Both the position numbers and the translations under genes were made by a program. A DNA stretch of 64,000 bases, from contig CP099652.1 of assembly GCA_024123955.1 (NCBI GenBank), positions 6,014,001 to 6,078,000 of the forward strand. The letters are read 5' to 3'. Within the stretch, counting starts at the first letter, position 1. Every line of letters begins with the position of its first letter. This document shows positions 1 through 64,000 of the stretch, piece by piece. The DNA is from Oxalobacteraceae bacterium OTU3CINTB1 (lineage in GTDB: Bacteria > Pseudomonadota > Gammaproteobacteria > Burkholderiales > Burkholderiaceae_D). The notes under the pieces are model-generated. The model saw only the letters and a program-made list of their open reading frames with translations, searched no databases and had not been told where the DNA came from.

Positions 1-295
1 GCTGGAGGCGGGCCGCGAGCGCACCATCGAGAGCCTGCGCGGCGCCGGCATGACGCCGCTGGCCAAGCCGCGCGGCGGCATGTTCGTCAGCGCCGGCTGG
101 CAGCAGGCCCCCAGCGCCGAATGGAACGGCCAGGTCATCGCCGACCAGGCGCTGAAGGCCGGCATCCTGCTGTCGCCGTGCGAGTTCTTCATGCTGCGCC
201 GGCCGGAGACGATCTGGTTCCGCTTCAACGTCGCCTACACCGACCACCCGCAACTACTGACCTTCCTGAACCACATATGTCGACAGCCAAACTGA
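1..295 (+). CDS. PLP-dependent aminotransferase, C-terminal fragment
   Basis: Only the last ~97 codons are inside the window; the reading frame is open from base 2 and stops with TGA at 293-295. The visible part (GGMFVSAGW, then LLSPCEFFM and WFRFNVAY) looks like the small C-terminal domain of a fold-type I aminotransferase, where the arginine in WFRFN would bind the substrate carboxylate. The PLP lysine lies upstream and cannot be checked. The stop overlaps the start of the downstream TetR gene by 19 bases, so the two are probably co-transcribed and translationally coupled. The substrate cannot be read from this fragment. Confidence 0.75.
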   Translation, partial: LEAGRERTIESLRGAGMTPLAKPRGGMFVSAGWQQAPSAEWNGQVIADQALKAGILLSPCEFFMLRRPETIWFRFNVAYTDHPQLLTFLNHICRQPN

Positions 296-939
296 CCGCA
301 GCGCCCCCGCCGAAGATCAAACGGCGCGTCCTGAACCGCGACAAGCTCGAAGCGGAAATCGCCGCCGAGGCGGTGCGGGTGTTCGCCGAATGCGGCTACG
401 AGGGCACGTCGATCGCCACCGTGGCGGAGAACGCCGGCCTGTCGAAACAGAACCTGATGTACTACTTCCCCACCAAGCAGTCGCTGTACCAGCGCGTGCT
501 GGACGAGGTCCTCGACGAATGGCTGGAGCGCATGGAGAATCTGGCCGCCGAGGACCAGGAGCCGCGCGAAGTGCTGCGCACCTACGTGCAGGCCAAGTTG
601 AAGTTCTCGCGCGAGCAGCCGTGGGCGTCGCGCGTGTACGCGATGGAGGTGATCAGCGGCGCGCAGCTGTACGGCGCGCAGATCCAAAGCCGCGTGGTGC
701 CGCTGCTGCGCAGGGATATCGAGGTGTTTGAAAAATGGATCAGCGCCGGCAAGATCGCGCCGATCAACGCCACGCACCTGCTGTTCGCCATCTGGGCGAT
801 GACGCAGTCCTACGCCGACTTCTCGGCGCAGATGGCGCTGGTGTTGAACCGCAAGCAGCTGAACAAAAAAGACTTCGAGGATGCTGAAAAAGTCATCGTC
901 GACATGGTGCTGGCGGCGATCAGCGTGCCGGCGCCATGA
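277..939 (+). CDS. TetR-family regulator, RutR-like
   Basis: 220-residue TetR repressor. The N-terminal helix-turn-helix spans about residues 25-70 (VFAECGYEGTSIATVAENAG, followed by LSKQNLMYYF), the classic TetR DNA-binding layout. The C-terminal ligand domain contains FSREQPWASRVYAMEVISG, which resembles the YcdC/RutR group that senses pyrimidines. The ATG at 277 is chosen because an in-frame extension to 121 reads through the aminotransferase gene and adds only low-complexity residues. It overlaps the upstream aminotransferase. The RutR assignment fits the pyrimidine and purine genes that follow, but ligand and targets are inference. Confidence 0.82.
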   Translation: MSTAKLTAAPPPKIKRRVLNRDKLEAEIAAEAVRVFAECGYEGTSIATVAENAGLSKQNLMYYFPTKQSLYQRVLDEVLDEWLERMENLAAEDQEPREVLRTYVQAKLKFSREQPWASRVYAMEVISGAQLYGAQIQSRVVPLLRRDIEVFEKWISAGKIAPINATHLLFAIWAMTQSYADFSAQMALVLNRKQLNKKDFEDAEKVIVDMVLAAISVPAP

Positions 940-1035
940 TTTTTCCACGGCGTGCCATCACGCCGATCAACGCCACACCGGCCAGCCTCATCTCGCAGGT
1001 GGGCCGGCCGAAAAGGTCCGCTGCTCCTTGAGACG

Positions 1036-1073
1036 AAAAAAAATCAACGATGCCCGGAAGACATCGTTGATTT
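1036..1073 (-). terminator. Intrinsic terminator of the PEP-CTERM gene
   Basis: A perfect 12-bp stem (AAATCAACGATG at 1041-1052 pairs with CATCGTTGATTT at 1062-1073) with a 9-nt loop. On the minus strand it ends in a run of T (the A-run at 1036-1043). It lies just past the stop of the minus-strand gene ending at 1109. Confidence 0.9.
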
Positions 1074-1108
1074 CTCAGTGGTCGGGCCGCGTGGCCCGGA
1101 TGCCTGCT

Positions 1109-2173
1109 TTAAGCCTGCTTGCGGCGGCGCGCCATGAAGCCGAGCAGACCCAGGCCGGCCATCAGCATGGCGTAGGTTTCCGGTTCCGGCACGGCGCCGG
1201 CGAAGGTGTTGATGTGGATCTCGGCGCGTGAATCGAGGTTGTTGACGTAGACGCCACCTTCGATGTTGGCGTTGTTGATCAGATCGGCGTTGACGGCCAG
1301 GATCGAGCCGCCGAACTCGGCGTTGATGGTCAGGTCGGTCGCGTTGTAGAAGTTCCAGATGACCTTCTGGCCGGCTTCACGTGCGCTACCGCCCAGGAAG
1401 TTATCGTTGATCACGGCCGAGGTGATGCCGGTGTTCATGTAGACCGAGGTGGCGCCGTTGAAGTTGAAGCTGAATTCGTGCACCAGGTTCTGGTTGAACA
1501 GCGTGCTTTCGATGCCGGTCAAATCAAACACCGCCGCGCCCTGGCTGTTGACCTTGGCGTTGAAAGTGGCCTTGCCCGAATCGATGACGACACTGCTGCC
1601 GGTCGACGTAAACGTTTTCATCGTATTGGACAGATGGCCCAGCACCTGGCCCATGTCGGTCGACGTCGCGGCGGCCGAGTTGGTCGCCTGCAGGCTGCCG
1701 GCCGCTACGGAGTTGAGCTTGGTCACGTTGACGTTGCCGCCGTTGGTGCTGCCCTGGACGTAGACGCTGCCGTTGCCGTTGTAGCTGGTGTTGATCGAGT
1801 TGCCGTAGATCGCGCTGCTGCCGTTGTTGACGATGGAATCGACAACGTTGCCGTAGACCACGGCGCCCTTGTCGGTGACCTGGGTGTTGCTCATGGCTGG
1901 CTGGCCGGCGGCGACGCCGACGCCCCTGACCGTCACCGCTGCGTAATCGGACGCGCGGATGTCTTGCGGATGCATGCCCAGCACGGCACCATTGCCCTGC
2001 ATCGAACCGGTCACATAGGTGCGGCCGTCGACGTGCGAGCTGGACTTCATGTTGCCCAAGGTAACAACGTTGAACTGTTCAAAAATCTGCTGCTGGCTCA
2101 GCGAACCGGCCTGTGCGGGAGCGGCGAAGATGGCGGCGATGGCCAGCGTGCTCAGTGCGAAATAACGGGACAT
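1109..2173 (-). CDS. Choice-of-anchor A family protein with PEP-CTERM sorting signal
   Basis: 354-residue exported protein. Residues 1-22 form a Sec signal peptide ending ...APAQA. The body begins QIFEQFNVVTLGNMK and is rich in Gly, Asn, Ser and Thr in repeated beta-strand-like blocks, as in the choice-of-anchor A (ice-binding-like) family. The C-terminus reads VPEPETYAMLMAGLGLLGF followed by MARRRKQA: a PEP motif, one hydrophobic helix and a basic tail, which is the PEP-CTERM signal processed by an exosortase. It is likely a surface or matrix protein. A good ribosome site (AAGGA) precedes the ATG. It is monocistronic with its own terminator. No exosortase gene is in the window. Confidence 0.85.
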   Translation of the reverse strand: MSRYFALSTLAIAAIFAAPAQAGSLSQQQIFEQFNVVTLGNMKSSSHVDGRTYVTGSMQGNGAVLGMHPQDIRASDYAAVTVRGVGVAAGQPAMSNTQVTDKGAVVYGNVVDSIVNNGSSAIYGNSINTSYNGNGSVYVQGSTNGGNVNVTKLNSVAAGSLQATNSAAATSTDMGQVLGHLSNTMKTFTSTGSSVVIDSGKATFNAKVNSQGAAVFDLTGIESTLFNQNLVHEFSFNFNGATSVYMNTGITSAVINDNFLGGSAREAGQKVIWNFYNATDLTINAEFGGSILAVNADLINNANIEGGVYVNNLDSRAEIHINTFAGAVPEPETYAMLMAGLGLLGFMARRRKQA

Positions 2174-2496
2174 TAAATTTCCTTAGTTTAAGAATAAATG
2201 GCCGCTTGGCGGCACGCATATTACCGATGAACAATTCAGTTGCACGGAGTATACCACCCTTAATTGCCAATAACACATATGTTTTTGTTTTTTCTTAACA
2301 AATTTTTGTTGTGATCAGATCCATGTTTGATGTTCCACAACACCGGCGCCGTCGAAACCTGCGCCTGCTCCCGCCCGCCGTTCGTCGGCGGTTAGCGCCG
2401 GTCAAGCCGCCCAAACCGCAGTTGATCGGAATCCCTCCCGGCGCCGGCGCCCTTTTGCTACAGTGTTCATATCGCAACACACTATGGAGACCCAGC
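2174..2496. promoter_or_regulatory. Divergent intergenic region, PEP-CTERM gene / LytS-LytR operon
   Basis: 323 bases with no convincing gene. The left part is AT-rich and must carry the minus-strand promoter of the PEP-CTERM gene; a short hairpin (GGCCGC-TTG-GCGGC, about 2200-2213) would fall in its 5' leader. The right part must carry the promoter of the two-component operon. In-frame upward extension of the next gene to 2311 is possible, but its residues look non-coding (Arg/Pro-rich), so it was not used. No -35/-10 pair was clear enough to name. Confidence 0.5.
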
Positions 2497-2763
2497 ATGC
2501 GCAAGCCGACCACCGATTCCCTGTCCCACCTGCTCGACGAGATTTTCGCCACCAGCATGCACATGCTGCGCCGCGCGGTGCGCCTGATCGGCGCCATGCC
2601 GCCGTCCGCGCTGCTGGGCGCGGCGCTCGCGCTGGCGCTGATCCTGGCCATCCTGCCGATGGCGATCGTGCTGTTCGCCGCCTTCATGCTGGTCAAGCTG
2701 GCGGTGCTGGGCTGCGTGATGGCCAAGCGCCGCCAACGGCTGCGCAAGGAGCGCCTGCAATGA
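2497..2763 (+). CDS. Small inner-membrane protein upstream of LytS-type kinase
   Basis: 88-residue protein starting MRKPTTDSLSHLLDEIF. An amphipathic N-terminal segment is followed by a long hydrophobic stretch (about residues 36-72; LLGAALALALILAILPMA then IVLFAAFMLVKLAV), probably two closely spaced membrane passes or a hairpin, and a very basic tail (KRRQRLRKERL). The family was not recognised. The start at 2497 has GGAGA just upstream. Its stop overlaps the ATG of the kinase (ATGA at 2760-2763), so it is translationally coupled to the two-component system and may be an accessory or sensing subunit; that role is inference. Confidence 0.7.
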   Translation: MRKPTTDSLSHLLDEIFATSMHMLRRAVRLIGAMPPSALLGAALALALILAILPMAIVLFAAFMLVKLAVLGCVMAKRRQRLRKERLQ

Positions 2764-3689
2764 GAAAATCGCGGCTGGCCAAGGCCGGCTACGACAATGC
2801 CAAAAGCCTGCTCGACATCGTGCGCGAGATCGGCGAAACCGCCGCCACCCTGTGGTGGCGCTTCTTCGACTGGCTGGCGCAGGTCGAATGGCGCAAGCTG
2901 ATCATCATCTGGCTGCTGCTGTTGATCCTCGGCCTGACGCCGTTCGGCCTGCCCAAGCAGACGGTCGGCTTCATCCTGCTGTCGCTGGGCCTGAAGGTGC
3001 TGGCCGGCGGCAAGCGCAAGGCCGAGCTGGAGGCGCGCGACGCCACCAGCCACGCCGACGAGGAAGGCCTGGAGCGGCGGCTGGTGGAAGCGCGCATGGC
3101 AGCGCTGCAGGCGCAGGTCGAGCCGCACTTTTTGTTCAACACCCTGGCGCTGATCGGCCAGTTGATCGAGACCGATCCGCCGCAGGCGGCGCGCATCCAC
3201 CAGAACCTGATCGACTACCTGCGCGCCACCCTGCCGCAGATGCGCGCCAAGGGCGCCGGCACGCTGGGACGGCAGATCGAGATGTCGCGCGCCTATCTGG
3301 CCATCATGCAGGCGCGCATGCGCGCGCGGCTGGCCGTCTCGGTCGACGTGCCGGACCACATGCTCAGCGCCACCTTCCCGGTGATGATGCTGCAGATCCT
3401 GATCGAGAACGCCATCAAGCACGGCCTGGAGCCCAAGATCGACGGCGGCCGCATCGACATCCGCGCCAACGTCGACGGCCAGATGCTGCAGGTCGACGTC
3501 ATCGACGACGGCATCGGCTTCAACGTCCACGCCGGCGATGGCCTGGGACTGGCGAACGTGCGCGAACGCCTGCGCATCCTGTACGGCCAACGCGCGCAAT
3601 TGGTGATCGAGGCGCCGCTGACGGGCGGCACCCGCGCCAGCATCCGGGTGCCATACGCGCCCGACATTTTTGCCGGCGGGGTCAAATGA
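2760..3689 (+). CDS. LytS/YehU-type sensor histidine kinase
   Basis: 309-residue membrane histidine kinase. One or two hydrophobic segments at about residues 45-80 (LIIIWLLLLILGLTPFG, then VGFILLSLGL) are followed by a short linker and a His_kinase domain with QAQVEPHFLFNTLALIGQLI, whose His is the phospho-acceptor of the LytS family. The HATPase_c domain has the N box (LIENAIKHGLEPK) and G boxes (DDGIGF, GLGLANVRERL). There is no separate sensor domain. It starts at an ATG overlapping the previous stop, and its own stop overlaps the ATG of the response regulator, giving a tightly coupled three-gene operon. Confidence 0.9.
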   Translation: MRKSRLAKAGYDNAKSLLDIVREIGETAATLWWRFFDWLAQVEWRKLIIIWLLLLILGLTPFGLPKQTVGFILLSLGLKVLAGGKRKAELEARDATSHADEEGLERRLVEARMAALQAQVEPHFLFNTLALIGQLIETDPPQAARIHQNLIDYLRATLPQMRAKGAGTLGRQIEMSRAYLAIMQARMRARLAVSVDVPDHMLSATFPVMMLQILIENAIKHGLEPKIDGGRIDIRANVDGQMLQVDVIDDGIGFNVHAGDGLGLANVRERLRILYGQRAQLVIEAPLTGGTRASIRVPYAPDIFAGGVK

Positions 3690-4507
3690 ACCTTCCCATG
3701 AATCCGCACACGAATTTTTCAACGACTGCGCCGCCGCGCCGCGCCACCGCGCTGATCGCCGACGACGAGGAACCGATGCGCGACCAACTGCGCAGCCGAC
3801 TGCGCGAAGCGTGGCCGGGGCTGGAGATCGTGGCCGAAGCGGCCAACGGCATCGAGGCCGTGGCGCTGGCCGGCCAGCACCAGCCGGACATCGTCTTCCT
3901 CGACATCCGCATGCCCGGCCTGTCCGGCATCGAGGCGGCGCGCATGCTGTTCAACCGTTGCCACCTGGTGTTCGTGACGGCCTACGACCAGTACGCGATC
4001 GAGGCGTTCGAACAGGGCGCGCTCGACTACCTGCTCAAGCCGGCCGGCGGCGAGCGGCTCAAGACCACCTGCGCGCGGCTGCAAACGCTGATCGGCCGGC
4101 AGCCGTCCAACATCGAGCGCCAGCTGGGCGCGCTGCTGGCGGCCCAGGGCAAACCGGCACGCCCCGATCCGGCCAAGCCCGCATACCTGCGCTGGATCCA
4201 GGCGGTGGTCGGCGCCAACCTGCGCATGATCAGCACGCGCGAGGTGCTGTTCTTCCGCGCCGACGAAAAGTACACCCGCGTCCAGACCGAGCAGTCCGAG
4301 GTATTGATACGCAAGACACTCAAGGAGCTGGCCGACGAGCTGGACCCGGACGAGTTCTGGCGCATCCACCGCTCGACGCTGGTGCGGGTGGACGCCATCG
4401 AGGGCGTCACGCGCGACCTGCGCGGCCGGCAGATGGTCAAGATCAGGAACTTCTGCGAGCAGTTGGAGGTCAGCCGGGGCAACACCCACCTGTTCCAGCA
4501 GATGTGA
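3686..4507 (+). CDS. LytTR-family response regulator
   Basis: 273-residue regulator. The receiver domain (about residues 20-135) shows the acidic pair DDEE, the phospho-accepting Asp in IVFLDIRMPGLSG, and the conserved Lys in YLLKPAGGE. The C-terminal LytTR DNA-binding domain (about 165-270) contains EVLFFRADEKYTRV, FWRIHRSTLVRV and VSRGNTHLF. It is the partner of the overlapping LytS-type kinase. Systems of this type often control surface or envelope functions; the target here is unknown. Confidence 0.92.
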   Translation: MNLPMNPHTNFSTTAPPRRATALIADDEEPMRDQLRSRLREAWPGLEIVAEAANGIEAVALAGQHQPDIVFLDIRMPGLSGIEAARMLFNRCHLVFVTAYDQYAIEAFEQGALDYLLKPAGGERLKTTCARLQTLIGRQPSNIERQLGALLAAQGKPARPDPAKPAYLRWIQAVVGANLRMISTREVLFFRADEKYTRVQTEQSEVLIRKTLKELADELDPDEFWRIHRSTLVRVDAIEGVTRDLRGRQMVKIRNFCEQLEVSRGNTHLFQQM

Positions 4508-4637
4508 GGATTTGTGATTTTCCCCTGAGCGCTATCAATATATACTTTCTTTTCCCGGCCTGTTTGCATCAGCACGGCGAACCGACCGCGCGGAAAATCG
4601 ATCGAATCTGTTCCATCGACAGAACGGGGAGAAAAGA

Positions 4638-5063
4638 ATGTCCAGCATACCCAAGCAAACCCTCTGCACCGTAGTACCCTGCATGCGCTACCGCGACGCG
4701 CCGGCCGCCATCACCTGGCTGTGCGACACCTTCGGCTTCGAACCGCAACTGGTCGTCCCCAACGAGGACGGCACCATCGCCCACGCCCAGCTCTCGTTCG
4801 GCAACAGCATGATCATGCTCGGTTCGGTGTTCGACACCGAATTCGGCAGGTTGATGAAGCAGCCCGCCGAAGTCGGCCACTTCGTCACGCAAAGCACCTA
4901 CCTGGTGGTCAACGACGCCGACCTGGTGTACGGCCGCGCGCTGGAAGCCGGCGCCAAAATCCTGTTGGATATCAAAGACGAAGATTACGGCGGCCGGGGC
5001 TTCACCTGCCGCGACCCCGAAGGCCACGTATGGAGCATCGGCACCTACGATCCACAAGGCTGA
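4638..5063 (+). CDS. VOC (glyoxalase/bleomycin-resistance fold) protein
   Basis: 141-residue protein of the vicinal oxygen chelate superfamily, PhnB/YdeM-like subgroup. It starts after a strong GGGGAGAAAAGA ribosome site. The two beta-alpha-beta-beta-beta repeats are visible: RDAPAAITWLCDTFGFEP near the start, and the second half ending RDPEGHVWSIGTYDP, the usual C-terminal signature of this group. Metal ligands are not all obvious and the substrate is unknown. It stands alone and converges on the nucleoside operon, so a role in nucleoside metabolism is not supported. Confidence 0.82.
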   Translation: MSSIPKQTLCTVVPCMRYRDAPAAITWLCDTFGFEPQLVVPNEDGTIAHAQLSFGNSMIMLGSVFDTEFGRLMKQPAEVGHFVTQSTYLVVNDADLVYGRALEAGAKILLDIKDEDYGGRGFTCRDPEGHVWSIGTYDPQG

Positions 5064-5086
5064 GCGCGCGCACCGGCCACGCGCCG

Positions 5087-6729
<1,643 letters not shown>

Positions 6730-6741
6730 CAGTGTCTCCGC

Positions 6742-8064
6742 TTATGGACGAATGGTGCGATAGACGACAGGGTTCGCCGTCGGCGCGGCGTCGCCGATCT
6801 GGTAAGCCGCCTGGATCTCGCGCACCGCCTGCTCGGCCGCTTCCTGGGTGCGCGCATGCACCATCGCCAGCGGCTGGCCGGCTTCGATCTTGTCGCCCAG
6901 GCCCGCCAGTTGCGTCAGACCGACGGCGAAGTCGATCGGATCGGCCGCGCGGCGACGTCCGCCGCCCAGGCTCACCACCGCCAGGCCGATGCCGCGGCAG
7001 TCGGTGGTCGAGGCGTAGCCGGACTTCAGGGACGGCACCGGGATGACGATCGGCGCCTGCTCCAGATGCTTGTCCGGATTTTCCATCAAGTCGGCCGGGC
7101 CGCCCAGCGCCACCACCATGCGCGCGAAGCGCTCGGCGGCCGAACCGTTGTCCAGGCAAGCCTGCAGCTTGGCGCGCGCTTCGGTTTCGTTGGCGGCCAG
7201 TTTGCCCAGCACCAGCATCTCGGCGCACAGCGCCATCGTCACTTCGTGCAGACGCGCCGGACGCGACACGCCCGTCAGGTAATCCATTGCGCCGCGCACT
7301 TCCAGCGCATTGCCGGCGTATGGCGCCAGCGATTCGTTCATGTCGGTCAGGATGGCCGACGTCATCATGCCGGCGCCGTTGCCGACCTTGACGATGCTGT
7401 CCGCCAGCTCGACCGACTTGTCGTAGGTCGGCATGAAGGCGCCGCTACCGGCCTTCACGTCCATGACCAGCGCGTCCAGGCCGGCCGACAGCTTCTTCGA
7501 CAGGATGGAGCCGGTGATCATCGCCACCGATTCCACGGTGGCGGTGACATCGCGCACGCCGTAGAAGATCTTGTCCGACGGCGCCAGCGACGAGGTCTGG
7601 CCGATGATCGCGACGCCGACTTCCTTGACGACCTTGCGGAACAGGGTGTTGTCCGGCACCGTGGTGTAGCCGGGGATGGAATCGAATTTGTCCAGCGTGC
7701 CGCCGGTGTGGCCCAGGCCACGGCCGGAGATCATCGGCACGAAACCGCCGCACGCAGCGATCATGGGGCCGAGCAGCAGCGAAACGACGTCGCCGACGCC
7801 GCCGGTCGAATGCTTGTCGACCACGGGGCCCGGCAGGTCCAGCGAGCGCCAGTCCAGCACTTCGCCGGAGTCGCGCATGGCCAGGGTGAAGGCCACGCGT
7901 TCGTCCATGGTCATATCGTTGAAGAACACGGCCATCGCCAGCGCCGCGATCTGGCCTTCGGTCACGCGATTGCTGGTGATGCCACCGACGAAGAACTTGA
8001 TCTCTTCGGCGCTCAGGACGCCGCCGTCACGCTTTTTGCGTATGATCTCTTGAGGTAAAAACAT
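6742..8064 (-). CDS. deoA: Thymidine phosphorylase
   Basis: 440 residues, the normal length. It cleaves thymidine or deoxyuridine with phosphate to the base and deoxyribose-1-phosphate in the cytoplasm. The pyrimidine phosphorylase signature is present as [20 protein letters not shown], and the phosphate-binding loop as [16 protein letters not shown]. The start ATG at 8064 has GGAG seven bases upstream. It is separated from the upstream aldehyde dehydrogenase by a 183-base gap that holds a palindromic repeat doublet, and is tightly followed by cdd. Confidence 0.96.
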
Positions 8065-8117
8065 GCGATTCTCCGCGTTGAGTATTAGGTATTAAGAAGG
8101 ACGCCGACGGCTCACAA

Positions 8118-8225
8118 ATGGCGGATTACGGCGTTACGCCTAATCCGCCCTACGTCTATCCATGGCATGGCTGCGTCCCGTTCGCAGATACACGTAGGGC
8201 GGATTAGCGAAGCGTAATCCGCCAT
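8118..8225. repeat. Palindromic repeat doublet, copy A (REPIN-like)
   Basis: Two ~35-base arms in opposite orientation: 8118-8155 (ATGGCGGATTACGGCGTTAC... ending CCTACGT) and 8192-8225 (ACGTAGGGCGGATTAGCG... ending CCGCCAT), with a 36-base spacer. Each arm contains GGCGGATTA and TAATCCGCC (or near match), so each can fold alone and the two arms can pair with each other. It fills the gap between the aldehyde dehydrogenase stop and the deoA start inside one operon. Related copies occur at 29751, 42401 and 48760. Confidence 0.9.
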
Positions 8226-8247
8226 CTGCGCGCTGTCGGCGGCTCAA

Positions 8248-10629
8248 TCAAACGCCGTAAGGTATCCAGACATTCTTGACTTGCGAGGCATGCGCCAGCA
8301 CCGCGCGGCCGCCGCTTTGGGCCGTACTATACCAGTCGCGCCCTTTCGCGCCGCCCACCCAGGTGCGCTTCAGCGAACCGGCCGACAGGCGTTCCACCTC
8401 AGCGCAACCCTCGGCCGAACCGTCATGACGCCACACCGCATCGATATCCGAATGCGTCGCCAGCGTGCGCGCCAACTCGTCGGCCGAACCGGTGACGATA
8501 TTGATCACGCCATCCGGCAGATCCGACGTATCGAGCACCTGATACAAATCGGTGGCCGACAGCGGATGCGCTTCCGACGGCACCACCACCACGCGGTTGC
8601 CCAGCGCGATCGCCGGCGCCACCAGCGAAATAAAGCCCAACAAAGGCGCCTCGTTCGGGCAGACGATGCCGATCACGCCAACCGGCTCGTTCAACGCCAC
8701 GGTCACGCCATGCATCGGTGGCTGGTGCGCCAAGCCGTCGTACTTGTCGGCCCATGCCGCGTAGTAGAACAGACGCTCGATCGACGCCTGCACTTCCTTC
8801 TCGGCGTTCTTGGTGCCGGTCATCGCGGCGATACGCGCCGCGAATTCCTCGCCGCGCGCGGCCAGGTTCTCGGCGATGTAGTACAGCACCTGCGCGCGGT
8901 TGTGCGACGTCGCTTTCGCCCAGCCGCCGGCCTTGTGCGCAGCTTCCACCGCGTTGCGGATGTCCTTGCGGCTGCCCTCGCCCACTTCGGCGATGAAGGC
9001 GCCATCGGCGCCGTGCACCGGACGGCTGTAGGCGCCATCAGGGCGCGCCTGCTTGCCGCCGATGTACATCTTGGCGGTGCGGTCGATGGCGAACGCGCCG
9101 GCGGACGGCGCTGCGGCCTTGGCCTTCTGCTTCGCTTCGACCAGCGGCGCCGCTGGACGCGCATCCTCCGACAGCGCGGTCATGTACTCGTACATGCCTT
9201 CACGGCCGCCCTCGCGGCCGAAGCCCGATTCGCGGTAGCCGCCAAAGCCGCAAGCGGCGTCGAACTGGTTGGCGGTGTTAATCCACACCACGCCAGCCTT
9301 GATCTGCGGCGCGACGTCCAGCGCCAGCGAGATGTTCTCGGTCCACACGCAGGCGGCCAGGCCGTAGACGGTGTTGTTCGCCAGTTGCACGGCTTCCGGC
9401 GGAGTGCGGAAGCTCATCGCCACCAGCACCGGGCCGAAGATCTCGGCCTGCGCCACGGCCGCGGAAGTGGACGCGCCGGTGATCAGGGTCGGCGGGTACC
9501 ACGAACCGTTGGCCGGAATCTCGCATGCAGGCTGATAGACCTCGCAACCTTCGGCGCGGGCCGACTCCACCAGGCCGGCGATGCGCTGCTGCTGCACCGG
9601 ATCGACCAGCGCGCCGATGTCGATCGACTTGTCCAGCGGCGAGCCGAGTGTCAGCTTGTCCATGCGCGCGCGCAGCTTGGCGAGAAACTTGTCCTGCACC
9701 GATTCCTGCACCAGCAGGCGCGAACCGGCACAGCAAACCTGTCCTTGGTTGAACCAGATCGAATCGACCAGGCCTTCGACGGCGGCATCCAGATCGGCGT
9801 CGTCGAACACGATGAACGGCGACTTGCCGCCCAACTCCAGCGACAGCTTCTTGCCGCTGCCGGCGGTGGCGACGCGGATCAGGCGACCCACTTCGGTCGA
9901 ACCGGTGAAGGCGATTTTATCGATGCCCGCATGGTTGACGATCGCCTCGCCCACACGGCCATCGCCGGTGACGATATTGACCACGCCGGCGGGCACGCCG
10001 GCCTGCACGCAGATCTCGGCGAACAGCATCGCCGTCAGCGACGTGAACTCGGCCGGCTTGAAGACGATGGTGTTACCGGCCGCCATGGCGGGAGCGATTT
10101 TCCACGACAGCATCAGCAGCGGGAAATTCCACGGCACGATCTGACCGACCACGCCAACGGCGCGGTAGTCGGCGAATTCCTCTGCCTGCAATTGCGCCCA
10201 GCCGGCGTGATAGTAGAAGTGGCGCGCGGCCAGCGGCAGATCGACATCGCGCGTTTCGCGGATGGTCTTGCCGTTGTCCAGCGTCTCGAGCACCGCGAAC
10301 AGGCGCGCGTGCTTTTGCAGCAGGCGCGCCAGCGAGTACATGACTTTTGCGCGGCCGTGGCCACCCAAGGCCTGCCAGCCCGGCTGCGCGCGGCGCGCGG
10401 CTTCAACGGCGCGATCGACGTCGGCGCCGGTGGCCTGCGTCAGGTCGGCCAGCTTGCCGGCGTCGGCCGGATTGGTCGAGGCGAAAAGTTCGCCCGGCTC
10501 GCTCCACGCGTTGTCGATGAACAGACCGAAGGTGCGGCCGTGCTGCTCCAACCACGCTTGCGCTTCTTTTTGGCTTTCGGGTGCTGGGCCGTATTCCATG
10601 GTATTCAGGATCTCTTTAATAGATGGCAT
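8248..10629 (-). CDS. Aldehyde dehydrogenase with second truncated ALDH-like half
   Basis: 793 residues, far longer than a standard ALDH (~490). Residues ~20-480 form a complete NAD-dependent enzyme: cofactor region IVPWNFPLLMLSWKIAPAMA, FTGSTEVG, the general base in LELGGKSPFIVFDDAD and the nucleophile in FNQGQVCCAGSR. After an Ala/Lys linker (~485-510), residues ~515-790 repeat only the N-terminal NAD-binding part (VGVIGIVCPNEAPLLGFISL) and lack the Cys nucleophile region. The position between deoC and deoA suggests it oxidises the acetaldehyde released by DeoC to acetate; that is inference from context. Its start is 13 bases after deoC. Confidence 0.88.
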   Translation of the reverse strand: MPSIKEILNTMEYGPAPESQKEAQAWLEQHGRTFGLFIDNAWSEPGELFASTNPADAGKLADLTQATGADVDRAVEAARRAQPGWQALGGHGRAKVMYSLARLLQKHARLFAVLETLDNGKTIRETRDVDLPLAARHFYYHAGWAQLQAEEFADYRAVGVVGQIVPWNFPLLMLSWKIAPAMAAGNTIVFKPAEFTSLTAMLFAEICVQAGVPAGVVNIVTGDGRVGEAIVNHAGIDKIAFTGSTEVGRLIRVATAGSGKKLSLELGGKSPFIVFDDADLDAAVEGLVDSIWFNQGQVCCAGSRLLVQESVQDKFLAKLRARMDKLTLGSPLDKSIDIGALVDPVQQQRIAGLVESARAEGCEVYQPACEIPANGSWYPPTLITGASTSAAVAQAEIFGPVLVAMSFRTPPEAVQLANNTVYGLAACVWTENISLALDVAPQIKAGVVWINTANQFDAACGFGGYRESGFGREGGREGMYEYMTALSEDARPAAPLVEAKQKAKAAAPSAGAFAIDRTAKMYIGGKQARPDGAYSRPVHGADGAFIAEVGEGSRKDIRNAVEAAHKAGGWAKATSHNRAQVLYYIAENLAARGEEFAARIAAMTGTKNAEKEVQASIERLFYYAAWADKYDGLAHQPPMHGVTVALNEPVGVIGIVCPNEAPLLGFISLVAPAIALGNRVVVVPSEAHPLSATDLYQVLDTSDLPDGVINIVTGSADELARTLATHSDIDAVWRHDGSAEGCAEVERLSAGSLKRTWVGGAKGRDWYSTAQSGGRAVLAHASQVKNVWIPYGV

Positions 10630-10642
10630 GACGTGGTCCGTA

Positions 10643-11605
10643 TTAAGGTTGTGCGTGGCGATGAGCGGCCGAGTAGTTCCCGGTCACATAGTGCTCAAGC
10701 TGACGCTCGATGTCGGTCAGCAGGCTGGATGCGCCGATGCGGAACAGGTGCGGCTCCAGCCACTCGTTGCCCAGCTCCTCCTTCATCAGGGTCAGGTACT
10801 GCAGCGCGGCCTTGGCCGTGCCGACACCGCCCGCCGGCTTGTAGCCGATCTTGAAGCCGGTCTGCTCGTAATAGTCGCGGATCGCCCGCACCATCGTCAG
10901 CGAGACGGGAATCGTCGCGTTGACCGGCTCCTTGCCGGTCGAGGTCTTGATGAAGTCCGCGCCGGCCATCATGCAGACCCACGACGCCTTGGCCACGTTT
11001 TCCAGGGTGACCAGTTCACCGGTCGCCAGGATCGCCTTCACGTGCGCTTCGCCGCAAGCCTGGCGGTACGCCACCATCTCGTCATACAGCGCCTGCCAGT
11101 TACCCGTCAACACGTGTTGGCGGGTGATGACGATATCGATTTCGCTGGCGCCGGCGGCGACCGACAATTCGATCTCGCGCACCTTGGTTTCCATGCTGGT
11201 CAGGCCGGCCGGGAAGCCGGTCGACACGGCGGCGATCGGCAGGCGGCCTTGCAGCACCTGCACCGCCGGCTTGATCATCTCGTGGTACACGCAGACGGCG
11301 CCGGTGGCCAGCTTGACGTCCTGCAGGCCCAATGCCTCGACCAGGTCCGAACGCAGCGGACGCATGGCCTTCATGCACAGGCGCTCGACGCGGCCCGGGG
11401 TATCGTCGCCGGACAAGGTGGTCAGGTCGATCAGGCCGATGGCCTTGACCAGCCACGCGGCCTGGTATTCCTTCTTGACGGTGCGGCGGTTGGCCAGACT
11501 GGCGGCGCGACGGTCGGCCGCGCTCTTGTTGATGTGGATATGGTTGATCCAGCCCAGGTCCAGCGGGACCGCTTCATTACGTTTGAAATCAGTAATTACG
11601 CTCAT
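10643..11605 (-). CDS. deoC: Deoxyribose-phosphate aldolase
   Basis: 320-residue class I aldolase splitting 2-deoxyribose-5-phosphate into acetaldehyde and glyceraldehyde-3-phosphate. The Schiff-base lysine is in HVKAILATGEL, the second active-site lysine in GYKPAGGVGTAKAA, and the phosphate-binding segment is DFIKTSTGK. It is longer than the E. coli enzyme (~259) because of an N-terminal extension, a form common in proteobacteria. Its ATG overlaps the deoB stop (ATGA), indicating translational coupling. Confidence 0.95.
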   Translation of the reverse strand: MSVITDFKRNEAVPLDLGWINHIHINKSAADRRAASLANRRTVKKEYQAAWLVKAIGLIDLTTLSGDDTPGRVERLCMKAMRPLRSDLVEALGLQDVKLATGAVCVYHEMIKPAVQVLQGRLPIAAVSTGFPAGLTSMETKVREIELSVAAGASEIDIVITRQHVLTGNWQALYDEMVAYRQACGEAHVKAILATGELVTLENVAKASWVCMMAGADFIKTSTGKEPVNATIPVSLTMVRAIRDYYEQTGFKIGYKPAGGVGTAKAALQYLTLMKEELGNEWLEPHLFRIGASSLLTDIERQLEHYVTGNYSAAHRHAQP

Positions 11606-12795
11606 AACAGATTGCTTCCGTGGGAAAGTGGTTTCACGCCGAGGTGATGGGCCAGCGTCTGGCCGATGTCGGAGAAGGTTTCGGAGATAGGCAGCTGCTG
11701 CGCCTTCACGCCCGGACCGAAGAAGATCATCGGAATGTGCTCGCGGGTGTGGTCGGAGCCCGGCCAGGTCGGATCGCAGCCATGGTCGGCGGTGATCACC
11801 ACCAGGTCGCCCTCTTTGAGCTGGGCGATGAATTCCGGCAGGCGCGCGTCCATCTCGTGCAGCGCGTTCGAGTAGCCGGTGACGTCGCGGCGGTGGCCGA
11901 AGGCCTGGTCGAAGTCGACGAAGTTCACGAACGTCAGCGACTTGTCGCCGGCTTCCTGTTCGACCTTCATCAGCGCGTCGAACAGCGCCATGTTGTCCTT
12001 GCCCTTGACCACGCGCGATACGCCCTGGGTGGCGAAGATATCGCTGATCTTGCCGAGGGCGATGACTTCGCCGCCATCGTTTTTGACGTGGTCCAGCAAG
12101 GTCGGCGCCGGCGGCGCGACGGCGTAATCATGACGGTTGGTGGTGCGGATGTAGTTGCCGTTGGCGCCCGTGAACGGACGCGCGATCACGCGGCCGATGT
12201 TGTACGGCTCGACCAGTTTGAAGGCGATCTCGCACACTTCGTACAGGCGCTCCAGGCCGAACGACTCCTCGTGCGCGGCGATCTGCAGCACCGAGTCGGC
12301 CGAGGTGTAGATAATCAGCTTGCCGGTGGCGACGTGTTCATCGCCATGCTTGTTGATGATTTCCGTGCCGGAGGCGTGGCAGTCGCCCAGGAAGCCCGGC
12401 ACGCCGGTCAGCTCCTGCAGCTTTTGGGTCAGCTCGGCGGGGAACGACGGCACCGTCTTCGGGAAGTAGCCCCAGTCGAATTCCACCGGCACGCCGGCGA
12501 TTTCCCAGTGGCCGGACTGTGTGTCCTTGCCGGTCGAGCGCTCGCGCGCGGCGCCGTAGGCGGCGGTGAAGCCGTCGCGCTGCGCGAAGCCCTCGGCCCA
12601 TTCGCCGCTGGCGGCATGGGCGGCGGCGGCCAGGCCCAGTTTTTCCATCGTCGGCAGCGACATCGGCTTGCCGGTCTTGGCGGCCCAGGCGGCGATATGG
12701 CCGAAGGTGTTGGCGCCGACGTCGTTGTATTTGGCTGCGTCGGGCGTGGCGCCCAGACCGAAGGAGTCCAGCAGCAGGATAAATGCGCGTTTCAT
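11602..12795 (-). CDS. deoB: Phosphopentomutase
   Basis: 397-residue metal-dependent mutase of the alkaline phosphatase superfamily that converts (deoxy)ribose-1-phosphate to the 5-phosphate. Metal-binding motifs are visible: LLLDSFGLGATPD near the N-terminus and VVITADHGCDPTWPGSDHTR near the C-terminus. The ATG at 12795 is preferred over an upstream TTG at 12807, because the GGAG that would be codon 2 of the longer form is the ribosome site of the ATG. It sits between punA and deoC, with a terminator-like hairpin just upstream. Confidence 0.95.
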   Translation of the reverse strand: MKRAFILLLDSFGLGATPDAAKYNDVGANTFGHIAAWAAKTGKPMSLPTMEKLGLAAAAHAASGEWAEGFAQRDGFTAAYGAARERSTGKDTQSGHWEIAGVPVEFDWGYFPKTVPSFPAELTQKLQELTGVPGFLGDCHASGTEIINKHGDEHVATGKLIIYTSADSVLQIAAHEESFGLERLYEVCEIAFKLVEPYNIGRVIARPFTGANGNYIRTTNRHDYAVAPPAPTLLDHVKNDGGEVIALGKISDIFATQGVSRVVKGKDNMALFDALMKVEQEAGDKSLTFVNFVDFDQAFGHRRDVTGYSNALHEMDARLPEFIAQLKEGDLVVITADHGCDPTWPGSDHTREHIPMIFFGPGVKAQQLPISETFSDIGQTLAHHLGVKPLSHGSNLL

Positions 12796-12812
12796 AGTGT
12801 GCTCCAAAAAGC

Positions 12813-12833
12813 AAAAAAGGCGGCCTAGCCGCC
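12813..12833 (-). terminator. Intra-operon intrinsic terminator between punA and deoB
   Basis: On the minus strand GGCGGC-TAG-GCCGCC is followed by six T (the A-run at 12813-12818). The hairpin ends 18 bases before the deoB ATG. It would partially stop transcripts from punA and so lower deo expression relative to punA, unless deoB has its own promoter. Confidence 0.8.
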
Positions 12834-12843
12834 CTTCGGGTTC

Positions 12844-13683
12844 TTACGCCTGCGGTGTTTTGGCCACGTTGGCCAGGAAGCCGAGGATGACTTCAATCAG
12901 CGACGTCGCGGCGATGGCCGCATACTTCAAGGTCTGCTCGTGCGACAGCGGGAACGGCGACAAGCCCTCGGCCAGATTGGTGACAGCCGAAACGCCAACC
13001 ACCTTCAAACCACAATGACGCGCCGACACTACTTCCGGCACCACCGACATGCCGACGACATCGGCGCCCAGCATCTTGAAGGCGCGGATTTCTGCCGGGG
13101 TTTCGAAGTTCGGACCGGCGTAGGCGATGTAAACGCCCTGGTGCAGGGTCACATTCTTCTCTTCGGCGGACTTCAACAGCAGCGCGCGCAGGTCGGCGTC
13201 GTAGGCGTTGGCCATGCTGAAGAAACGCGGACCGAAACGCTCGTCGTTGGGGCCCATCATCGGCGTGCCGGGCATGAAGTTGATATGGTCGGTCAGCGCG
13301 ACCAGCGCGCCGGCGTCGACTTCGGTGCGCAGCGAACCGGCGGCGTTGGTCACGAACAGCATCTCGCAGCCCAGCAGCTTCATGGTGCGCACGGCGCTGG
13401 TCATCACGCCCAGACCGTAGCCTTCGTAGACGTGGCCACGGCCCTTCATGCACACCACCGCCACGCCGGACAAGGTGCCGATCACCAGTTCACCGGCGTG
13501 ACCGTGCACGGTACTGATCGGGAAGCCTGGCAGTTCGTTGAAGCTGATGGTGACCGCGTCGGTCATCTGCTCGGCCAGCACGCCCAGGCCGGAACCCAGG
13601 ATCATGGCGACGCGCGGCTTGAAATCGGCGGGAATGCGCGCGCGGATGATTTCGGCGGCCTGGAATGGGGAGTTATTCGACAT
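12844..13683 (-). CDS. punA: Purine nucleoside phosphorylase (trimeric type)
   Basis: 279 residues. It phosphorolyses (deoxy)inosine and guanosine to free base and (deoxy)ribose-1-phosphate. The family features are in order: MILGSGLG (phosphate loop), HGHAGELVIG, AYAGPNFETPAE, MSVVPEV and SAVTNLAEG with the base-binding Asn. The length and the NFETPAE/MSVVPE motifs place it in the low-mass trimeric PNP group (PunA/XapA) rather than hexameric DeoD. It is the first gene of the minus-strand nucleoside operon and faces psuK. Confidence 0.93.
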   Translation of the reverse strand: MSNNSPFQAAEIIRARIPADFKPRVAMILGSGLGVLAEQMTDAVTISFNELPGFPISTVHGHAGELVIGTLSGVAVVCMKGRGHVYEGYGLGVMTSAVRTMKLLGCEMLFVTNAAGSLRTEVDAGALVALTDHINFMPGTPMMGPNDERFGPRFFSMANAYDADLRALLLKSAEEKNVTLHQGVYIAYAGPNFETPAEIRAFKMLGADVVGMSVVPEVVSARHCGLKVVGVSAVTNLAEGLSPFPLSHEQTLKYAAIAATSLIEVILGFLANVAKTPQA

Positions 13684-13807
13684 GGTTATCCTCTGTTTTT
13701 ATAGATGACGCGCTGCGGGCCGTAGGTTGGCCGATTGAAGTTTTACTGCGGATACTGACACTATGCATCATTCTCTATATGTATGGCAAATACCATTTTT
13801 CTTCCGC

Positions 13808-13830
13808 ATTTATACAAAACCCGTATAAAT
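13808..13830. promoter_or_regulatory. Operator-like inverted repeat in punA/psuK control region
   Basis: ATTTATAC-AAAACCC-GTATAAAT: a perfect 8-bp inverted repeat with a 7-base spacer (23 bp total), about 125 bases upstream of punA and 110 upstream of psuK. Its size and symmetry are typical of a dimeric repressor site (LacI, GntR or DeoR type). The binding protein is not known. Confidence 0.6.
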
Positions 13831-13898
13831 CAGGGGTATTATCAGTGCCTGTCAACTGAGCACGCGCAGCGTCTTACGCCTTGATTGACCATTAACAA

Positions 13899-13928
13899 AC
13901 AAATGTTTATTATATCGGACAAATGTTT
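13899..13928. promoter_or_regulatory. Tandem ACAAATGTTT boxes upstream of psuK
   Basis: ACAAATGTTT occurs at 13899-13908 and again at 13919-13928, exactly 20 bases (two helical turns) apart, ending 11 bases before the psuK start. The first copy is embedded in the symmetric AAAC-AAAT-GTTT. It could be an operator for the helix-turn-helix that PsuK itself carries at its N-terminus, or for another regulator; that is inference. Confidence 0.5.
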
Positions 13929-13939
13929 TAAGGCCGACC

Positions 13940-15109
13940 GTGAACGATATTTCTAAAAAAGAGCAGCTCTACGAGTTGATCCGCGCCAACCCATTCATCT
14001 CCCAGCAGGATCTGGCGGTCGGGCTGCGCCTGTCGCGCTCGGCCGTGGCCGGCCACATCGCCAGCCTGATCCGCGAGCGCCGTCTGCTGGGCCGCGCCTA
14101 CGTGCTGCCCGATAAACGCCCCGTGCTGTGCATCGGCGCGGCCAACCTGGACCGCAAACTGCGCAGCATCGCCGCCATGCAGCTGGGGACGTCCAATCCG
14201 GCCACCGCCGAGGAAGTCTACGGCGGCGTGGCACGCAACATCGCCGAGAACCTGGCGCGCCTGAATCTGCCGACCGCGCTGCTGACCGCCCTGGGCGACG
14301 ACGGCGCCGGGCGCGCGCTGCGCGACCACGCGGAAACCGCCGGCATCGACATGCGCGGCTCGCTGAACCTGACCGACACCGCCACCGGCACCTACACCGC
14401 CATCCTCGACGAGCGCGGCGAATTGGTCGTGGCGCTGGCCGACATGACGCTGTACGACCGCATGACACCGGAGTTCCTGGCCAACCGGCTGCCGCAGCGC
14501 GCCGCCGCGTCGATGACGGTGGCGGACCTGAACCTGCCGGCCGACAGCGTCAGCGTGCTGCTCGATGGCGCCCGCGCCGACAATGTGCCGCTGATATTGG
14601 TGGCCGTGTCGCAGCCGAAGATGGCGCGCCTGCCGGCCGACCTGACCGGCCTGCGCCTGCTGATACTCAATCGCGGCGAACTCGAAACGCTGGCCGACCG
14701 CGCGCTGCCGACCGAGGCCGACGTGCGCCTGGCTTGCCGCGCCGTACTGGCGCGCGGCGCCCGGGATGTCATCGTCACCTGCGGCGGCCAGGGCGTGTTC
14801 CACACCCGCGACGGGGAGCTGGTATGGCTGGCCGCCCAGGAGGTGGACGTGGTCGACGTCACCGGCGCCGGCGACGCCTTTTCGGCCGCGGTCTGCTGGT
14901 CGCTGTACCAGGGCAGCCAGGATCTGACCCTGGCCTGCCGGCGCGGCCTGAAGGTGGCCGCGATGACACTGGAAAGCCACGAGACGGTATCGCCCATGCT
15001 GGCCGCCGACATCCTCGACGAGATCCAGGATTTTTATCCCACGCCGATCGCCCCGATGCCGCCGGTTTATTCGACCTTCGAGCCTCCCCTCTTCCCCCAT
15101 AAGGACTGA
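13940..15109 (+). CDS. psuK: Pseudouridine kinase with N-terminal winged helix
   Basis: 389-residue PfkB-family sugar kinase. Residues ~1-60 are a winged helix-turn-helix (ANPFISQQDLAVGLRLSRSA...), followed by the ribokinase fold: VLCIGAANLDRK, the GG motif in EEVYGGVARNIAENLARL, and the C-terminal signature DVTGAGDAFSAAVCW with the catalytic Asp. The HTH fusion is known in this group. The start is GTG at 13940, with AAGG seven bases upstream. It phosphorylates pseudouridine for PsuG, whose gene begins 3 bases after the stop. The HTH suggests autoregulation through the tandem boxes just upstream. Confidence 0.92.
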   Translation: MNDISKKEQLYELIRANPFISQQDLAVGLRLSRSAVAGHIASLIRERRLLGRAYVLPDKRPVLCIGAANLDRKLRSIAAMQLGTSNPATAEEVYGGVARNIAENLARLNLPTALLTALGDDGAGRALRDHAETAGIDMRGSLNLTDTATGTYTAILDERGELVVALADMTLYDRMTPEFLANRLPQRAAASMTVADLNLPADSVSVLLDGARADNVPLILVAVSQPKMARLPADLTGLRLLILNRGELETLADRALPTEADVRLACRAVLARGARDVIVTCGGQGVFHTRDGELVWLAAQEVDVVDVTGAGDAFSAAVCWSLYQGSQDLTLACRRGLKVAAMTLESHETVSPMLAADILDEIQDFYPTPIAPMPPVYSTFEPPLFPHKD

Positions 15110-15112
15110 CCC

Positions 15113-16024
15113 ATGCACCAATTCCTCCTGTTCTCGCCCGAAGTGGCCGCCGCCCGCGCCGCCGGCAAACCGATCGTCGCGCTGGAGTCGACCATCATCT
15201 CGCACGGCATGCCGTACCCGCAAAACGTACAGATGGCGCGCGAAGTCGAGCAAATCATCCGCGACGGCGGCGCCGTGCCGGCCACCATCGCCGTCATGGG
15301 GGGCAAGATCTGCATCGGCCTGTCGGACGAGCAGCTCGAATTGCTGGGCACCTCACCTGAGGCGATGAAGGTCAGCCGCCGCGACCTGGCCTACGTGCTG
15401 GCGCAATCGAAACTGGGCGCCACCACCGTGGCGGCGACGATGATCTGCGCGGCACTGGCGGACATCCAGGTGTTTGTCACCGGCGGCATCGGCGGCGTGC
15501 ACCGGGGTGCGGAAACCAGCTTCGATATCTCGGCCGACCTGCAGGAACTGGCGCGTACCTCGGTGGCGGTGGTGTGCGCGGGCGTCAAATCCATCCTCGA
15601 CATCGGCCTGACCCTGGAATACCTGGAGACGCACGGCGTACCGGTGGTCAGCGTCGGCCAGCGCGGATTCCCCGCCTTCTTCACGCGCGAGAGCGGCTTC
15701 AACGCCGACTTCCAGCTCGATACCCCGGCCGAGCAGGCGGCCTTCATCCAGACCAAGTGGCAGCTGGGCCTCGCAGGCGGCATCGTCGTCAGCAATCCGG
15801 TGCCGGAAGCGGAAGCGATGCCGAACGCGGAGATCGACGCCATTACCCTCCAGGCGCTGGGCGAAGCGGACGCGCAAGGCGTCACCGGCAAGAACGTCAC
15901 GCCGTTCCTGCTCGGCCGCATCAAGCAGCTGACGGAGGGCCGCAGCCTGGCCACCAACATCGCGCTGGTGAAGAACAACGCCCGCTGCGGCGCCGCGCTG
16001 GCCTGCGCCATGCAGTCGCACTAA
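15113..16024 (+). CDS. psuG: Pseudouridine-5'-phosphate glycosidase
   Basis: 303 residues, typical length. It breaks the C-C glycosidic bond of pseudouridine-5'-phosphate to uracil and ribose-5-phosphate. The family hallmarks are [16 protein letters not shown] with the active-site Glu, [30 protein letters not shown] with the Lys that forms the ring-opened adduct, and [15 protein letters not shown]. It is co-transcribed with psuK. Together they give the cell pseudouridine from RNA turnover or the environment. Confidence 0.95.
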
Positions 16025-16050
16025 TCGAGATTCCCGACACCAGGCCCGCC

Positions 16051-16956
16051 ATGTCCATCGATCTGAAACAACTGAGGTACTTCCTGGCCGTCGCCGAGGA
16101 AAAGAGCTTTAGCCGCGCCGCCGAACGCCTGCACATCTCGCAGCCGCCACTGAGCCAGCAGATCATGAAACTGGAGAGCGAGCTCGGTGTCAAACTGTTC
16201 GCCCGCACCACCCGCACCTTCGAGCTGACGGTGGCCGGCAAGGCGCTCATGAGCGAGGCGTCCGAGCTGCTGGCGAAGATGCGCATGACGATCGACACCA
16301 TCCGCCAGATCGACCGCGGCGAAGTGGGACGCCTGCGGGTGGGCATCGTCGGCTCGGCGATGTGGGGACCGATTCCCAGTTTGCTCGAGGAGTTCCAGAC
16401 CAAGTTCCCGCGCGTGACGTGGACCCTGCACGAACTGGGGCCGACCTTGCAGTACGAGGCGCTGCGCGCCAAGCAGGTGGACGTCGGTTTCTGGCGCGAG
16501 CCCAAGCTCGACGAGGATGACCTGAAGCAGGACAACCTGCGCCAGGAACTGTGCTTCCGCGAGGACGTGTGCGTGGCCATCAACGAGCACCACCCGCTGG
16601 CGAAAGAGGAGTCGATCGAGTTGATGGACATCGCCGACGAACCGATGCTCACGCTGGCGCTCGACAAATCCTCGTTCCCGCGCTATCTGATCCAGTGCTG
16701 CGTGAAGGCAGGCTTCCAGCCGACGATTTTCCAGGAAGCGTCCGAGCCGCAAACCTTGCTGGCGATGGTGGGCGCGGGCCTGGGCGTGGCGCTGCTGCCC
16801 GAGACCACCAGCCGCATCGGCTGGCCGGGCGTGGTGTTCCTGCCGATCCGCAGCAACCCGCCATCGGCCAATCTGTACATCACCTACACCACGCTGGACG
16901 ACGCACCGGTGGTGCGGGCGTTCCTGAACATCCTCAATCCTTCGAAGCCGGCTTAG
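16051..16956 (+). CDS. LysR-family transcriptional regulator
   Basis: 301 residues. The N-terminal winged helix-turn-helix (LKQLRYFLAVAEEKSFSRAA, then LHISQPPLSQQI) is followed by the two-lobe effector domain (from about residue 90, LRVGIVGSAMWGPIPSLL). The C-terminal lobe includes LLAMVGAGLGVALLP. The start at 16051 is 26 bases after psuG, on the same strand, so it may be the last gene of the psuKG transcript. The layout resembles the CbnR/CatM group. Its effector and targets are unknown; psu or nucleoside genes are possible targets by position only. Confidence 0.88.
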   Translation: MSIDLKQLRYFLAVAEEKSFSRAAERLHISQPPLSQQIMKLESELGVKLFARTTRTFELTVAGKALMSEASELLAKMRMTIDTIRQIDRGEVGRLRVGIVGSAMWGPIPSLLEEFQTKFPRVTWTLHELGPTLQYEALRAKQVDVGFWREPKLDEDDLKQDNLRQELCFREDVCVAINEHHPLAKEESIELMDIADEPMLTLALDKSSFPRYLIQCCVKAGFQPTIFQEASEPQTLLAMVGAGLGVALLPETTSRIGWPGVVFLPIRSNPPSANLYITYTTLDDAPVVRAFLNILNPSKPA

Positions 16957-16965
16957 TTGATCGGC

Positions 16966-17937
16966 CTAGTTGATCGTATCGAACGACGCGACGACGTCGA
17001 CAAGCTGCTGCCGCACCCAGATATGGGCGGGGTCGCGTTGAAAGCGCTCGTGCCAGATCATCGCCGGCGACAAAGGCGCAACCTCCAGCGGCAGATCCAG
17101 CACCGCGAGCGGCAGCCTTTGCGCGAGCAGGCGCGCCAGGCGGCTTGGCATGGTGAGTATCATGTCGCTGTCGGCCACCAGCATCGCACCGGCCAAAAAG
17201 TGGGGAACGCGCAGCGCGACGTGGCGGCCAAGCCCCAGCGCCGACAGCGCGACGTCGACCGCGCTTTCCCCAGTCCCTGAAATGGTCACGGCAATGTGGC
17301 GCAAGGTCGCATAACGCTCCATACGAAGTCCGTCCGCCACCTCCGGGTGGCCTGACCTGACCACGCACACCAGCCGATCGGCGTAAAGGCCGCGCCGATG
17401 CAAACTGCCGGGCAGCGCCTGGAAAACGCCCAGCGCCAAATCCGCGCCGCCCTGCTCGATCAGCCGAACGTTGTCCCCGGCCGGCGGCGCGATATGGAGG
17501 CTGAGCGCAGGCGCATCACGCTCGAAGCGGGCGGCCAACCCGGCGAGGACCGTCATGCTCAGATGGTCGTGGGCGGCGATCGTGATGCGCCCTGTCGCGG
17601 AGGCGGGATCGAAGACGGCAGGCGAGACGATGCCCCGGGCATCTTCGAGGAGCTTGGCCACCGGCCCCGCCAGCGTCGCCCCGCGCGGCGTCAGCTCCAG
17701 TCCCAGCCTGCCGCGCACCACCAGGCGATCGCCCAGCATCGTGCGCAGCCGCCGCAGCGCGCGGCTGGCGGCCGGTTGGCTCAATCCCAGGTGCAGGCCC
17801 GCCTGGGTCACGCTCCGCTCCCGAACCAGCGCCTCGAACAGCTTTAACAGATTGAGATCGACCGTCGATAAATCCACTTGGTGCATGTTGACCATGACTT
17901 TCATGCCATTGATGTATGTCGGGGCATCATCCACCAT
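16966..17937 (-). CDS. LysR-family regulator divergent from an NmrA-like gene
   Basis: Up to 323 residues. The helix-turn-helix lies around residues 25-65 (LLKLFEALVRERSVTQAGLH, then LGLSQPAASRALRRLRTML). The effector domain begins near residue 110 (GRITIAAHDHLSMTVLAGLA). Several ATGs are possible (17937, 17904, 17895, 17886) and none has a clear ribosome site; the shorter starts match usual LysR N-termini better. It is divergent from the NAD(P)-binding gene at 17967, the classic arrangement of a LysR regulator and its target, with only 29 bases between them if the longest form is right. Confidence 0.85.
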   Translation of the reverse strand: MVDDAPTYINGMKVMVNMHQVDLSTVDLNLLKLFEALVRERSVTQAGLHLGLSQPAASRALRRLRTMLGDRLVVRGRLGLELTPRGATLAGPVAKLLEDARGIVSPAVFDPASATGRITIAAHDHLSMTVLAGLAARFERDAPALSLHIAPPAGDNVRLIEQGGADLALGVFQALPGSLHRRGLYADRLVCVVRSGHPEVADGLRMERYATLRHIAVTISGTGESAVDVALSALGLGRHVALRVPHFLAGAMLVADSDMILTMPSRLARLLAQRLPLAVLDLPLEVAPLSPAMIWHERFQRDPAHIWVRQQLVDVVASFDTIN

Positions 17938-17966
17938 TCCGGTTCATCTGAACAGGAGATTTTTAT

Positions 17967-18866
17967 ATGACTGCTTCCACCCCTCTTCCCTACGTGGTAT
18001 TCGGCGTGACCGGCCGCACCGGCGCCGCCACCGCCGATGCGCTGTTGCGCGCCGGCGATCCGGTGCGCGTGGTGGTGCGCGACCCGGCCAAGGGCCGGCC
18101 GTGGGCCGAACGCGGCGCGGAGGTTGCCGTGGCCGACCTGACAGACCTGGCATCGATGACCAGGGCGCTCAGCCGGGCGCGGGGCGCCTATGTCGTCAGT
18201 CCGCAGCAGTACGGCCGTGAAGACCTGTTCGAGAGGGTCGCCTTGATCGCCGATACCACGGCGCGCGCCGCTGTGGCCGCGGACGTGCCCAGGCTAGTGG
18301 CGCTGTCCTCGGTGGGTGCCGACCGTGAAAGTGGAACGGGATGGATCGGGATGAACCGCATGTTCGAACAGCGGTTGGGCGACGCCGGAGTGGCCGTCAT
18401 CTTCCTGCGCGCGGCCTACTTCATGGAGAACTGGATGCCTATGGTGGGACAGGCCATGCGCAGCGGCACCCTGCCGACGTTCCTGTCGCCCCCAGAGCGC
18501 GCGCTACCGATGGTGGCGACGGCCGATGTGGGTAGCACTGCGGCGGCATTGCTAAGACAAGACAGCACTGGAACGTCCGTCGCCACCCTCGCGGGTCCAA
18601 AAGACTACACGCCGAATGAAGTCGCGACCATTATTTCAGCCACGCTTCGGAAGCCTGTCGGCGTGGCGGTCCTGCCCCAGGCAGAATGGCCCAAAGCGCT
18701 GGCGGATGCCGGATTCTCAGCGGCCGCCTTGGCCGGTTTCACCGAAATGACCTGTGGCCTGAATAGCGCGCATATCGACATCAAGAGCGATCCCACCGCG
18801 CTGGCATGGACAGGAACGACGGCGCTCGAACAAGTCATCGTCGAACTGGTACAGCGTCAGCGATAA
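17967..18866 (+). CDS. NmrA-like NAD(P)-binding protein
   Basis: 299-residue atypical short-chain dehydrogenase. The N-terminal Rossmann motif is VVFGVTGRTGAATADALLRA (GxxGxxG type), then VRVVVRDPAKG, and later LVALSSVGADRESGTGW. The catalytic Tyr-x-x-x-Lys is not seen, as is usual in NmrA/QOR2-type proteins, which act as redox sensors or quinone reductases. It has a strong ribosome site (AGGAG). It is probably controlled by the divergent LysR gene. Substrate unknown. Confidence 0.85.
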   Translation: MTASTPLPYVVFGVTGRTGAATADALLRAGDPVRVVVRDPAKGRPWAERGAEVAVADLTDLASMTRALSRARGAYVVSPQQYGREDLFERVALIADTTARAAVAADVPRLVALSSVGADRESGTGWIGMNRMFEQRLGDAGVAVIFLRAAYFMENWMPMVGQAMRSGTLPTFLSPPERALPMVATADVGSTAAALLRQDSTGTSVATLAGPKDYTPNEVATIISATLRKPVGVAVLPQAEWPKALADAGFSAAALAGFTEMTCGLNSAHIDIKSDPTALAWTGTTALEQVIVELVQRQR

Positions 18867-18878
18867 AGCTTGCTGCGG

Positions 18879-19529
18879 TTAGTGCGTCACGCCACCCGCC
18901 GCGCGCACATCGACAGTGTGCGCGAGCGTGGTGCGGATGGCGATGCGCAGGCCTTCGACCATGTCGTCGAGCCGCATGCTGGCCGAACCCGGATGCGAAG
19001 CCGCCTGCTGCGGCAGATAAGGAATATGGATAAAGCCGGCGCGCATGGTCGTGCCCCACTCGCTGGCCTGGTGCATCAAGCCGTAGAACACGTGGTTGCA
19101 AACGAAGGTGCCGGCGCTTTGCGACACCGACGACGGCAGGCCGGCATCGCGCAGCGCCTGCACGATCGCCTTGATCGGCAACGTGGAGAAGTAGGCGGCG
19201 GGACCGCCGGTGACGATGGGCTGGTCGACGATCTGGCGCATCTGGTTGTCCGCGATGGGCGCGTCGTCGACGTTGATGGCGACGCGTTCGATCGACAGGT
19301 CGACGCGGCCGCCGGCCTGGCCGACGGCGATCACGATACTCGGCTGCAGTTCCTCCACCGCCTGGTGCATCGCCTTCTTCGCCTGTCCGAACACGCAAGG
19401 CAATTGGCGCGCATGCACGACGAAGTCCCCTTCATGCCAGCCCTGCAGGGCGCGTACCGCTTCCCAGGAAGGGTTGATCGTCTCCTGATTGAAGGGTTCG
19501 AAACCCGTCAACAATATGATCTTTTTCAT
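18879..19529 (-). CDS. pcp: Pyrrolidone-carboxylate peptidase
   Basis: 216-residue cytosolic cysteine peptidase (family C15) that removes N-terminal pyroglutamate from peptides. The catalytic triad is visible: Glu in the segment around IVIAVGQAGGR, Cys in SAGTFVCNHVFYGLMHQ and His in GFIHIPYLPQQ. The N-terminus IILLTGFEPFNQETINPSWE is the family start. It lies 57 bases downstream of the DUF979 gene on the same strand. The DUF969-DUF979-pcp order recurs in bacteria and suggests that the two membrane proteins import the peptidase's substrate or export its product. Confidence 0.95.
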   Translation of the reverse strand: MKKIILLTGFEPFNQETINPSWEAVRALQGWHEGDFVVHARQLPCVFGQAKKAMHQAVEELQPSIVIAVGQAGGRVDLSIERVAINVDDAPIADNQMRQIVDQPIVTGGPAAYFSTLPIKAIVQALRDAGLPSSVSQSAGTFVCNHVFYGLMHQASEWGTTMRAGFIHIPYLPQQAASHPGSASMRLDDMVEGLRIAIRTTLAHTVDVRAAGGVTH

Positions 19530-19586
19530 CCGCTTTGACTCCCAACTTCACTACCAGATCGCTACTCTAACCTAAATGATTGTCGT

Positions 19587-20543
19587 TTACATGTTCAGAA
19601 GAAAATACAGTAGTGCAATATTAGCAAGCAATAGCGGCAGCGCCGTCGCCACCTGGATTTTGACCACCGCGTTTTTGTCGGGCAGCTCCAGCAACGCCGC
19701 CGGCACGATGTTGAAGTTCGCCGCCATTGGCGTCATCAAGGTGCCGCAGTAGGCGCTGAACATGCCGATGGCCGCCATGACTGCGGGGTTCGCGTGGTAC
19801 ACCCCCACCAGCACCGGGATGCCGACGCCGCCGGCGATCACCGGGAAGGCGGCGAAGCCGTTGCCCATGATGATGGTGAACAGCGCCATGCCGATGCAGT
19901 ACACCGCCACCGCCACCAGCTTCACATCCATGTTGATGTACGAGGTGACCACGTGCGCCACGGCCTTGCCCATGCCCGCCTCGGTGAACAACAAGCCAAG
20001 CACCGCCAGCATGTGCGGCAGCACAACCGCCCAGCCCAGATGGTCGACCAGCCGGCGCGACTCGCGCATCGCCTGCAGCGGCGTGGCGCGCGTCAGCCAG
20101 CACGCGGTGGCGACGGCGAACAGCGAACCGCATCCGAGGCTGACCAGGGTCGTGTTCTTCGGGTCGAGCAGGAACAGGCCGTCGAATTTTACGTCCTTCA
20201 GCAAGGTCGAACCGATCATCGTCGTGATTGGAATGATCAACGCGGGGATCAGCAGCTTGTGGCCGAGCCGCTGCGCGCTGTCGCGGCGCTGCTCGGGCGA
20301 GCGCTCGCCGTAGCGTCCGAGCGTGACGCCGCCGAAGCCTGCGATCAGCGCCATCACCACCATCACTGCGCCCGCCGCCACCGGCGACAGCCAGTCTCCG
20401 GCCAGGTAGACCACCGCGTACAAGGCCCAGAACAGCGCGCTGGAATAGCGCTTGGGATTGTGGGGGTCGCGCAGCGCCATGACGGCGATCATCAGCAGCA
20501 TCGCGCCCAGCACCAGGTAGAAAAAGTCGAGCCTCAGTATCAT
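19587..20543 (-). CDS. DUF979 family membrane protein
   Basis: 318-residue very hydrophobic protein with about nine predicted membrane passes (e.g. FFYLVLGAMLLMIAVMALR near the N-terminus and LPLLLANIALLYFLLNM at the end). It contains conserved-looking GNGFAAFPVIAGGVGIPVLV and FSAYCGTLMTPMAANFN, which resemble substrate-site loops of ion-coupled permeases. The ATG overlaps the stop of the DUF969 gene. It is paired with DUF969 and followed by pcp. The function is undetermined; a pyroglutamate or pyroglutamyl-peptide carrier is the contextual guess. Confidence 0.88.
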   Translation of the reverse strand: MILRLDFFYLVLGAMLLMIAVMALRDPHNPKRYSSALFWALYAVVYLAGDWLSPVAAGAVMVVMALIAGFGGVTLGRYGERSPEQRRDSAQRLGHKLLIPALIIPITTMIGSTLLKDVKFDGLFLLDPKNTTLVSLGCGSLFAVATACWLTRATPLQAMRESRRLVDHLGWAVVLPHMLAVLGLLFTEAGMGKAVAHVVTSYINMDVKLVAVAVYCIGMALFTIIMGNGFAAFPVIAGGVGIPVLVGVYHANPAVMAAIGMFSAYCGTLMTPMAANFNIVPAALLELPDKNAVVKIQVATALPLLLANIALLYFLLNM

Positions 20544-21238
20544 GGCTGGCCCTTCATCATCGCGCGGGCGATGTGGGCGTCGAGCCGGTGCAGCCGCCAG
20601 GAGTGGATGATGAAGGCCGTCACCGCCGTCGGGATGCCCCACATCGCGATATGCAGCGGATCGACCTCGATGCCCTCGCCGCGCAGGATGGTTTGCATCA
20701 GCACGATGGCGCCGAAGGCCACGAACACGTCCTCGCCGAAGAACAGGCCGACGTTGTCGGTGGCGGCGGACATGGCGCGGATGCGGTGGCGCAGCGCGTC
20801 GGTCAGCGCCGGGTAGCGGTTCTCGGCCGCGCCCTCGGCCATCGGCGCGATCAGCGGGCGCACCATGTTCGGATGGCCGCCGATGCTGGTCAGGCCGAAG
20901 GCCGCGGTGATCTCGCGGATCGCCAGATAGACGATCAGCAGGCGTCCGGTGGTGGCCGACTTGATGCGCGCGATCGACGCCTGCGCGTGCTCCTTCAACC
21001 CGTAGCGTTCCAGCAGGCCGATGGCCGCCAGCGGCAGCAGCAAAATCAGCGGCAGGTTGCGGGTCTTGATGAAGGCCGCGCCCAGCACCGCCAACAGATG
21101 CCCCACGTCCATCGCCGCCGCGAAACCGGTGACAGCGCAGGCGGCGATCACCACCAGCACCGGATGCGCGCGCAACGCGAAACCAAGAATGATAACGGCC
21201 ACGCCAAGCAACGGCCAAAGATTAACAGTGTGATTCAT
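20540..21238 (-). CDS. DUF969 family membrane protein
   Basis: 232-residue integral membrane protein beginning LWPLLGVAVIILGFALRAHP. It has about six hydrophobic segments and the loops TSIGGHPNMVRPLIAPMAEG and MSAATDNVGLFFGEDVF, which read like polar half-helix loops of a transporter of the ion-transporter superfamily. It is the first gene of the DUF969-DUF979-pcp operon, with a 4-base overlap to DUF979. A long inverted repeat lies just upstream of the start. Confidence 0.88.
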   Translation of the reverse strand: MNHTVNLWPLLGVAVIILGFALRAHPVLVVIAACAVTGFAAAMDVGHLLAVLGAAFIKTRNLPLILLLPLAAIGLLERYGLKEHAQASIARIKSATTGRLLIVYLAIREITAAFGLTSIGGHPNMVRPLIAPMAEGAAENRYPALTDALRHRIRAMSAATDNVGLFFGEDVFVAFGAIVLMQTILRGEGIEVDPLHIAMWGIPTAVTAFIIHSWRLHRLDAHIARAMMKGQP

Positions 21239-21244
21239 TTCAAC

Positions 21245-21345
21245 TCCGGGGTCAGGTCCACCAATGCTACACGAGCCGGACTGTCAGGCGCCGCGCCACC
21301 GGCCTACGCTCCAGCCCGTGTAGAAATGGTGGACCTGACCCCGGA
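21245..21345. repeat. Long inverted repeat (GGGGTCAGGTCCACCA element)
   Basis: A perfect 19-bp inverted repeat: TCCGGGGTCAGGTCCACCA at 21245-21263 and its complement at 21327-21345. A second nested pair, CTACACG (21267-21273) / CGTGTAG (21317-21323), lies inside, so the whole 101-base unit can form one long hairpin. It sits between the DUF969 start and the terminator of the next minus-strand gene. It looks like a small non-autonomous repeat rather than an operator, and differs from the GGCGGATTA repeats elsewhere. Confidence 0.85.
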
Positions 21346-21346
21346 T

Positions 21347-21382
21347 GTAAAAATCCCCGCGCACCTTGCGATGCGCGGGGAT
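21347..21382 (-). terminator. Intrinsic terminator of TonB receptor gene
   Basis: An 11-bp perfect stem (ATCCCCGCGCA 21353-21363, TGCGCGGGGAT 21372-21382) with an 8-base loop. On the minus strand it is followed by a T-run (A-run at 21349-21353). It lies 17 bases past the stop of the TonB-dependent receptor gene. Confidence 0.92.
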
Positions 21383-21399
21383 CCGGTCATGGCTTCAGG

Positions 21400-23745
21400 T
21401 TAGAAGTTGACTTTGAACGTGGCGCCCCACGTGCGCGGTTCGTTGAGCATGCCGGTCAGGTTGTCGAACTCGATGGCGCTGAGCAGGACGATCTTGTTGG
21501 TGATGTTGCGGCCGAAGGCGGCCACTTCATACTTGCCGTCGCCCCATTTGTAGCCGACCCGCACGCCGCCTTCAACCAGCGACTTGGCGCGGTATTCCGG
21601 CGCGGTGTAGAGGAAGAAGTTGTAGCCGCTGCGATAGCTCCAGTCCGTCAGCGCATACAGTTCGCCGTTGGCGACGTCGGTGCTGTACTTGAGCGTGAAG
21701 TTGGCCTGGTGGCGCGGCGCGCGCGGCAGGTCGTTGCCGTCGATCAGGACGTTGCCAGGGAAGCCGACGGCCACCGGATCGGTCGGGGTGCAACCGAGGC
21801 CGGCGTTGTTGGCCAGGTTGCCGCAATATTGCACGCGCACCCGCGGGTCCTTGATCTCGGTGTCGTTGAAGCTGTAGCCGGCGGTGGTGCTGAAGCCGTA
21901 GCCCAGGTTGGCCTGGAAGTCGAGCTCGACACCCTGGCCGGTGACCTTGTCGGCGTTGAGCAGCTGGTTCATGTTGATGGTGCCGCTGCCGGCGGTCAGC
22001 TGCTTGTCCTTGACGCGATACTGGAACACGGCCGCGCTCAGGCGGGCGCGCCTGTCGAACAGGTCCTGCTTGACGCCGGCCTCGAACGACAGCGCCTTTT
22101 CGGCGCCGGCCATCGACGGCACGTCGGCCAGGCCGTTGAGGCGCCCCTGCATCGACGGCGCGCGGTAGCCGGTGGCCACGCGGGCGAACAGGTTGGTGTT
22201 CTTGTCCAGTTCGTAAGTGCCGCTGGCGTCCCAGCTGATGTTGCTCGAGTCGCTGTTCAACGCGTGCGACGCCGTCACCAGCGCGTTGGCGGCGTTGAAG
22301 TCGGTGCGCGAGGCGCTGAAGTCCTTCTTGTCGCTGGTGTAGCGAACGCCGCCGCGCACTTTCAGTTTCTCGGACACCGTGTAGTTCAGCGAACCGAACG
22401 CGGCCCACGATTTCGAATCCTGGAACTGGCGCGCGAAGGCGGTGTTCTGCGGATTGCCAGCAGCGAACGAGTCGAAGCTGATACTGTCGATCTGGATGTT
22501 TTCCTTGAAATAGAACAGCCCACCGATCCATTGCAGCGGGCCGGCGTAGTTGGACTCGGCGCGGAACTCTTGCGTGAACTGCTTGTGGTCCGGCAACAAG
22601 TCGGCGGTCTCGACCGGGAACGGAATACGGCCCGGGCCGTATGGCGGCGCGAACACGGCGCCATAACCGCCGTCGACGTCGGCGCGGCTGTTGAACTTGA
22701 GTTTTTCGTAGCCGGTGATCGAGTGCAGCGTAATATCGCCCGCGTTGTACTTCAGGCGCATGCTGCCGCCCTTGGTTTCCAGCTTCTGGTAGTTGACGCC
22801 GTCGGTCGGGTAGGAACCGTAGTCGAAACCGTCAACGATGTCGTTGGTGCCCTGCTTGATGATGTTGGCGCGGAACAGGGTGGCGCTGCCATGGTAGTTG
22901 CGCTGGTGGTAGTTAAACAGTGCGCTGAAATCCTTGTTCGGCTGCACCAGCGCCTGAAGGCGGAAGGCGTTGTCGCCGTAGCCTTCGAAGTCCTGGGTGC
23001 CCTTGCCCGGGGTCGGGTTGGTGTTGTGCACGCGGTCGTCGCGGTGCTGGCTGGTGCCGGAGAAGCGCAGCGCAACGGTGTCGCTGACCGGGAAGTTGAA
23101 CGCGCCTTCGACATTCTTGGCCGAGTAGTTGCCGATGCCCAGCTGCAAATAGCCTTCCTGCTTGAAGACCGGCTTGGCCGAGTCGAACTTGATCACGCCG
23201 GCCGGGGAGTTACGGCCGAACAGCGTGCCCTGCGGGCCGCGCAGCACTTCGACCTGGTCGACGTCGAATACCGGGAAGCCCTTGAGCATGGCGTTTTCCT
23301 GGACGATGTCGTCCATCACGTAGCCAACCGGCTGCGAGGCGTTCAGGTCGAAGTCGGTGTTGCCCAGACCGCGAATGTAGAAGCGCGGGAAGGCGCGGCC
23401 GTAGTCCGATTCGATGTTCAGGGAGGGCGAGCGGCCCGACAGCACGCGGATGTCGCCGGCGCCGGAGGTCAGCACGTCGAGCTTGTCGCCTTTGATGGTG
23501 GCGATCGACATCGGCACGTCCTTGATGTTCTCGGCGCGGCGCTGCGCGGTCACGATCACGGTTTCCAGCTGGTTGCCGGTGCTGCCGGTGGCGGCGGGCG
23601 CAGCCGCAGCGTCTTGTCCCTCAGCGGCTGCCGGCTGGGCGTTCGCGCCCGCTTCGGTGGCCAGGGCCATGTGCAGCGGGAAGGCGCTCGCCACGGCCAG
23701 GGCGATCAACGACCGCGCTGCGAAACCACTACTGTTCTTGCTCAT
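21400..23745 (-). CDS. TonB-dependent outer-membrane receptor
   Basis: 781 residues. A signal peptide (residues ~1-30, ending near LHMALA) and an Ala-rich linker are followed by the TonB-box-like LETVIVTAQRR. The plug domain is next (DVPMSIATIKGDKLD; VEVLRGPQGTLFGRNSPAGV), then a 22-strand barrel ending in the expected terminal aromatic (WGATFKVNF). The closest overall pattern is the Sphingomonas-type receptors for small organic molecules rather than siderophore receptors. It is divergent from the nucleoside ABC importer, so uptake of nucleosides or oligonucleotides across the outer membrane is a reasonable but unproven role. Confidence 0.9.
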   Translation of the reverse strand: MSKNSSGFAARSLIALAVASAFPLHMALATEAGANAQPAAAEGQDAAAAPAATGSTGNQLETVIVTAQRRAENIKDVPMSIATIKGDKLDVLTSGAGDIRVLSGRSPSLNIESDYGRAFPRFYIRGLGNTDFDLNASQPVGYVMDDIVQENAMLKGFPVFDVDQVEVLRGPQGTLFGRNSPAGVIKFDSAKPVFKQEGYLQLGIGNYSAKNVEGAFNFPVSDTVALRFSGTSQHRDDRVHNTNPTPGKGTQDFEGYGDNAFRLQALVQPNKDFSALFNYHQRNYHGSATLFRANIIKQGTNDIVDGFDYGSYPTDGVNYQKLETKGGSMRLKYNAGDITLHSITGYEKLKFNSRADVDGGYGAVFAPPYGPGRIPFPVETADLLPDHKQFTQEFRAESNYAGPLQWIGGLFYFKENIQIDSISFDSFAAGNPQNTAFARQFQDSKSWAAFGSLNYTVSEKLKVRGGVRYTSDKKDFSASRTDFNAANALVTASHALNSDSSNISWDASGTYELDKNTNLFARVATGYRAPSMQGRLNGLADVPSMAGAEKALSFEAGVKQDLFDRRARLSAAVFQYRVKDKQLTAGSGTINMNQLLNADKVTGQGVELDFQANLGYGFSTTAGYSFNDTEIKDPRVRVQYCGNLANNAGLGCTPTDPVAVGFPGNVLIDGNDLPRAPRHQANFTLKYSTDVANGELYALTDWSYRSGYNFFLYTAPEYRAKSLVEGGVRVGYKWGDGKYEVAAFGRNITNKIVLLSAIEFDNLTGMLNEPRTWGATFKVNF

Positions 23746-24336
23746 AAATGCTGCTCCCGGTTGTATAAGTTTGGATGGTATTTGTAGTTATTCCGATCAT
23801 CCTAGCATGGAAAAAAATGACATAAACCTACTTTTTCCATGGTTCGATTCATATCTATTTTATATAAATGACTAAATAAAATCGAATTTGTCGTACATAT
23901 CCATGGTGATGCATAGTGACGGATTGCCTAAAAAATAGCCGATTCCCCAGCGGAAACGCTGGTGGCTTGCAGCAATGAAGGGTATTTGAGAATGACAGGG
24001 GGCCGCTGGCCCAGCCCGCTTGATGCGTGGCGCCCGGCTTATCCGAACGGCAGGAAGTTTTTCCAACAGGACAAAAAGCAACAATACAAAAATATTTAAT
24101 TTGGCGCCGACTGTTGCGGCAGTGCGACATAGGCGCCGCGGACGGACCTGGCGGGCGCGCAAGACGGGTTGACGCGCGCTGCAATTTAGACAAGCTTTCG
24201 ACGCCCCGTGGTGGCGGGAAGCGGCCAAGTCAGAGGTAACGCTCTAAAAATCAGGGGTTTGCCGCCATAAAACGGCACCGGATTATATGTTTCGTCCAAT
24301 AAAAATATACAATATCGATCTTCCAGGAGCCTACTC
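23746..24336. promoter_or_regulatory. Divergent control region, TonB receptor / nucleoside ABC importer
   Basis: 591 bases without a credible gene; open frames here have Arg/Cys/His-rich, non-protein-like composition. A 10-bp inverted repeat, CATGGAAAAA (23806-23815) / TTTTTCCATG (23832-23841), lies about 60 bases upstream of the TonB gene and could be an operator or leader hairpin. A short GAAA-loop hairpin, CCAGCG-GAAA-CGCTGG, is at 23947-23962. The AT-rich stretch at about 24280-24320 precedes the ribosome site AGGAG of the binding-protein gene and probably holds its promoter. No riboswitch was recognised. Confidence 0.55.
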
Positions 24337-25332
24337 ATGAAACTTTCACAACTTAGTTTGACGGTTGCAGCTATCTGTATCGCTGCCAGCGCGTCCGCGG
24401 CGGATCCAAAACTGGCCATCGTGTATGACGCGGGCGGCAAGTTCGACAAATCGTTCAACCAGTCCGCTTTTGAAGGCGCCTCGCGCTTCAAGAAGGAAAC
24501 CAATATCAATTTCACCGAGGTGCAAGCCTCCAGCGACACCCAGGCCGAGCAAGTGCTGCGCGGCCTCGCGCGCAAGAACATGGACTTGATCGCCTCGATC
24601 GGCTTCGCCCAGCAGTCGGCCGTGCAGAAGGTCGCCAAGGAATTCCCGAAGGTGCGTTTCGTGCTGATCGACGGCGTGGCGCAAGGCGCCAACATCAACT
24701 CGATCACCTTCAAGGAAGAAGAAGGCTCGTATTTGGTCGGCGTGGCCGCCGCGATGGCGTCCAAAACCAAAAAACTCGGCTTCATCGGCGGTGTCGACAT
24801 CCCGCTGATCCGCACCTTCGCCTGCGGCTACACCCAGGGCGCGAAGGCGGTCGACAAAAAGGTCGATGTCACCTCCAACATGGTCGGCACCACCGCCGAC
24901 TCGTGGAACAACCCTGCCAAGGGCGGTGAGCTGGCCCGCTCGCAGTTCGACCGCGGCGTCGACGTGGTATTCGCGGTGGCCGGCGGTTCGGGCCTCGGCA
25001 CGCTGCAGACGGCCAAGGAAAAAGGCAAGCTGGCCATCGGCGTCGACTCCAACCAGAACCACCTGTATCCGGGTGCGATCCTGACTTCGATGGTCAAGCG
25101 CGTCGACAACGCCGTCTACGACTCCTTCATGCAGGTCAAGGCCGGCACCTGGAAGGCCGGCGTGACCGCCAAGGGCATCAAGGAAGGCGGCGTCGATTGG
25201 GCGCTGGACGCCAACAATCGTTCGCTGATCACGCCGGAGATCGAAAAGCGCGTGCTGGGCGCGCGCAAGGACATCATCGACGGCAAAGTGAAGGTCTTCG
25301 ATATCCGTTCCGGCGCGGCCTGCCCGGTCTGA
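24337..25332 (+). CDS. BMP-family nucleoside-binding protein of ABC importer
   Basis: 331-residue periplasmic binding protein of the BMP/PnrA (basic membrane protein) family. The signal peptide is residues 1-22 (ending ASASA), with no lipobox cysteine, so it is soluble. Family motifs: LAIVYDAGGKFDKSFNQSAF near the mature N-terminus, then IGFAQQSAVQKVAKEFP and VFAVAGGSGLGTLQTAKEKG. PnrA-type proteins bind purine nucleosides. It is the first gene of the four-gene importer (binding protein, ATPase, two permeases). A GC hairpin follows, which may raise its level above the other subunits. Confidence 0.92.
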   Translation: MKLSQLSLTVAAICIAASASAADPKLAIVYDAGGKFDKSFNQSAFEGASRFKKETNINFTEVQASSDTQAEQVLRGLARKNMDLIASIGFAQQSAVQKVAKEFPKVRFVLIDGVAQGANINSITFKEEEGSYLVGVAAAMASKTKKLGFIGGVDIPLIRTFACGYTQGAKAVDKKVDVTSNMVGTTADSWNNPAKGGELARSQFDRGVDVVFAVAGGSGLGTLQTAKEKGKLAIGVDSNQNHLYPGAILTSMVKRVDNAVYDSFMQVKAGTWKAGVTAKGIKEGGVDWALDANNRSLITPEIEKRVLGARKDIIDGKVKVFDIRSGAACPV

Positions 25333-25350
25333 CACCAGTTTGAACACGAG

Positions 25351-25390
25351 CGCGCCGCCGGGGTTGTCCCCCGAGCGGCGCGTTTAACGT
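25351..25390 (+). terminator. GC hairpin between binding-protein and ATPase genes
   Basis: CGCGCCGC (25351-25358) pairs with GCGGCGCG (25375-25382), followed by TTTAACGTTTT. The weak T-run suggests partial termination or protection of the upstream message, the usual way to over-produce a binding protein. Confidence 0.6.
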
Positions 25391-25445
25391 TTTAAGCGTT
25401 TAGTGTTTTACGCGTTTACTATCTAACCGAACCGAAAACGACCCT

Positions 25446-26971
<1,526 letters not shown>

Positions 26972-26975
<4 letters not shown>

Positions 26976-28045
26976 ACAAAGACCTGCCACGCTGGGCGAC
27001 CGCGTTTGCCCTGCCCCTTCTGAACCTGGTGTCCGCCTTGCTGGTGACCGCGCTGGTGATCCACCTGCTGGGCGAGAGCCCGACCGAATCGCTGGCGATC
27101 CTGATCAACAGCGCCGTCGTCAATCCGGAAGGCTTGAGCTACACGCTGTTCTACGCTTCCACTTTCATCTTCACCGGTCTGGCCGTGTCGATCGCCATGG
27201 AAGCGGGCCTGTTCAACATCGGCGCCGAAGGCCAGATGTACTTCGCCGGCCTTGGCCTGACACTGGCGATGCTGACCTTCGACAGCACCTTGCCGGCGTT
27301 GGTGCTGATCCCGGTCGGCATGATCGGCGCCGCGCTGTTCGGCGCGCTGTGGGCCTTCGTGCCCGGCTATCTGCAAGCGAAGCGCGGCAGCCACGTGGTG
27401 GTCACCACCATCATGTTCAACTACATCGCCGCCGCGCTGATGAACACCGTGATCGTCAAGCTGGTGCCGGCGGGCGAGCAAAATCCTGCCAGCCGCGCCT
27501 TCGCGGCCGCCGCCGAAATGCCGCGCCTGAACCAATGGTTTCCGGTGCTGGGCGAGACCCCGCTCAACATCAGCTTCTTCCTGGCGATCATCGCGCTGGT
27601 GATCTACGGCGTGGTGGTGTCGCGCTCCTCGTGGGGCTTCAAGCTGCGCGCCACGGGCCTGAACAAACACGCCGCCCACTACGCGGGCATCCGTATCAGC
27701 AAGATGATCATCATCGTCATGCTGATCTCGGGCGCGCTGGCCGGTCTCGGATCGGTCAATTCCATCATGGGCTCGACCCACTACCTGTCGCTCAACTTCG
27801 TCGGCGGCGCGGGCTTCATCGGCATCGCCATCGCGCTGATGGGCCGCCAGCATCCGGTCGGCATTTTCCTGTCGGCGGTGCTGTTCGGGGCGCTGACCCA
27901 GGGCGGCTTCGACCTGTCGCTGGAGAAGCAGAACATCCCGCCGGAGACGGTGATCCTGGTGCAGGGATTGATCATCCTGTTCTGCGGCGCGATGGAAAAC
28001 CTGTATGCGCCGGTGATCGCCAAAATGCTCAAACTGAAGAAGTGA
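26972..28045 (+). CDS. Nucleoside ABC importer permease 1
   Basis: 357-residue inner-membrane permease of the BPD_transp_2 (RbsC-like) family with about ten hydrophobic segments. The signature AMEAGLFNIGAEGQMYFAGL is near residue 75, and GFKLRATGLNKHAAHYAGI near residue 220 is the coupling loop to the ATPase. It overlaps the ATPase gene by 4 bases. It forms a heterodimer with the next gene product. Confidence 0.93.
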
Positions 28046-28052
28046 GGACACT

Positions 28053-29024
28053 ATGACTTTTGACGACCTCCATATCGGCAGTATCCTGGTATCGACCGTG
28101 CGCAACGCGCCGGTGCTGATTTTTGCCGGCATGGCCGGCCTGTTCGCCGAGCGCTCGGGCGTGATCGACATCGGCCTCGAAGGCAAAATCCTGGCGTCGG
28201 CGTTCGTCTCGGCGGCCGTCGCCTTCACCACGCAGAACCCGTGGTACGGCGTCATGGCCGGCATCGTGGTGTCGATGCTGCTGGCCAGCCTGCAGGCCTA
28301 CATCGCCATCACCCAGAAGGGCAACCAGCTGGTGGCCGGCATCGCCATCAACATCGCCATGAGCGGCCTGACCTTCGTGGTGGCGCAGTACATCTTCCAG
28401 CAGGGCGGCCGCACGCCGGACCTCGGGTCCGCGCGGCTGTTCGACGTGGTGCTGCCCGGGACGGCGGCGGTCGAGGGCATCCCGGTCATCGGCTGGGTGT
28501 ACGCGCATCTGATCGGCGGCCATTCGGTGCTGGTGTACATGGCCTTCGCGCTGGTGCCCCTGGTGCACTGGATCGTTTATCACAGCCGCTTCGGCCTGCG
28601 CCTGCGCGCCTGTGGCGAGAACCCGCACGCGGCCGACGCGGCGGGCGTGAGCGTCGAGCGCCAGCGCTACATGGCGATGCTGATCGCCGGTTTCCTGTGC
28701 TCGTTCGCTGGCGCCTACCTGTCGATCGTGCAGAGTGGCTTCTTCCTGCGCGACATGTCGGCCGGCGCCGGCTACCTGGCGCTGACCGCGATGGTGTTCG
28801 GTAACTGGCGTCCGCTGTACACCTTCCTGGGCTGCCTGATGTTCGGCTTCTTCGGCGCGGTGCAAATCCAGATCGAAGGCGTGGAACTGCCGGGCATCGG
28901 CCGCCTGCCGGGCGCGATGATCCAGATGGTGCCGTACGTGCTGACCGTGATCGTGCTGGCCGGCTTGATGGCCAAGTCGGTGGCGCCGAAATCGCTCGGC
29001 ATCCCGTTCGTCAAGTCGCGCTAA
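28053..29024 (+). CDS. Nucleoside ABC importer permease 2
   Basis: 323-residue permease of the same family as its neighbour but shorter. It has the paired signature FAERSGVIDIGLEGKILASA near residue 35 and the coupling loop GLRLRACGENPHAADAAGVS near residue 185. It starts 7 bases after the first permease with a GAGGA ribosome site. It is the last gene of the importer operon and converges on the cytochrome gene 12 bases further. Confidence 0.93.
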   Translation: MTFDDLHIGSILVSTVRNAPVLIFAGMAGLFAERSGVIDIGLEGKILASAFVSAAVAFTTQNPWYGVMAGIVVSMLLASLQAYIAITQKGNQLVAGIAINIAMSGLTFVVAQYIFQQGGRTPDLGSARLFDVVLPGTAAVEGIPVIGWVYAHLIGGHSVLVYMAFALVPLVHWIVYHSRFGLRLRACGENPHAADAAGVSVERQRYMAMLIAGFLCSFAGAYLSIVQSGFFLRDMSAGAGYLALTAMVFGNWRPLYTFLGCLMFGFFGAVQIQIEGVELPGIGRLPGAMIQMVPYVLTVIVLAGLMAKSVAPKSLGIPFVKSR

Positions 29025-29036
29025 GCGCGCGCTCCC

Positions 29037-29423
29037 CTAGCGGAACTCCCGCATATACACCAGCAGATCGGCGATCTGCTGGTCGTCGCTGATGCCCCAG
29101 AACCGCATGCTGGTCCCCGGCACCACGTCGTGCGGCGCGCGCATGTAGGCGGCCAGCTTTTGCTCGGTCCAGACGATGCCTGATTTCTTCATCGCTTCGG
29201 AATACTTGAAGTCCGGCGTGGCAGCGGCTTTGCGGCCGATGATGCCGTTCAGCTGCGGGCCATAGCCGGCCTGCGCGTAGGGGCCGACCTGATGGCACGA
29301 GGCGCACTTGCGGAACGCCGCTTGGCCTGCCTTGGCGTTGCCGACGTAACCGACGGCGCCAGCATGGCTTGAGAGGAGCAAGGTCGCTATCGCAGCGACG
29401 AGTATCCTACTAATGAAGTGCAT
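29037..29423 (-). CDS. Class I c-type cytochrome
   Basis: 128 residues with a signal peptide (residues ~1-23, cleaved near AGA). It carries a single haem-attachment motif, CASCH at residues 40-44, and the axial-ligand segment PGTSMRFWG near residue 105. The layout (GPQLNGIIGRKAA, FKYSEAMKKSGIVWTEQKLA) is the small soluble cytochrome c550/c2 type of the periplasm. It lies 9 bases downstream of a HigA-like short gene on the same strand. The electron partner is not evident from neighbours. Confidence 0.92.
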   Translation of the reverse strand: MHFISRILVAAIATLLLSSHAGAVGYVGNAKAGQAAFRKCASCHQVGPYAQAGYGPQLNGIIGRKAAATPDFKYSEAMKKSGIVWTEQKLAAYMRAPHDVVPGTSMRFWGISDDQQIADLLVYMREFR

Positions 29424-29432
29424 TGATACTTT

Positions 29433-29714
29433 CTATAATTGCTCCAACGGATAATGGATCTTGTCGTAACTGCTAACCAATTCCGCTAACAATTCCAATA
29501 ATCCCGCCAAGGGATGGTGTTCATTTTCCCCCATCACATCCAGTACCCGGTTCATCAATGCGACAGTGTGATCATAGTCTGTTTCGGTTTTGATCGGCCT
29601 CAGCCTCGCGATGTGGTCGAACTCCTGCCATGCCGCAGCCAGGGCCATGCCATCGATTTTCTCAACGCTGGTTTTCATGATTAGAACTTTAAACCTTTTC
29701 TGTCGATCGAGCAT
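29433..29714 (-). CDS. Short HigA-like protein lacking the HTH domain
   Basis: 93 residues. The segment LRPIKTETDYDHTVALMNRV and the later SSYDKIHYPLEQL match the N-terminal leader of HigA-type antitoxins, which normally continues into an XRE helix-turn-helix. Here the protein stops right where the HTH would begin, and the cytochrome gene starts 9 bases later, so there is no room for a broken remainder. The start at 29714 has GGAG seven bases upstream. No HigB-like toxin gene is adjacent. It may be an orphan dimerisation module or a relic. Confidence 0.65.
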   Translation of the reverse strand: MLDRQKRFKVLIMKTSVEKIDGMALAAAWQEFDHIARLRPIKTETDYDHTVALMNRVLDVMGENEHHPLAGLLELLAELVSSYDKIHYPLEQL

Positions 29715-29750
29715 TCGGAAACTCCAATGAGGCTCACATTGCTACAGAGA

Positions 29751-29790
29751 TACGTAGGGCGGATTAGGCGGAACGCAGTAATCCGCCATT
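29751..29790. repeat. Palindromic repeat, single arm, copy B
   Basis: One ~40-base unit, TACGTAGGGCGGATTAGGCG... ending CCGCCATT, of the same family as copies A, C and D. GGCGGATTA at its left end pairs with TAATCCGCC at its right. Unlike the other three it has no opposing partner arm. It lies between the short HigA-like gene and nudK. Confidence 0.88.
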
Positions 29791-29828
29791 GCGTGCATCA
29801 GAGGTCATATCGAGTGCGCGATCCAAAT

Positions 29829-30407
29829 TTAGCGCAGCAGGTGCAGCGCGGCGTATTGCAGCAGCATGATGGTTTTGCCGTCGGCGATTTCTCCGGAGGC
29901 CATCATCGCCATCGCCTGCTCCATCGTCAGCTCCAGCACCTCGATGTCCTCACCCTCTTCAGCCACCCCGCCGCCGGCGCCGGGACGCGAGGCCGGATCG
30001 TATTCGGCGACGAAGAAGTGCAGCCGCTCCGTGACCGAGCCGGGACTCATGAACGCTTCGAACACCTTGTGCACTTCGCCGATGCGGTAGCCCGTCTCCT
30101 CCTCCACCTCGGCCTTGATGCGCACTTCCGGCGTGGCCTGGTCCAGCAGCCCGGCCGGCGCCTCGATCAAAAAGCCGGGGTGCCCCTCGACATACGCCGG
30201 AAAGCGGAACTGACGCACCAGCACCACCGTGCGCAGCTCGCGGTTATAAAGCAGGATCGTGGCGCCATGGCCGCGATCATAGGTTTCGCGCGACTGGCGC
30301 TGCCACGTGCCGTCGCTACGGCGGTAGTCGAACGTGGTCTTCTTCAGTACGAACCAGTCGTCGGACAGGGTTTCGACTTTGTGAATGCGGATGCGGTCTT
30401 CGGGCAT
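29829..30407 (-). CDS. nudK: GDP-mannose / nucleoside-diphosphate-sugar Nudix hydrolase
   Basis: 192-residue Nudix protein of the NudK group. The Nudix box is [20 protein letters not shown] followed by ETGY; the metal-binding Glu residues are present, although the usual Arg before the first Glu is Ala. The NudK-specific segments [35 protein letters not shown] and [13 protein letters not shown] are well kept. It hydrolyses nucleotide sugars such as GDP-mannose in the cytoplasm. It is divergent from the DeoR regulator. Confidence 0.92.
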
Positions 30408-30446
30408 GGCGGCCTTCCTTTTTTTTGATTGCGTATTTTTACGATA

Positions 30447-30484
30447 TCATGCACTATCGTGCAATATCAAGATAATTCGTGCAA
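30447..30484. promoter_or_regulatory. TCGTGCAA repeats, candidate DeoR-regulator operator
   Basis: TCGTGCAA occurs at 30457-30464 and 30477-30484, exactly 20 bases apart, with a near copy TCATGCAC at 30448-30455. All lie just before the start of the DeoR-family gene and within the nudK/DeoR divergent gap. Repeats in phase with the helix suit a multimeric DeoR/GlpR-type repressor acting on its own gene and possibly on nudK. Confidence 0.5.
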
Positions 30485-30487
30485 ATC

Positions 30488-31264
30488 ATGCTAACACGTC
30501 AACGCAAGGAACTACTGCTGTCCCGCCTCAAGCAGGACGGCCAGATCGTCGCCAAGTCGCTCAGCGAGGAGTTGGGATTGTCGGAGGATACGATACGCCG
30601 CGACCTGCGCGAGCTGGCCGGCGAAGGTTTGCTGCAGCGGGTGCACGGCGGCGCTCTGCCGTTGGCGGCGCCGCTGCCCGCATCGCCGGCAATGGGCAAC
30701 TTCGCCGAGCGCCAGCAAATATCGAGCGACGCCAAACCGGCCATCGCGCGCGCTGCCGCCGCCATGGTCAAGGCGGGGCAAGTGGTATTTATCGACGGCG
30801 GCACGACGGCGGTCCAGCTGGCGCGCCATTTGCCAGCCGACTTGAAATGCACCGTCGTCACCCACAGTCCCAGCATCGCGGTCGAACTGACGGAGCATCC
30901 GCTGATCGAGGTGATCATCATCGGCGGCCGCCTGTTCAAGCATTCGATCGTCGCCATGGGACCGGCCGCGCTGGAGGCCATCGCGCAGATTCGCACCGAC
31001 ATCTACTTCATGGGCGTTTGCAGCCTGCATCCGGAGCAAGGCATCAGTACCGGCGACTACGACGAAGCCGGCGTCAAACGCGCGATCGCGGCAGCGGCGC
31101 AAAAGACGGTGGTGCTAGCGTCGCCGGAAAAACTGGACACCGCGTCGCCGTTCCAGATCGCCCCGATGCAAAGCGTGGGCGCGATCATCGTCAACGCCGG
31201 CGTATCCGACGCCCTGCTGGCGCCCTACCGCGCCATGGGTATCGAGGTGGTGCTGGCCGGCTGA
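30488..31264 (+). CDS. DeoR/GlpR-family transcriptional regulator
   Basis: About 258 residues. The N-terminal winged helix-turn-helix is RQRKELLLSRLKQDGQIVAK then LGLSEDTIRRDLRELAGEGL, the DeoR signature. The C-terminal sugar-phosphate sensing domain contains VVFIDGGTTAVQLARHLP, IGGRLFKHS and YFMGVCSLHPEQGI. The ATG at 30488 is favoured; a GTG 9 bases earlier is also in frame. The effector is probably a phosphorylated sugar, and deoxyribose-5-phosphate would fit the surroundings, but this is inference. Confidence 0.9.
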   Translation: MLTRQRKELLLSRLKQDGQIVAKSLSEELGLSEDTIRRDLRELAGEGLLQRVHGGALPLAAPLPASPAMGNFAERQQISSDAKPAIARAAAAMVKAGQVVFIDGGTTAVQLARHLPADLKCTVVTHSPSIAVELTEHPLIEVIIIGGRLFKHSIVAMGPAALEAIAQIRTDIYFMGVCSLHPEQGISTGDYDEAGVKRAIAAAAQKTVVLASPEKLDTASPFQIAPMQSVGAIIVNAGVSDALLAPYRAMGIEVVLAG

Positions 31265-31268
31265 CCAC

Positions 31269-32339
31269 TCAAGGCCAGATGGCTTTGAGGACGGCGGCCA
31301 AACGATAGCCGCCCAGTGTCAGCTGCGTCCTGGCGTCGGCCGATGTCGGCACCGGATAGTCATCGGGCACCGACACAGGCCACACGCCGTACACCGCGCC
31401 ACTGCTCTTGCTGGTCTGCCTGGATATCGCACCCGGAACCACGCCGTTGTAAGCGCGCTTGGACACCACCAACGCTTGTTCGGCCCACCGGTACGGCCAG
31501 TTCACCGGATCGCCGCCGTCGGCAGCCACTACCGGATTGGCCGCGATGACCGCTTCCGCGAACTGCTGCGGCGAGCGCGCATCGATGCGGCGGAAGGCGT
31601 AGTTCACCGTCGTGCCATCCCAATACGAATGCAACGGACGGGTGGCCCTCGGCGGGCGCGGCGGCCCTGGTGGGTCGACGTTTTCAGCCTCCGGCGGCGG
31701 AATCAGGCGTCCGCTGCTCTCGCCCAGTTTGACGTCATCGAGCAGCAGATTATTGCCGCCTTGCGTGGCGAACGCCTCACCGGCATCGAGCTGCGCCTGG
31801 CTGGCCGGCACGACGAAACCGCCGTCCCTGCCGACATACGCTTCGCCTACGTGCAGCGGTTGCGCGATATCGCCCGTCAGGTGAGCCAGCATCAGCAAGG
31901 CCTGGCGCGGCGTGAAGTCGTGCGGATTGGTGGCCTTGTCGCCCTTGCCCTGCAAAATGGCGATGCACTGCTTGAGCGTCTGCACGATGTCGTCGTCGGC
32001 GGTGCCGAGCGCGTGGTCGTGGTACTCCGTCAGCTGGAACGGCACGTTGGTGTAGTGGTACTCGGTATGCCGGGGATTGGCTGCGACGTAAGCTTCCATC
32101 TCGGCAGTCTGCGGGCCGCAATAAGTCCCCTTGACGCAGTCGGCCCAGATGGCGACCTTCTCCAGGGTCTCGCCGGGCAGCAGCAAGGCCTGCACGCGCT
32201 TTTCGGCGTTGCTACCCTTGATCAGCTGATCGGCGATGGCGCCGACCGCACGATGGCCGTCATTACCCCACGCCTGCGCGTTCAACGAGACGAGTGCGCA
32301 GGCGCCGCCAAGCGCCGTCACCAACAATAGCTTCTTCAT
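31269..32339 (-). CDS. Secreted S1/P1-family nuclease
   Basis: 356 residues. Signal peptide 1-23 (ending NAQA) leaves a mature N-terminus starting Trp-Gly-Asn-Asp-Gly-His, where the N-terminal Trp is the first zinc ligand of S1/P1 nucleases. Other zinc-site segments are VAIWADCVKG, TEYHYTNVP, LAHLTGDIAQPLHVGE (HxxxD plus His) and PLHSYWDGTTV. These enzymes cut single-stranded DNA and RNA and act as 3'-nucleotidases. It overlaps the stop of the upstream PLD gene (ATGA), and the 5'-nucleotidase gene lies just before that: an extracellular nucleic-acid degradation operon. Confidence 0.93.
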   Translation of the reverse strand: MKKLLLVTALGGACALVSLNAQAWGNDGHRAVGAIADQLIKGSNAEKRVQALLLPGETLEKVAIWADCVKGTYCGPQTAEMEAYVAANPRHTEYHYTNVPFQLTEYHDHALGTADDDIVQTLKQCIAILQGKGDKATNPHDFTPRQALLMLAHLTGDIAQPLHVGEAYVGRDGGFVVPASQAQLDAGEAFATQGGNNLLLDDVKLGESSGRLIPPPEAENVDPPGPPRPPRATRPLHSYWDGTTVNYAFRRIDARSPQQFAEAVIAANPVVAADGGDPVNWPYRWAEQALVVSKRAYNGVVPGAISRQTSKSSGAVYGVWPVSVPDDYPVPTSADARTQLTLGGYRLAAVLKAIWP

Positions 32340-33574
32340 TCCGCTTTGCCTTTTACAGGTTTGGGATACTGCTTGTTGATGTCGAGCGCCTGCGCGTACT
32401 GCGAGCTCCAGATCTGCTCCTGCGTCGCCGCCAGGCGCTGCGCCATTTTCTCGTTGCGCATCACCACTTCCATATTACGCGACAAATCCATGTAGCCGCC
32501 TGCCCAGTTGCTGGTGCCGACCCACGCGATCTGATTATCGATCACCATGGTCTTGCTGTGGATGACGCGCGCGAACGGAATGAAGCCGCTCGACGCCACC
32601 GGTATCGTCACCACGCGGATCTCCACGTTCGGCAGCATCGCCAGGCTTTTCAGATAGGCTTGCGCCGGCTGTTCCAGGTTCCAGTTGGATACCATCAGCT
32701 TGATCTTGACGCCGCGATTGGCGGCGGCGCGCACCGCGTTGTCGATCACGGCGTAGTAGGGCCGCGTGCCCTTCGGACCATAACTGAGCGGCGCGTAGTC
32801 GAGCAGCTGGATGCGCACTTCGCTCTTGGCGTCGGCCAGCAGCGCCGGCAAGCCGGACTCGGAGTCGCCGATGCCGGCCGGGTTGTAACGGTTGGGACTC
32901 GCCAGGAGGAAGGTCTCCTGGCGATAGTTGGGCGCGGCGGCGGGTGTACTGGCAGCCGCGTTCAGCGCCGGCACCGCCGTGCCCTGCTCCGTCAGCGCCT
33001 GCGCGCGCCAGTCCTGGTTGAACACCGCCAGCACCTGGCCGACGAGCTTCGGATCGGTGATGCGCAGTCCCGTCTCGTGGATATGCTCGAAGGAGCGCCA
33101 GTCGAAGTTCTGGCTGCCAATAAAGGCGGTGGCGCCATCGACCACCATGTACTTGGCGTGGATGATGCCATTGCCGGTCAACTTGCTGAAATCGAGGACG
33201 CGCAGTTCCAGGTTCGGAATCGCCCGCAACTGGTCCAGGGTCGGCTTCTCCGACAGGCCGATGCCTTTCTGTTCAAGCAGGAAGCGGATCTTGACGCCGC
33301 GCTTGCCGGCCGCCGCCAGGCGCTCGACGACCTTGTCGAACACGCTGCCCGGCTTGTTGACCGCGTAGAACTGGCCGATCACGATCTCGGTCTTGGCGTT
33401 GTCGAACATCTCGCTCCACACCGTCGCGGGATCGCGCAGGTCGTCGCTGCGCAGCGGTGTTTCGACGGGCGCCGTCTGCACCAGTTCAAAGCCGGGGATG
33501 GAAAACTCGGCACGGGCCGGCGCGGCCGATGCCAGCAGCGCGGGCACGACAACGGAAAGTAAAATACGACGCAT
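32336..33574 (-). CDS. Exported phospholipase D-family protein (possible nuclease)
   Basis: 412 residues with a signal peptide (residues 1-22, ending PARA). Both PLD catalytic motifs are intact: HAKYMVVDGATAFIGSQN (about residue 150) and HSKTMVIDNQIAWVGTSN (about residue 340), each HxKx4Dx6GSxN-like. The family includes phospholipases, phosphatidyltransferases and Nuc-type endonucleases; two motifs in one chain can serve either function. Its overlap with the S1-type nuclease gene and closeness to the 5'-nucleotidase favour a phosphodiesterase or nuclease role on nucleic acids, which is inference. Confidence 0.88.
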   Translation of the reverse strand: MRRILLSVVVPALLASAAPARAEFSIPGFELVQTAPVETPLRSDDLRDPATVWSEMFDNAKTEIVIGQFYAVNKPGSVFDKVVERLAAAGKRGVKIRFLLEQKGIGLSEKPTLDQLRAIPNLELRVLDFSKLTGNGIIHAKYMVVDGATAFIGSQNFDWRSFEHIHETGLRITDPKLVGQVLAVFNQDWRAQALTEQGTAVPALNAAASTPAAAPNYRQETFLLASPNRYNPAGIGDSESGLPALLADAKSEVRIQLLDYAPLSYGPKGTRPYYAVIDNAVRAAANRGVKIKLMVSNWNLEQPAQAYLKSLAMLPNVEIRVVTIPVASSGFIPFARVIHSKTMVIDNQIAWVGTSNWAGGYMDLSRNMEVVMRNEKMAQRLAATQEQIWSSQYAQALDINKQYPKPVKGKAE

Positions 33575-33607
33575 AGCGGTAACTCCAATGAATATGTTTA
33601 GTCTTGA

Positions 33608-35317
33608 CTACCGCAGGCGCCTGATGCGCTGCTGCGTTTCGGCCTTGCCGGCCGGCTTGCCCGCCTCTTCGCGCTTGACCAGATAAGCGGTCAGCGCATC
33701 GACGGCGAGGATGCCCGTTTCGGCGCGGTTCGCGCCATTGGCGAACATCGGAAAAGCATCTCCGCCTTCGGCAAGGAAGTTATTCACCATCACCCGGTAC
33801 GACGACTCCCTCTGCAGCGGTACGCCGTTCAACGTCACGCTGTCCGGCACCACTTTGCTGCCCTCGCCGCGCTTCGCATCCCACTGGTAGGTGAAGCCCT
33901 CGGACACCTGCAGCAGCCCGCGCCAAGAGTCGCGCCCGCCGAGCCACTGCTGCTCCAGCAGCTCGTGGATCTGCCACCCTTTCAGGTTCATCGCCACCAG
34001 CTTGTTCGCGAACGGCAGGACCACCTGCGCCTGGCCGACGGTGACGCGGTTGCCCGCGCCGCTCTCCAGATCCTTGCGGATGCCGCCGTTGTTCATGAAA
34101 GCGATCTGCACGCCGAAGGGACGGCCCGCCGCCAGCACCGAGTCGGCCACCAGATCGCCCAGCGGCGACTCGCCGTTGTCATCGAGACCGCGCTCCACGC
34201 TGGGCACGGCCAGCGCCGCCACCGGACGCGCAAGTTGCGCCGCGCTGCGCTCGCGCGCCGTCTTGAGATACGCATCGAGCGCCGGATCGGCGGGCCAGGT
34301 TCCCGGCACCATCACCTCCTGCGTGGCGCTGACGTCGCGCAGCGTGTTGGTGGCGGTATCGACCCGCAGCTTGATGCGCGCCATCACATGGCCCGCCGAA
34401 TCGGACTGCGTCACCAGACGGCCGTCCACCCGGCACAGATAGCCCTTGTGCGAGTGGCCGCTGACCACCACGCGGATCGCCGGATCGAGGCGTTTGACGA
34501 CATCGACGACCGGGCCTTTCAGCTGACTGCAATCCTGCTGGTCGAACTTCTCGACCGTGGTGCCGCCCTGGTGCAGCAGCACGACGAACACGCCGACGCC
34601 CTGCTGGCGCAGTTCCGGCAGTTGGCGGTTGATGGCGTCCGCCTCGTCGATGAATTGGAGGCCGGCGATGCCCGAGGCCAGCGAGGTTTCGGCGGTCTCG
34701 CGCAACACGGTGCCGATGAAGGCCACCTTGACGCCATGCGCCGTCTCGATCCTGTAAGCCGGCAGGATCGGCTTGCGGGTGACCATGTCGATCACGTTGG
34801 CCGCCAGATAACTGAATTTCGCGCCGGCGTAGTCCGGGTCGAACTTGCAGGCCTTGTCGGCGCGCGGCGATTTGCAGCCGCCCTTCTGCTGGCGCAGCAG
34901 CTCGACACGGCCGGCGTCGAATTCGTGATTGCCGACGGTGCTCGCGCGCAGCCCCAGTAAATCCATCGCGACCATGGTCGGCTCGTCGGCCCACATCGAC
35001 GAAATGGCCGGACTGGCGCCGATCAAATCGCCGGCGCCCACCAGCAGCAGTTCCGGGTCCTGCTTGCGCCAGGCCTGCAACGCCGCGCCCAGCGTATCGA
35101 TACCGCCCGCCATCACCGTGCGCGCGTCGCGGTTTCGCACGCTATCCCACACGTATTTGCTCGGTTCAAGGTTGCCGTGGAAGTCGTTGAGCGTGGCCAG
35201 TTGCACCTCGACGACGCCGGGCGGCAACGGCGGCGACAAAAACGCGCAGCCGCCGGACAAGGCCGCCAGCGCGCCCGCCAACACGGCGCGGGCGACGGAA
35301 CTCAATGGTTTAGTCAT
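33608..35317 (-). CDS. UshA-like 5'-nucleotidase / 2',3'-cyclic phosphodiesterase
   Basis: 569 residues. The N-terminal export signal ends near ALSGGCAF, which is either an imperfect lipobox or a cleavable signal. The calcineurin-like metallophosphatase domain has LATLNDFHGNLEP, VGAGDLIGASP, STVGNHEFDAGRVELL and VVSGHSHKGYLC. The C-terminal 5_nucleotid_C domain (from ~residue 345) shows NNGGIRKDLESG and the substrate stack YRVMVNNFLAEGGDAFP. It releases nucleosides from nucleotides in the periplasm. It is the first gene of the 5'-nucleotidase/PLD/S1 nuclease operon. Confidence 0.94.
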   Translation of the reverse strand: MTKPLSSVARAVLAGALAALSGGCAFLSPPLPPGVVEVQLATLNDFHGNLEPSKYVWDSVRNRDARTVMAGGIDTLGAALQAWRKQDPELLLVGAGDLIGASPAISSMWADEPTMVAMDLLGLRASTVGNHEFDAGRVELLRQQKGGCKSPRADKACKFDPDYAGAKFSYLAANVIDMVTRKPILPAYRIETAHGVKVAFIGTVLRETAETSLASGIAGLQFIDEADAINRQLPELRQQGVGVFVVLLHQGGTTVEKFDQQDCSQLKGPVVDVVKRLDPAIRVVVSGHSHKGYLCRVDGRLVTQSDSAGHVMARIKLRVDTATNTLRDVSATQEVMVPGTWPADPALDAYLKTARERSAAQLARPVAALAVPSVERGLDDNGESPLGDLVADSVLAAGRPFGVQIAFMNNGGIRKDLESGAGNRVTVGQAQVVLPFANKLVAMNLKGWQIHELLEQQWLGGRDSWRGLLQVSEGFTYQWDAKRGEGSKVVPDSVTLNGVPLQRESSYRVMVNNFLAEGGDAFPMFANGANRAETGILAVDALTAYLVKREEAGKPAGKAETQQRIRRLR

Positions 35318-35417
35318 TACTGATCAACTCGGAAATAATCAAATATTGTACAGCCCGGGCCGGCCGAAAAACGCCGCCGGGCCCGGTGAAAATATTACGT
35401 TACAAACCGTCCCGGCA

Positions 35418-35451
35418 TAAAAAAACGGCTGATGTCGCCACCAGCCGTTTT
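35418..35451 (-). terminator. Intrinsic terminator of Oar-like receptor gene
   Basis: AAAACGGCTG (35422-35431) pairs with CAGCCGTTTT (35442-35451). On the minus strand the stem is followed by TTTTTTT. It lies 24 bases beyond the receptor stop codon. Confidence 0.93.
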
Positions 35452-35474
35452 CGGATCAGAGACGTGCTACGAAC

Positions 35475-38400
35475 TTAGAATTCGTAACGTACCGTTGCCT
35501 GGATTGCCCACTGCGACTCGCCCTTGACTTGACGGACATCGACGCTTTCGACATCGCGCACGCGGTACACGTACTTGCCGGCCGCATCCAAACCTTGGTA
35601 GTCGACGAAGCTGCGCGCCACACCGCCATTGCTCTGGAAGCCGACTTCATTGATACGGCCCCACTTCTTGTTCAGCAGGTTGCCGAAGTTGAAGATGTCG
35701 AGCGAGAACGTCGCCTTATTGTTGAAGAAGCCAGGAATTTCCTGGGCGATGCGAACGTCGAAGCTGTTGGTCCAAGGCGCGAAGTCGCTGTTGCGATCGA
35801 CAACGCGGCCTTTCGAATTACGCAGCACGCCATTGGAATTGACGATGCTCCAGAACTTGTCTTCGTTGGCGTGGTTGGTGGCCGTGTCGCCATAGAACAC
35901 CACCTGGCCCGAACCCGGCGCCGAAGGGATGAACATCAGGTCGTTGCCGGCCAGGCCGTCACCGTTCAAGTCGTTGTTGACGGTCCAGCTGTAAGGCTTG
36001 CCCGAACGACCTTCGTAGAACACGCCCAGGGTGGTGTTGTAGCTGCCGAAGAAGCGCTTGCGGAAGTTGAGCAGCGCGCTGATACGGTCTTTCACCAGAT
36101 AGGTCGAGTTGGCGTTGACTTCCTCGTTCGGATTGAAGGTGGCGCGGCTCGAGTAGTTCGACGCCGAGGTCGACGACGTCAGCGGCGATACTTCCTTGGC
36201 CGAGGTGTAGCTATACGCGGCCGACCAGCTCCAGCCGTTCATCATTGGACGGGTCAGCGAGACGGTGGCGACATTGCTGTAGCCCTGGTCGGTCTTGGTG
36301 GCGACCAGCACGTTGTTGAACGACGAGTTGCTCAAGGCCTTGGCGACGAAGCCCGAGCAAACGCCGTTGGAGATCGAGGCGCCGGTTGGCGACCAGCAAG
36401 CCTGGTTGTAACCTTGCGGGCTGTAATACAGCGCGCGGCCGTCGGTGCCGGTGCGGGTAGCCACGCCCAAGTTGGCGTTCTGGTAGTAGATCGCGTCGTT
36501 GGCCTTGGTCTTCAGGAACTCGGCGCTCAGCACCAGACCGTACCATGGCAGTTCCGTTTCAACCGCGATATTCGCTTTCCATACCGAAGGCTGCTTCAGG
36601 CCTGGGGCCAGGATATCGACGTTGGCGGCCGGGACCGAACCGGTGAAGCTGGTCACCTGGTTGTTGATGTCCGTACGGAACAAGCCGTCGGTGCTCGGGC
36701 ACGCCGCGTAACCGGCAATACCGCAACCCACGGTGCGGGTCTGCACGCCGGTGTTGGAGAACGGATTGGACAGCCAGACGGTCAGGGCGGAGCCCTGGAA
36801 CAGGCCGGCGCCACCGCGAATTTGCGTCTGACGGGCGGTGTCGAGCTTGTAGTTGAAGCCGGCGCGCGGCTGGAACAACTTCTGGCCGTCGAAGGTGTTG
36901 GTGTTGTCCATGCCAAAACCACCGGTGGCGCGGGTGTTGGTGGCAGGGTTGCCGGCGATGGCCGCCTGCGCCACGCGGTCGTTGCGCAGCGGACGCTCGG
37001 CGACATCGGTGCCGTCGACGCGCACGCCGAAGCTCACGTTCAGGTTCGAGCTCACAGCCCAGGTGTCCTGGATGAAGGCACCATAGTTCTTCATCGTGAA
37101 CTGCGACACGGCGTCGTCCAGGGTCAGGCCTGGATTGGCCACCTGCACGCTGTAGCTGCTTGGACGGCCGCGGCGGAAGTTCTCCAGCACGGCCGCTTCG
37201 ATCTGGGCGTTGCTGCCGGTGCCGCAGTTGAAGTTGGCGTTGTTGTTGAACTGGTAGGCGACGTTGGTGATGCAACCGAACGTGTAGTTGCCCCAGACGT
37301 TTTGCAGGAACGCATTGTAGATCTTGTTGCGGCTGTAATCGCTGCCGAACTTGATTTCATGGTCGCCCAGCGACCAGTTGGCGCCGGCGTAGGCGTCGAT
37401 GGTCTTGGTGCCCAGGATGTTGCGTTGACGGCTGTTGTCGGTACCGAAGAACAGCGTGCGGTTGGCCGACGAAACGGTCGACGGCGTGCCCGGCGGCAGC
37501 GCGCCGGAGAATTGCAGGCCGATCAACGGCAGCTGCGTATTCAGTTTAGGCACGGAATCGTAGTCGCGCGAGGACAGCTTGAACTCGGTCGAGAACGTCG
37601 GCGTCCAGTCCGACAGTACCTGGGCGACCTTGGTTTCGATGGTCTTGCCCTGCTGGTACCACTCGCTGTTGAGCGACAGGCCGGTGGCCGACAGGCCGCT
37701 GAAGATAGGCTCGGTCTGGTCCGTCTTCGAATAGCGGAACATGGCGCGGTGATTGTCGGTGATGTTCCAGTCAAACTTGACCAGCTTGTCGGTGACATCG
37801 AGCGCGGCGCCCGACGGCACATTGCTGTTGCCGATATCGACGCCATAGGCGCTCTGCGCGATCGACTGCGCCGAGGCGATGGCCGACGGGGTGATGCCGA
37901 CGTTGGTCACCGAGCTGCCCAGCGGGCCGAAGGCCGGCGCGGCGCGGGTCGATTCCAGCTTTTCCCAGCCTGCGAACAGGAACAGCTTGTCCTGGATCAG
38001 CGGCAGGCCGATGGTGCCGCCCTTGGTGGTTTCCTTGAACGGCGCGGGCGCCGCGTAGGTGTTGTTGGTGGCGTTGAAGCGGTCGCCGGCCATGCTGTCG
38101 TTACGGAACACGTAGTAGACGCTGCCCTTGACGGTGTTGGTGCCGGACTTGGTCACGGCGTTGATGTTGCCGCCGGTGTAGCCCTTCTGCGTGACGTCGT
38201 AGTTGGCGACGTTGACCTGCACCGACTGGATCGCGTCGATCGAGATCGGCTGCTTGGCGGTCGGCGAACCGCTCGCCTCCAGGCCGAAGGTGTCGTTGAC
38301 GGACACGCCGTCGATGGTCAGCGAGTTGTAGCGCGAGTTCTGACCGGCCACGGACATTTCGCCGCGCTCTTTATCGGTCTGCGACACGCGCGGGTCGGCA

Positions 38401-38891
38401 CGGGCGTAATCCTGCAGGTTGCGGTTGATCGAGCCCTGGATCGCCAGTTCGGTCGCGCTGATGCTGGTGCCGGCGCCCATCGACGATTTGTTGAACTTGT
38501 CCGAGCGGCCGCCGGTGCCGGCGATGGTCACGGTCTGCATGGCAGGCGCGCCCAAGGTGGCGTCGACGCTGGCCGTTTCAGCCAGCTGGATGTAGACGTC
38601 CTTGCGCGTTTCGGTGACGCCGTCTTTGGTGATGGTAATCGTGTACGGCCCACCGGTACGCAAGCCACGCTGCACATAACGGCCTTCGGCGTCCGTCACC
38701 ACATTGGTGACCGAACCCGATTCGGTGTGGAGGATGGACACCACGGCACCCGCCGCAGGCTTGCCGTCCGCCACCGAGACGCGGCCGCCGATGGCCGACG
38801 TCGTGTTCTGTGCAAAGGCCGGTGCCGCCGCGAGCGCGATGGACAGGCTGAGCGCGATTTGCGTCAGCTTGAGCCGTTTATGATTGATCAT
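35475..38891 (-). CDS. Oar-like TonB-dependent receptor with carboxypeptidase-regulatory domain
   Basis: 1138 residues. The start at 38891 gives a clean signal peptide (ALSLSIALAAAPAFA); a longer frame to 38999 adds only non-coding-like residues. After the signal comes a carboxypeptidase-regulatory-like beta domain (residues ~28-105, GGRVSVADGKPAAGAVVSIL). A plug follows (TIDGVSVNDTFGLEASGSP, GGNINAVTKSGTN) and then a very large barrel ending WAIQATVRYEF. Oar-type receptors take up large or complex substrates such as peptides or proteins. It has its own terminator and a palindrome upstream. It is probably monocistronic. Confidence 0.92.
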   Translation of the reverse strand: MINHKRLKLTQIALSLSIALAAAPAFAQNTTSAIGGRVSVADGKPAAGAVVSILHTESGSVTNVVTDAEGRYVQRGLRTGGPYTITITKDGVTETRKDVYIQLAETASVDATLGAPAMQTVTIAGTGGRSDKFNKSSMGAGTSISATELAIQGSINRNLQDYARADPRVSQTDKERGEMSVAGQNSRYNSLTIDGVSVNDTFGLEASGSPTAKQPISIDAIQSVQVNVANYDVTQKGYTGGNINAVTKSGTNTVKGSVYYVFRNDSMAGDRFNATNNTYAAPAPFKETTKGGTIGLPLIQDKLFLFAGWEKLESTRAAPAFGPLGSSVTNVGITPSAIASAQSIAQSAYGVDIGNSNVPSGAALDVTDKLVKFDWNITDNHRAMFRYSKTDQTEPIFSGLSATGLSLNSEWYQQGKTIETKVAQVLSDWTPTFSTEFKLSSRDYDSVPKLNTQLPLIGLQFSGALPPGTPSTVSSANRTLFFGTDNSRQRNILGTKTIDAYAGANWSLGDHEIKFGSDYSRNKIYNAFLQNVWGNYTFGCITNVAYQFNNNANFNCGTGSNAQIEAAVLENFRRGRPSSYSVQVANPGLTLDDAVSQFTMKNYGAFIQDTWAVSSNLNVSFGVRVDGTDVAERPLRNDRVAQAAIAGNPATNTRATGGFGMDNTNTFDGQKLFQPRAGFNYKLDTARQTQIRGGAGLFQGSALTVWLSNPFSNTGVQTRTVGCGIAGYAACPSTDGLFRTDINNQVTSFTGSVPAANVDILAPGLKQPSVWKANIAVETELPWYGLVLSAEFLKTKANDAIYYQNANLGVATRTGTDGRALYYSPQGYNQACWSPTGASISNGVCSGFVAKALSNSSFNNVLVATKTDQGYSNVATVSLTRPMMNGWSWSAAYSYTSAKEVSPLTSSTSASNYSSRATFNPNEEVNANSTYLVKDRISALLNFRKRFFGSYNTTLGVFYEGRSGKPYSWTVNNDLNGDGLAGNDLMFIPSAPGSGQVVFYGDTATNHANEDKFWSIVNSNGVLRNSKGRVVDRNSDFAPWTNSFDVRIAQEIPGFFNNKATFSLDIFNFGNLLNKKWGRINEVGFQSNGGVARSFVDYQGLDAAGKYVYRVRDVESVDVRQVKGESQWAIQATVRYEF

Positions 38892-39508
38892 TGTATAACC
38901 CCAAAAAAGACTAATAGTTATGTGGAAATCCCGCTGATGGCGGAACTCCTCTTTACGTTTGCTGCAACTGGTCGAGCCGCCCAAATCCCGGCGTGCCAAC
39001 GGCAGCGGGTGAGTGTAACGGCTTAATATGTCAGGGCTGTGACGTCCGTAGGTGACGCTTCCGCCTGGTTTGCCACTTATCTACTGAACTGTGAGAAAGC
39101 AATAATCTTGCTTTTTTGGATCATTTGATCCAACTATGCAGGATCGAAAAAAGCATGACAAATACGATTTATTTTACGAATTCAGATGAAAAATATATAA
39201 ATAAGGCTAGATTCACAGGCAAGTGCAACGACGACGTGGAATAAGCCGGAATTATAAATCAGCCATTCTCACGTGAAATCTTTTCATTGGTATAAATGCA
39301 CAAAGCAACACTACCGGTAGCGCTTATGTCGTATCGCGGCCACAAGCGTTAAAAAAAGCGTGCGGCGTCTGCCACAGAGAGGAATTTCTGACAACAGTCG
39401 GATGCTGCTGTGCGGAAGGATATTTTGTAACAAACCGCAGGGTGGTGTGGGTTGCGCACCACACCACCCTGCTGTTGAGCCAGCTTATCGCCGGTGACGT
39501 CCGCTGGA
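38892..39508. promoter_or_regulatory. AT-rich intergenic region upstream of Oar-like receptor
   Basis: 617 bases without a credible gene, clearly more AT-rich than its surroundings. It must hold the promoter of the receptor on the minus strand. A perfect palindrome, TTGGATCA-TT-TGATCCAA, lies at 39116-39133, about 225 bases upstream of the receptor start, and is a candidate operator. The left ~100 bases form the receptor leader. The right end holds the terminator hairpin of the adenosine deaminase gene (listed separately). Confidence 0.55.
39437..39472 (-). terminator. Terminator hairpin after adenosine deaminase gene
   Basis: A 14-bp perfect stem (GCAGGGTGGTGTGG 39437-39450 with CCACACCACCCTGC 39459-39472) and an 8-base loop, 36 bases past the stop. 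The T-rich tail on the minus strand is imperfect (GGTTTGTTA), so efficiency is uncertain. Confidence 0.75.
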
Positions 39509-40984
39509 CTAGCGCGCGGCCTTGCTTTGCGACGCAGCAATTTCAGCCTCGAACTTGCTGAACTTGCCGTCCAATCCCTTCAACAGCCGCTGCTTGTCGG
39601 CCTCCGCCAGGAAGGAATAACGGATGCTGTCGTAGGACAGTTTTTTAACTTCCGCATAAGTCGGCTGGTAACGGGCCGCGTACAGCACGTATTCGCCGGA
39701 CAGGTTATTGCGCGACACGCCGGCATCGTCGGTCGACAGCACGAACGGCACGCCATATTTGCGGTACAAGGTGACCGGATGCGCGGCCCCCTTCACACCC
39801 AAAATAAAGTCGTTACTACTCAGGTTGACCTCGACGGGAATCTGCCGATCACGCATTTTTTTCATGATGCCCAGCGGATCGGTCTCGTGGGCGATGTCCA
39901 TGCCGTGGCCGATACGGCTGGCGCCGGCAACGTCGATGGCGTCGCGGATATGGAAGGTCAGGCCCTCCGGCGGCACCATGCCCAGCGCCAGCTCGCCGGC
40001 GTGCAGCGCCAGTTTCACCTTCGGATATTTCGCCTTCAGGAATTTGAACATCTGCATGTGCATCGCGTAGTCGCGCATCGACACGTGGACGCTCTCCTGG
40101 CCGACGATGTTCACGCCAACGATCATCGGGCTGGAAGACGCCAGCTTAAAGCTCGACACCATCTGCGAGAACACCTGCGACGGCGACAGGAAGCGCAGCG
40201 CGAACGGCTGGTAGCGCATCGTAAAATCGGCGTCGTCGATGCCGGCGCCGGAGGTCTTGACGTTTTCCAGGTAGGCGCCGATCCAGCCCTGGAAGGCCTT
40301 GTCGCCTTCCAGTTTGGTGCTGTAGGCGGCCAGGTCGGCGTCGGTCACGCCGCCGGCCAGGGCTTTCTCGTCGAAGGCCGGGTCCTGCGCGATCGGCGCG
40401 ATCTCGTAGATGGTCTCGATGTAGCTCAGGTTTTCCTGGATGGCGCGCTGCTTGAGCGTCTTCAAGCCTTCGGCGGCGTTGGTCGACGCCACCGGCGTAA
40501 AGTAGCCGAAGGTGTCGAAGAACTGGCGGTCCGGCGGCGACTGGATGCCGCTATGGTTGTAAAAATCCTTGTCCGACCATTTTTGCAGCAGGTTGGCCAG
40601 CACCGTGTTGTCCTGCAAAATATCCTGGCCGGACAGGCACGCGCGCTCGGCCAGCGGCTTGGCGCGCTCGCCGGCGACGGTCTCCTTGGTCTTGTCGATC
40701 ATGAAACTGGTCTTGTTGACGCAGTAGCCCTCTTTGTCCACCCACTCCAGATACTGCTCGGCGTAGATCGCGCCGGAATAGTGGTGGTGCAGATCGCCGC
40801 CCTTGGGCATCATCGTGAAGAACATCGTCAGCTCGGCCAGTTTCGGCTCCTGTCCGGAGACCAGCGAGGCGAAGTGGCGCTTGACGATGTCCTCGTTGCT
40901 GGCGGCGTGCGCGCCTTGCGGCATGGCGCAGAGCACGGCGGCGGCCAGGGCGACGGCCTTCAGGCTGGCGATATTTTTTTGCAT
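39509..40984 (-). CDS. Exported adenosine deaminase-family enzyme
   Basis: 491 residues. The start at 40984 gives a typical signal peptide (AVALAAAVLCAMPQGAHA), so the enzyme is periplasmic or secreted, unlike the cytosolic Add. Amidohydrolase zinc-site motifs are present: PKGGDLHHHYSGAIY (HxH), KLALHAGELA (His and catalytic Glu), SRIGHGMDIA and VLSTDDAGVSRN (Asp pair). The length and export match secreted ADGF/CECR1-like deaminases. It is the last gene of the purine operon, converting external adenosine to inosine. It starts 22 bases after guaD. Confidence 0.9.
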   Translation of the reverse strand: MQKNIASLKAVALAAAVLCAMPQGAHAASNEDIVKRHFASLVSGQEPKLAELTMFFTMMPKGGDLHHHYSGAIYAEQYLEWVDKEGYCVNKTSFMIDKTKETVAGERAKPLAERACLSGQDILQDNTVLANLLQKWSDKDFYNHSGIQSPPDRQFFDTFGYFTPVASTNAAEGLKTLKQRAIQENLSYIETIYEIAPIAQDPAFDEKALAGGVTDADLAAYSTKLEGDKAFQGWIGAYLENVKTSGAGIDDADFTMRYQPFALRFLSPSQVFSQMVSSFKLASSSPMIVGVNIVGQESVHVSMRDYAMHMQMFKFLKAKYPKVKLALHAGELALGMVPPEGLTFHIRDAIDVAGASRIGHGMDIAHETDPLGIMKKMRDRQIPVEVNLSSNDFILGVKGAAHPVTLYRKYGVPFVLSTDDAGVSRNNLSGEYVLYAARYQPTYAEVKKLSYDSIRYSFLAEADKQRLLKGLDGKFSKFEAEIAASQSKAAR

Positions 40985-41006
40985 GTGGCTTCCAATGTGA
41001 ATAGAG

Positions 41007-42317
41007 TCAAGTCGAGCTGCGGGCGTGCACCTTGCGGCCGGCGGAATACGTCGCCGCGATGGCGCGGTCGTCGCCGAGCAGCGCCAGCGCGAACAGCAGC
41101 TCCTCCAGGCTTTCGACACGGTCGGTGCGCCGCTGCAGCAGCGGCGTGGCCTGCGGGTCGACGACGATGAAGTCCGCCTCCGCGCCGGCGCTGAAATTGC
41201 CGATCGTGCCTTCGAGCTGCATGCTGCGCGCCGCGCCCAGCGTGGCCAGGTAGAACATCCGCAAAGCCGGCAGATAACTGCCGCCCAAGCGCGCTACTTT
41301 ATAGGCTTCATTCATGGTTTGCAACATCGAGAACGAGGTGCCGCCGCCGACATCCGTCGCCAGCGACAGCGGCACGCCCGCCTGGTCGGCCCGCTCGAAG
41401 TCGAACAATCCGCTGCCGAGGAACAGGTTCGATGTGGGGCAGATGGCGGCGGCGGAGCGGGTTTCGGCCATGCGCTCGCGGTCGCGCGCATCGAGCCAGA
41501 TGCAGTGGCCGTACATCGCGCGCGGACGCATCATGCCGTAGCTGTCGTAGACGTCGATGTAGCTACGCGACTTGGGGAACAGTTCATGCACCCATGCGCA
41601 TTCGGCTTCGTTCTCCGATACGTGGGTCTGGATGAAGGTGTCCGGATAGGCGCGCGCCAGTTCGCCGGCCAGGTGCAGTTGCTCCTCGGTGGAGGTGGGC
41701 GCGAAGCGCGGCGTGATCGCGTACAGCGAGCGGCCGTGGTTGTGCCAGCGCTGGATCAGCGCCTCGGTGTCGCGCGCGCTCGATTCGGCGGTGTCGCGCA
41801 GGTAGTCGGGGCAGTTCCGGTCCATCATCACCTTGCCGGCGACCATGCGCAGGCCGCGCTGCTCGCTGGCGGTGAAGAAGGCGTCCACCGATTGCGGATG
41901 CACGCTGCAATAGACCATGGCGGTGGTGGTGCCGCAGCGCAGCAGCTCGTCGAGGAAGAAGTCGGCCACGCCGGCGGCATGCGCGGGGTCGCCGAATTTA
42001 CTCTCGACCGGGAAGGTGTAGGTTTCCAGCCAGGGCAGCAGGCCTTCGGCCGGCGAGGCGATCATATCGGTTTGCGGATAGTGGACGTGGGTGTCGATGA
42101 AGCCTGGCATCAGCAGCTTGCCGCTGTAGTCGTGCACTTCGGTTTCCGGCGGCAGGGTCGCGTGCAGCGTGGCGTAGTCGCCCGCCGCCTGGACCTTGCC
42201 GTCGGCGACGATCAGCAGGCCGTCTTCGTGCCAGTCGTGGGACTGGTCGCTGAAGGCCGGATCGGCGAGGAAGTGGAGCAAGCTGCCTCGGTAGGCTTGC
42301 AGGTTTGGGTTCGACAT
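41007..42317 (-). CDS. guaD: Guanine deaminase
   Basis: 436-residue cytosolic amidohydrolase converting guanine to xanthine. Motifs: PGFIDTHVHYPQTDMIASPA (metal HxH and substrate loop), SLYAITPRFAPTSTEEQL, IQTHVSENEAECAW, YGHCIWLD and SLATDVGGGTSFSM with the metal-binding Asp, all matching bacterial GuaD. Length is normal. It lies downstream of xdhC, separated by a 154-base gap carrying the repeat doublet C, and upstream of the exported adenosine deaminase. Its product is the substrate of XdhAB. Confidence 0.95.
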   Translation of the reverse strand: MSNPNLQAYRGSLLHFLADPAFSDQSHDWHEDGLLIVADGKVQAAGDYATLHATLPPETEVHDYSGKLLMPGFIDTHVHYPQTDMIASPAEGLLPWLETYTFPVESKFGDPAHAAGVADFFLDELLRCGTTTAMVYCSVHPQSVDAFFTASEQRGLRMVAGKVMMDRNCPDYLRDTAESSARDTEALIQRWHNHGRSLYAITPRFAPTSTEEQLHLAGELARAYPDTFIQTHVSENEAECAWVHELFPKSRSYIDVYDSYGMMRPRAMYGHCIWLDARDRERMAETRSAAAICPTSNLFLGSGLFDFERADQAGVPLSLATDVGGGTSFSMLQTMNEAYKVARLGGSYLPALRMFYLATLGAARSMQLEGTIGNFSAGAEADFIVVDPQATPLLQRRTDRVESLEELLFALALLGDDRAIAATYSAGRKVHARSST

Positions 42318-42400
42318 GAGGTTCTTTCAAAAATTTCGTGTATCTGCGTGGCGATTGCATGGCGTGGTTCGACATACGCCCCATCAAATATTCGCGGATC

Positions 42401-42498
42401 CACGTAGGGTGGATTAGGCGGAACGCCGTAATCCGCCATCTGTGAGCCGCCGACGGAGCACGCATGGCGGATTACGCTGCGCTAATCCGCCCTACGTG
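42401..42498. repeat. Palindromic repeat doublet, copy C, overlapping xdhC 3' end
   Basis: Left arm 42401-42440 (CACGTAGGGTGGATTAGGCG... ending CCGCCATC) and right arm 42463-42498 (CATGGCGGATTACGCTGCGC... ending CCTACGTG) in inverted orientation, with a 22-base spacer that includes TGTGAGCCGCCGACGG. The right arm encodes the last eight residues and the stop codon of xdhC. It is the same family as copies A, B and D. Confidence 0.92.
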
Positions 42499-43482
42499 AT
42501 TTAACGTTAAACTCTGCTGCGCTTCCCATACCATCAGCAACTGGGCGCATACGGAGGCGGCGATCGCGGCAGGCAGCTTGTTGGTGATGCCGGCCAGGCC
42601 GATCGGGCAGACCATGGCGTCGATGCGGTCCTTCGGCAGGCCGCGCGCGGCCATCCGGCGTTCGAACTGCACACGCTTGGTCCTGGAGCCGATCAAACCA
42701 AACCAGCCGACATCCGCGCGCGCCAATATCGCTTCGCTCAAGCGTTGGTCGAGCGCGTGGCTGTGGGTCATTACAAGGTAACTGGCATCGGCCGGCGCGC
42801 CGGCGACCAGCGCCTCCGGCATGTCGGTCGCTTCGACAGTGACGTTGGCGGGTATAGTAGAGGGGAACATGTCCTCACGCTCGTCGATCCAGGTGACGGT
42901 GCACGGCAGCTCGCCCAGCATGCGGACAATGGCCGCGCCGACATGGCCCGCGCCGAACAATAGCAGATGCGCGCGCGGAGCCAGGCACGGATCGGCGAGC
43001 CAGCGGCAGCCGGCGGCATCTTTGATCACATGCGTACCGCGCTTGCGGTCAACCAATGGCGGGCTATCGCCCTCCCCCGCGAGCGTCCTGCCATCGGCAT
43101 CCAGCAGCAGCGAGACAGACGGGCCGTCGATGGCGCTCAAGCGCCAGCTGTCTTCGCGATGACGTAGTCTCAAGCTCTCCAGCACGGAGCGCAGCGAAGC
43201 ATCGACCAACTCGAATACCAGGTGCACCACGCCGCCGCAGCACTGACCCAAAGTCGGGCCTAGCGCATAGCGCTCCAGCCGCGCCGCTTGCGCGCCGTCC
43301 AGCATCCCGCGCGCCACCTCGACCGCGCACATCTCCAGATGTCCGCCACCGATCGTGTCGACCTGCCCTTGCGTCGTCACCAGCATCTTGGCGCCCGGTT
43401 CGCGCGGTCCGGAGCCTTCGACGATGGCCACCGTCACCAGCACCGCCGGCTCAGTGATCCGCGTTGTCAGCCACTCGTTCAC
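42472..43482 (-). CDS. xdhC: Xanthine dehydrogenase accessory protein XdhC
   Basis: 336 residues. It binds molybdenum cofactor and helps to sulfurate and insert it into XdhB. The N-terminal XdhC/CoxI domain shows VEGSGPREPGAKMLVTTQG and DTIGGGHLEM. The C-terminal Rossmann domain shows HLLLFGAGHVGAAIVRMLG and later WFGLIGSRTKRVQFERR. The start directly abuts the xdhB stop. The natural C-terminus near MVWEAQQ is extended by residues HVGRISAA and a stop that come from the inserted repeat arm. Confidence 0.94.
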   Translation of the reverse strand: MNEWLTTRITEPAVLVTVAIVEGSGPREPGAKMLVTTQGQVDTIGGGHLEMCAVEVARGMLDGAQAARLERYALGPTLGQCCGGVVHLVFELVDASLRSVLESLRLRHREDSWRLSAIDGPSVSLLLDADGRTLAGEGDSPPLVDRKRGTHVIKDAAGCRWLADPCLAPRAHLLLFGAGHVGAAIVRMLGELPCTVTWIDEREDMFPSTIPANVTVEATDMPEALVAGAPADASYLVMTHSHALDQRLSEAILARADVGWFGLIGSRTKRVQFERRMAARGLPKDRIDAMVCPIGLAGITNKLPAAIAASVCAQLLMVWEAQQSLTLNHVGRISAA

Positions 43483-45834
43483 TTAAGCCGCCATTTCCAC
43501 TGCGGACACTGCGCGCAGTATCTCTTCGCTGGTCGCGGGCGCGTTCAGCGGCGGGTTGGCACGATGGCCACCGACGCTGGATATCGCGTCGCGGATCGCG
43601 AAGAACACAGAGAACGGCAGCAGCAGCGGCGGCTCGCCCACCGCCTTGGAGCGGTGGATGCTGTCCTCCACGTTGCCGTTGTCATAGAGCTTGACGCGGA
43701 AGTCCTCGGGGCAGTCGGACACGCCGGGAATCTTGTACGTGGACGGCGCGTGCGTCATCAGTTTGCCGGCCGGGTTCCACCACAGCTGCTCGGTGGTGAG
43801 CCAGCCCATGCCCTGGATGAAGGCGCCCTCCACCTGGCCGATGTCGATCGCCGGATTGAGCGAGCGGCCGGCGTCGTACAGCGCGTCCGCGCGCAGCAGC
43901 TTCCACTCGCCGGTCAGCGTGTCGACCACCACTTCGGAAACTGCGGCGCCGTAAGCGTAATACGAGAACGGATGGCCGTTCATCGTCTTCGGGTCCCAGT
44001 GCAGGCCCGGCGTGGCGTAAAAACCGTCGGACCAAAGCTGCACCCGCGCCAGGTACGCCTTCTGAACCAGCTCCGGGAACGGCACGGTATGGCCGTTGAC
44101 ATGGACGGCGTTGTCGAAGAAGCGCACCGGCTGGCCATCCTCGTCGCCGTACAGTTTGACCGCGTAGGCGGACAGGCGCTCGCGGATCTGGCGCGCTGCG
44201 TCCTGCGCCGCCTTGCCGTTCAAATCCGCGCCGGTCGATGCGGCCGTCGCCGACGTGTTCGACACCTTGCTGGTGTCGGTCGCCGTCGCGCGCACGTGCT
44301 CCATGTCCAGGCCCAGTTCATGCGCCACCACCTGCATCACCTTGGTGTTAATGCCCTGCCCCATCTCCGTGCCGCCGTGATTGACCAGCACCGAGCCGTC
44401 GACATACACGTGCACCAGCGCGCCGGCCTGGTTCAAGTGGGTGACGTTGAAGGCGATGCCGAACTTGAGCGGCGTGAGCGCCAGTCCTTTCTTCAGCACC
44501 GGGCTATTCGCGTTGTAGGCGTCGATGGCCTTGCGGCGGGCGCGGTACTCGCTGGTTTGTTCAAGCTCCGTCGTCAGCGCCTCGATCACGTTGTCCACGA
44601 TCTCCTGGCCGTATGGCGTGACATTGCGCTCGGTCTTGCCGTAGAAATTCAGGCGGCGGATGTCGAGCGCGTCGCGGCCCAGGTTGCGCGCGATCTCGTC
44701 GATCACGTACTCGATGGCGATGGCGCCCTGCGGCCCGCCGAAACCCCGGAAGGCGGTGTTCGATTGCGTGTTGGTCTTGCCGCAAGCGGCGCGAATGTCC
44801 ACGTCCGACAGATAGTAGGTATTGTCGAAGTGGCAGACGGCGCGCGTGGCCACGGGGCCGGACAAGTCGGCCGAGTAGCCTGCGCGCAGCGTCATGTCGA
44901 CCTTGGCGGCAAGTATCTTGCCGCTGTCGTCGTAGCCCACTTCATATTCGTAGAAGAAGCAATGGCGCTTGCCGGTGACAAGCATGTCGTCGTCCCGGTC
45001 GGCGCGCAGCTTGACCGGCCGGCGCAGCTTGGCGGCGGCGATGCCCGCGGCGGCGGCCCACAGCGCCGATTGCGATTCCTTGCCGCCGAAACCACCGCCC
45101 ATGCGGCGGCACTCGACCTGCACCTTGTGCGAATGGACGCCGATCGCATGGGCGACCACATGCTGCATCTCGCTCGGGTGCTGGGTGGAGCACTGCACCA
45201 GCATGCCGTTGTCCTCCTTCGGGATCGCGTAGGCGATCTGGCCCTCCAGGTAAAACTGCTCCTGGCCGCCGACGAACAACTGTCCCTTGACCACGCGCGG
45301 CGCCGTGTCGAAGGCGGTCTGGAACTCTCCGCGCTTGAGCTGCATCGGCGGCAGCACATACGATTGCGCGGCCTTGGCCTCCTGCGGCGTAAAAATGGCC
45401 GGCAGCTCGTCATAGTCGACGACGGCGCGGCGGGCGGCGCGACGGGCGTTGTCGTGCGTGTCGGCGACGACGATAAAGATCGGCTGGCCGACATACATCA
45501 CCTCCTCCACGCAGAAGATCGGATCGTCGTGGATGATCGGGCCGCAGTCGTTGGTGCCGACGATGTCGCCGGCGGAGTAGACCGCCACCACGCCGGCCGA
45601 GGCGCGCACCGGCGCCAGGTCGATCGCGGTGATGCGCGCGTGCGCCTTCGACGACAGGCCAAGCGCGGCATGCAAGGTGCCTTGCAGTTCGGGTATATCG
45701 TCGGTGTAGGTGGCCTGGCCAAGCACGTGCAGCTCGGCCGATTCATGCGGACGGGCGACGCCGACGGCTTTCCACGCCTCGGCGGCGGCGGCCCTGGCGG
45801 CGTCTAAAGATACAGGAGCGGCTGGATGGTTCAT
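43483..45834 (-). CDS. xdhB: Xanthine dehydrogenase, molybdopterin-binding large subunit
   Basis: 783 residues. It holds the molybdenum site that hydroxylates hypoxanthine and xanthine to urate. Visible segments: ATYTDDIPELQGTLHAAL at the start, GGQEQFYLEGQIAYAIP, the Moco loop RRMGGGFGGKESQSALWA, GGTEMGQGINTKVMQVVAHE, and near the C-terminus KAVGEPPLLLPFSVFFAIRD with the catalytic Glu. The ATG at 45834 has GGAG upstream and is preferred to 45858. Lies between xdhA (11 bases upstream) and xdhC (directly adjacent). Confidence 0.96.
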   Translation of the reverse strand: MNHPAAPVSLDAARAAAAEAWKAVGVARPHESAELHVLGQATYTDDIPELQGTLHAALGLSSKAHARITAIDLAPVRASAGVVAVYSAGDIVGTNDCGPIIHDDPIFCVEEVMYVGQPIFIVVADTHDNARRAARRAVVDYDELPAIFTPQEAKAAQSYVLPPMQLKRGEFQTAFDTAPRVVKGQLFVGGQEQFYLEGQIAYAIPKEDNGMLVQCSTQHPSEMQHVVAHAIGVHSHKVQVECRRMGGGFGGKESQSALWAAAAGIAAAKLRRPVKLRADRDDDMLVTGKRHCFFYEYEVGYDDSGKILAAKVDMTLRAGYSADLSGPVATRAVCHFDNTYYLSDVDIRAACGKTNTQSNTAFRGFGGPQGAIAIEYVIDEIARNLGRDALDIRRLNFYGKTERNVTPYGQEIVDNVIEALTTELEQTSEYRARRKAIDAYNANSPVLKKGLALTPLKFGIAFNVTHLNQAGALVHVYVDGSVLVNHGGTEMGQGINTKVMQVVAHELGLDMEHVRATATDTSKVSNTSATAASTGADLNGKAAQDAARQIRERLSAYAVKLYGDEDGQPVRFFDNAVHVNGHTVPFPELVQKAYLARVQLWSDGFYATPGLHWDPKTMNGHPFSYYAYGAAVSEVVVDTLTGEWKLLRADALYDAGRSLNPAIDIGQVEGAFIQGMGWLTTEQLWWNPAGKLMTHAPSTYKIPGVSDCPEDFRVKLYDNGNVEDSIHRSKAVGEPPLLLPFSVFFAIRDAISSVGGHRANPPLNAPATSEEILRAVSAVEMAA

Positions 45835-45845
45835 GGTGGCTCCTT

Positions 45846-47315
45846 TCAGGCGCGGCATGCGAAGGCGTTGACGGCATCGGCCGCGAGCGGTGCATCCGCG
45901 CGCGTTTCGAACCAGAAGCGGCGCAGCAGGTTTTGCGCCGTCCGCATGCGGTAGGAACTGGAGGCGCGCATGTCCGACAGCGGCGCGAAGTCCTGCGCCA
46001 GCATGTCCATCGCCACGCGCAGATTGGCCTCGTTCCAGCGCAGACCAATCAGCGAGGCCTCGGCGCGGGGCGCGCGGCGCGGCGTCGCGGCCATGCCGCC
46101 GAAAGCGATGCGGGCGTCAACCACAACGTCGCCATCGAGCTCGAACGCGAACGCCGCACAAACGGCGGAGATATCCTGGTCGAAGCGCTTGGCCAGTTTA
46201 TAGGTGCGGAATGCGATACCGGCGCGCGGCAGCGGCACGCGCACGGCGACGACGAATTCGTCCGCCCGCATATCCTTTTTCTGATAATCGAGGTAGAACG
46301 CCTCCAGCGGCAGCACGCGCCGGCCCGATGCGCTTTGCAGCACCACTTCGCTGCCGAGGGCGATCATCCACGGCATCGAATCGCCGATCGGCGAGCCGTT
46401 GGCGACGTTGCCACCCAGCGTGCCGGCGTTACGAATCGGCAGGGATGCGAAGCGCTGGCGCATTTCGCTCAATTGGGAAGGATACAGTTCGGCCAAGGCG
46501 CGATACGCATCGTCGAGTGACACGCCGGCGCCGATTTCCAGCATAGCGTCCTTCTCATTCATGGTTTGCAGCGCGGCGACGTGGCCGAGGTAGATGATGT
46601 CGCCCAGCTCGCGCATTTGCTTGGTGACCCACAGGCCGATGTCGGTGGAACCGGCCAGCAGCGTCGCCTCCGGATGCGCGGCGCGCAGCGCCACCAGTTC
46701 TTCCAGCGTGCGCGGCGCGTGGAAGGTCTGGCCATTGGCGGTATAACTCGCGCCGGCGTCGCGCCGCAGTCCGCGCAATTGCTCCGCCAGGGCTTCGCGG
46801 TCGAAACCGACCTTGGGCAGCTCCGTCATGCGGTGCGCGGCATCGATGATGGGACGGTAGCCGGTGCAGCGGCACAGGTTACCGGAAAGGCAGTCATCGA
46901 TTTCCTTGCGCTGCGCCGGCCGGCCGTCCTTGTCCAGGTACATGCCCCACAACGACATCACGAAACCGGGCGTACAGAACCCGCATTGCGATCCATGGCA
47001 TTCGACCATCGCTTGCTGCACCGGATGCAGCGCGCCGTCGGCCTGCTGCAAATCCTCGACCGTGAACAACGCCTTGCCGTCCAGGGTCGGCGCGAACTGG
47101 ATGCAGGAGTTCACCGACTTCATCTCCAGCTGGCCGCCTGCGTTCAAGCTGCCGATGACGACCGTGCAGGCGCCGCAATCGCCTTCGGCGCAGCCTTCCT
47201 TGGTGCCGGTGCAATGCAAGTCCTCGCGCAGGTGCTGGAGCACGGTGCGCGTTGGCGCGGCGGTGGTGATCTCCTGGACCGCGCCACGGAAGTAAAAACG
47301 AATCGGTTCGGACAT
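45846..47315 (-). CDS. xdhA: Xanthine dehydrogenase, FeS/FAD small subunit
   Basis: 489 residues. The N-terminal plant-type 2Fe-2S site is in GTKEGCAEGDCGACTVV and the second cluster in CHGSQCGFCTPGF plus GNLCRCTGYRP. The FAD domain follows (LLAGSTDIGLWVTKQMREL; NAGTLGGNVANGSPIGDSMP). It passes electrons from the Mo site to NAD. The ATG at 47315 is chosen over a GTG at 47348 that overlaps puuE. It is the second gene of the puuE-xdhABC transcript. Confidence 0.96.
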   Translation of the reverse strand: MSEPIRFYFRGAVQEITTAAPTRTVLQHLREDLHCTGTKEGCAEGDCGACTVVIGSLNAGGQLEMKSVNSCIQFAPTLDGKALFTVEDLQQADGALHPVQQAMVECHGSQCGFCTPGFVMSLWGMYLDKDGRPAQRKEIDDCLSGNLCRCTGYRPIIDAAHRMTELPKVGFDREALAEQLRGLRRDAGASYTANGQTFHAPRTLEELVALRAAHPEATLLAGSTDIGLWVTKQMRELGDIIYLGHVAALQTMNEKDAMLEIGAGVSLDDAYRALAELYPSQLSEMRQRFASLPIRNAGTLGGNVANGSPIGDSMPWMIALGSEVVLQSASGRRVLPLEAFYLDYQKKDMRADEFVVAVRVPLPRAGIAFRTYKLAKRFDQDISAVCAAFAFELDGDVVVDARIAFGGMAATPRRAPRAEASLIGLRWNEANLRVAMDMLAQDFAPLSDMRASSSYRMRTAQNLLRRFWFETRADAPLAADAVNAFACRA

Positions 47316-47322
47316 CGTGGTC

Positions 47323-48315
47323 TCAATCTGCAAATGGATGTGTGGCACGCCAATGATCGGCGATATCGATGCGGCGCGTGATCCAGACCTTGTCGTGCCC
47401 CTGCACGTAGTCGAGGAAGCGCGCCAGCGACGCCGCCCGCGCAGGCCGGCCGGCGATGCGGCAGTGCAGGCCGATCGACAGCATCTTCGGCTGGTTCAAG
47501 CCAATGGGGTCGCCTTCCGCGTACAGCACGTCGAAGGCGTCCTTCAGATAGTCGAAGAACTGCGTGCCGGAGTTGAAGCCCTGCGCGGCGGCGAAACGCA
47601 TGTCGTTGGTGTCGAGCGTGTACGGCACGATCAGTTGCGGCGCCGTGGCGGCCTTGCCGTCGGCGTCGGTGTAGTCGACCTTTTGCCAGAACGGCAAGTC
47701 GTCGCCGTAGTGGTCGGAATCGTAGCGGAAGCCGCCGTGCTCCATCACCAGCCGGCGCGTATTGGGCGAATCGCGGCCCGTGTACCAGCCTTGCGGCGCG
47801 CTTCCCGTCAGTTCGCGGATGATATCGACCGCCTCCTTCATGTGCGCGCGCTCGGTGGCCTCGTCCATGTTTTGGTAGGTGATCCAGCGCAGGCCGTGGC
47901 AGGCGATTTCGTGCCCCAGCGACTCGAAGGCGGCCACCGCCTCCGGATGCCGCTTGAGCGCCATCGACACGCCGAACACCGTCAGCGGCAGCTTGCGCTC
48001 CTCGAACATGCGCAGCAGGCGCCACAAACCGGCGCGCGAACCGTACTCGTACAGCGATTCCATGCTCATGTGGCGGTTGCTGAACGAGGCCGCGCCGATG
48101 ATCTCGGACAGGAATGTTTCCGATCCGGCATCACCGTGCAGCACGTTGTTCTCGCCGCCCTCCTCGTAGTTCAGCACGAACTGCAAGGCCACCCGGGCCT
48201 CATTGGGCCACTGGGCGTGGGGCGGTTTCGGCCCGTAGCCGATCATGTCGCGCGGATAGTTGTCGTAAGTGGTCATGGGCGCCGGCAAGTCGATGGGGAA
48301 TATATCTGTAATCAT
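47323..48315 (-). CDS. puuE: Cofactor-independent allantoinase (polysaccharide deacetylase fold)
   Basis: About 330 residues; PuuE-type enzyme opening allantoin to allantoate. Signature pieces: YPRDMIGYGPKPPHAQWP, LQFVLNYEEGGENNVLHGD, GHEIACHGLRWITYQNMD (metal-site His pair of the deacetylase fold), GWYTGRDSPNTRRLV and DLPFWQ. Family members often begin near TTYDNYPRD, so the ATG at 48276 is an alternative to 48315; neither has a strong ribosome site. It leads the puuE-xdhABC-guaD-ada operon and is divergent from uraH. Confidence 0.93.
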   Translation of the reverse strand: MITDIFPIDLPAPMTTYDNYPRDMIGYGPKPPHAQWPNEARVALQFVLNYEEGGENNVLHGDAGSETFLSEIIGAASFSNRHMSMESLYEYGSRAGLWRLLRMFEERKLPLTVFGVSMALKRHPEAVAAFESLGHEIACHGLRWITYQNMDEATERAHMKEAVDIIRELTGSAPQGWYTGRDSPNTRRLVMEHGGFRYDSDHYGDDLPFWQKVDYTDADGKAATAPQLIVPYTLDTNDMRFAAAQGFNSGTQFFDYLKDAFDVLYAEGDPIGLNQPKMLSIGLHCRIAGRPARAASLARFLDYVQGHDKVWITRRIDIADHWRATHPFAD

Positions 48316-48336
48316 ATATGCGCAGACCGCCATCGG

Positions 48337-48377
48337 TATATGATTTGTACGATAGATACTTATGACGTACACATATA
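48337..48377. promoter_or_regulatory. Imperfect palindrome in puuE/uraH divergent promoter region
   Basis: TATATG-ATT-TGTAC (48337-48350) faces GTACA-CATATA (48367-48377), an inverted pair with a three-base offset, centred between the two divergent starts. It lies close to where both promoters must be, so it is a candidate operator for a purine-responsive regulator. The regulator is not identified. Confidence 0.5.
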
Positions 48378-48385
48378 GGACAACC

Positions 48386-48739
48386 ATGGGCAAGCTCAGT
48401 ACGCACGTTCTCGACATCACGCAGGGCAAGCCGGGCGCCGGCGTGAAGGTGGCGCTGTACGCCGTCGGCGCGCAGGGGCGCATCCTCATCAAAACCGACG
48501 TCACCAATGCCGACGGCCGCTGTTCGGCGCCGCTGCTGGAGGGCGAAACCATGAAAGCGGGGAAGTATGAGCTGGTTTTCGGCGCCGGCGATTATTTCGC
48601 CGCGCAGGGGGTGGAGCTGCCGGAGCCACGCTTTATCGACGAGGTGACGATCGCCTTTGGCGTGGCCGGCGCGGAGCAGAATTACCACGTGCCGCTGGTG
48701 GTGTCTCCCTGGGCTTATTCGACTTATCGGGGTAGCTGA
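48386..48739 (+). CDS. uraH: 5-hydroxyisourate hydrolase
   Basis: 117-residue transthyretin-like enzyme that hydrolyses 5-hydroxyisourate to OHCU after urate oxidation. Start: KLSTHVLDITQGKPGAGV, with the catalytic His; end: the C-terminal YRGS tetrapeptide diagnostic of the family, with SPWAYSTYRGS intact. An RTDVT-like segment is present as IKTDVTNADGRC. The ATG at 48386 has AGGA upstream and is preferred to 48362. It is divergent from puuE and followed by repeat doublet D. Confidence 0.95.
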   Translation: MGKLSTHVLDITQGKPGAGVKVALYAVGAQGRILIKTDVTNADGRCSAPLLEGETMKAGKYELVFGAGDYFAAQGVELPEPRFIDEVTIAFGVAGAEQNYHVPLVVSPWAYSTYRGS

Positions 48740-48759
48740 GAGGCGTTGGCGGCTCATAG

Positions 48760-48896
48760 ATGGCGGATTACGGCGTTCCGCCTAATCCGCCCTACGTGTC
48801 TCCGTGGCAGACCGAATGAAACAGTGAAAGCAGGCCACGAACCCTTGGTCCCACGAGGAGACACGTAGGGCGGATTAGCGCAGCGTAATCCGCCAT
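48760..48896. repeat. Palindromic repeat doublet, copy D
   Basis: Left arm 48760-48797 (ATGGCGGATTACGGCGTTCC... ending CCTACGT) and right arm 48862-48896 (CACGTAGGGCGGATTAGCGC... ending CCGCCAT), inverted, with a 64-base spacer. The pairing extends inward (GTGTCTCC / GGAGACAC) and outward (GGCTCA / TGAGCC), the longest symmetry of the four copies. It lies between uraH and the TPR-methyltransferase gene. Confidence 0.92.
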
Positions 48897-48943
48897 GTGT
48901 GAGCCCCCATCAGCGCTTGTCTGCGGCAAAGAAAGCTCCTAAG

Positions 48944-50461
48944 ATGCGCACCATGACCGAATCCCATTCCGCCCTCGAGGCGTCCTTCCTGCAACAGGCC
49001 GTTGAACTGCACCAGCAGGGCCGCCTCCAACCGGCGCAAGCGCTGTACCGCCAGGTGCTCGACCTCAATCCCCGCCAGTTCGACGCGCTGCATCTGCTGG
49101 GCGTGATCGCCCGCCAGCAGGGCGACGCGGCAACCGCCATCGCGCTGATCTCGCAGGCGATCGACATCGACGGCCAGCAAGCCAAGGCCCACGCCAACCT
49201 CGGCGCTGCGCTGCTCGACGCCGGACGCGCCGACGAAGCGCTGGCCAGCCACGAACGCGCCATCGCCCTGCTGCCCGACTACGCCATGGCCTGGAGCAAT
49301 CGCGGCAACGCGCTGCGCAAGCTTGGACGACTCGACGAGGCGCTACTCAGCTACCAGCGCGCGATCGAGCTTCAACCGCATTACGCCGAGGCGCACTGCA
49401 ACCGCGCCATCGTGCTGCAGGACCAGGCCCGCTATCTGGAGGCATTGGGCGCGGCGGAAGATGCGCTGAACATCAAGGACCGCTACGCCGACGCCTGGTT
49501 CGCGCGCGGCAACGCGCTGCACTGCCTGCGCCTGCTGCCGGATGCGGTGGAGAGCTTCGACCGCGCCATCCATCTGCGGCCAGAATGGGCGGAGGCCTAC
49601 AGCGCGCAGGGTTTAAGCCTGTTCCGGCTGGGCGAATTCGAGGCGGCGCTGGACAGCTACGACCACGCGCTCAAGCTGAAACCGGACCACGCGCTGGCGC
49701 ACTACCATCGCGGCAACGCCCTTCGCTCGCTGGCGCGCAACGACGAGGCGATCGCCGCCTACCGCGCCGCGCTGACCCATGGCGACAATCCGGAAACCAT
49801 CGCTTTCGCGCTGGCGTCGCTGGGCGTCGGCGAGACGCCGGCCGCGCTGCCGGCCGAATATGTGCGCTCCCTGTTCGACCAATACGCCAACCACTTCGAC
49901 GAGCATCTGGTGCAAGTGCTGGACTACCAGACCCCGGCCTATCTCGACGGGATGCTGCGGCGGGTGGCGCCGTCGACCGGCCTTGACACCCTGGACATCG
50001 GCTGCGGTACCGGCCTGTGCGCGCCGTATCTGACGGAATACTCGCATCGACTCGACGGCGTCGACCTGTCGCAGCAGATGCTGGACAAGGCGGCCGAACG
50101 CGGCGGCTACGACACGCTGGCCTGCGCCGATCTACTGAGCTATCTGGACGGTTACGACAACCATTGGGACCTGGCGGTTGCCGCCGACGTCTTCGTCTAC
50201 ATCGGCGACCTGCAACCCGTGTTCGAGCGGGTACGGCGCGCGTTGAGGCCCGGCGGACGCTTTTGCTTCTCCGTCGAAGCCGGCGACGGCGCCGACTTCA
50301 CCTTGCGCCCCACCAACCGCTATGCCCACACGCTGGGCTATCTGGAGCGCCTGGCGCAAGCCACCGGCTTTGACATCCTGGCAGCCGAACCACTGGCCGC
50401 ACGACAGGAAAACGGCGCGACCATCGCCGGCCACGCCCTGATCCTGCGCTGCTCGAAGTAA
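48944..50461 (+). CDS. TPR-repeat SAM-dependent methyltransferase
   Basis: About 505 residues. Residues ~15-290 are tandem 34-residue tetratricopeptide repeats (for example LHQQGRLQPAQALYRQVLDL, then AMAWSNRGNALRKLGRLDEA and AEAYSAQGLSLFRLGEFEAA). Residues ~330-505 are a class I methyltransferase with the SAM motif LDTLDIGCGTGLCAPYL, then VDLSQQMLDKA and LRPGGRFCFSVEA. Such fusions modify proteins or small molecules recognised by the TPR. The start is uncertain: 48944 or 48953; a GTG at 48899 lies in the repeat and is rejected. No substrate is evident. Confidence 0.85.
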   Translation: MRTMTESHSALEASFLQQAVELHQQGRLQPAQALYRQVLDLNPRQFDALHLLGVIARQQGDAATAIALISQAIDIDGQQAKAHANLGAALLDAGRADEALASHERAIALLPDYAMAWSNRGNALRKLGRLDEALLSYQRAIELQPHYAEAHCNRAIVLQDQARYLEALGAAEDALNIKDRYADAWFARGNALHCLRLLPDAVESFDRAIHLRPEWAEAYSAQGLSLFRLGEFEAALDSYDHALKLKPDHALAHYHRGNALRSLARNDEAIAAYRAALTHGDNPETIAFALASLGVGETPAALPAEYVRSLFDQYANHFDEHLVQVLDYQTPAYLDGMLRRVAPSTGLDTLDIGCGTGLCAPYLTEYSHRLDGVDLSQQMLDKAAERGGYDTLACADLLSYLDGYDNHWDLAVAADVFVYIGDLQPVFERVRRALRPGGRFCFSVEAGDGADFTLRPTNRYAHTLGYLERLAQATGFDILAAEPLAARQENGATIAGHALILRCSK

Positions 50462-50500
50462 ACCCGCCGGCCTTTAGCGATACGCTTGCCGTACCGCTTA

Positions 50501-50528
50501 GGGGTCGTACCCAGCAGGGTACGACCCC
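50501..50528. terminator. Perfect hairpin between TPR-methyltransferase and carboxypeptidase genes
   Basis: GGGGTCGTACCC-AGCA-GGGTACGACCCC: a 12-bp perfect stem with a 4-base loop. It lies between two convergent genes (stops at 50461 and 50550), so it can end or protect both transcripts. There is no T-run, so it may instead be a small dispersed repeat. Confidence 0.65.
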
Positions 50529-50549
50529 GGCTAGCCGTGCGGGTTGCTC

Positions 50550-51767
50550 TTACTTGCTGTAGTCCATAATCAACCGCGTCAACAGATACAGGCGCGGCGC
50601 AATGCTGTCGACTTCGATATATTCCTCCGCCGTGTGGATGCCGCCGCCGACGATGCCCAGGCCGTCGATGGTGGGCACGCCGGCCGCCGCGATCAGGCTC
50701 GAATCGGCCGCGCCGCCGCTGCCTTCCAAGGTCAGCTTCTTGCCCAACTCGGCGTAGATGGCCTGCGCGCGCGCCGCCATGCCGTCGGTCGCGGCGTTTT
50801 GCGGCATCGGCGGGAAGCCACGGCGCAGCTTCGCGCTCACCTGCGTGTCCGGGATCAGCTTGTTGGCGGAAATGCGCGCCATATCTTTTTCGACGCGGTC
50901 GAACTCCTCCGCCACCGCCACGCGCACATCGGCTTCGGCGTGCGCGGCGTCCGGTATGACGTTGCTGCGCTCGCCCGCCTTGATCACCGTGAAGTTGACG
51001 GTGGTCTGCTTGCCGGGGTCGCCCAGTTTGCTCAGTTGCAGCACCTGGTGCGCCGCCTCCATGGCGGCGTTGCGGCCCGCATCCGGCGCCACGCCCGCGT
51101 GCGCCGCCTTGCCCTTGACATCGAGCTCGATGCCGCCGCTGCCCTTGCGCCAGATCACCAGGCCATCGGCCGGGCGGCCCGGCTCCAGGTTGAAGGCCAC
51201 GTCATGTTCGCGCGCCTGCTTGTTGATCAGCGCCAGCGTGCCGGCCGAGCCGGTTTCCTCGTTGGTGTTGAGGATCAGCGTCACCTTGGCGTAGTCGTCG
51301 AATTTGGCCTCGCGCAGCAGCTTCATCGCATACAGCGCCATGACGATGCCGCCCTTGTCATCCATGATGCCCGGACCGTAGGCACGCTTGCCGTCCACGC
51401 GGAAGCGCCGCGCGGCGGCGGCGCCATCGCCGAACACGGTGTCCATGTGCGCCACCAGCAGGATGCGGCCCTTGCCCTTGCCGGTCCAGGTTGCGATGAC
51501 GTTGCTCGACTTGGCCGGCGACGCCGGCAGGACCTCGATGCGCGCGCCGAGCTTTTTCAATTCCTCTCGCGCGATGGCGCCGACCTTGTCCAGCCCCGCT
51601 TCGTTGTAGGTGCCGGAGTCGATGTTGACCAGCCGCTCGAGCAGCGCCAGCGCCTCCGGTTTGGCTTTTTCGGCCTGCGCCAGCAAGGCCTGGTTCAGCG
51701 GCGCGGCTTGTGCCGCCGCGCCGCCCAACCCCAACATCAAGCCAAGCAAAACAAAGTTCTTACGCAT
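50550..51767 (-). CDS. Exported M20 glutamate carboxypeptidase (CPG2-like)
   Basis: 405 residues with a signal peptide (residues 1-21, ending AAQA). Di-zinc M20 site: LLVAHMDTVFGDG (His), GPGIMDDKGGIVMAL (bridging Asp), NTNEETGSAGTL (catalytic Glu and ligand Glu), AFNLEPGRPADG (Glu) and GGGIHTAEEYIEVDS (His). The order and spacing match carboxypeptidase G2, which releases C-terminal glutamate from folates or peptides. It is periplasmic by its signal. Monocistronic; upstream is a short gap before the two unrecognised genes. Confidence 0.9.
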   Translation of the reverse strand: MRKNFVLLGLMLGLGGAAAQAAPLNQALLAQAEKAKPEALALLERLVNIDSGTYNEAGLDKVGAIAREELKKLGARIEVLPASPAKSSNVIATWTGKGKGRILLVAHMDTVFGDGAAAARRFRVDGKRAYGPGIMDDKGGIVMALYAMKLLREAKFDDYAKVTLILNTNEETGSAGTLALINKQAREHDVAFNLEPGRPADGLVIWRKGSGGIELDVKGKAAHAGVAPDAGRNAAMEAAHQVLQLSKLGDPGKQTTVNFTVIKAGERSNVIPDAAHAEADVRVAVAEEFDRVEKDMARISANKLIPDTQVSAKLRRGFPPMPQNAATDGMAARAQAIYAELGKKLTLEGSGGAADSSLIAAAGVPTIDGLGIVGGGIHTAEEYIEVDSIAPRLYLLTRLIMDYSK

Positions 51768-51846
51768 GATCGATGAGCCTTATCGTTATATGGAAGTAAG
51801 CTCCATAGTAACGCCTGGTCAACGCAATGACCACAAGGTATGCACC

Positions 51847-52884
51847 TCAACCGCGCGAACCCAGGACCTGGCTGAATTGCTGCTTCTCTTCGGCCGACGC
51901 GGTCGGGCGTTTAACGGCCGTGGTCAACGCCGCCCGCAGGTTGGGCGTGAGCTCCACATCGCCACTGGTCACCGAGCTCAGAGTTTCCCGCACCAGATCG
52001 CTGGAGGCGCCTTTCGACAACTGCGTGATGGCGATATTGGATGCCTCCCCGGGCGAGCTCAGCCGGTAGAGCTTCTGCACGGCCAGCGCCCGCACCATCT
52101 CGCTGCCCTGGCCTTCCGCCGCCTGATTCAGGAGCTGGACGGCATCGCTGCGCAGATTGGCGGTATCGCCGGTTTTCTGCTCCGCCAAGGTGCCGATGAA
52201 ATTGAGCCGCGCCACGGCGGTTCGTTCATCGGCAGGCTTGCCGGCCTTCAAATCGGCCAGCGCCGCCACGAGGACATCCTGCGGCACCTGGCCGGGCAGA
52301 TTGAAGTAGGTCTCGTACATCTCCGCGAACTTGCTTTCGTTCTTGCCCTCCCAGATGGCGTTCGCCTCTTGCAATACGACGCCGCGGCCAGCCGGCGACG
52401 CCACCAGCAGCGCCCGCAGCATGTCGCGCTCCATGGCCTGTTCGTCCGGCATGCCGTGATAGAACTGTTCCACGGCTTTGCCGACGCCAGGATCGGTTTC
52501 GATCCCGGCCAGCAGCCGGGTCTGGAGTTCTTCAACCTCCTGCGCGGTCAGGTTTTGCCGCTTCAGGATCTTGTCGACGAAGTGACGAAGACTGGCTGCC
52601 GCCTCGTCGGCAGTGAATGGCTTGACGGCCGCGGCGCCCTCCTCCCCGGCGCCGGATGCCACGTGGACGGCGTCCGCCTTGGCGAACAACGTCGCTGGCG
52701 CGGCGGAGGCCGCCGGAGCGCGCGCCAATAGCGCGTCCATGCCGTTGACGTGCGGCGCGCCGGCCTTGTCCGCACGCGGCTCGCCGCGGGACAGGTAGTA
52801 GCCGCCGGCGGCGATCAACAGACACGCACCGATCACCGCTGCCGCAGCCAGCCGGCGCGAGGAGAAATGAATATTGGAAGGCAT
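51847..52884 (-). CDS. Unrecognised membrane-anchored periplasmic protein
   Basis: 345 residues, family not recognised. Short basic N-terminus (SSRR) then one hydrophobic anchor (residues ~11-31, LAAAAVIGACLLIAAGGYYL), an Ala-rich linker to ~residue 85, and a largely alpha-helical charged domain, including HFVDKILKRQNLTAQEVEEL and FAEMYETYFNLPGQ, to the end. This fits a periplasmic domain tethered to the inner membrane. It starts 15 bases after the secreted cysteine-rich gene on the same strand, so the two are probably made together. It may act as a secretion helper, chaperone or partner; this is inference from position only. Confidence 0.7.
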   Translation of the reverse strand: MPSNIHFSSRRLAAAAVIGACLLIAAGGYYLSRGEPRADKAGAPHVNGMDALLARAPAASAAPATLFAKADAVHVASGAGEEGAAAVKPFTADEAAASLRHFVDKILKRQNLTAQEVEELQTRLLAGIETDPGVGKAVEQFYHGMPDEQAMERDMLRALLVASPAGRGVVLQEANAIWEGKNESKFAEMYETYFNLPGQVPQDVLVAALADLKAGKPADERTAVARLNFIGTLAEQKTGDTANLRSDAVQLLNQAAEGQGSEMVRALAVQKLYRLSSPGEASNIAITQLSKGASSDLVRETLSSVTSGDVELTPNLRAALTTAVKRPTASAEEKQQFSQVLGSRG

Positions 52885-52899
52885 CGCAGTACGCCCTCC

Positions 52900-53475
52900 T
52901 TAAATTTTCTCGTACTGGCAGCTGCTGCCACGCCACTCGGGCAAATAGCCATCGACGTTGTAGGTGCCGCCGACATAGGTGCAACGCCAGCTGGTGCCGC
53001 CCAACCAGTCGTTGCGGAAGCCGGCCGGGCAGTCATTGTCAATCGAGAGGTAGTTCTGGGCGCCAAGCACCCGGATCCTGCCCATCCGTTCGCTGAAGTT
53101 GATGACCGCCCGGCCTTTGTATCCCTTGTTGGGGGTGCAAGTGATGGTCTCGCTTCGAATGTTGCAGGCCGTCCAGGACCGGTTGGCCGACGCGTTGACT
53201 TCCATGCCACCGATACGGGTCGGTATCGCCCATTTGCCACCGATGTTGAAGCCGGTCGTCCTGCAGCTGGAATGGCCGGTCGTCAACGCCACGCTACCGC
53301 AGCTGCCACCGCGATTGCCGAAGCAATAGTGCCATTCCGAACCGTCGAGGTAGTACCCGTGCTGGTTCTTGCCGAGCCAGCCTTCGAAACGCGTATCCAG
53401 CGCCTGGGCTCCTGCCATGCCGCTGAAAACAGACATCAAAACAAACAACAAAACTATCTTTATGGATTTCATCAT
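52900..53475 (-). CDS. Unrecognised secreted cysteine-rich protein
   Basis: 191 residues, family not recognised. The signal peptide is residues ~2-23 (KIVLLFVLMSVFSGMAGAQ). The mature part is rich in Gly, Trp, Tyr and Cys, with eight cysteines (HYCFGN, GGSCGS, SSCRTT, WTACNI, ITCTP, NDCPAGF, WRCTYV, SSCQYE) that could form four disulfides. Pattern repeats such as WLGKNQHGYYLDGSEWHYC and NDWLGGTSWRCTYVGG suggest two related beta-rich halves. It is first in a two-gene unit with the membrane-anchored protein downstream. It could be a secreted binding protein or enzyme inhibitor; no function can be assigned. Confidence 0.72.
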   Translation of the reverse strand: MMKSIKIVLLFVLMSVFSGMAGAQALDTRFEGWLGKNQHGYYLDGSEWHYCFGNRGGSCGSVALTTGHSSCRTTGFNIGGKWAIPTRIGGMEVNASANRSWTACNIRSETITCTPNKGYKGRAVINFSERMGRIRVLGAQNYLSIDNDCPAGFRNDWLGGTSWRCTYVGGTYNVDGYLPEWRGSSCQYEKI

Positions 53476-53577
53476 GGGTTCCTAAGTGAGGTTTGCACTG
53501 TGATGGGTGGCGATGGGTGTAGCGATGTCTGAGACTTTTTTTCTAATGAACAACCATGCGCAGCTTACAAATCTTTT

Positions 53578-53598
53578 GTTACGACATCGTTACGACAT
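53578..53598. promoter_or_regulatory. Tandem GTTACGACAT repeat in divergent promoter gap
   Basis: GTTACGACAT occurs at 53578-53587 and 53589-53598, an 11-base period close to one helical turn. It lies in the 238-base gap between the secreted cysteine-rich gene and the CBS-domain membrane protein gene, so it is a candidate response-regulator site for either. Nothing else was seen in the gap. Confidence 0.4.
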
Positions 53599-53713
53599 GA
53601 AACTAGTACAACTTGCACCCGACTCATCCATGCCTTAAAATTCCAAACTGATCATGCTCTGGGCCTGCAACCGCTGCACGGCGACCAGTTTTCCAGACTC
53701 TTTACGGTGACAA

Positions 53714-55000
53714 TTGGATACCGTGCCCTTATGGGTGCAACTGCTTGCACTCGCCCTCCTGATTTTGTGCTCGGCCTTTTTCGCCATGGCCGAAACCGCC
53801 CTGATGGCGGCCAACCGCTATCGCCTGCGCCACGAGGCCAAGCGCGGCAGCCGCGCCGCGATCACCACCTTGTGGCTGCTCGACCGCACCGATAAGCTGC
53901 TGTCGCTGATCCTGATCGCCAATACGCTGGTCAATGCCATGGCCACCGCGCTGGTGACGTCGATCGCCATCGAATACTTCGGCCACGACGACAACGTCAT
54001 CATCATCTCCACCGGCGTGGTGGCGTTCCTGCTGATCGTGTTCGCCGAGATCTCGCCGAAGATGATCGGCGCCACCTATCCGGAGCGCATCGCGCTGCCC
54101 ACCAGCGTGGTGCTGCGGCCGCTGATGACGCTGTTCAAGCCGGTGCTGTGGTTCGTCAACCTGTTCGTCACGCAAGTGCTGCGGCTGTTTCGCACCAAGG
54201 CCGGCGCCCACCTGCAGGACGAGCGCGTGTCGCCGGAGGAGCTGCGCTCGATCGTGCTCGAGGGCGGCAACTTCATTCCGCAAAAGCACAAGAGCATCCT
54301 GCTCAACCTGTTCGACCTGGAAACCATCGTCGTCGAGGACATCATGACGCCGCGCTCGCAGATCGAGGCGCTCGACCTGGAACAGTCGGTCGAGGGGATC
54401 AAGCGCGAGCTGACCACCTGCTACCACAACAAGCTGCCGGTCTACGAAGGCGAGATCAACCGTATCGTCGGCATCCTGCACGTGCGCAAGGCGGTGGCGC
54501 TGCTGAACCAGGAAGAAGAACTGACGGTCGAGCATTTCCGCGCGCTGCTGACCACGCCGTACTTCATTCCGCAGGACACCGGCGTCTTCACCCAGCTGCA
54601 GTACTTCCAGGAGCGCAAAGAGCGCTTGGGCATCATCGTCGACGAATACGGCGAAGTGCAGGGACTGGTGACACTGGACGACATCATCGAGGAAATGATC
54701 GGCGAATTCACGACATCGATGCCTGGCGACGCCCGCGCCGACAGCTTCGCCTGGAACGAGCAGGGCGAGTGCCTGCTCGAGGGCGCCACCGCGCTGCGCG
54801 ACGTCAACAAACGCCTGGGCCTGAACTTCCCGCTCGACGGCCCAAAAACGCTGAACGGCATGCTGCTCGAACTGTTGCAGGAAATTCCAGAGGCGCCGAT
54901 CAGTATCAAAATCGGCAACTGCATCATCGAGGTGATCCAGGCGCATGATCAATCGATCAAGGTCGTCAAATTGATACGTCCGGGCACGAAACGCGGTTAA
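53714..55000 (+). CDS. CorB/HlyC-family membrane protein with CBS domains
   Basis: 428 residues. DUF21/CNNM transmembrane domain (residues 1-~190, LLALALLILCSAFFAMAETA; LIVFAEISPKMIGATYPER), a CBS pair (residues ~205-330, VVEDIMTPRSQIEALDLE; IIVDEYGEVQGLVTLDD) and a C-terminal CorC_HlyC domain. CNNM/CorB proteins are implicated in magnesium export or sensing. No ATG fits the N-terminus: the first in-frame start is TTG at 53714 (or GTG at 53723), and the first ATG would fall inside transmembrane segment 1. Located just upstream of pilB but with a gap that allows separate transcription. Confidence 0.9.
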   Translation: MDTVPLWVQLLALALLILCSAFFAMAETALMAANRYRLRHEAKRGSRAAITTLWLLDRTDKLLSLILIANTLVNAMATALVTSIAIEYFGHDDNVIIISTGVVAFLLIVFAEISPKMIGATYPERIALPTSVVLRPLMTLFKPVLWFVNLFVTQVLRLFRTKAGAHLQDERVSPEELRSIVLEGGNFIPQKHKSILLNLFDLETIVVEDIMTPRSQIEALDLEQSVEGIKRELTTCYHNKLPVYEGEINRIVGILHVRKAVALLNQEEELTVEHFRALLTTPYFIPQDTGVFTQLQYFQERKERLGIIVDEYGEVQGLVTLDDIIEEMIGEFTTSMPGDARADSFAWNEQGECLLEGATALRDVNKRLGLNFPLDGPKTLNGMLLELLQEIPEAPISIKIGNCIIEVIQAHDQSIKVVKLIRPGTKRG

Positions 55001-55155
55001 ACGCGGTGTCTGATTGCCAAGCCCATGTGGCTAACGCAACACCCGGGCGTACAATCGTTTCTTGGCAGCGACAAATAGACGACAAGGCTTTACAAAATTA
55101 ATGCTCAAGAGCATGATTCTTTGACCGCCCGCCCCCTATCAAGATAGATGCTTCT

Positions 55156-56895
55156 ATGGCAGCAGTCCTCCCCAACGCCGCGCCAGGCGCCCCGATGCCG
55201 GGACTGGCGCGCGCATTGCTGCAAGCCGGACGGCTCTCCGCCATGCAAGCCGAAGCATTGCAAAAAAAGGCCGTGCTCGACAAGCTGGCCTTCATCGACG
55301 TGCTGCTCTCGAGCGGCGTCATCGACGCCCGCGCCCTCGCCGCCTTTTGCTCCGAAACGTTCGCCTACCCGCTGATCGATGTGGCCACGCTCAACGTCGA
55401 CGCGTTGCCGGCCAAGGCCATCGACAACAAGCTGATGCAGGCCCAGCGCGTCATCGCCCTGGCCAAGCGCGGCAACAAGATGTCGGTGGCCATTTCCGAT
55501 CCCACCAATCTGCAAGCGCTCGACCAGATCAAGTTCCAGACCGAGTCCACGGTCGAGCCGGTCATCGTGGCGCACGACGCGCTGCTGCAGTTGTTGGCCC
55601 GGCTCAACAAGAGCAGCGAACAAAGCATCTCGGACCTCGCCGGCGACGACGCGGACATCCAGTTCGCCGAGGAGGAAAGCGCGGCGGCGGCGGTGACGGC
55701 GGCGGCCGAGTCGGCCACCAACGATGTCGAGGACGCGCCGGTGGTGCGCTTCCTCAACAAGATGCTGATGGACGCCGTCAACATGGGCGCGTCGGACTTG
55801 CACTTCGAACCGTTCGAGAAATTCTACCGGGTGCGCTTCCGCGTCGACGGCGTGCTGATGGAACACGCCCAGCCGCCGATCTCGATCAAGGAAAAGCTGG
55901 TCTCGCGCATCAAGGTGCTCGCCAAGCTCGACATCTCGGAGAAGCGCGTGCCGCAGGACGGCCGCATGCGCCTGATCGTTTCGCCAACCAAGACCGTCGA
56001 CTTGCGCATCTCGACCCTGCCCACCCTGTTCGGCGAGAAGACCGTCATGCGTATCCTCGACGCCACGCAGGCGCAGATGGGCATCGACGCGCTCGGTTAC
56101 GACCCGGACCAGAAGGAACTGCTGCTCGACGCCATCCAGCGCCCGTACGGCATGGTGCTGGTGACCGGCCCGACCGGCTCGGGCAAGACGGTGTCGCTGT
56201 ACACCTGCCTGAACGTCATCAACAAGCCCGGCATCAACATTTCCACCGCCGAGGACCCGGCCGAGATCAACCTGCCTGGTGTGAACCAGGTCAACGTCAA
56301 CGACAAGGCCGGCTTGACGTTCCCGGTGGCGCTGAAGTCCTTCCTGCGCCAGGATCCGGACATCATCATGGTCGGCGAGATCCGCGACCTGGAGACGGCC
56401 GACATCGCCATCAAGGCCGCGCAGACCGGGCACATGGTCTTTTCCACCTTGCACACCAACGATGCGCCATCGACCTTGACGCGCCTCATGAACATGGGCG
56501 TGGCGCCGTTTAACATCGCCTCGTCGGTGATACTGATCACGGCGCAGCGGCTGGCGCGGCGGCTGTGCAACTGCAAGCAGCCGGTGGACATCTCGCATGA
56601 CCTGCTGCTCAAGGCCGGCTTCAAGCCGCACGAGCTGGACGGCAGCTGGAAGCCCTACGGCCCGGTCGGCTGCGAGCGCTGCAACGGCGGCGGCTACAAG
56701 GGCCGGGTCGGCATCTACCAGATCATGCCGATCACGCCGGCCATCGAAAGCATCATCCTCGCGCACGGCAACTCGATGGAAATCGCCGCCAAGTCCGAGG
56801 AGGAAGGCGTGAAGTCGTTGCGCCAGTCGGGGCTGGTGAAGGTCAGGAACGGCCTGACCAGCCTGGAAGAAGTGCTCGGCTGCACCAACGAATAA
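55156..56895 (+). CDS. pilB: Type IV pilus extension ATPase
   Basis: 579 residues, GspE/PilB family. An N-terminal T2SSE_N domain (residues ~20-170) precedes the ATPase core: Walker A GPTGSGKTVSLY near residue 338, Asp box STAEDPAEINLPGVNQ, Walker B IIMVGEIRDLETADIA, His box THLHTNDAPST-like sequence (STLHTNDAPST). The tetracysteine zinc site is RRLCNCKQP...GCERCNGGG. It powers pilus assembly from the cytoplasmic side. It is followed after 25 bases by pilC. Confidence 0.96.
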   Translation: MAAVLPNAAPGAPMPGLARALLQAGRLSAMQAEALQKKAVLDKLAFIDVLLSSGVIDARALAAFCSETFAYPLIDVATLNVDALPAKAIDNKLMQAQRVIALAKRGNKMSVAISDPTNLQALDQIKFQTESTVEPVIVAHDALLQLLARLNKSSEQSISDLAGDDADIQFAEEESAAAAVTAAAESATNDVEDAPVVRFLNKMLMDAVNMGASDLHFEPFEKFYRVRFRVDGVLMEHAQPPISIKEKLVSRIKVLAKLDISEKRVPQDGRMRLIVSPTKTVDLRISTLPTLFGEKTVMRILDATQAQMGIDALGYDPDQKELLLDAIQRPYGMVLVTGPTGSGKTVSLYTCLNVINKPGINISTAEDPAEINLPGVNQVNVNDKAGLTFPVALKSFLRQDPDIIMVGEIRDLETADIAIKAAQTGHMVFSTLHTNDAPSTLTRLMNMGVAPFNIASSVILITAQRLARRLCNCKQPVDISHDLLLKAGFKPHELDGSWKPYGPVGCERCNGGGYKGRVGIYQIMPITPAIESIILAHGNSMEIAAKSEEEGVKSLRQSGLVKVRNGLTSLEEVLGCTNE

Positions 56896-56920
56896 GCAGT
56901 GAACAAGGGGGACAACGATC

Positions 56921-58144
56921 ATGGCGACTTCGGGCAACGCGGGCAACCAGGTCAAGGAAATGATCTTCGCCTGGGAAGGCAAGGACAAGACCGGCAAGAC
57001 CGTGCGCGGGGAGATGCGCGCCGGCGGCGAAGCGGTGGTCAACGTCACCTTGCGCCGGCAAGGCATCATGGTCACCAAGGTCAAGAAGAAGGCCTACCGC
57101 AGCGGCAAGCGCATCACCGACAAGGATATCTCGCTGTTCACGCGCCAGCTGGCGACGATGATGAAGGCCGGCGTGCCGCTGCTGCAATCGTTCGACATCG
57201 TCGGCAAGGGCCACGCCAACCCGTCCGTCTCCAAGCTGGTGATGGACCTGCGCGCCGACATCGAAACCGGCACCAGCCTGAACCAGGCTTTCCGCAAATT
57301 CCCGCTGTACTTCGACCCGCTGTTCTGCAACCTGGTCGGCGCCGGCGAACAGGCCGGCATTCTGGAGGACCTGCTGACGCGGCTGGCGATCTACAAGGAA
57401 AAAACGCTGGCCATGAAGGCCAAGATCAAGTCGGCGCTGATGTATCCGGTGTCCATCCTCGCGGTCGCGTTCGTCGTCACGGCGGTGATCATGATCTGGG
57501 TGGTGCCGGCGTTCAAGGAGGTGTTCGCCAGCTTCGGCGCCAACCTGCCGGCGCCGACCTTGTTCGTCATGGCGCTGTCGGAGTTCTTCGTGACGTGGTG
57601 GCACGTGATCTTCTTCACCATCGGCATGGGGCTGTATCTGTTCTTCCGCGCGTGGCAGCGCTCCTTGCAAATGCAGCGCTTCATGGACAAGCTGCTGCTC
57701 AAGCTGCCGGTGTTCGGCGAGGTCATTCGCAAAGCCACGATCGCCCGCTGGACCCGCACCTTGGCGACGATGTTCGCCGCCGGCGTGCCGCTGGTCGAAT
57801 CGCTCGACTCGGTCGGCGGCGCCGCCGGCAACGCGGTGTACCTGGACGCCACGCGCAAGATCCAGAACGAAGTCAGCACCGGCACCAGCCTGACGGTGGC
57901 GATGCAGAACGTCGAGGTGTTTCCCAACATGGTCACGCAGATGGTCGCCATCGGCGAGGAATCGGGCTCGCTCGACGCCATGCTGGGCAAGGTCGCCGAT
58001 TTCTATGAAGAGGAAGTGGACGAGGCGGTGGCGTCGCTGTCGAGTCTGATGGAGCCGGCGATCATGGTGATCCTGGGCGTGCTGATCGGCGGGCTGGTGG
58101 TGGCGATGTATTTACCGATATTCAAGTTGGGGTCGGTGGTTTAA
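56921..58144 (+). CDS. pilC: Type IV pilus inner-membrane platform protein
   Basis: 407 residues with two GspF domains. Each has a cytoplasmic helical part (FTRQLATMMKAGVPLLQSFD; WTRTLATMFAAGVPLVESLD) and the typical LEDLLTRLAIYKEKTLAMKA / LDAMLGKVADFYEEEVDEAV motifs. Membrane segments are at ~180-200, ~225-245 and the C-terminus (IMVILGVLIGGLVVAMYLPI). It is the inner-membrane platform that works with PilB. In close relatives pilD follows directly; here two other genes intervene. Confidence 0.96.
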   Translation: MATSGNAGNQVKEMIFAWEGKDKTGKTVRGEMRAGGEAVVNVTLRRQGIMVTKVKKKAYRSGKRITDKDISLFTRQLATMMKAGVPLLQSFDIVGKGHANPSVSKLVMDLRADIETGTSLNQAFRKFPLYFDPLFCNLVGAGEQAGILEDLLTRLAIYKEKTLAMKAKIKSALMYPVSILAVAFVVTAVIMIWVVPAFKEVFASFGANLPAPTLFVMALSEFFVTWWHVIFFTIGMGLYLFFRAWQRSLQMQRFMDKLLLKLPVFGEVIRKATIARWTRTLATMFAAGVPLVESLDSVGGAAGNAVYLDATRKIQNEVSTGTSLTVAMQNVEVFPNMVTQMVAIGEESGSLDAMLGKVADFYEEEVDEAVASLSSLMEPAIMVILGVLIGGLVVAMYLPIFKLGSVV

Positions 58145-58195
58145 GGCGTCGAATTCAGGCTATGATTGGAATTTCAAATATTGCAACCATCATTC

Positions 58196-60043
58196 ATGAG
58201 CCCCTTTCGACGCATGCTGGCGCTGATCCTCTGCGCCGTCCTACCGCAGGTGGCGATCGCGGCCGACGCCGCCCCCATCCCGCTTGCCACGTTCTTTAAA
58301 AAATCGGCCACCACGGGCGCCACGCTATCGCCCAACGGCCGCTTTGTCGCCCTGCGCAAGCTATCGCCGAGTGGCCGCACGATGCTGGCGGTGGTCGATG
58401 TCGCCGAGCCCTCGCCGCGCGCGATCGTTAACTTCCGCAACGCCGATGTCGATTCCTTCGCCTGGCTCAACGACGAACGCCTGACCTACACCCTGATCAA
58501 CGTGGATCACGACGGCGAGGCCGGCAAGCCGGGCATGCACGCGATCAACCGCGACGGCAAACACCGTACCTTCCTGTCGCCGACGATAGTGCGCAAGCGC
58601 TCGTTCTCGGAAAGCGACATCGTCGATCACAGCTACCAGTCGGACACCTACGTCCATGGATTCCCTCCCGCCGATGGGGAATCCATGTTGGTCCTCGCTA
58701 ACTACCCCACCGGCGAGCAAAAATTGGCGCGCCTCAACACCGGCAACGCCAGCGTCTTCCCGCTGACGGCGCCGAGTGGCACTTACGGCTGGTTGCTCGA
58801 TACGCGAGGCGCGCTCCGCATTGCCGTCGCCAAGCGCAATAAACGCGTCGTCACCTTCTATATCGACAAGGACAACTGGCGCGAGATCGACAACCGCGAC
58901 GAGGACGCCGAATCCAGCTTCGATCCACTGCTGTACGTGGACGATCAGCTATTTGTCAGCGCGCGCAACGGCAATGATGAAAAGAGCGTCCATCGCTACG
59001 ACTTGGCCAAGAATGCCATCGATCCCAAGCCACTCATCAATGCTCCCGGCTTCGACACCGACGGCACCTTCATCCTCGGCGACAAGAAAATGCTGGGCTT
59101 TCGCTTCACCGCCGAGTCCGAGACCACCGTGTGGTTTGACGACCGGATGAAGGCAATTCAGAAAGAGATCGACCAACTGCTGCCCGGGATGGTCAACCGG
59201 ATCTCGCGCGGCCGCGCCAGCGAGACGCCTTATGTGTTGATCGACAATTATTCAGACGTCGAGAACCACGCTTACGTCCTCTACAACACCGAAACCAAGC
59301 AACAGATTCTGCTGGGCGAAACCACACCGGATATCCCCGCCGACCGAATGGCCCACACCTCGATGGTACGCTACAAGGCACGCGACGGCATGCCGATCCC
59401 GGCGTTTCTGACCCTGCCGAACGGCGCCGCCCAAAAGAAGCTGCCGACGGTGGTGCTGGTCGGCCCGAGGCCGGACCGGCGCGGCGGCGGCTGGGAATGG
59501 AACGCCGAGGTGCAATTCCTCGCGTCGCGCGGTTACGCGGTGCTGCAGCCCCAGCCGCGCGGCGTCGCCGGCTTTGGCCGCGCGCATTTGCGGGCGGGCA
59601 TTAACCAGGCCGGCCGCGCGGCGCAGGACGACATCGCTGATGCTGTCAAAGGAGCCGTGGCTGCCGGCCACGCCGATCCGGCGCGGGTGTGCATCGCCGG
59701 CACCGGCTACGGTGGCTATGCAGCCATGATGGGCCTGCTCAGGGACGCGGACACCTTCGCTTGCGGGATCAGCTGGTCGGGCCTGACGACATACCAGAAC
59801 AATCCGGACGACGGTAAACTGAAGAATATCAAGCGGCCATTGCTGCTGGCATACGGTACCGACGACGAAGCGGTGGACTACAAACAGGCACTGGCGTTCT
59901 ATCAAACGCTCAAGGGCGGCAATCCGCAAGCTGAATGGCTGGAATACACCTCGACCGTCGACGATTGGAAGACGCAGAAGAATCGCATCGACCTTTGGCG
60001 GCACATCGAAAGCTTCCTGGCCCGGCAGATCGGCGCCAAATAG
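58196..60043 (+). CDS. S9 prolyl-oligopeptidase-like protein lacking catalytic Ser and His
   Basis: 615 residues with a signal peptide (ending QVAIA). The N-terminal part (~30-390) is beta-propeller-like (LSPNGRFVALRKLSPSGRT and similar blades); the C-terminal part (~400-615) is an alpha/beta-hydrolase with FLASRGYAVLQPQPRGVAGF. The nucleophile elbow, normally GxSYGGY, reads GTGYGGY, with Gly504 in the Ser position (GGC, one base from AGC). The region that should carry the catalytic His reads TVDDWKTQKNRIDLW, without it. The Asp region (GTDDEAVD) is kept. The frame is intact over the full length, so it is a pseudo-peptidase rather than a decayed gene. It is inserted between pilC and pilD. Confidence 0.85.
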   Translation: MSPFRRMLALILCAVLPQVAIAADAAPIPLATFFKKSATTGATLSPNGRFVALRKLSPSGRTMLAVVDVAEPSPRAIVNFRNADVDSFAWLNDERLTYTLINVDHDGEAGKPGMHAINRDGKHRTFLSPTIVRKRSFSESDIVDHSYQSDTYVHGFPPADGESMLVLANYPTGEQKLARLNTGNASVFPLTAPSGTYGWLLDTRGALRIAVAKRNKRVVTFYIDKDNWREIDNRDEDAESSFDPLLYVDDQLFVSARNGNDEKSVHRYDLAKNAIDPKPLINAPGFDTDGTFILGDKKMLGFRFTAESETTVWFDDRMKAIQKEIDQLLPGMVNRISRGRASETPYVLIDNYSDVENHAYVLYNTETKQQILLGETTPDIPADRMAHTSMVRYKARDGMPIPAFLTLPNGAAQKKLPTVVLVGPRPDRRGGGWEWNAEVQFLASRGYAVLQPQPRGVAGFGRAHLRAGINQAGRAAQDDIADAVKGAVAAGHADPARVCIAGTGYGGYAAMMGLLRDADTFACGISWSGLTTYQNNPDDGKLKNIKRPLLLAYGTDDEAVDYKQALAFYQTLKGGNPQAEWLEYTSTVDDWKTQKNRIDLWRHIESFLARQIGAK

Positions 60044-60046
60044 CGG

Positions 60047-60071
60047 GAGTCGCGGATCACCCACGCGACTC
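60047..60071. terminator. Hairpin between convergent S9-like and kinase genes
   Basis: GAGTCGCG (60047-60054) pairs with CGCGACTC (60064-60071) around a 9-base loop, starting 4 bases past one stop and covering the 3' end of the kinase gene. It lacks a T-run and is only suggestive of a bidirectional terminator. Confidence 0.4.
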
Positions 60072-60872
60072 GGTGCGGCCCAGCCAGGCCGCCAGCCTTT
60101 GCCGCCAGCGCCCTCCGCGCGCGCCATGCGGCACGTAGCAAACTTTGCCCGGCACCTTGAGAATCACTTCCGTCCCGCGCTCGGGCAAGCTCAACACCTC
60201 AACGCCCCCGCCCATGCGCTCGGCCCGACTGCGCATGCCAGCCAGGCCGCGATAGCCCGCGTCAGGCACCGGCGCCGCATCGATGCCCTTGCCGTCATCG
60301 CGCACGAACAGCGAAAAGTACTCGCAGCCATACGCCAGCTCCAGCTCGATGTGACCTGCCTGCGCGTGTTGAAACGCATTGAACAGCGCCTCGCGCCCGA
60401 TCCGGAAAATCTCCTCGCCGAATTCGCCATCGAGCGGCAGCGCCCGGCCGGTGACGATCATCCGAAAGGGCGTCTTGAAACTATCCCGCAGCGAATGCCC
60501 GACCTGCGCGAACGCCTGGCTCACATTGTCCCCGTAGATCAGCGGCGTGCGCAGGGTCAATACCTGATGGCGGCCGTCGGCCAGCACTTCGTCGGCCTGG
60601 TCGAGTATCGCTTCAATGGTGTCGCGCTCGGCGCTGCCATCGGGTAGCCGCTGGCCGACGCTCTGCACTCGCAGCAGGACGCCTTGCATGTTTTGCAGCA
60701 GCGTGTCGTGCAGAGCGAAGGCTGCACGCTCGCGCTCCTCCAGTTGCTTGAGGCGGGACTCGTAGCGGCGCCCGAAGTTGCGCAGGCAAATCCGGAATAA
60801 AACGCCCAGCAGCAAGCATTCAAGGATCAGTCCAAGCATCACAAATAAAGGTGTCTGTAGGAACAACAGCAA
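60057..60872 (-). CDS. Minimal NarL-type sensor histidine kinase without sensor domain
   Basis: 271 residues. One N-terminal membrane segment (residues ~5-28, LFVMLGLILECLLLGVLFRI), a short coiled linker, then HisKA_3 with ERERAAFALHDTLLQNMQGV (phospho-accepting His) and HATPase_c (GREALFNAFQHAQA, VRDDGKGID, GLAGMRSRAERMGG). It resembles the C-terminal part of large propeller-sensor kinases of this group but has no sensor domain, and no response regulator is nearby. It may be a truncated descendant that keeps kinase function. It lies in reverse orientation between the S9-like gene and pilD. Confidence 0.85.
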   Translation of the reverse strand: MLLFLQTPLFVMLGLILECLLLGVLFRICLRNFGRRYESRLKQLEERERAAFALHDTLLQNMQGVLLRVQSVGQRLPDGSAERDTIEAILDQADEVLADGRHQVLTLRTPLIYGDNVSQAFAQVGHSLRDSFKTPFRMIVTGRALPLDGEFGEEIFRIGREALFNAFQHAQAGHIELELAYGCEYFSLFVRDDGKGIDAAPVPDAGYRGLAGMRSRAERMGGGVEVLSLPERGTEVILKVPGKVCYVPHGARGGRWRQRLAAWLGRTESRG

Positions 60873-61088
60873 GAACGGCTCCGTGCGGCGTAGGTTGTAA
60901 TATTAATTTCGATATGCGGCCCCCGCACATTGCCATCATTTCAATATCCTTCCCATATCCCCAACGAGGGAGGCGCCGCGCGGACCGTCCGGGGCCGCAC
61001 GCCCAGAAAAACGCCCCGCGATGTTGCCGTGATGCTTTAATATGGGCCTGTGACCACCTACCCGCCCGCCCAGGGCCGCTGACCCCGT

Positions 61089-61976
61089 ATGCTCGACACG
61101 ATGCCGCAATCGCCGCTGCTGTTCGCCCCCGCCGCCGACCTGGCCATCAGCCTGATCGCAGGCCTGTTCGGCCTGCTGATCGGCAGCTTCCTCAACGTCG
61201 TCATCCACCGCCTGCCGAGGATGATGCAGAACGAGTCGGACAACTATTGCGCCGTCGAAGCCGGCAAGCCGGAAGTCCACACCGAACGCTACAACCTGAT
61301 GGTGCCGCGCTCGGCCTGCCCGCATTGCCACCACCAGATCACCGCGCTGGAAAACATCCCGGTCGTCAGCTATCTGGTCCTGCGTGGCAAATGCAGCAAC
61401 TGCAAGGCGCCGATCTCGCCGCGCTACCCGGCCATCGAGCTGCTGACCGGCGTACTGTCGGCGCTGGTGGTGTGGAAGCTCGGCACCGGCTGGCAGGGCC
61501 TCGGCGGCCTGTGCTTCCTGTATTTCCTGGTCGCGCTGACCTTCATCGACGCCGACACCCAGCTGCTGCCGGACGACCTGACTTATCCGCTGATCTGGGC
61601 CGGCCTGCTGATCAACATCAACGGCACCTACGTGTCGCTGCACGATGCGGTGGTCGGCGCGGCGGCCGGCTATCTGGCGCTGTGGACGATTTATTGGGTG
61701 TATAAACTGGTGCGTCACCGCGAAGGCATGGGCTACGGCGACTTCAAGCTGCTGGCCGCGCTGGGCGCGTGGATGGGCTGGGCGACCTTGCCCGCCATCG
61801 TGCTGATGGCCTCGCTGGTCGGCGCTGTGACCGGCATCGTGCTGATGGTGGCGAACCGGCGCGGCTTCGACTATCAGATTCCGTTCGGCCCGTATCTGGC
61901 GGCCGCGGGCCTGATCACCTTCCTGTACCGGGAACCGCTGACCGCCTTCACCCGCGTCGTCTATCCTTACTATTAA
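61089..61976 (+). CDS. pilD: Prepilin peptidase / N-methyltransferase
   Basis: 295 residues, inner membrane. The N-terminal methyltransferase domain carries a zinc-type tetracysteine (RSACPHCHHQI...GKCSNCKAPIS). Two aspartic-protease motifs: FIDADTQLLPDDLT and GMGYGDFKLLAALG, with the two catalytic Asp. It processes type IV prepilins and type II secretion pseudopilins. It begins a conserved block pilD-coaE-zapD-yacG and is separated from pilBC by the S9-like and kinase genes. Confidence 0.96.
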   Translation: MLDTMPQSPLLFAPAADLAISLIAGLFGLLIGSFLNVVIHRLPRMMQNESDNYCAVEAGKPEVHTERYNLMVPRSACPHCHHQITALENIPVVSYLVLRGKCSNCKAPISPRYPAIELLTGVLSALVVWKLGTGWQGLGGLCFLYFLVALTFIDADTQLLPDDLTYPLIWAGLLININGTYVSLHDAVVGAAAGYLALWTIYWVYKLVRHREGMGYGDFKLLAALGAWMGWATLPAIVLMASLVGAVTGIVLMVANRRGFDYQIPFGPYLAAAGLITFLYREPLTAFTRVVYPYY

Positions 61977-61991
61977 GAGCAAAGCCACAGC

Positions 61992-62594
61992 ATGAGCGCC
62001 CCTTTCTCCATCGGCCTGACCGGCGGCATCGGCAGCGGCAAGACCACGGTGGCCAATATGTTCGCCGAGCGCGGCGCCAGCATCGTCGACACCGACCTCA
62101 TCGCCCACAGCCTGACGGCGCCCGGCGGCCCGGCCATGCCCGCCATCGTCGCCGAATTCGGCCCGGAGTTCGCCGACGCGACCGGCGCGCTCGACCGCGC
62201 CCGCATGCGCCAGCTGGTGTTTGCCGACGCCGGCGCCAAGGCGCGCCTGGAAGCCATCCTCCATCCCCGCATCCGCGACGGCGCGCTGGCGGCCGGCGCG
62301 GCCGCGACCGGCAGCTACGTCATCTACGCGGTGCCGCTGCTGGTCGAGTCCGGTACGTGGCGGTCCCGCGTGGCGCGCGTGCTGGTGATCGACTGCCGCG
62401 AGGAAGTGCAAATTGCTCGCGTAATGGCGCGTAACAATTTGCCGGAACCGCAGGTACTGGCCATCATGGCGGCCCAGGCGAGCCGCGCGCAACGGTTGGC
62501 CGCCGCCGACGACATTATCGAGAACAACGACGGAATCGCCGCTTTGGGGCCACAAATCGACCGTTTACACGCTCTCTACATGAAAATTCGCTAG
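61992..62594 (+). CDS. coaE: Dephospho-CoA kinase
   Basis: 200 residues, the usual size. It phosphorylates dephospho-CoA in the last step of coenzyme A synthesis. The P-loop is [20 protein letters not shown], followed by [14 protein letters not shown] and the lid region [18 protein letters not shown]. It starts 15 bases after pilD, likely in the same transcript. Confidence 0.96.
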
Positions 62595-62703
62595 CATTTT
62601 CAAAAAGAACGGTAACAATACCTCTGCAACGTTTGTATTTTTGCTTGGCTTGCTTCAGAATCACGTGAATTCACCGCAGGTCCACCAATAGAGGGATGTT
62701 ATT

Positions 62704-63459
62704 TTGATTGTCTACGAATATCCTTTCAACGAGCGCATCCGCACGTTGTTGCGATTAGAGGATCTGTACGAGAAATTCAAATTCTTTGTGCATCAGGAAC
62801 ATCCGATGCAGCATCACGTCGCGCTGTCGACGATCTTCGATATGCTGGAAGTGGCCGGCCGCGCCGACCTGAAATCCGACCTGCTGCAAGAGCTGGAACG
62901 CCAGCGTCAAAGCCTGCTGGGCTACCGCATGAATCCGAATGTCCAGACCGAAACCCTGGACGCCATCCTTGCCGAGCTCGACGGTGTGAGCAGCGCGCTG
63001 GTCGCGGCCCAGGGCAAGACCGGTCAGAACGTGCGCGACAACGAGTGGCTGATGAGCATCCGTGGCCGCACCATCATTCCCGGCGGCGCCTGCGAATTCG
63101 ATCTGCCGTCGTATTACGCCTGGCAAAAGCGCCCGGCCGAGCAGCGCTTCAACGACATCGCCACCTGGTTCGCGCCGCTGGCGCCGTTGTTCGATGCGCT
63201 GGCGCTGGTGCTGCGCCTGCTGCGCGACTCCGGCGGCCCGGTCAAGATGATCGCCGTCGCCGGCAGTTATCAGCAAATGTTGCAGGGCAAGGTCTATCAG
63301 ATGCTGCGTTTGACGCTGGACGAATCGATGGGCGCGATCCCCGAGATCTCGGCCAACAAGTACATGCTGTGGGTGCGCTTTACCACCCAGGGCGGCGACC
63401 TGAAACCCAAGGCGCTGGAAGATGATGTACCATTCGAGCTCACACTCTGTAACTTCTGA
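62704..63459 (+). CDS. zapD: Cell division protein ZapD
   Basis: 251 residues. It binds FtsZ and bundles protofilaments at the division ring. The N-terminus [20 protein letters not shown] and [20 protein letters not shown] are family hallmarks. The start is a TTG at 62704, preceded by GAGGGATG; the nearby ATG at 62697 runs into a stop at once, and the [12 protein letters not shown] family N-terminus begins exactly at the TTG. Usual neighbours coaE and yacG are in place. Confidence 0.94.
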
Positions 63460-63468
63460 AGAATTATC

Positions 63469-63642
63469 ATGGCCACCGTAGTTGACTGCCCTACCTGCTC
63501 CGCCAAAGTGGAGTGGAAGGAAGAGAATAAGTATCGCCCGTTCTGTTCGGAACGCTGCAAACAGATCGATCTCGGCGCCTGGGCCGAGGAAAAGTACGCC
63601 ATCCCCGCCGCGCCGCCCAAAGATCCGTTGGAAGAAGAATAG
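63469..63642 (+). CDS. yacG: DNA gyrase inhibitor / zinc protein YacG
   Basis: 57-residue protein read directly from the sequence. It starts ATGGCCACCGTA at 63469, 9 bases after zapD, and ends TAG at 63640-63642. The four zinc-binding Cys are in CPTC and the FCSERC segment (Cys7, Cys10, Cys26, Cys30), followed by [16 protein letters not shown], the YacG signature. YacG inhibits DNA gyrase in E. coli. The zapD-yacG order is the normal one. Confidence 0.95.
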
Positions 63643-63654
63643 TCCGCCGCGGCC

Positions 63655-64000
63655 TTACATCGCGGTCGATTTCACTTTCACGGCCCTACCGATGTACAGG
63701 ATCGGACCGGTTGGACGGCCGGTCGGCGAACCGGCTTCCGGCTCCAGGGTGATTTCAAACAGCTGTCCGGCTTCGACCTGCGGCAGCTTGCCCAGCGCTA
63801 CCTTCAGCGGCTGGTTCGGCGTCACCAATCCCAACGACTCCGGCTTGCCCCAGTTTTTTCCCTTGGTCCAGAACTGCAGCGATTTCTGGCTCGGCACGGG
63901 CGTGCCTTCGAGCGGCGTCAAGGTCAGTTGATTGTTCAGACTGGCCTGCACCACATAGCCGGCGTTGCGTTCCTGCGGCGACACGAGCACCACCATATAG
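63655..64000 (-). CDS. Anti-sigma factor (RskA-like), C-terminal part
   Basis: Partial: the gene runs off the right edge on the minus strand; at least the last ~113 residues are present. VVLVSPQERNAGYVVQASLN, LEGTPVPSQKSLQFWTKG and FEITLEPEAGSPTGRPTGPI match the periplasmic C-terminal domain of RskA-type anti-sigma-K factors. The N-terminal cytoplasmic sigma-binding part and membrane helix lie outside. A sigma-70-family ECF gene would be expected upstream, beyond the window. Confidence 0.85.
   Translation of the reverse strand, partial: YMVVLVSPQERNAGYVVQASLNNQLTLTPLEGTPVPSQKSLQFWTKGKNWGKPESLGLVTPNQPLKVALGKLPQVEAGQLFEITLEPEAGSPTGRPTGPILYIGRAVKVKSTAM

Follow-up and report, generated by a model that had tools for sequence, protein, structure and literature searches.

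The operon and its neighbourhood

The window, meaning here the whole 64-kb stretch of DNA that was analysed, carries on its minus strand three coupled genes for exported phosphoesterases, with the gene of a TonB-dependent receptor immediately upstream and genes for predicted nucleoside import and purine catabolism on either side. The features concerned are the following.

24337..29024, plus strand: BMP-type ABC importer, comprising a binding protein, an ATPase and two permeases (Pfam; NCBIfam models all below cut-off)
30479..31264, plus strand: DeoR-family regulator in convergent orientation to S1/P1 (the two do not stay adjacent across loci)
31269..32339, minus strand: S1/P1-type zinc nuclease gene, ATGA overlap with PLD (ORF, Pfam, alignment)
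32336..33574, minus strand: PLD gene, two-HKD protein of the phospholipase-D superfamily, PLD3/PLD4-like (ORF, Pfam, PDB search, alignment)
33608..35317, minus strand: NT5 gene, predicted lipoprotein 5'-nucleotidase with Metallophos and 5_nucleotid_C (ORF, Pfam, PDB search, alignment)
35424..35442, minus strand: terminator-like hairpin between receptor and NT5
35475..38891, minus strand: Oar-type TonB-dependent receptor, CarboxypepD_reg plus OMP_b-brl_4 (Pfam)
39028..39045, minus strand: PhoB-like box ACGTCAC-AGCC-CTGACAT, matching at 11 of the 14 positions scored and lying some 140 bp before the receptor ATG
39509..40984, minus strand: exported adenosine-deaminase-family protein (conserved upstream neighbour)
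41007..42317, minus strand: guanine deaminase (NCBIfam over cut-off; conserved neighbour)
42472..48552, minus strand: xdhC, xdhB, xdhA and a PuuE-type allantoinase (purine catabolism)

NT5 stops 33 bp before the PLD start, and PLD and S1/P1 share 4 bp, an ATGA that holds the stop of the one and the start of the other. An earlier note on this DNA had described the three genes as coupled and the last two as overlapping, which these distances and the Pfam matches show to be real, and the comparison of gene order in relatives that it had proposed supports a conserved operon of exported phosphoesterases in the Oxalobacteraceae. Specifically, a near-full-length S1/P1 homologue is present in 38 genomes of a sample of 145 from this family, and in all 38 NT5 lies just upstream of it, either directly or via PLD, which stands between the two in 18 of the 38; the loci counted, here and below, are phylogenetically related, so that the counts are not independent. 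Outside the family, the S1/P1 subfamily was found in 2/369 genomes of the class including the window's own, the other match (1/368) being weak, and PLD homologues occur in 11 of 398 genomes of a phylum sample, three of these being the window's own and same-family genomes.

The BMP-type importer is, as we infer, specific for nucleosides. A strong terminator-like hairpin (39437-39472) separates the adenosine-deaminase-family gene from the operon side. The window also encodes a thymidine phosphorylase, a DeoC-type aldolase, a Metalloenzyme-family (deoB-like) protein, a PNP-type phosphorylase and a PsuG-type protein; the one candidate ORF examined for psuK gave no Pfam match. Across loci, a secreted-type adenosine deaminase lies upstream in 56 of 62 and a guanine deaminase likewise (56/62), an ABC permease is found on the opposite strand at most 7.5 kb from S1/P1 in 49 of 58, and the spacing from S1/P1 to the DeoR gene ranges from 11 bp to 5.3 kb. 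The importer, deo, psu and purine genes that had been reported nearby are indeed present, with the reservations that the importer is on the opposite strand and that psuK could not be confirmed, and the deaminase and permease counts speak for a conserved neighbourhood. The wording 'one organised locus' is not supported, as the strands place importer, deo genes and enzymes in separate transcription units and the DeoR spacing varies.

The three enzymes

NCBIfam has no model over cut-off for NT5, PLD or S1/P1. The S1/P1 protein, with a Sec-type N-terminus (judged by eye), scores 92.3 bits against Pfam S1-P1_nuclease (cut-off 29.5), the best stretch covering only profile positions 1-130 of 258. W24, H29, D67, H95, H153, D157, H163, H237 and D241 are invariant in 22/22 sequences of alignment A1, and these nine residues are presumably the expected zinc ligands, including the mature N-terminal Trp (W24). 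In a wider alignment of 64 rows, which includes two outliers at 29% identity, H29, D67, H95, H153, D157 and H163 are still invariant, and W24, H237 and D241 are not fully so. NT5 exceeds the Pfam cut-offs for both 5_nucleotid_C and Metallophos, and its N-terminus is lipobox-like, with Cys24 invariant in 70/70 aligned homologues. In the same number of rows D45, H47, D97, N130, H131, H249, H288 and H290 are invariant, which we take to be the metal ligands.

The PLD protein, also with a Sec-type N-terminus as judged by eye, matches PLDc_2 (two stretches) and PLDc over the Pfam cut-offs, and both of its HKD motifs are invariant in 21/21 sequences. The nearest solved structures are SpPLD (7E0M) and then the PLD3/PLD4 exonucleases, with a poxviral nicking-joining enzyme about as near; the poxvirus phospholipase F13 is a more distant relative (E 1e-24, against 4.7e-46 for PLD3/PLD4). 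Among the structure matches listed at E <= 0.001 there is none to Streptomyces PLD or human PLD1/2. With respect to Asp220 and the base-stacking Tyr411, the PLD3 residues compared as given in PMC10783504, the counterparts are D158, invariant in 93 rows, and F334, present in at least 90% of 21 rows. This kinship with PLD3/PLD4 favours, at the level of sequence, a putative nuclease.

Receptor and promoter

In 62 of the 63 loci that could be assessed, a TonB-dependent receptor lies at most 500 bp upstream of NT5, i.e. the conserved receptor beside degradative enzymes by which TonB-dependent nutrient-uptake loci (PUL-like) are recognised. These receptors are of two unrelated types in the same place, with 35 of the Oar type, as in the window, and 27 of a second type. 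The ATG of the receptor in the window (38891) was picked by eye, its ORF being open to 38999, and a search by sequence gave no solved relative of it. The hairpin between receptor and NT5 is one of 10 terminator-like sites in the region, where shuffles gave a mean of 8.7, i.e. there is no excess. The receptor, a partner as constant as the enzymes, had been missed by the earlier note.

The second receptor type looks siderophore-like (FhuA-like) in NCBIfam and PDB searches. In Pseudomonas, Herbaspirillum and Collimonas, the same family provides the receptor of exbD-receptor-exbB-PLD modules. In a receptor tree the second-type receptors of NT5 loci cluster (support 86/77), and the PLD-module group needed 2 changes; the outgroup branches were 3.6 to 10 long and one outgroup row is probably an antisense ORF (composition flagged). 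Because of these problems direct BLAST comparison was relied on instead, in which the second-type receptor matches that of the Collimonas exbD-receptor-exbB-(NT5)-PLD module at 41% (589 bits), the Pseudomonas module receptor at 33% (379 bits) and, of the homologues that turned up in the window's genome, the best at 28% (229 bits). Of 93 loci with PLD, 81 have a receptor linked to it. Of the 12 loci where none adjoins it, four (L060, L073, L102, L127) run off the end of their contig, L070 shows an Oar receptor some 5 kb off, two from Pelomonas come after a two-component pair, and in L123, L126, L128, L129 and L130 no receptor was seen beside PLD. PLD modules without NT5 were found in 30 loci, and an exbB-linked form with NT5 and PLD adjacent in 4.

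Also absent from the earlier account are PhoB-like boxes in front of the receptor. At a score of at least 12/14 such a box is present in 28 of the 62 receptor promoters of NT5 loci, where 0.10 would be expected, the other 34 scoring below 12; in control promoters of nine groups the count is 1/461. The box in the window (11/14) is weak taken alone, with 7 sites of such score in the 64 kb; its position is shared with relatives' boxes scoring 12-14, and pstS of the same genome has the same box layout upstream, at 13/14. A box of NT5's own was found in only 1/68, and the exbD-receptor-exbB-PLD modules have none (0/34 before exbD, 0/35 before the receptor). At threshold 11, boxes before adenosine deaminase somewhat exceed the number expected (7/58 against 2.9), which blurs the contrast with the receptor promoters. 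A search for Fur-like boxes gave none of at least 14/19 in six promoter groups, these receptor promoters included, and a search for a shared palindromic operator gave no motif in most loci. The boxes before the receptors point to phosphate starvation, not carbon need, as the trigger.

Interpretation and known systems

On balance, the evidence leans towards the operon being a Pho-controlled, TonB-coupled nucleic-acid scavenging system beside conserved genes for nucleoside import and purine catabolism. PhoB would switch on the receptor, by a promoter motif that is clear in relatives and weak in the window, and NT5-PLD-S1/P1 may be switched on with it via read-through or coupling, if the genes are co-transcribed. 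Judging from gene linkage, the receptor might pass nucleotides or fragments of nucleic acid through the outer membrane. In the periplasm, S1/P1 would then cut single strands and remove 3'-phosphates, the PLD protein would act as a putative PLD3/PLD4-like 5'-exonuclease, and the lipoprotein NT5 would strip 5'-phosphates (the chemistry of all three is predicted from their families). Phosphate released would be passed to Pst, the nucleosides to the BMP-type importer as well as into the route that runs through the adenosine and guanine deaminases and xanthine dehydrogenase. Counting against this reading are the siderophore-like look of the second receptor type, the absence of Pho boxes from the exbD-receptor-exbB-PLD modules, the 34 receptor promoters below 12, the weak box in the window, the hairpin between receptor and NT5 together with the near-absence of boxes at NT5 itself, and the phospholipase label of SpPLD along with the kinship to F13.

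The same conserved surroundings, with the deaminases, the ABC importer and the deo genes inside the window, could also suit feeding on extracellular DNA or RNA for carbon and nitrogen through one locus under control by nucleosides or a DeoR-type regulator, as the earlier note had it; this is improbable given Pho boxes instead of a shared operator, the variable distance of the DeoR gene and the importer on the opposite strand. It is very improbable that receptor and PLD serve another purpose, e.g. an iron or cofactor carrier, and that they are tied to NT5-S1/P1 only fortuitously, through shared regulation. The FhuA-like second receptor type and the 30 loci with PLD modules lacking NT5 would fit this; Fur-like boxes were not found, a receptor, of either type, lies beside NT5 in nearly every locus, and NT5 and PLD are adjacent in the exbB-linked form as well.

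The Pho boxes also agree with general scavenging of organophosphate in phosphate starvation. The substrates would then be nucleotides for S1/P1 and NT5 and, for PLD, phospholipids or some other phosphodiester, and phosphate would be taken from dead cells at large and not from nucleic acids in particular. The close characterised homologue SpPLD was published as a phospholipase D (PMC8004604), and F13 is among the more distant relatives. However, PLD acting on lipid frees no phosphate without further enzymes, of which the operon has none, and the PLD3/PLD4 exonucleases are nearer than F13. In the part of PMC8004604 available, moreover, the authors describe nuclease-like loops and a pocket called unsuited to acyl chains, and leave the natural substrate, including nucleic-acid cleavage, undecided. 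We regard this alternative as rather unlikely.

A bolder form of the nucleic-acid scavenging reading, put forward only tentatively, is that two unrelated types of TonB-dependent receptor were recruited to import oligonucleotides, which a periplasmic counterpart of PLD3/PLD4, S1/P1 and a 5'-nucleotidase would finish, with PhoB control in Oxalobacteraceae. If true, the bacterial periplasm would house an endonuclease, a PLD-type 5'-exonuclease and a phosphatase that divide the work much as in a lysosome. The scavenging reading itself, if right, would (i) define a system by which bacteria of soil and freshwater obtain phosphorus from the DNA and RNA of dead cells, (ii) give a function to a widespread 'phospholipase D', the substrate of which was left undecided in its structural paper, and (iii) raise the question whether TonB-dependent receptors carry nucleic-acid fragments.

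No description of an operon of this make-up was recognised in the open PubMed Central literature, to which the search was limited, and the individual parts have known counterparts. As far as the text of PMC8289736 is available, DNA-feeding Shewanella, Lutibacter and Ca. Izemoplasma combine secreted nucleases, exported nucleotidases and nucleoside catabolism, as here; neither 'TonB' nor 'phospholipase' appears anywhere in that text, and a PLD-receptor operon is not described in it. NT5 shares Metallophos and 5_nucleotid_C with UshA/CD73-type 5'-nucleotidases, from which its best PDB matches come (3IVD, E 3.2e-35; 2Z1A, E 1.5e-34), but it is a predicted lipoprotein in a receptor-linked operon and falls under the NCBIfam cut-offs for UshA and NadN. 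The N-terminal Trp, the zinc-ligand pattern and Pfam S1-P1_nuclease are common to the S1/P1 protein, the SmNuc1-type bacterial nuclease (PDB 8QJL) and the plant and fungal S1/P1 nucleases, although the protein here is about 100 residues longer than 8QJL and its second half aligns only weakly. SpPLD of Serratia plymuthica AS9 (PDB 7E0M) matches PLD with 521 bits over residues 23-409, and both are exported two-HKD proteins; two genomes with the PLDs closest to SpPLD carry the exbD-receptor-exbB-PLD module, whereas a nucleotidase or S1/P1 partner, unlike here, is not described in the part of PMC8004604 available. Finally, the human 5'-exonucleases PLD3/PLD4 (PDB 8V05 and 8V08, E 3.2e-31 and 4.1e-29) have in common with PLD two HKD-type motifs per chain, the GSxN-DW signature and an aromatic at the base-stacking position; the second motif is HKE in PLD3 and HKD here, and the human enzymes are lysosomal type II membrane proteins of animals without receptor coupling.

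Gene content of the locus

In the genome of OTU3CINTB1 (6.87 Mb, a single contig), domain search bore out the calls of the earlier note for a 5′-nucleotidase (NT5), a phospholipase-D-family protein (PLD) and an S1/P1-type nuclease (S1/P1), but the note left out the TonB-dependent receptor directly upstream of NT5, which is likewise recognised by domain search:

31269-32339, minus strand: S1/P1
32336-33574, minus strand: PLD
33608-35317, minus strand: NT5
35475-38891, minus strand: Oar-type TonB-dependent receptor
39028-39045: PhoB-like box ACGTCAC-AGCC-CTGACAT, 11/14
39437-39472: strong terminator-like hairpin, between the receptor and the side of the exported adenosine-deaminase-family protein (ADA)

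NT5 and PLD are 33 bp apart, and the end of PLD and the start of S1/P1 overlap in a common ATGA. Since Cys24 is invariant in the alignment of homologues (70/70), NT5 looks like a lipoprotein. Beyond the hairpin lie ADA, guanine deaminase, xdhC, xdhB, xdhA and a PuuE-type allantoinase, while a DeoR-family gene and a BMP-type ABC importer (BMP) are found downstream of S1/P1 on the opposite strand. Divergent to this importer is a second TonB-dependent receptor (781 aa, 21400-23745, minus), which resembles neither receptor type of the NT5 loci closely (48.5 bits at most, BLAST).

Other features of the window include an aldehyde-dehydrogenase protein of 793 aa containing two Aldedh stretches (8248-10629, minus) between thymidine phosphorylase and DeoC, which perhaps handles acetaldehyde from DeoC; a pyroglutamyl peptidase adjoining a DUF979 membrane protein (18879-21218, minus), possibly a unit for pyroglutamate uptake and cleavage; and a PEP-CTERM protein with a putative ice-binding-like adhesive domain (1109-2173, minus).

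Linkage in relatives and the receptor partner

Among 145 family genomes, 44 have an S1/P1 match (E <= 1e-10), which is near-full-length (at least 47% identity) in 38; in all 38 NT5 precedes S1/P1 on the same strand at a distance of at most 200 bp, with PLD in between in 18 and NT5 directly adjoining in 20. The other six matches are weak and partial (39-41% over the main piece), and NT5 does not adjoin them. PLD is present in 34 of the 145 genomes: as part of the trio in 18, as NT5-PLD in six, without adjoining NT5 in nine, and in one elsewhere than a direct NT5-S1/P1 pair.

The long-flank locus set (80 kept of 130 relatives, further regions and the window) overlaps in genomes with the family sample, and the counts are not independent. 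A TonB-dependent receptor lies at most 500 bp upstream on the same strand in 62 of the 63 NT5-(PLD)-S1/P1 loci (64 in all) with at least 3 kb of upstream sequence, the exception being L070. It is of the Oar type, the window's kind, in 35 loci and of a second, FhuA-like type in 27, and the two alternate even between Duganella species. Outside these loci, PLD typically closes an exbD-(tonB)-receptor-exbB-PLD module (30 loci; hosts include Pseudomonas, Herbaspirillum, Collimonas, Sapientia and Solimicrobium); four loci are a variant with NT5 ahead of PLD, and in two Pseudomonas loci receptor-exbB-PLD is cut by contig ends. In total, PLD has a receptor alongside or in a module in 81/93 loci. The second receptor type is closest to the module receptors, with 41% identity (589 bits) to one of Collimonas and 33% (379 bits) to one of Pseudomonas, against 28% (229 bits) to the top-scoring homologue recovered from the window's genome (BLAST). 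We read these arrangements as one functional association that has been shuffled: receptor with PLD, receptor with NT5-S1/P1, or receptor with all three.

A 605-aa M20-family peptidase is a fixed neighbour after receptor-exbB-PLD in Pseudomonas loci (L092 6839-12993, L102, L106, L121, L122), and in Pelomonas (L090 and L108) a two-component regulator pair, not a receptor, precedes PLD.

PhoB-like boxes upstream of the receptors

To look for PhoB boxes of the E. coli type (two CTGTCA[T/C] repeats 11 bp apart, scored at 14 positions), we scanned 350 bp ahead of every gene start given by tblastn; expectations come from dinucleotide shuffles. Boxes of at least 12/14 precede 14/35 Oar receptors (0.10 expected) and, in NT5 loci, 14/27 receptors of the second type (0.00 expected), versus 1/461 sequences (about 2.8 expected) in nine control groups (module receptors, NT5, ADA, guanine deaminase, BMP, DeoR, ExbD, PLD and S1/P1). 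At 11/14 or better they precede 43/62 NT5-locus receptors (2.6 expected), and the controls are near expectation, barring ADA (7/58; 2.9), BMP (3/26; 1.1) and DeoR (3/27; 1.3), which are somewhat above it. Several relatives (e.g. L066, L033, L042) have three or four tandem repeats. As seven sites of 11/14 occur within the 64-kb window, the claim for its own box rests on the relatives. In the window's genome, pstS has a 13/14 box in the expected place; divergent boxes at 2565 (minus) and 2730 (plus) of region L201 lie upstream of pstS and its neighbour. No Fur-like box was found in the promoters scanned. PLD modules of Pseudomonas and others have no Pho box before exbD (0/34), so phosphate control would belong to the Oxalobacteraceae NT5 loci and not to PLD in general. 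The receptor-NT5 gap is 78-347 bp across Oar-type loci; the window's gap contains a terminator-like hairpin, a kind of site no more frequent in the region than chance would give.

Probable activities and comparison with known systems

Against solved structures, PLD matches SpPLD of Serratia plymuthica first (E 2e-155), then human PLD3 (3e-31), a poxviral nicking-joining enzyme (2e-29) and PLD4 (4e-29), and farther off the F13 envelope phospholipase (2e-15) and NucT (3e-5). SpPLD is described as having nuclease-like loops and a region unsuited to acyl chains, and its authors raise the question of nucleic acid hydrolysis; the accessible part of that paper contains no activity measurement (PMC8004604). 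The PLD3 residues Tyr411 (stacking) and Asp220, named in PMC10783504, align with F334 and D158. A 21-sequence PLD profile leaves the order of groups unchanged, with FAM83B joining at E 6e-4, and neither Streptomyces PLD nor PLD1/2 is among the solved-structure matches listed. The match order, the SpPLD features and the aligned residues favour a nuclease over a lipase, without proving it, since action on lipids is also reported for PLD3 and PLD4.

S1/P1 enzymes cut single strands to 5′-nucleotides and also remove 3′-phosphates, and PLD3-type enzymes remove nucleotides starting at the 5′ end, so that the phosphate stays on the 3′ side. The last point fits the PLD3 crystal, in which the leading thymidine and the phosphorothioate that follows it occupy the site (PMC10783504). 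NT5 and the 3′-nucleotidase activity of S1/P1 would thus be complementary, together covering both nucleotide products; phosphate would then enter the cell through Pst and nucleosides through the importer. In 49 of the 58 loci with enough sequence the importer is retained at no more than 7.5 kb from S1/P1, on the other strand; ADA and guanine deaminase each lie upstream in 56/62.

Neither the putative receptor-NT5-PLD-S1/P1 operon nor the exbD-receptor-exbB-PLD module was found described as a nucleic-acid system in the literature searched. Each enzyme of the operon is a member of a known family, and feeding on DNA via secreted nucleases and nucleotidases is already known, as the available part of PMC8289736 relates. 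TonB-dependent receptors are likewise known in the phosphate-starvation biology of Caulobacter, where, in the part of PMC2996285 available, the receptor Cc0171 is linked to ElpS, but its expression is constitutive.
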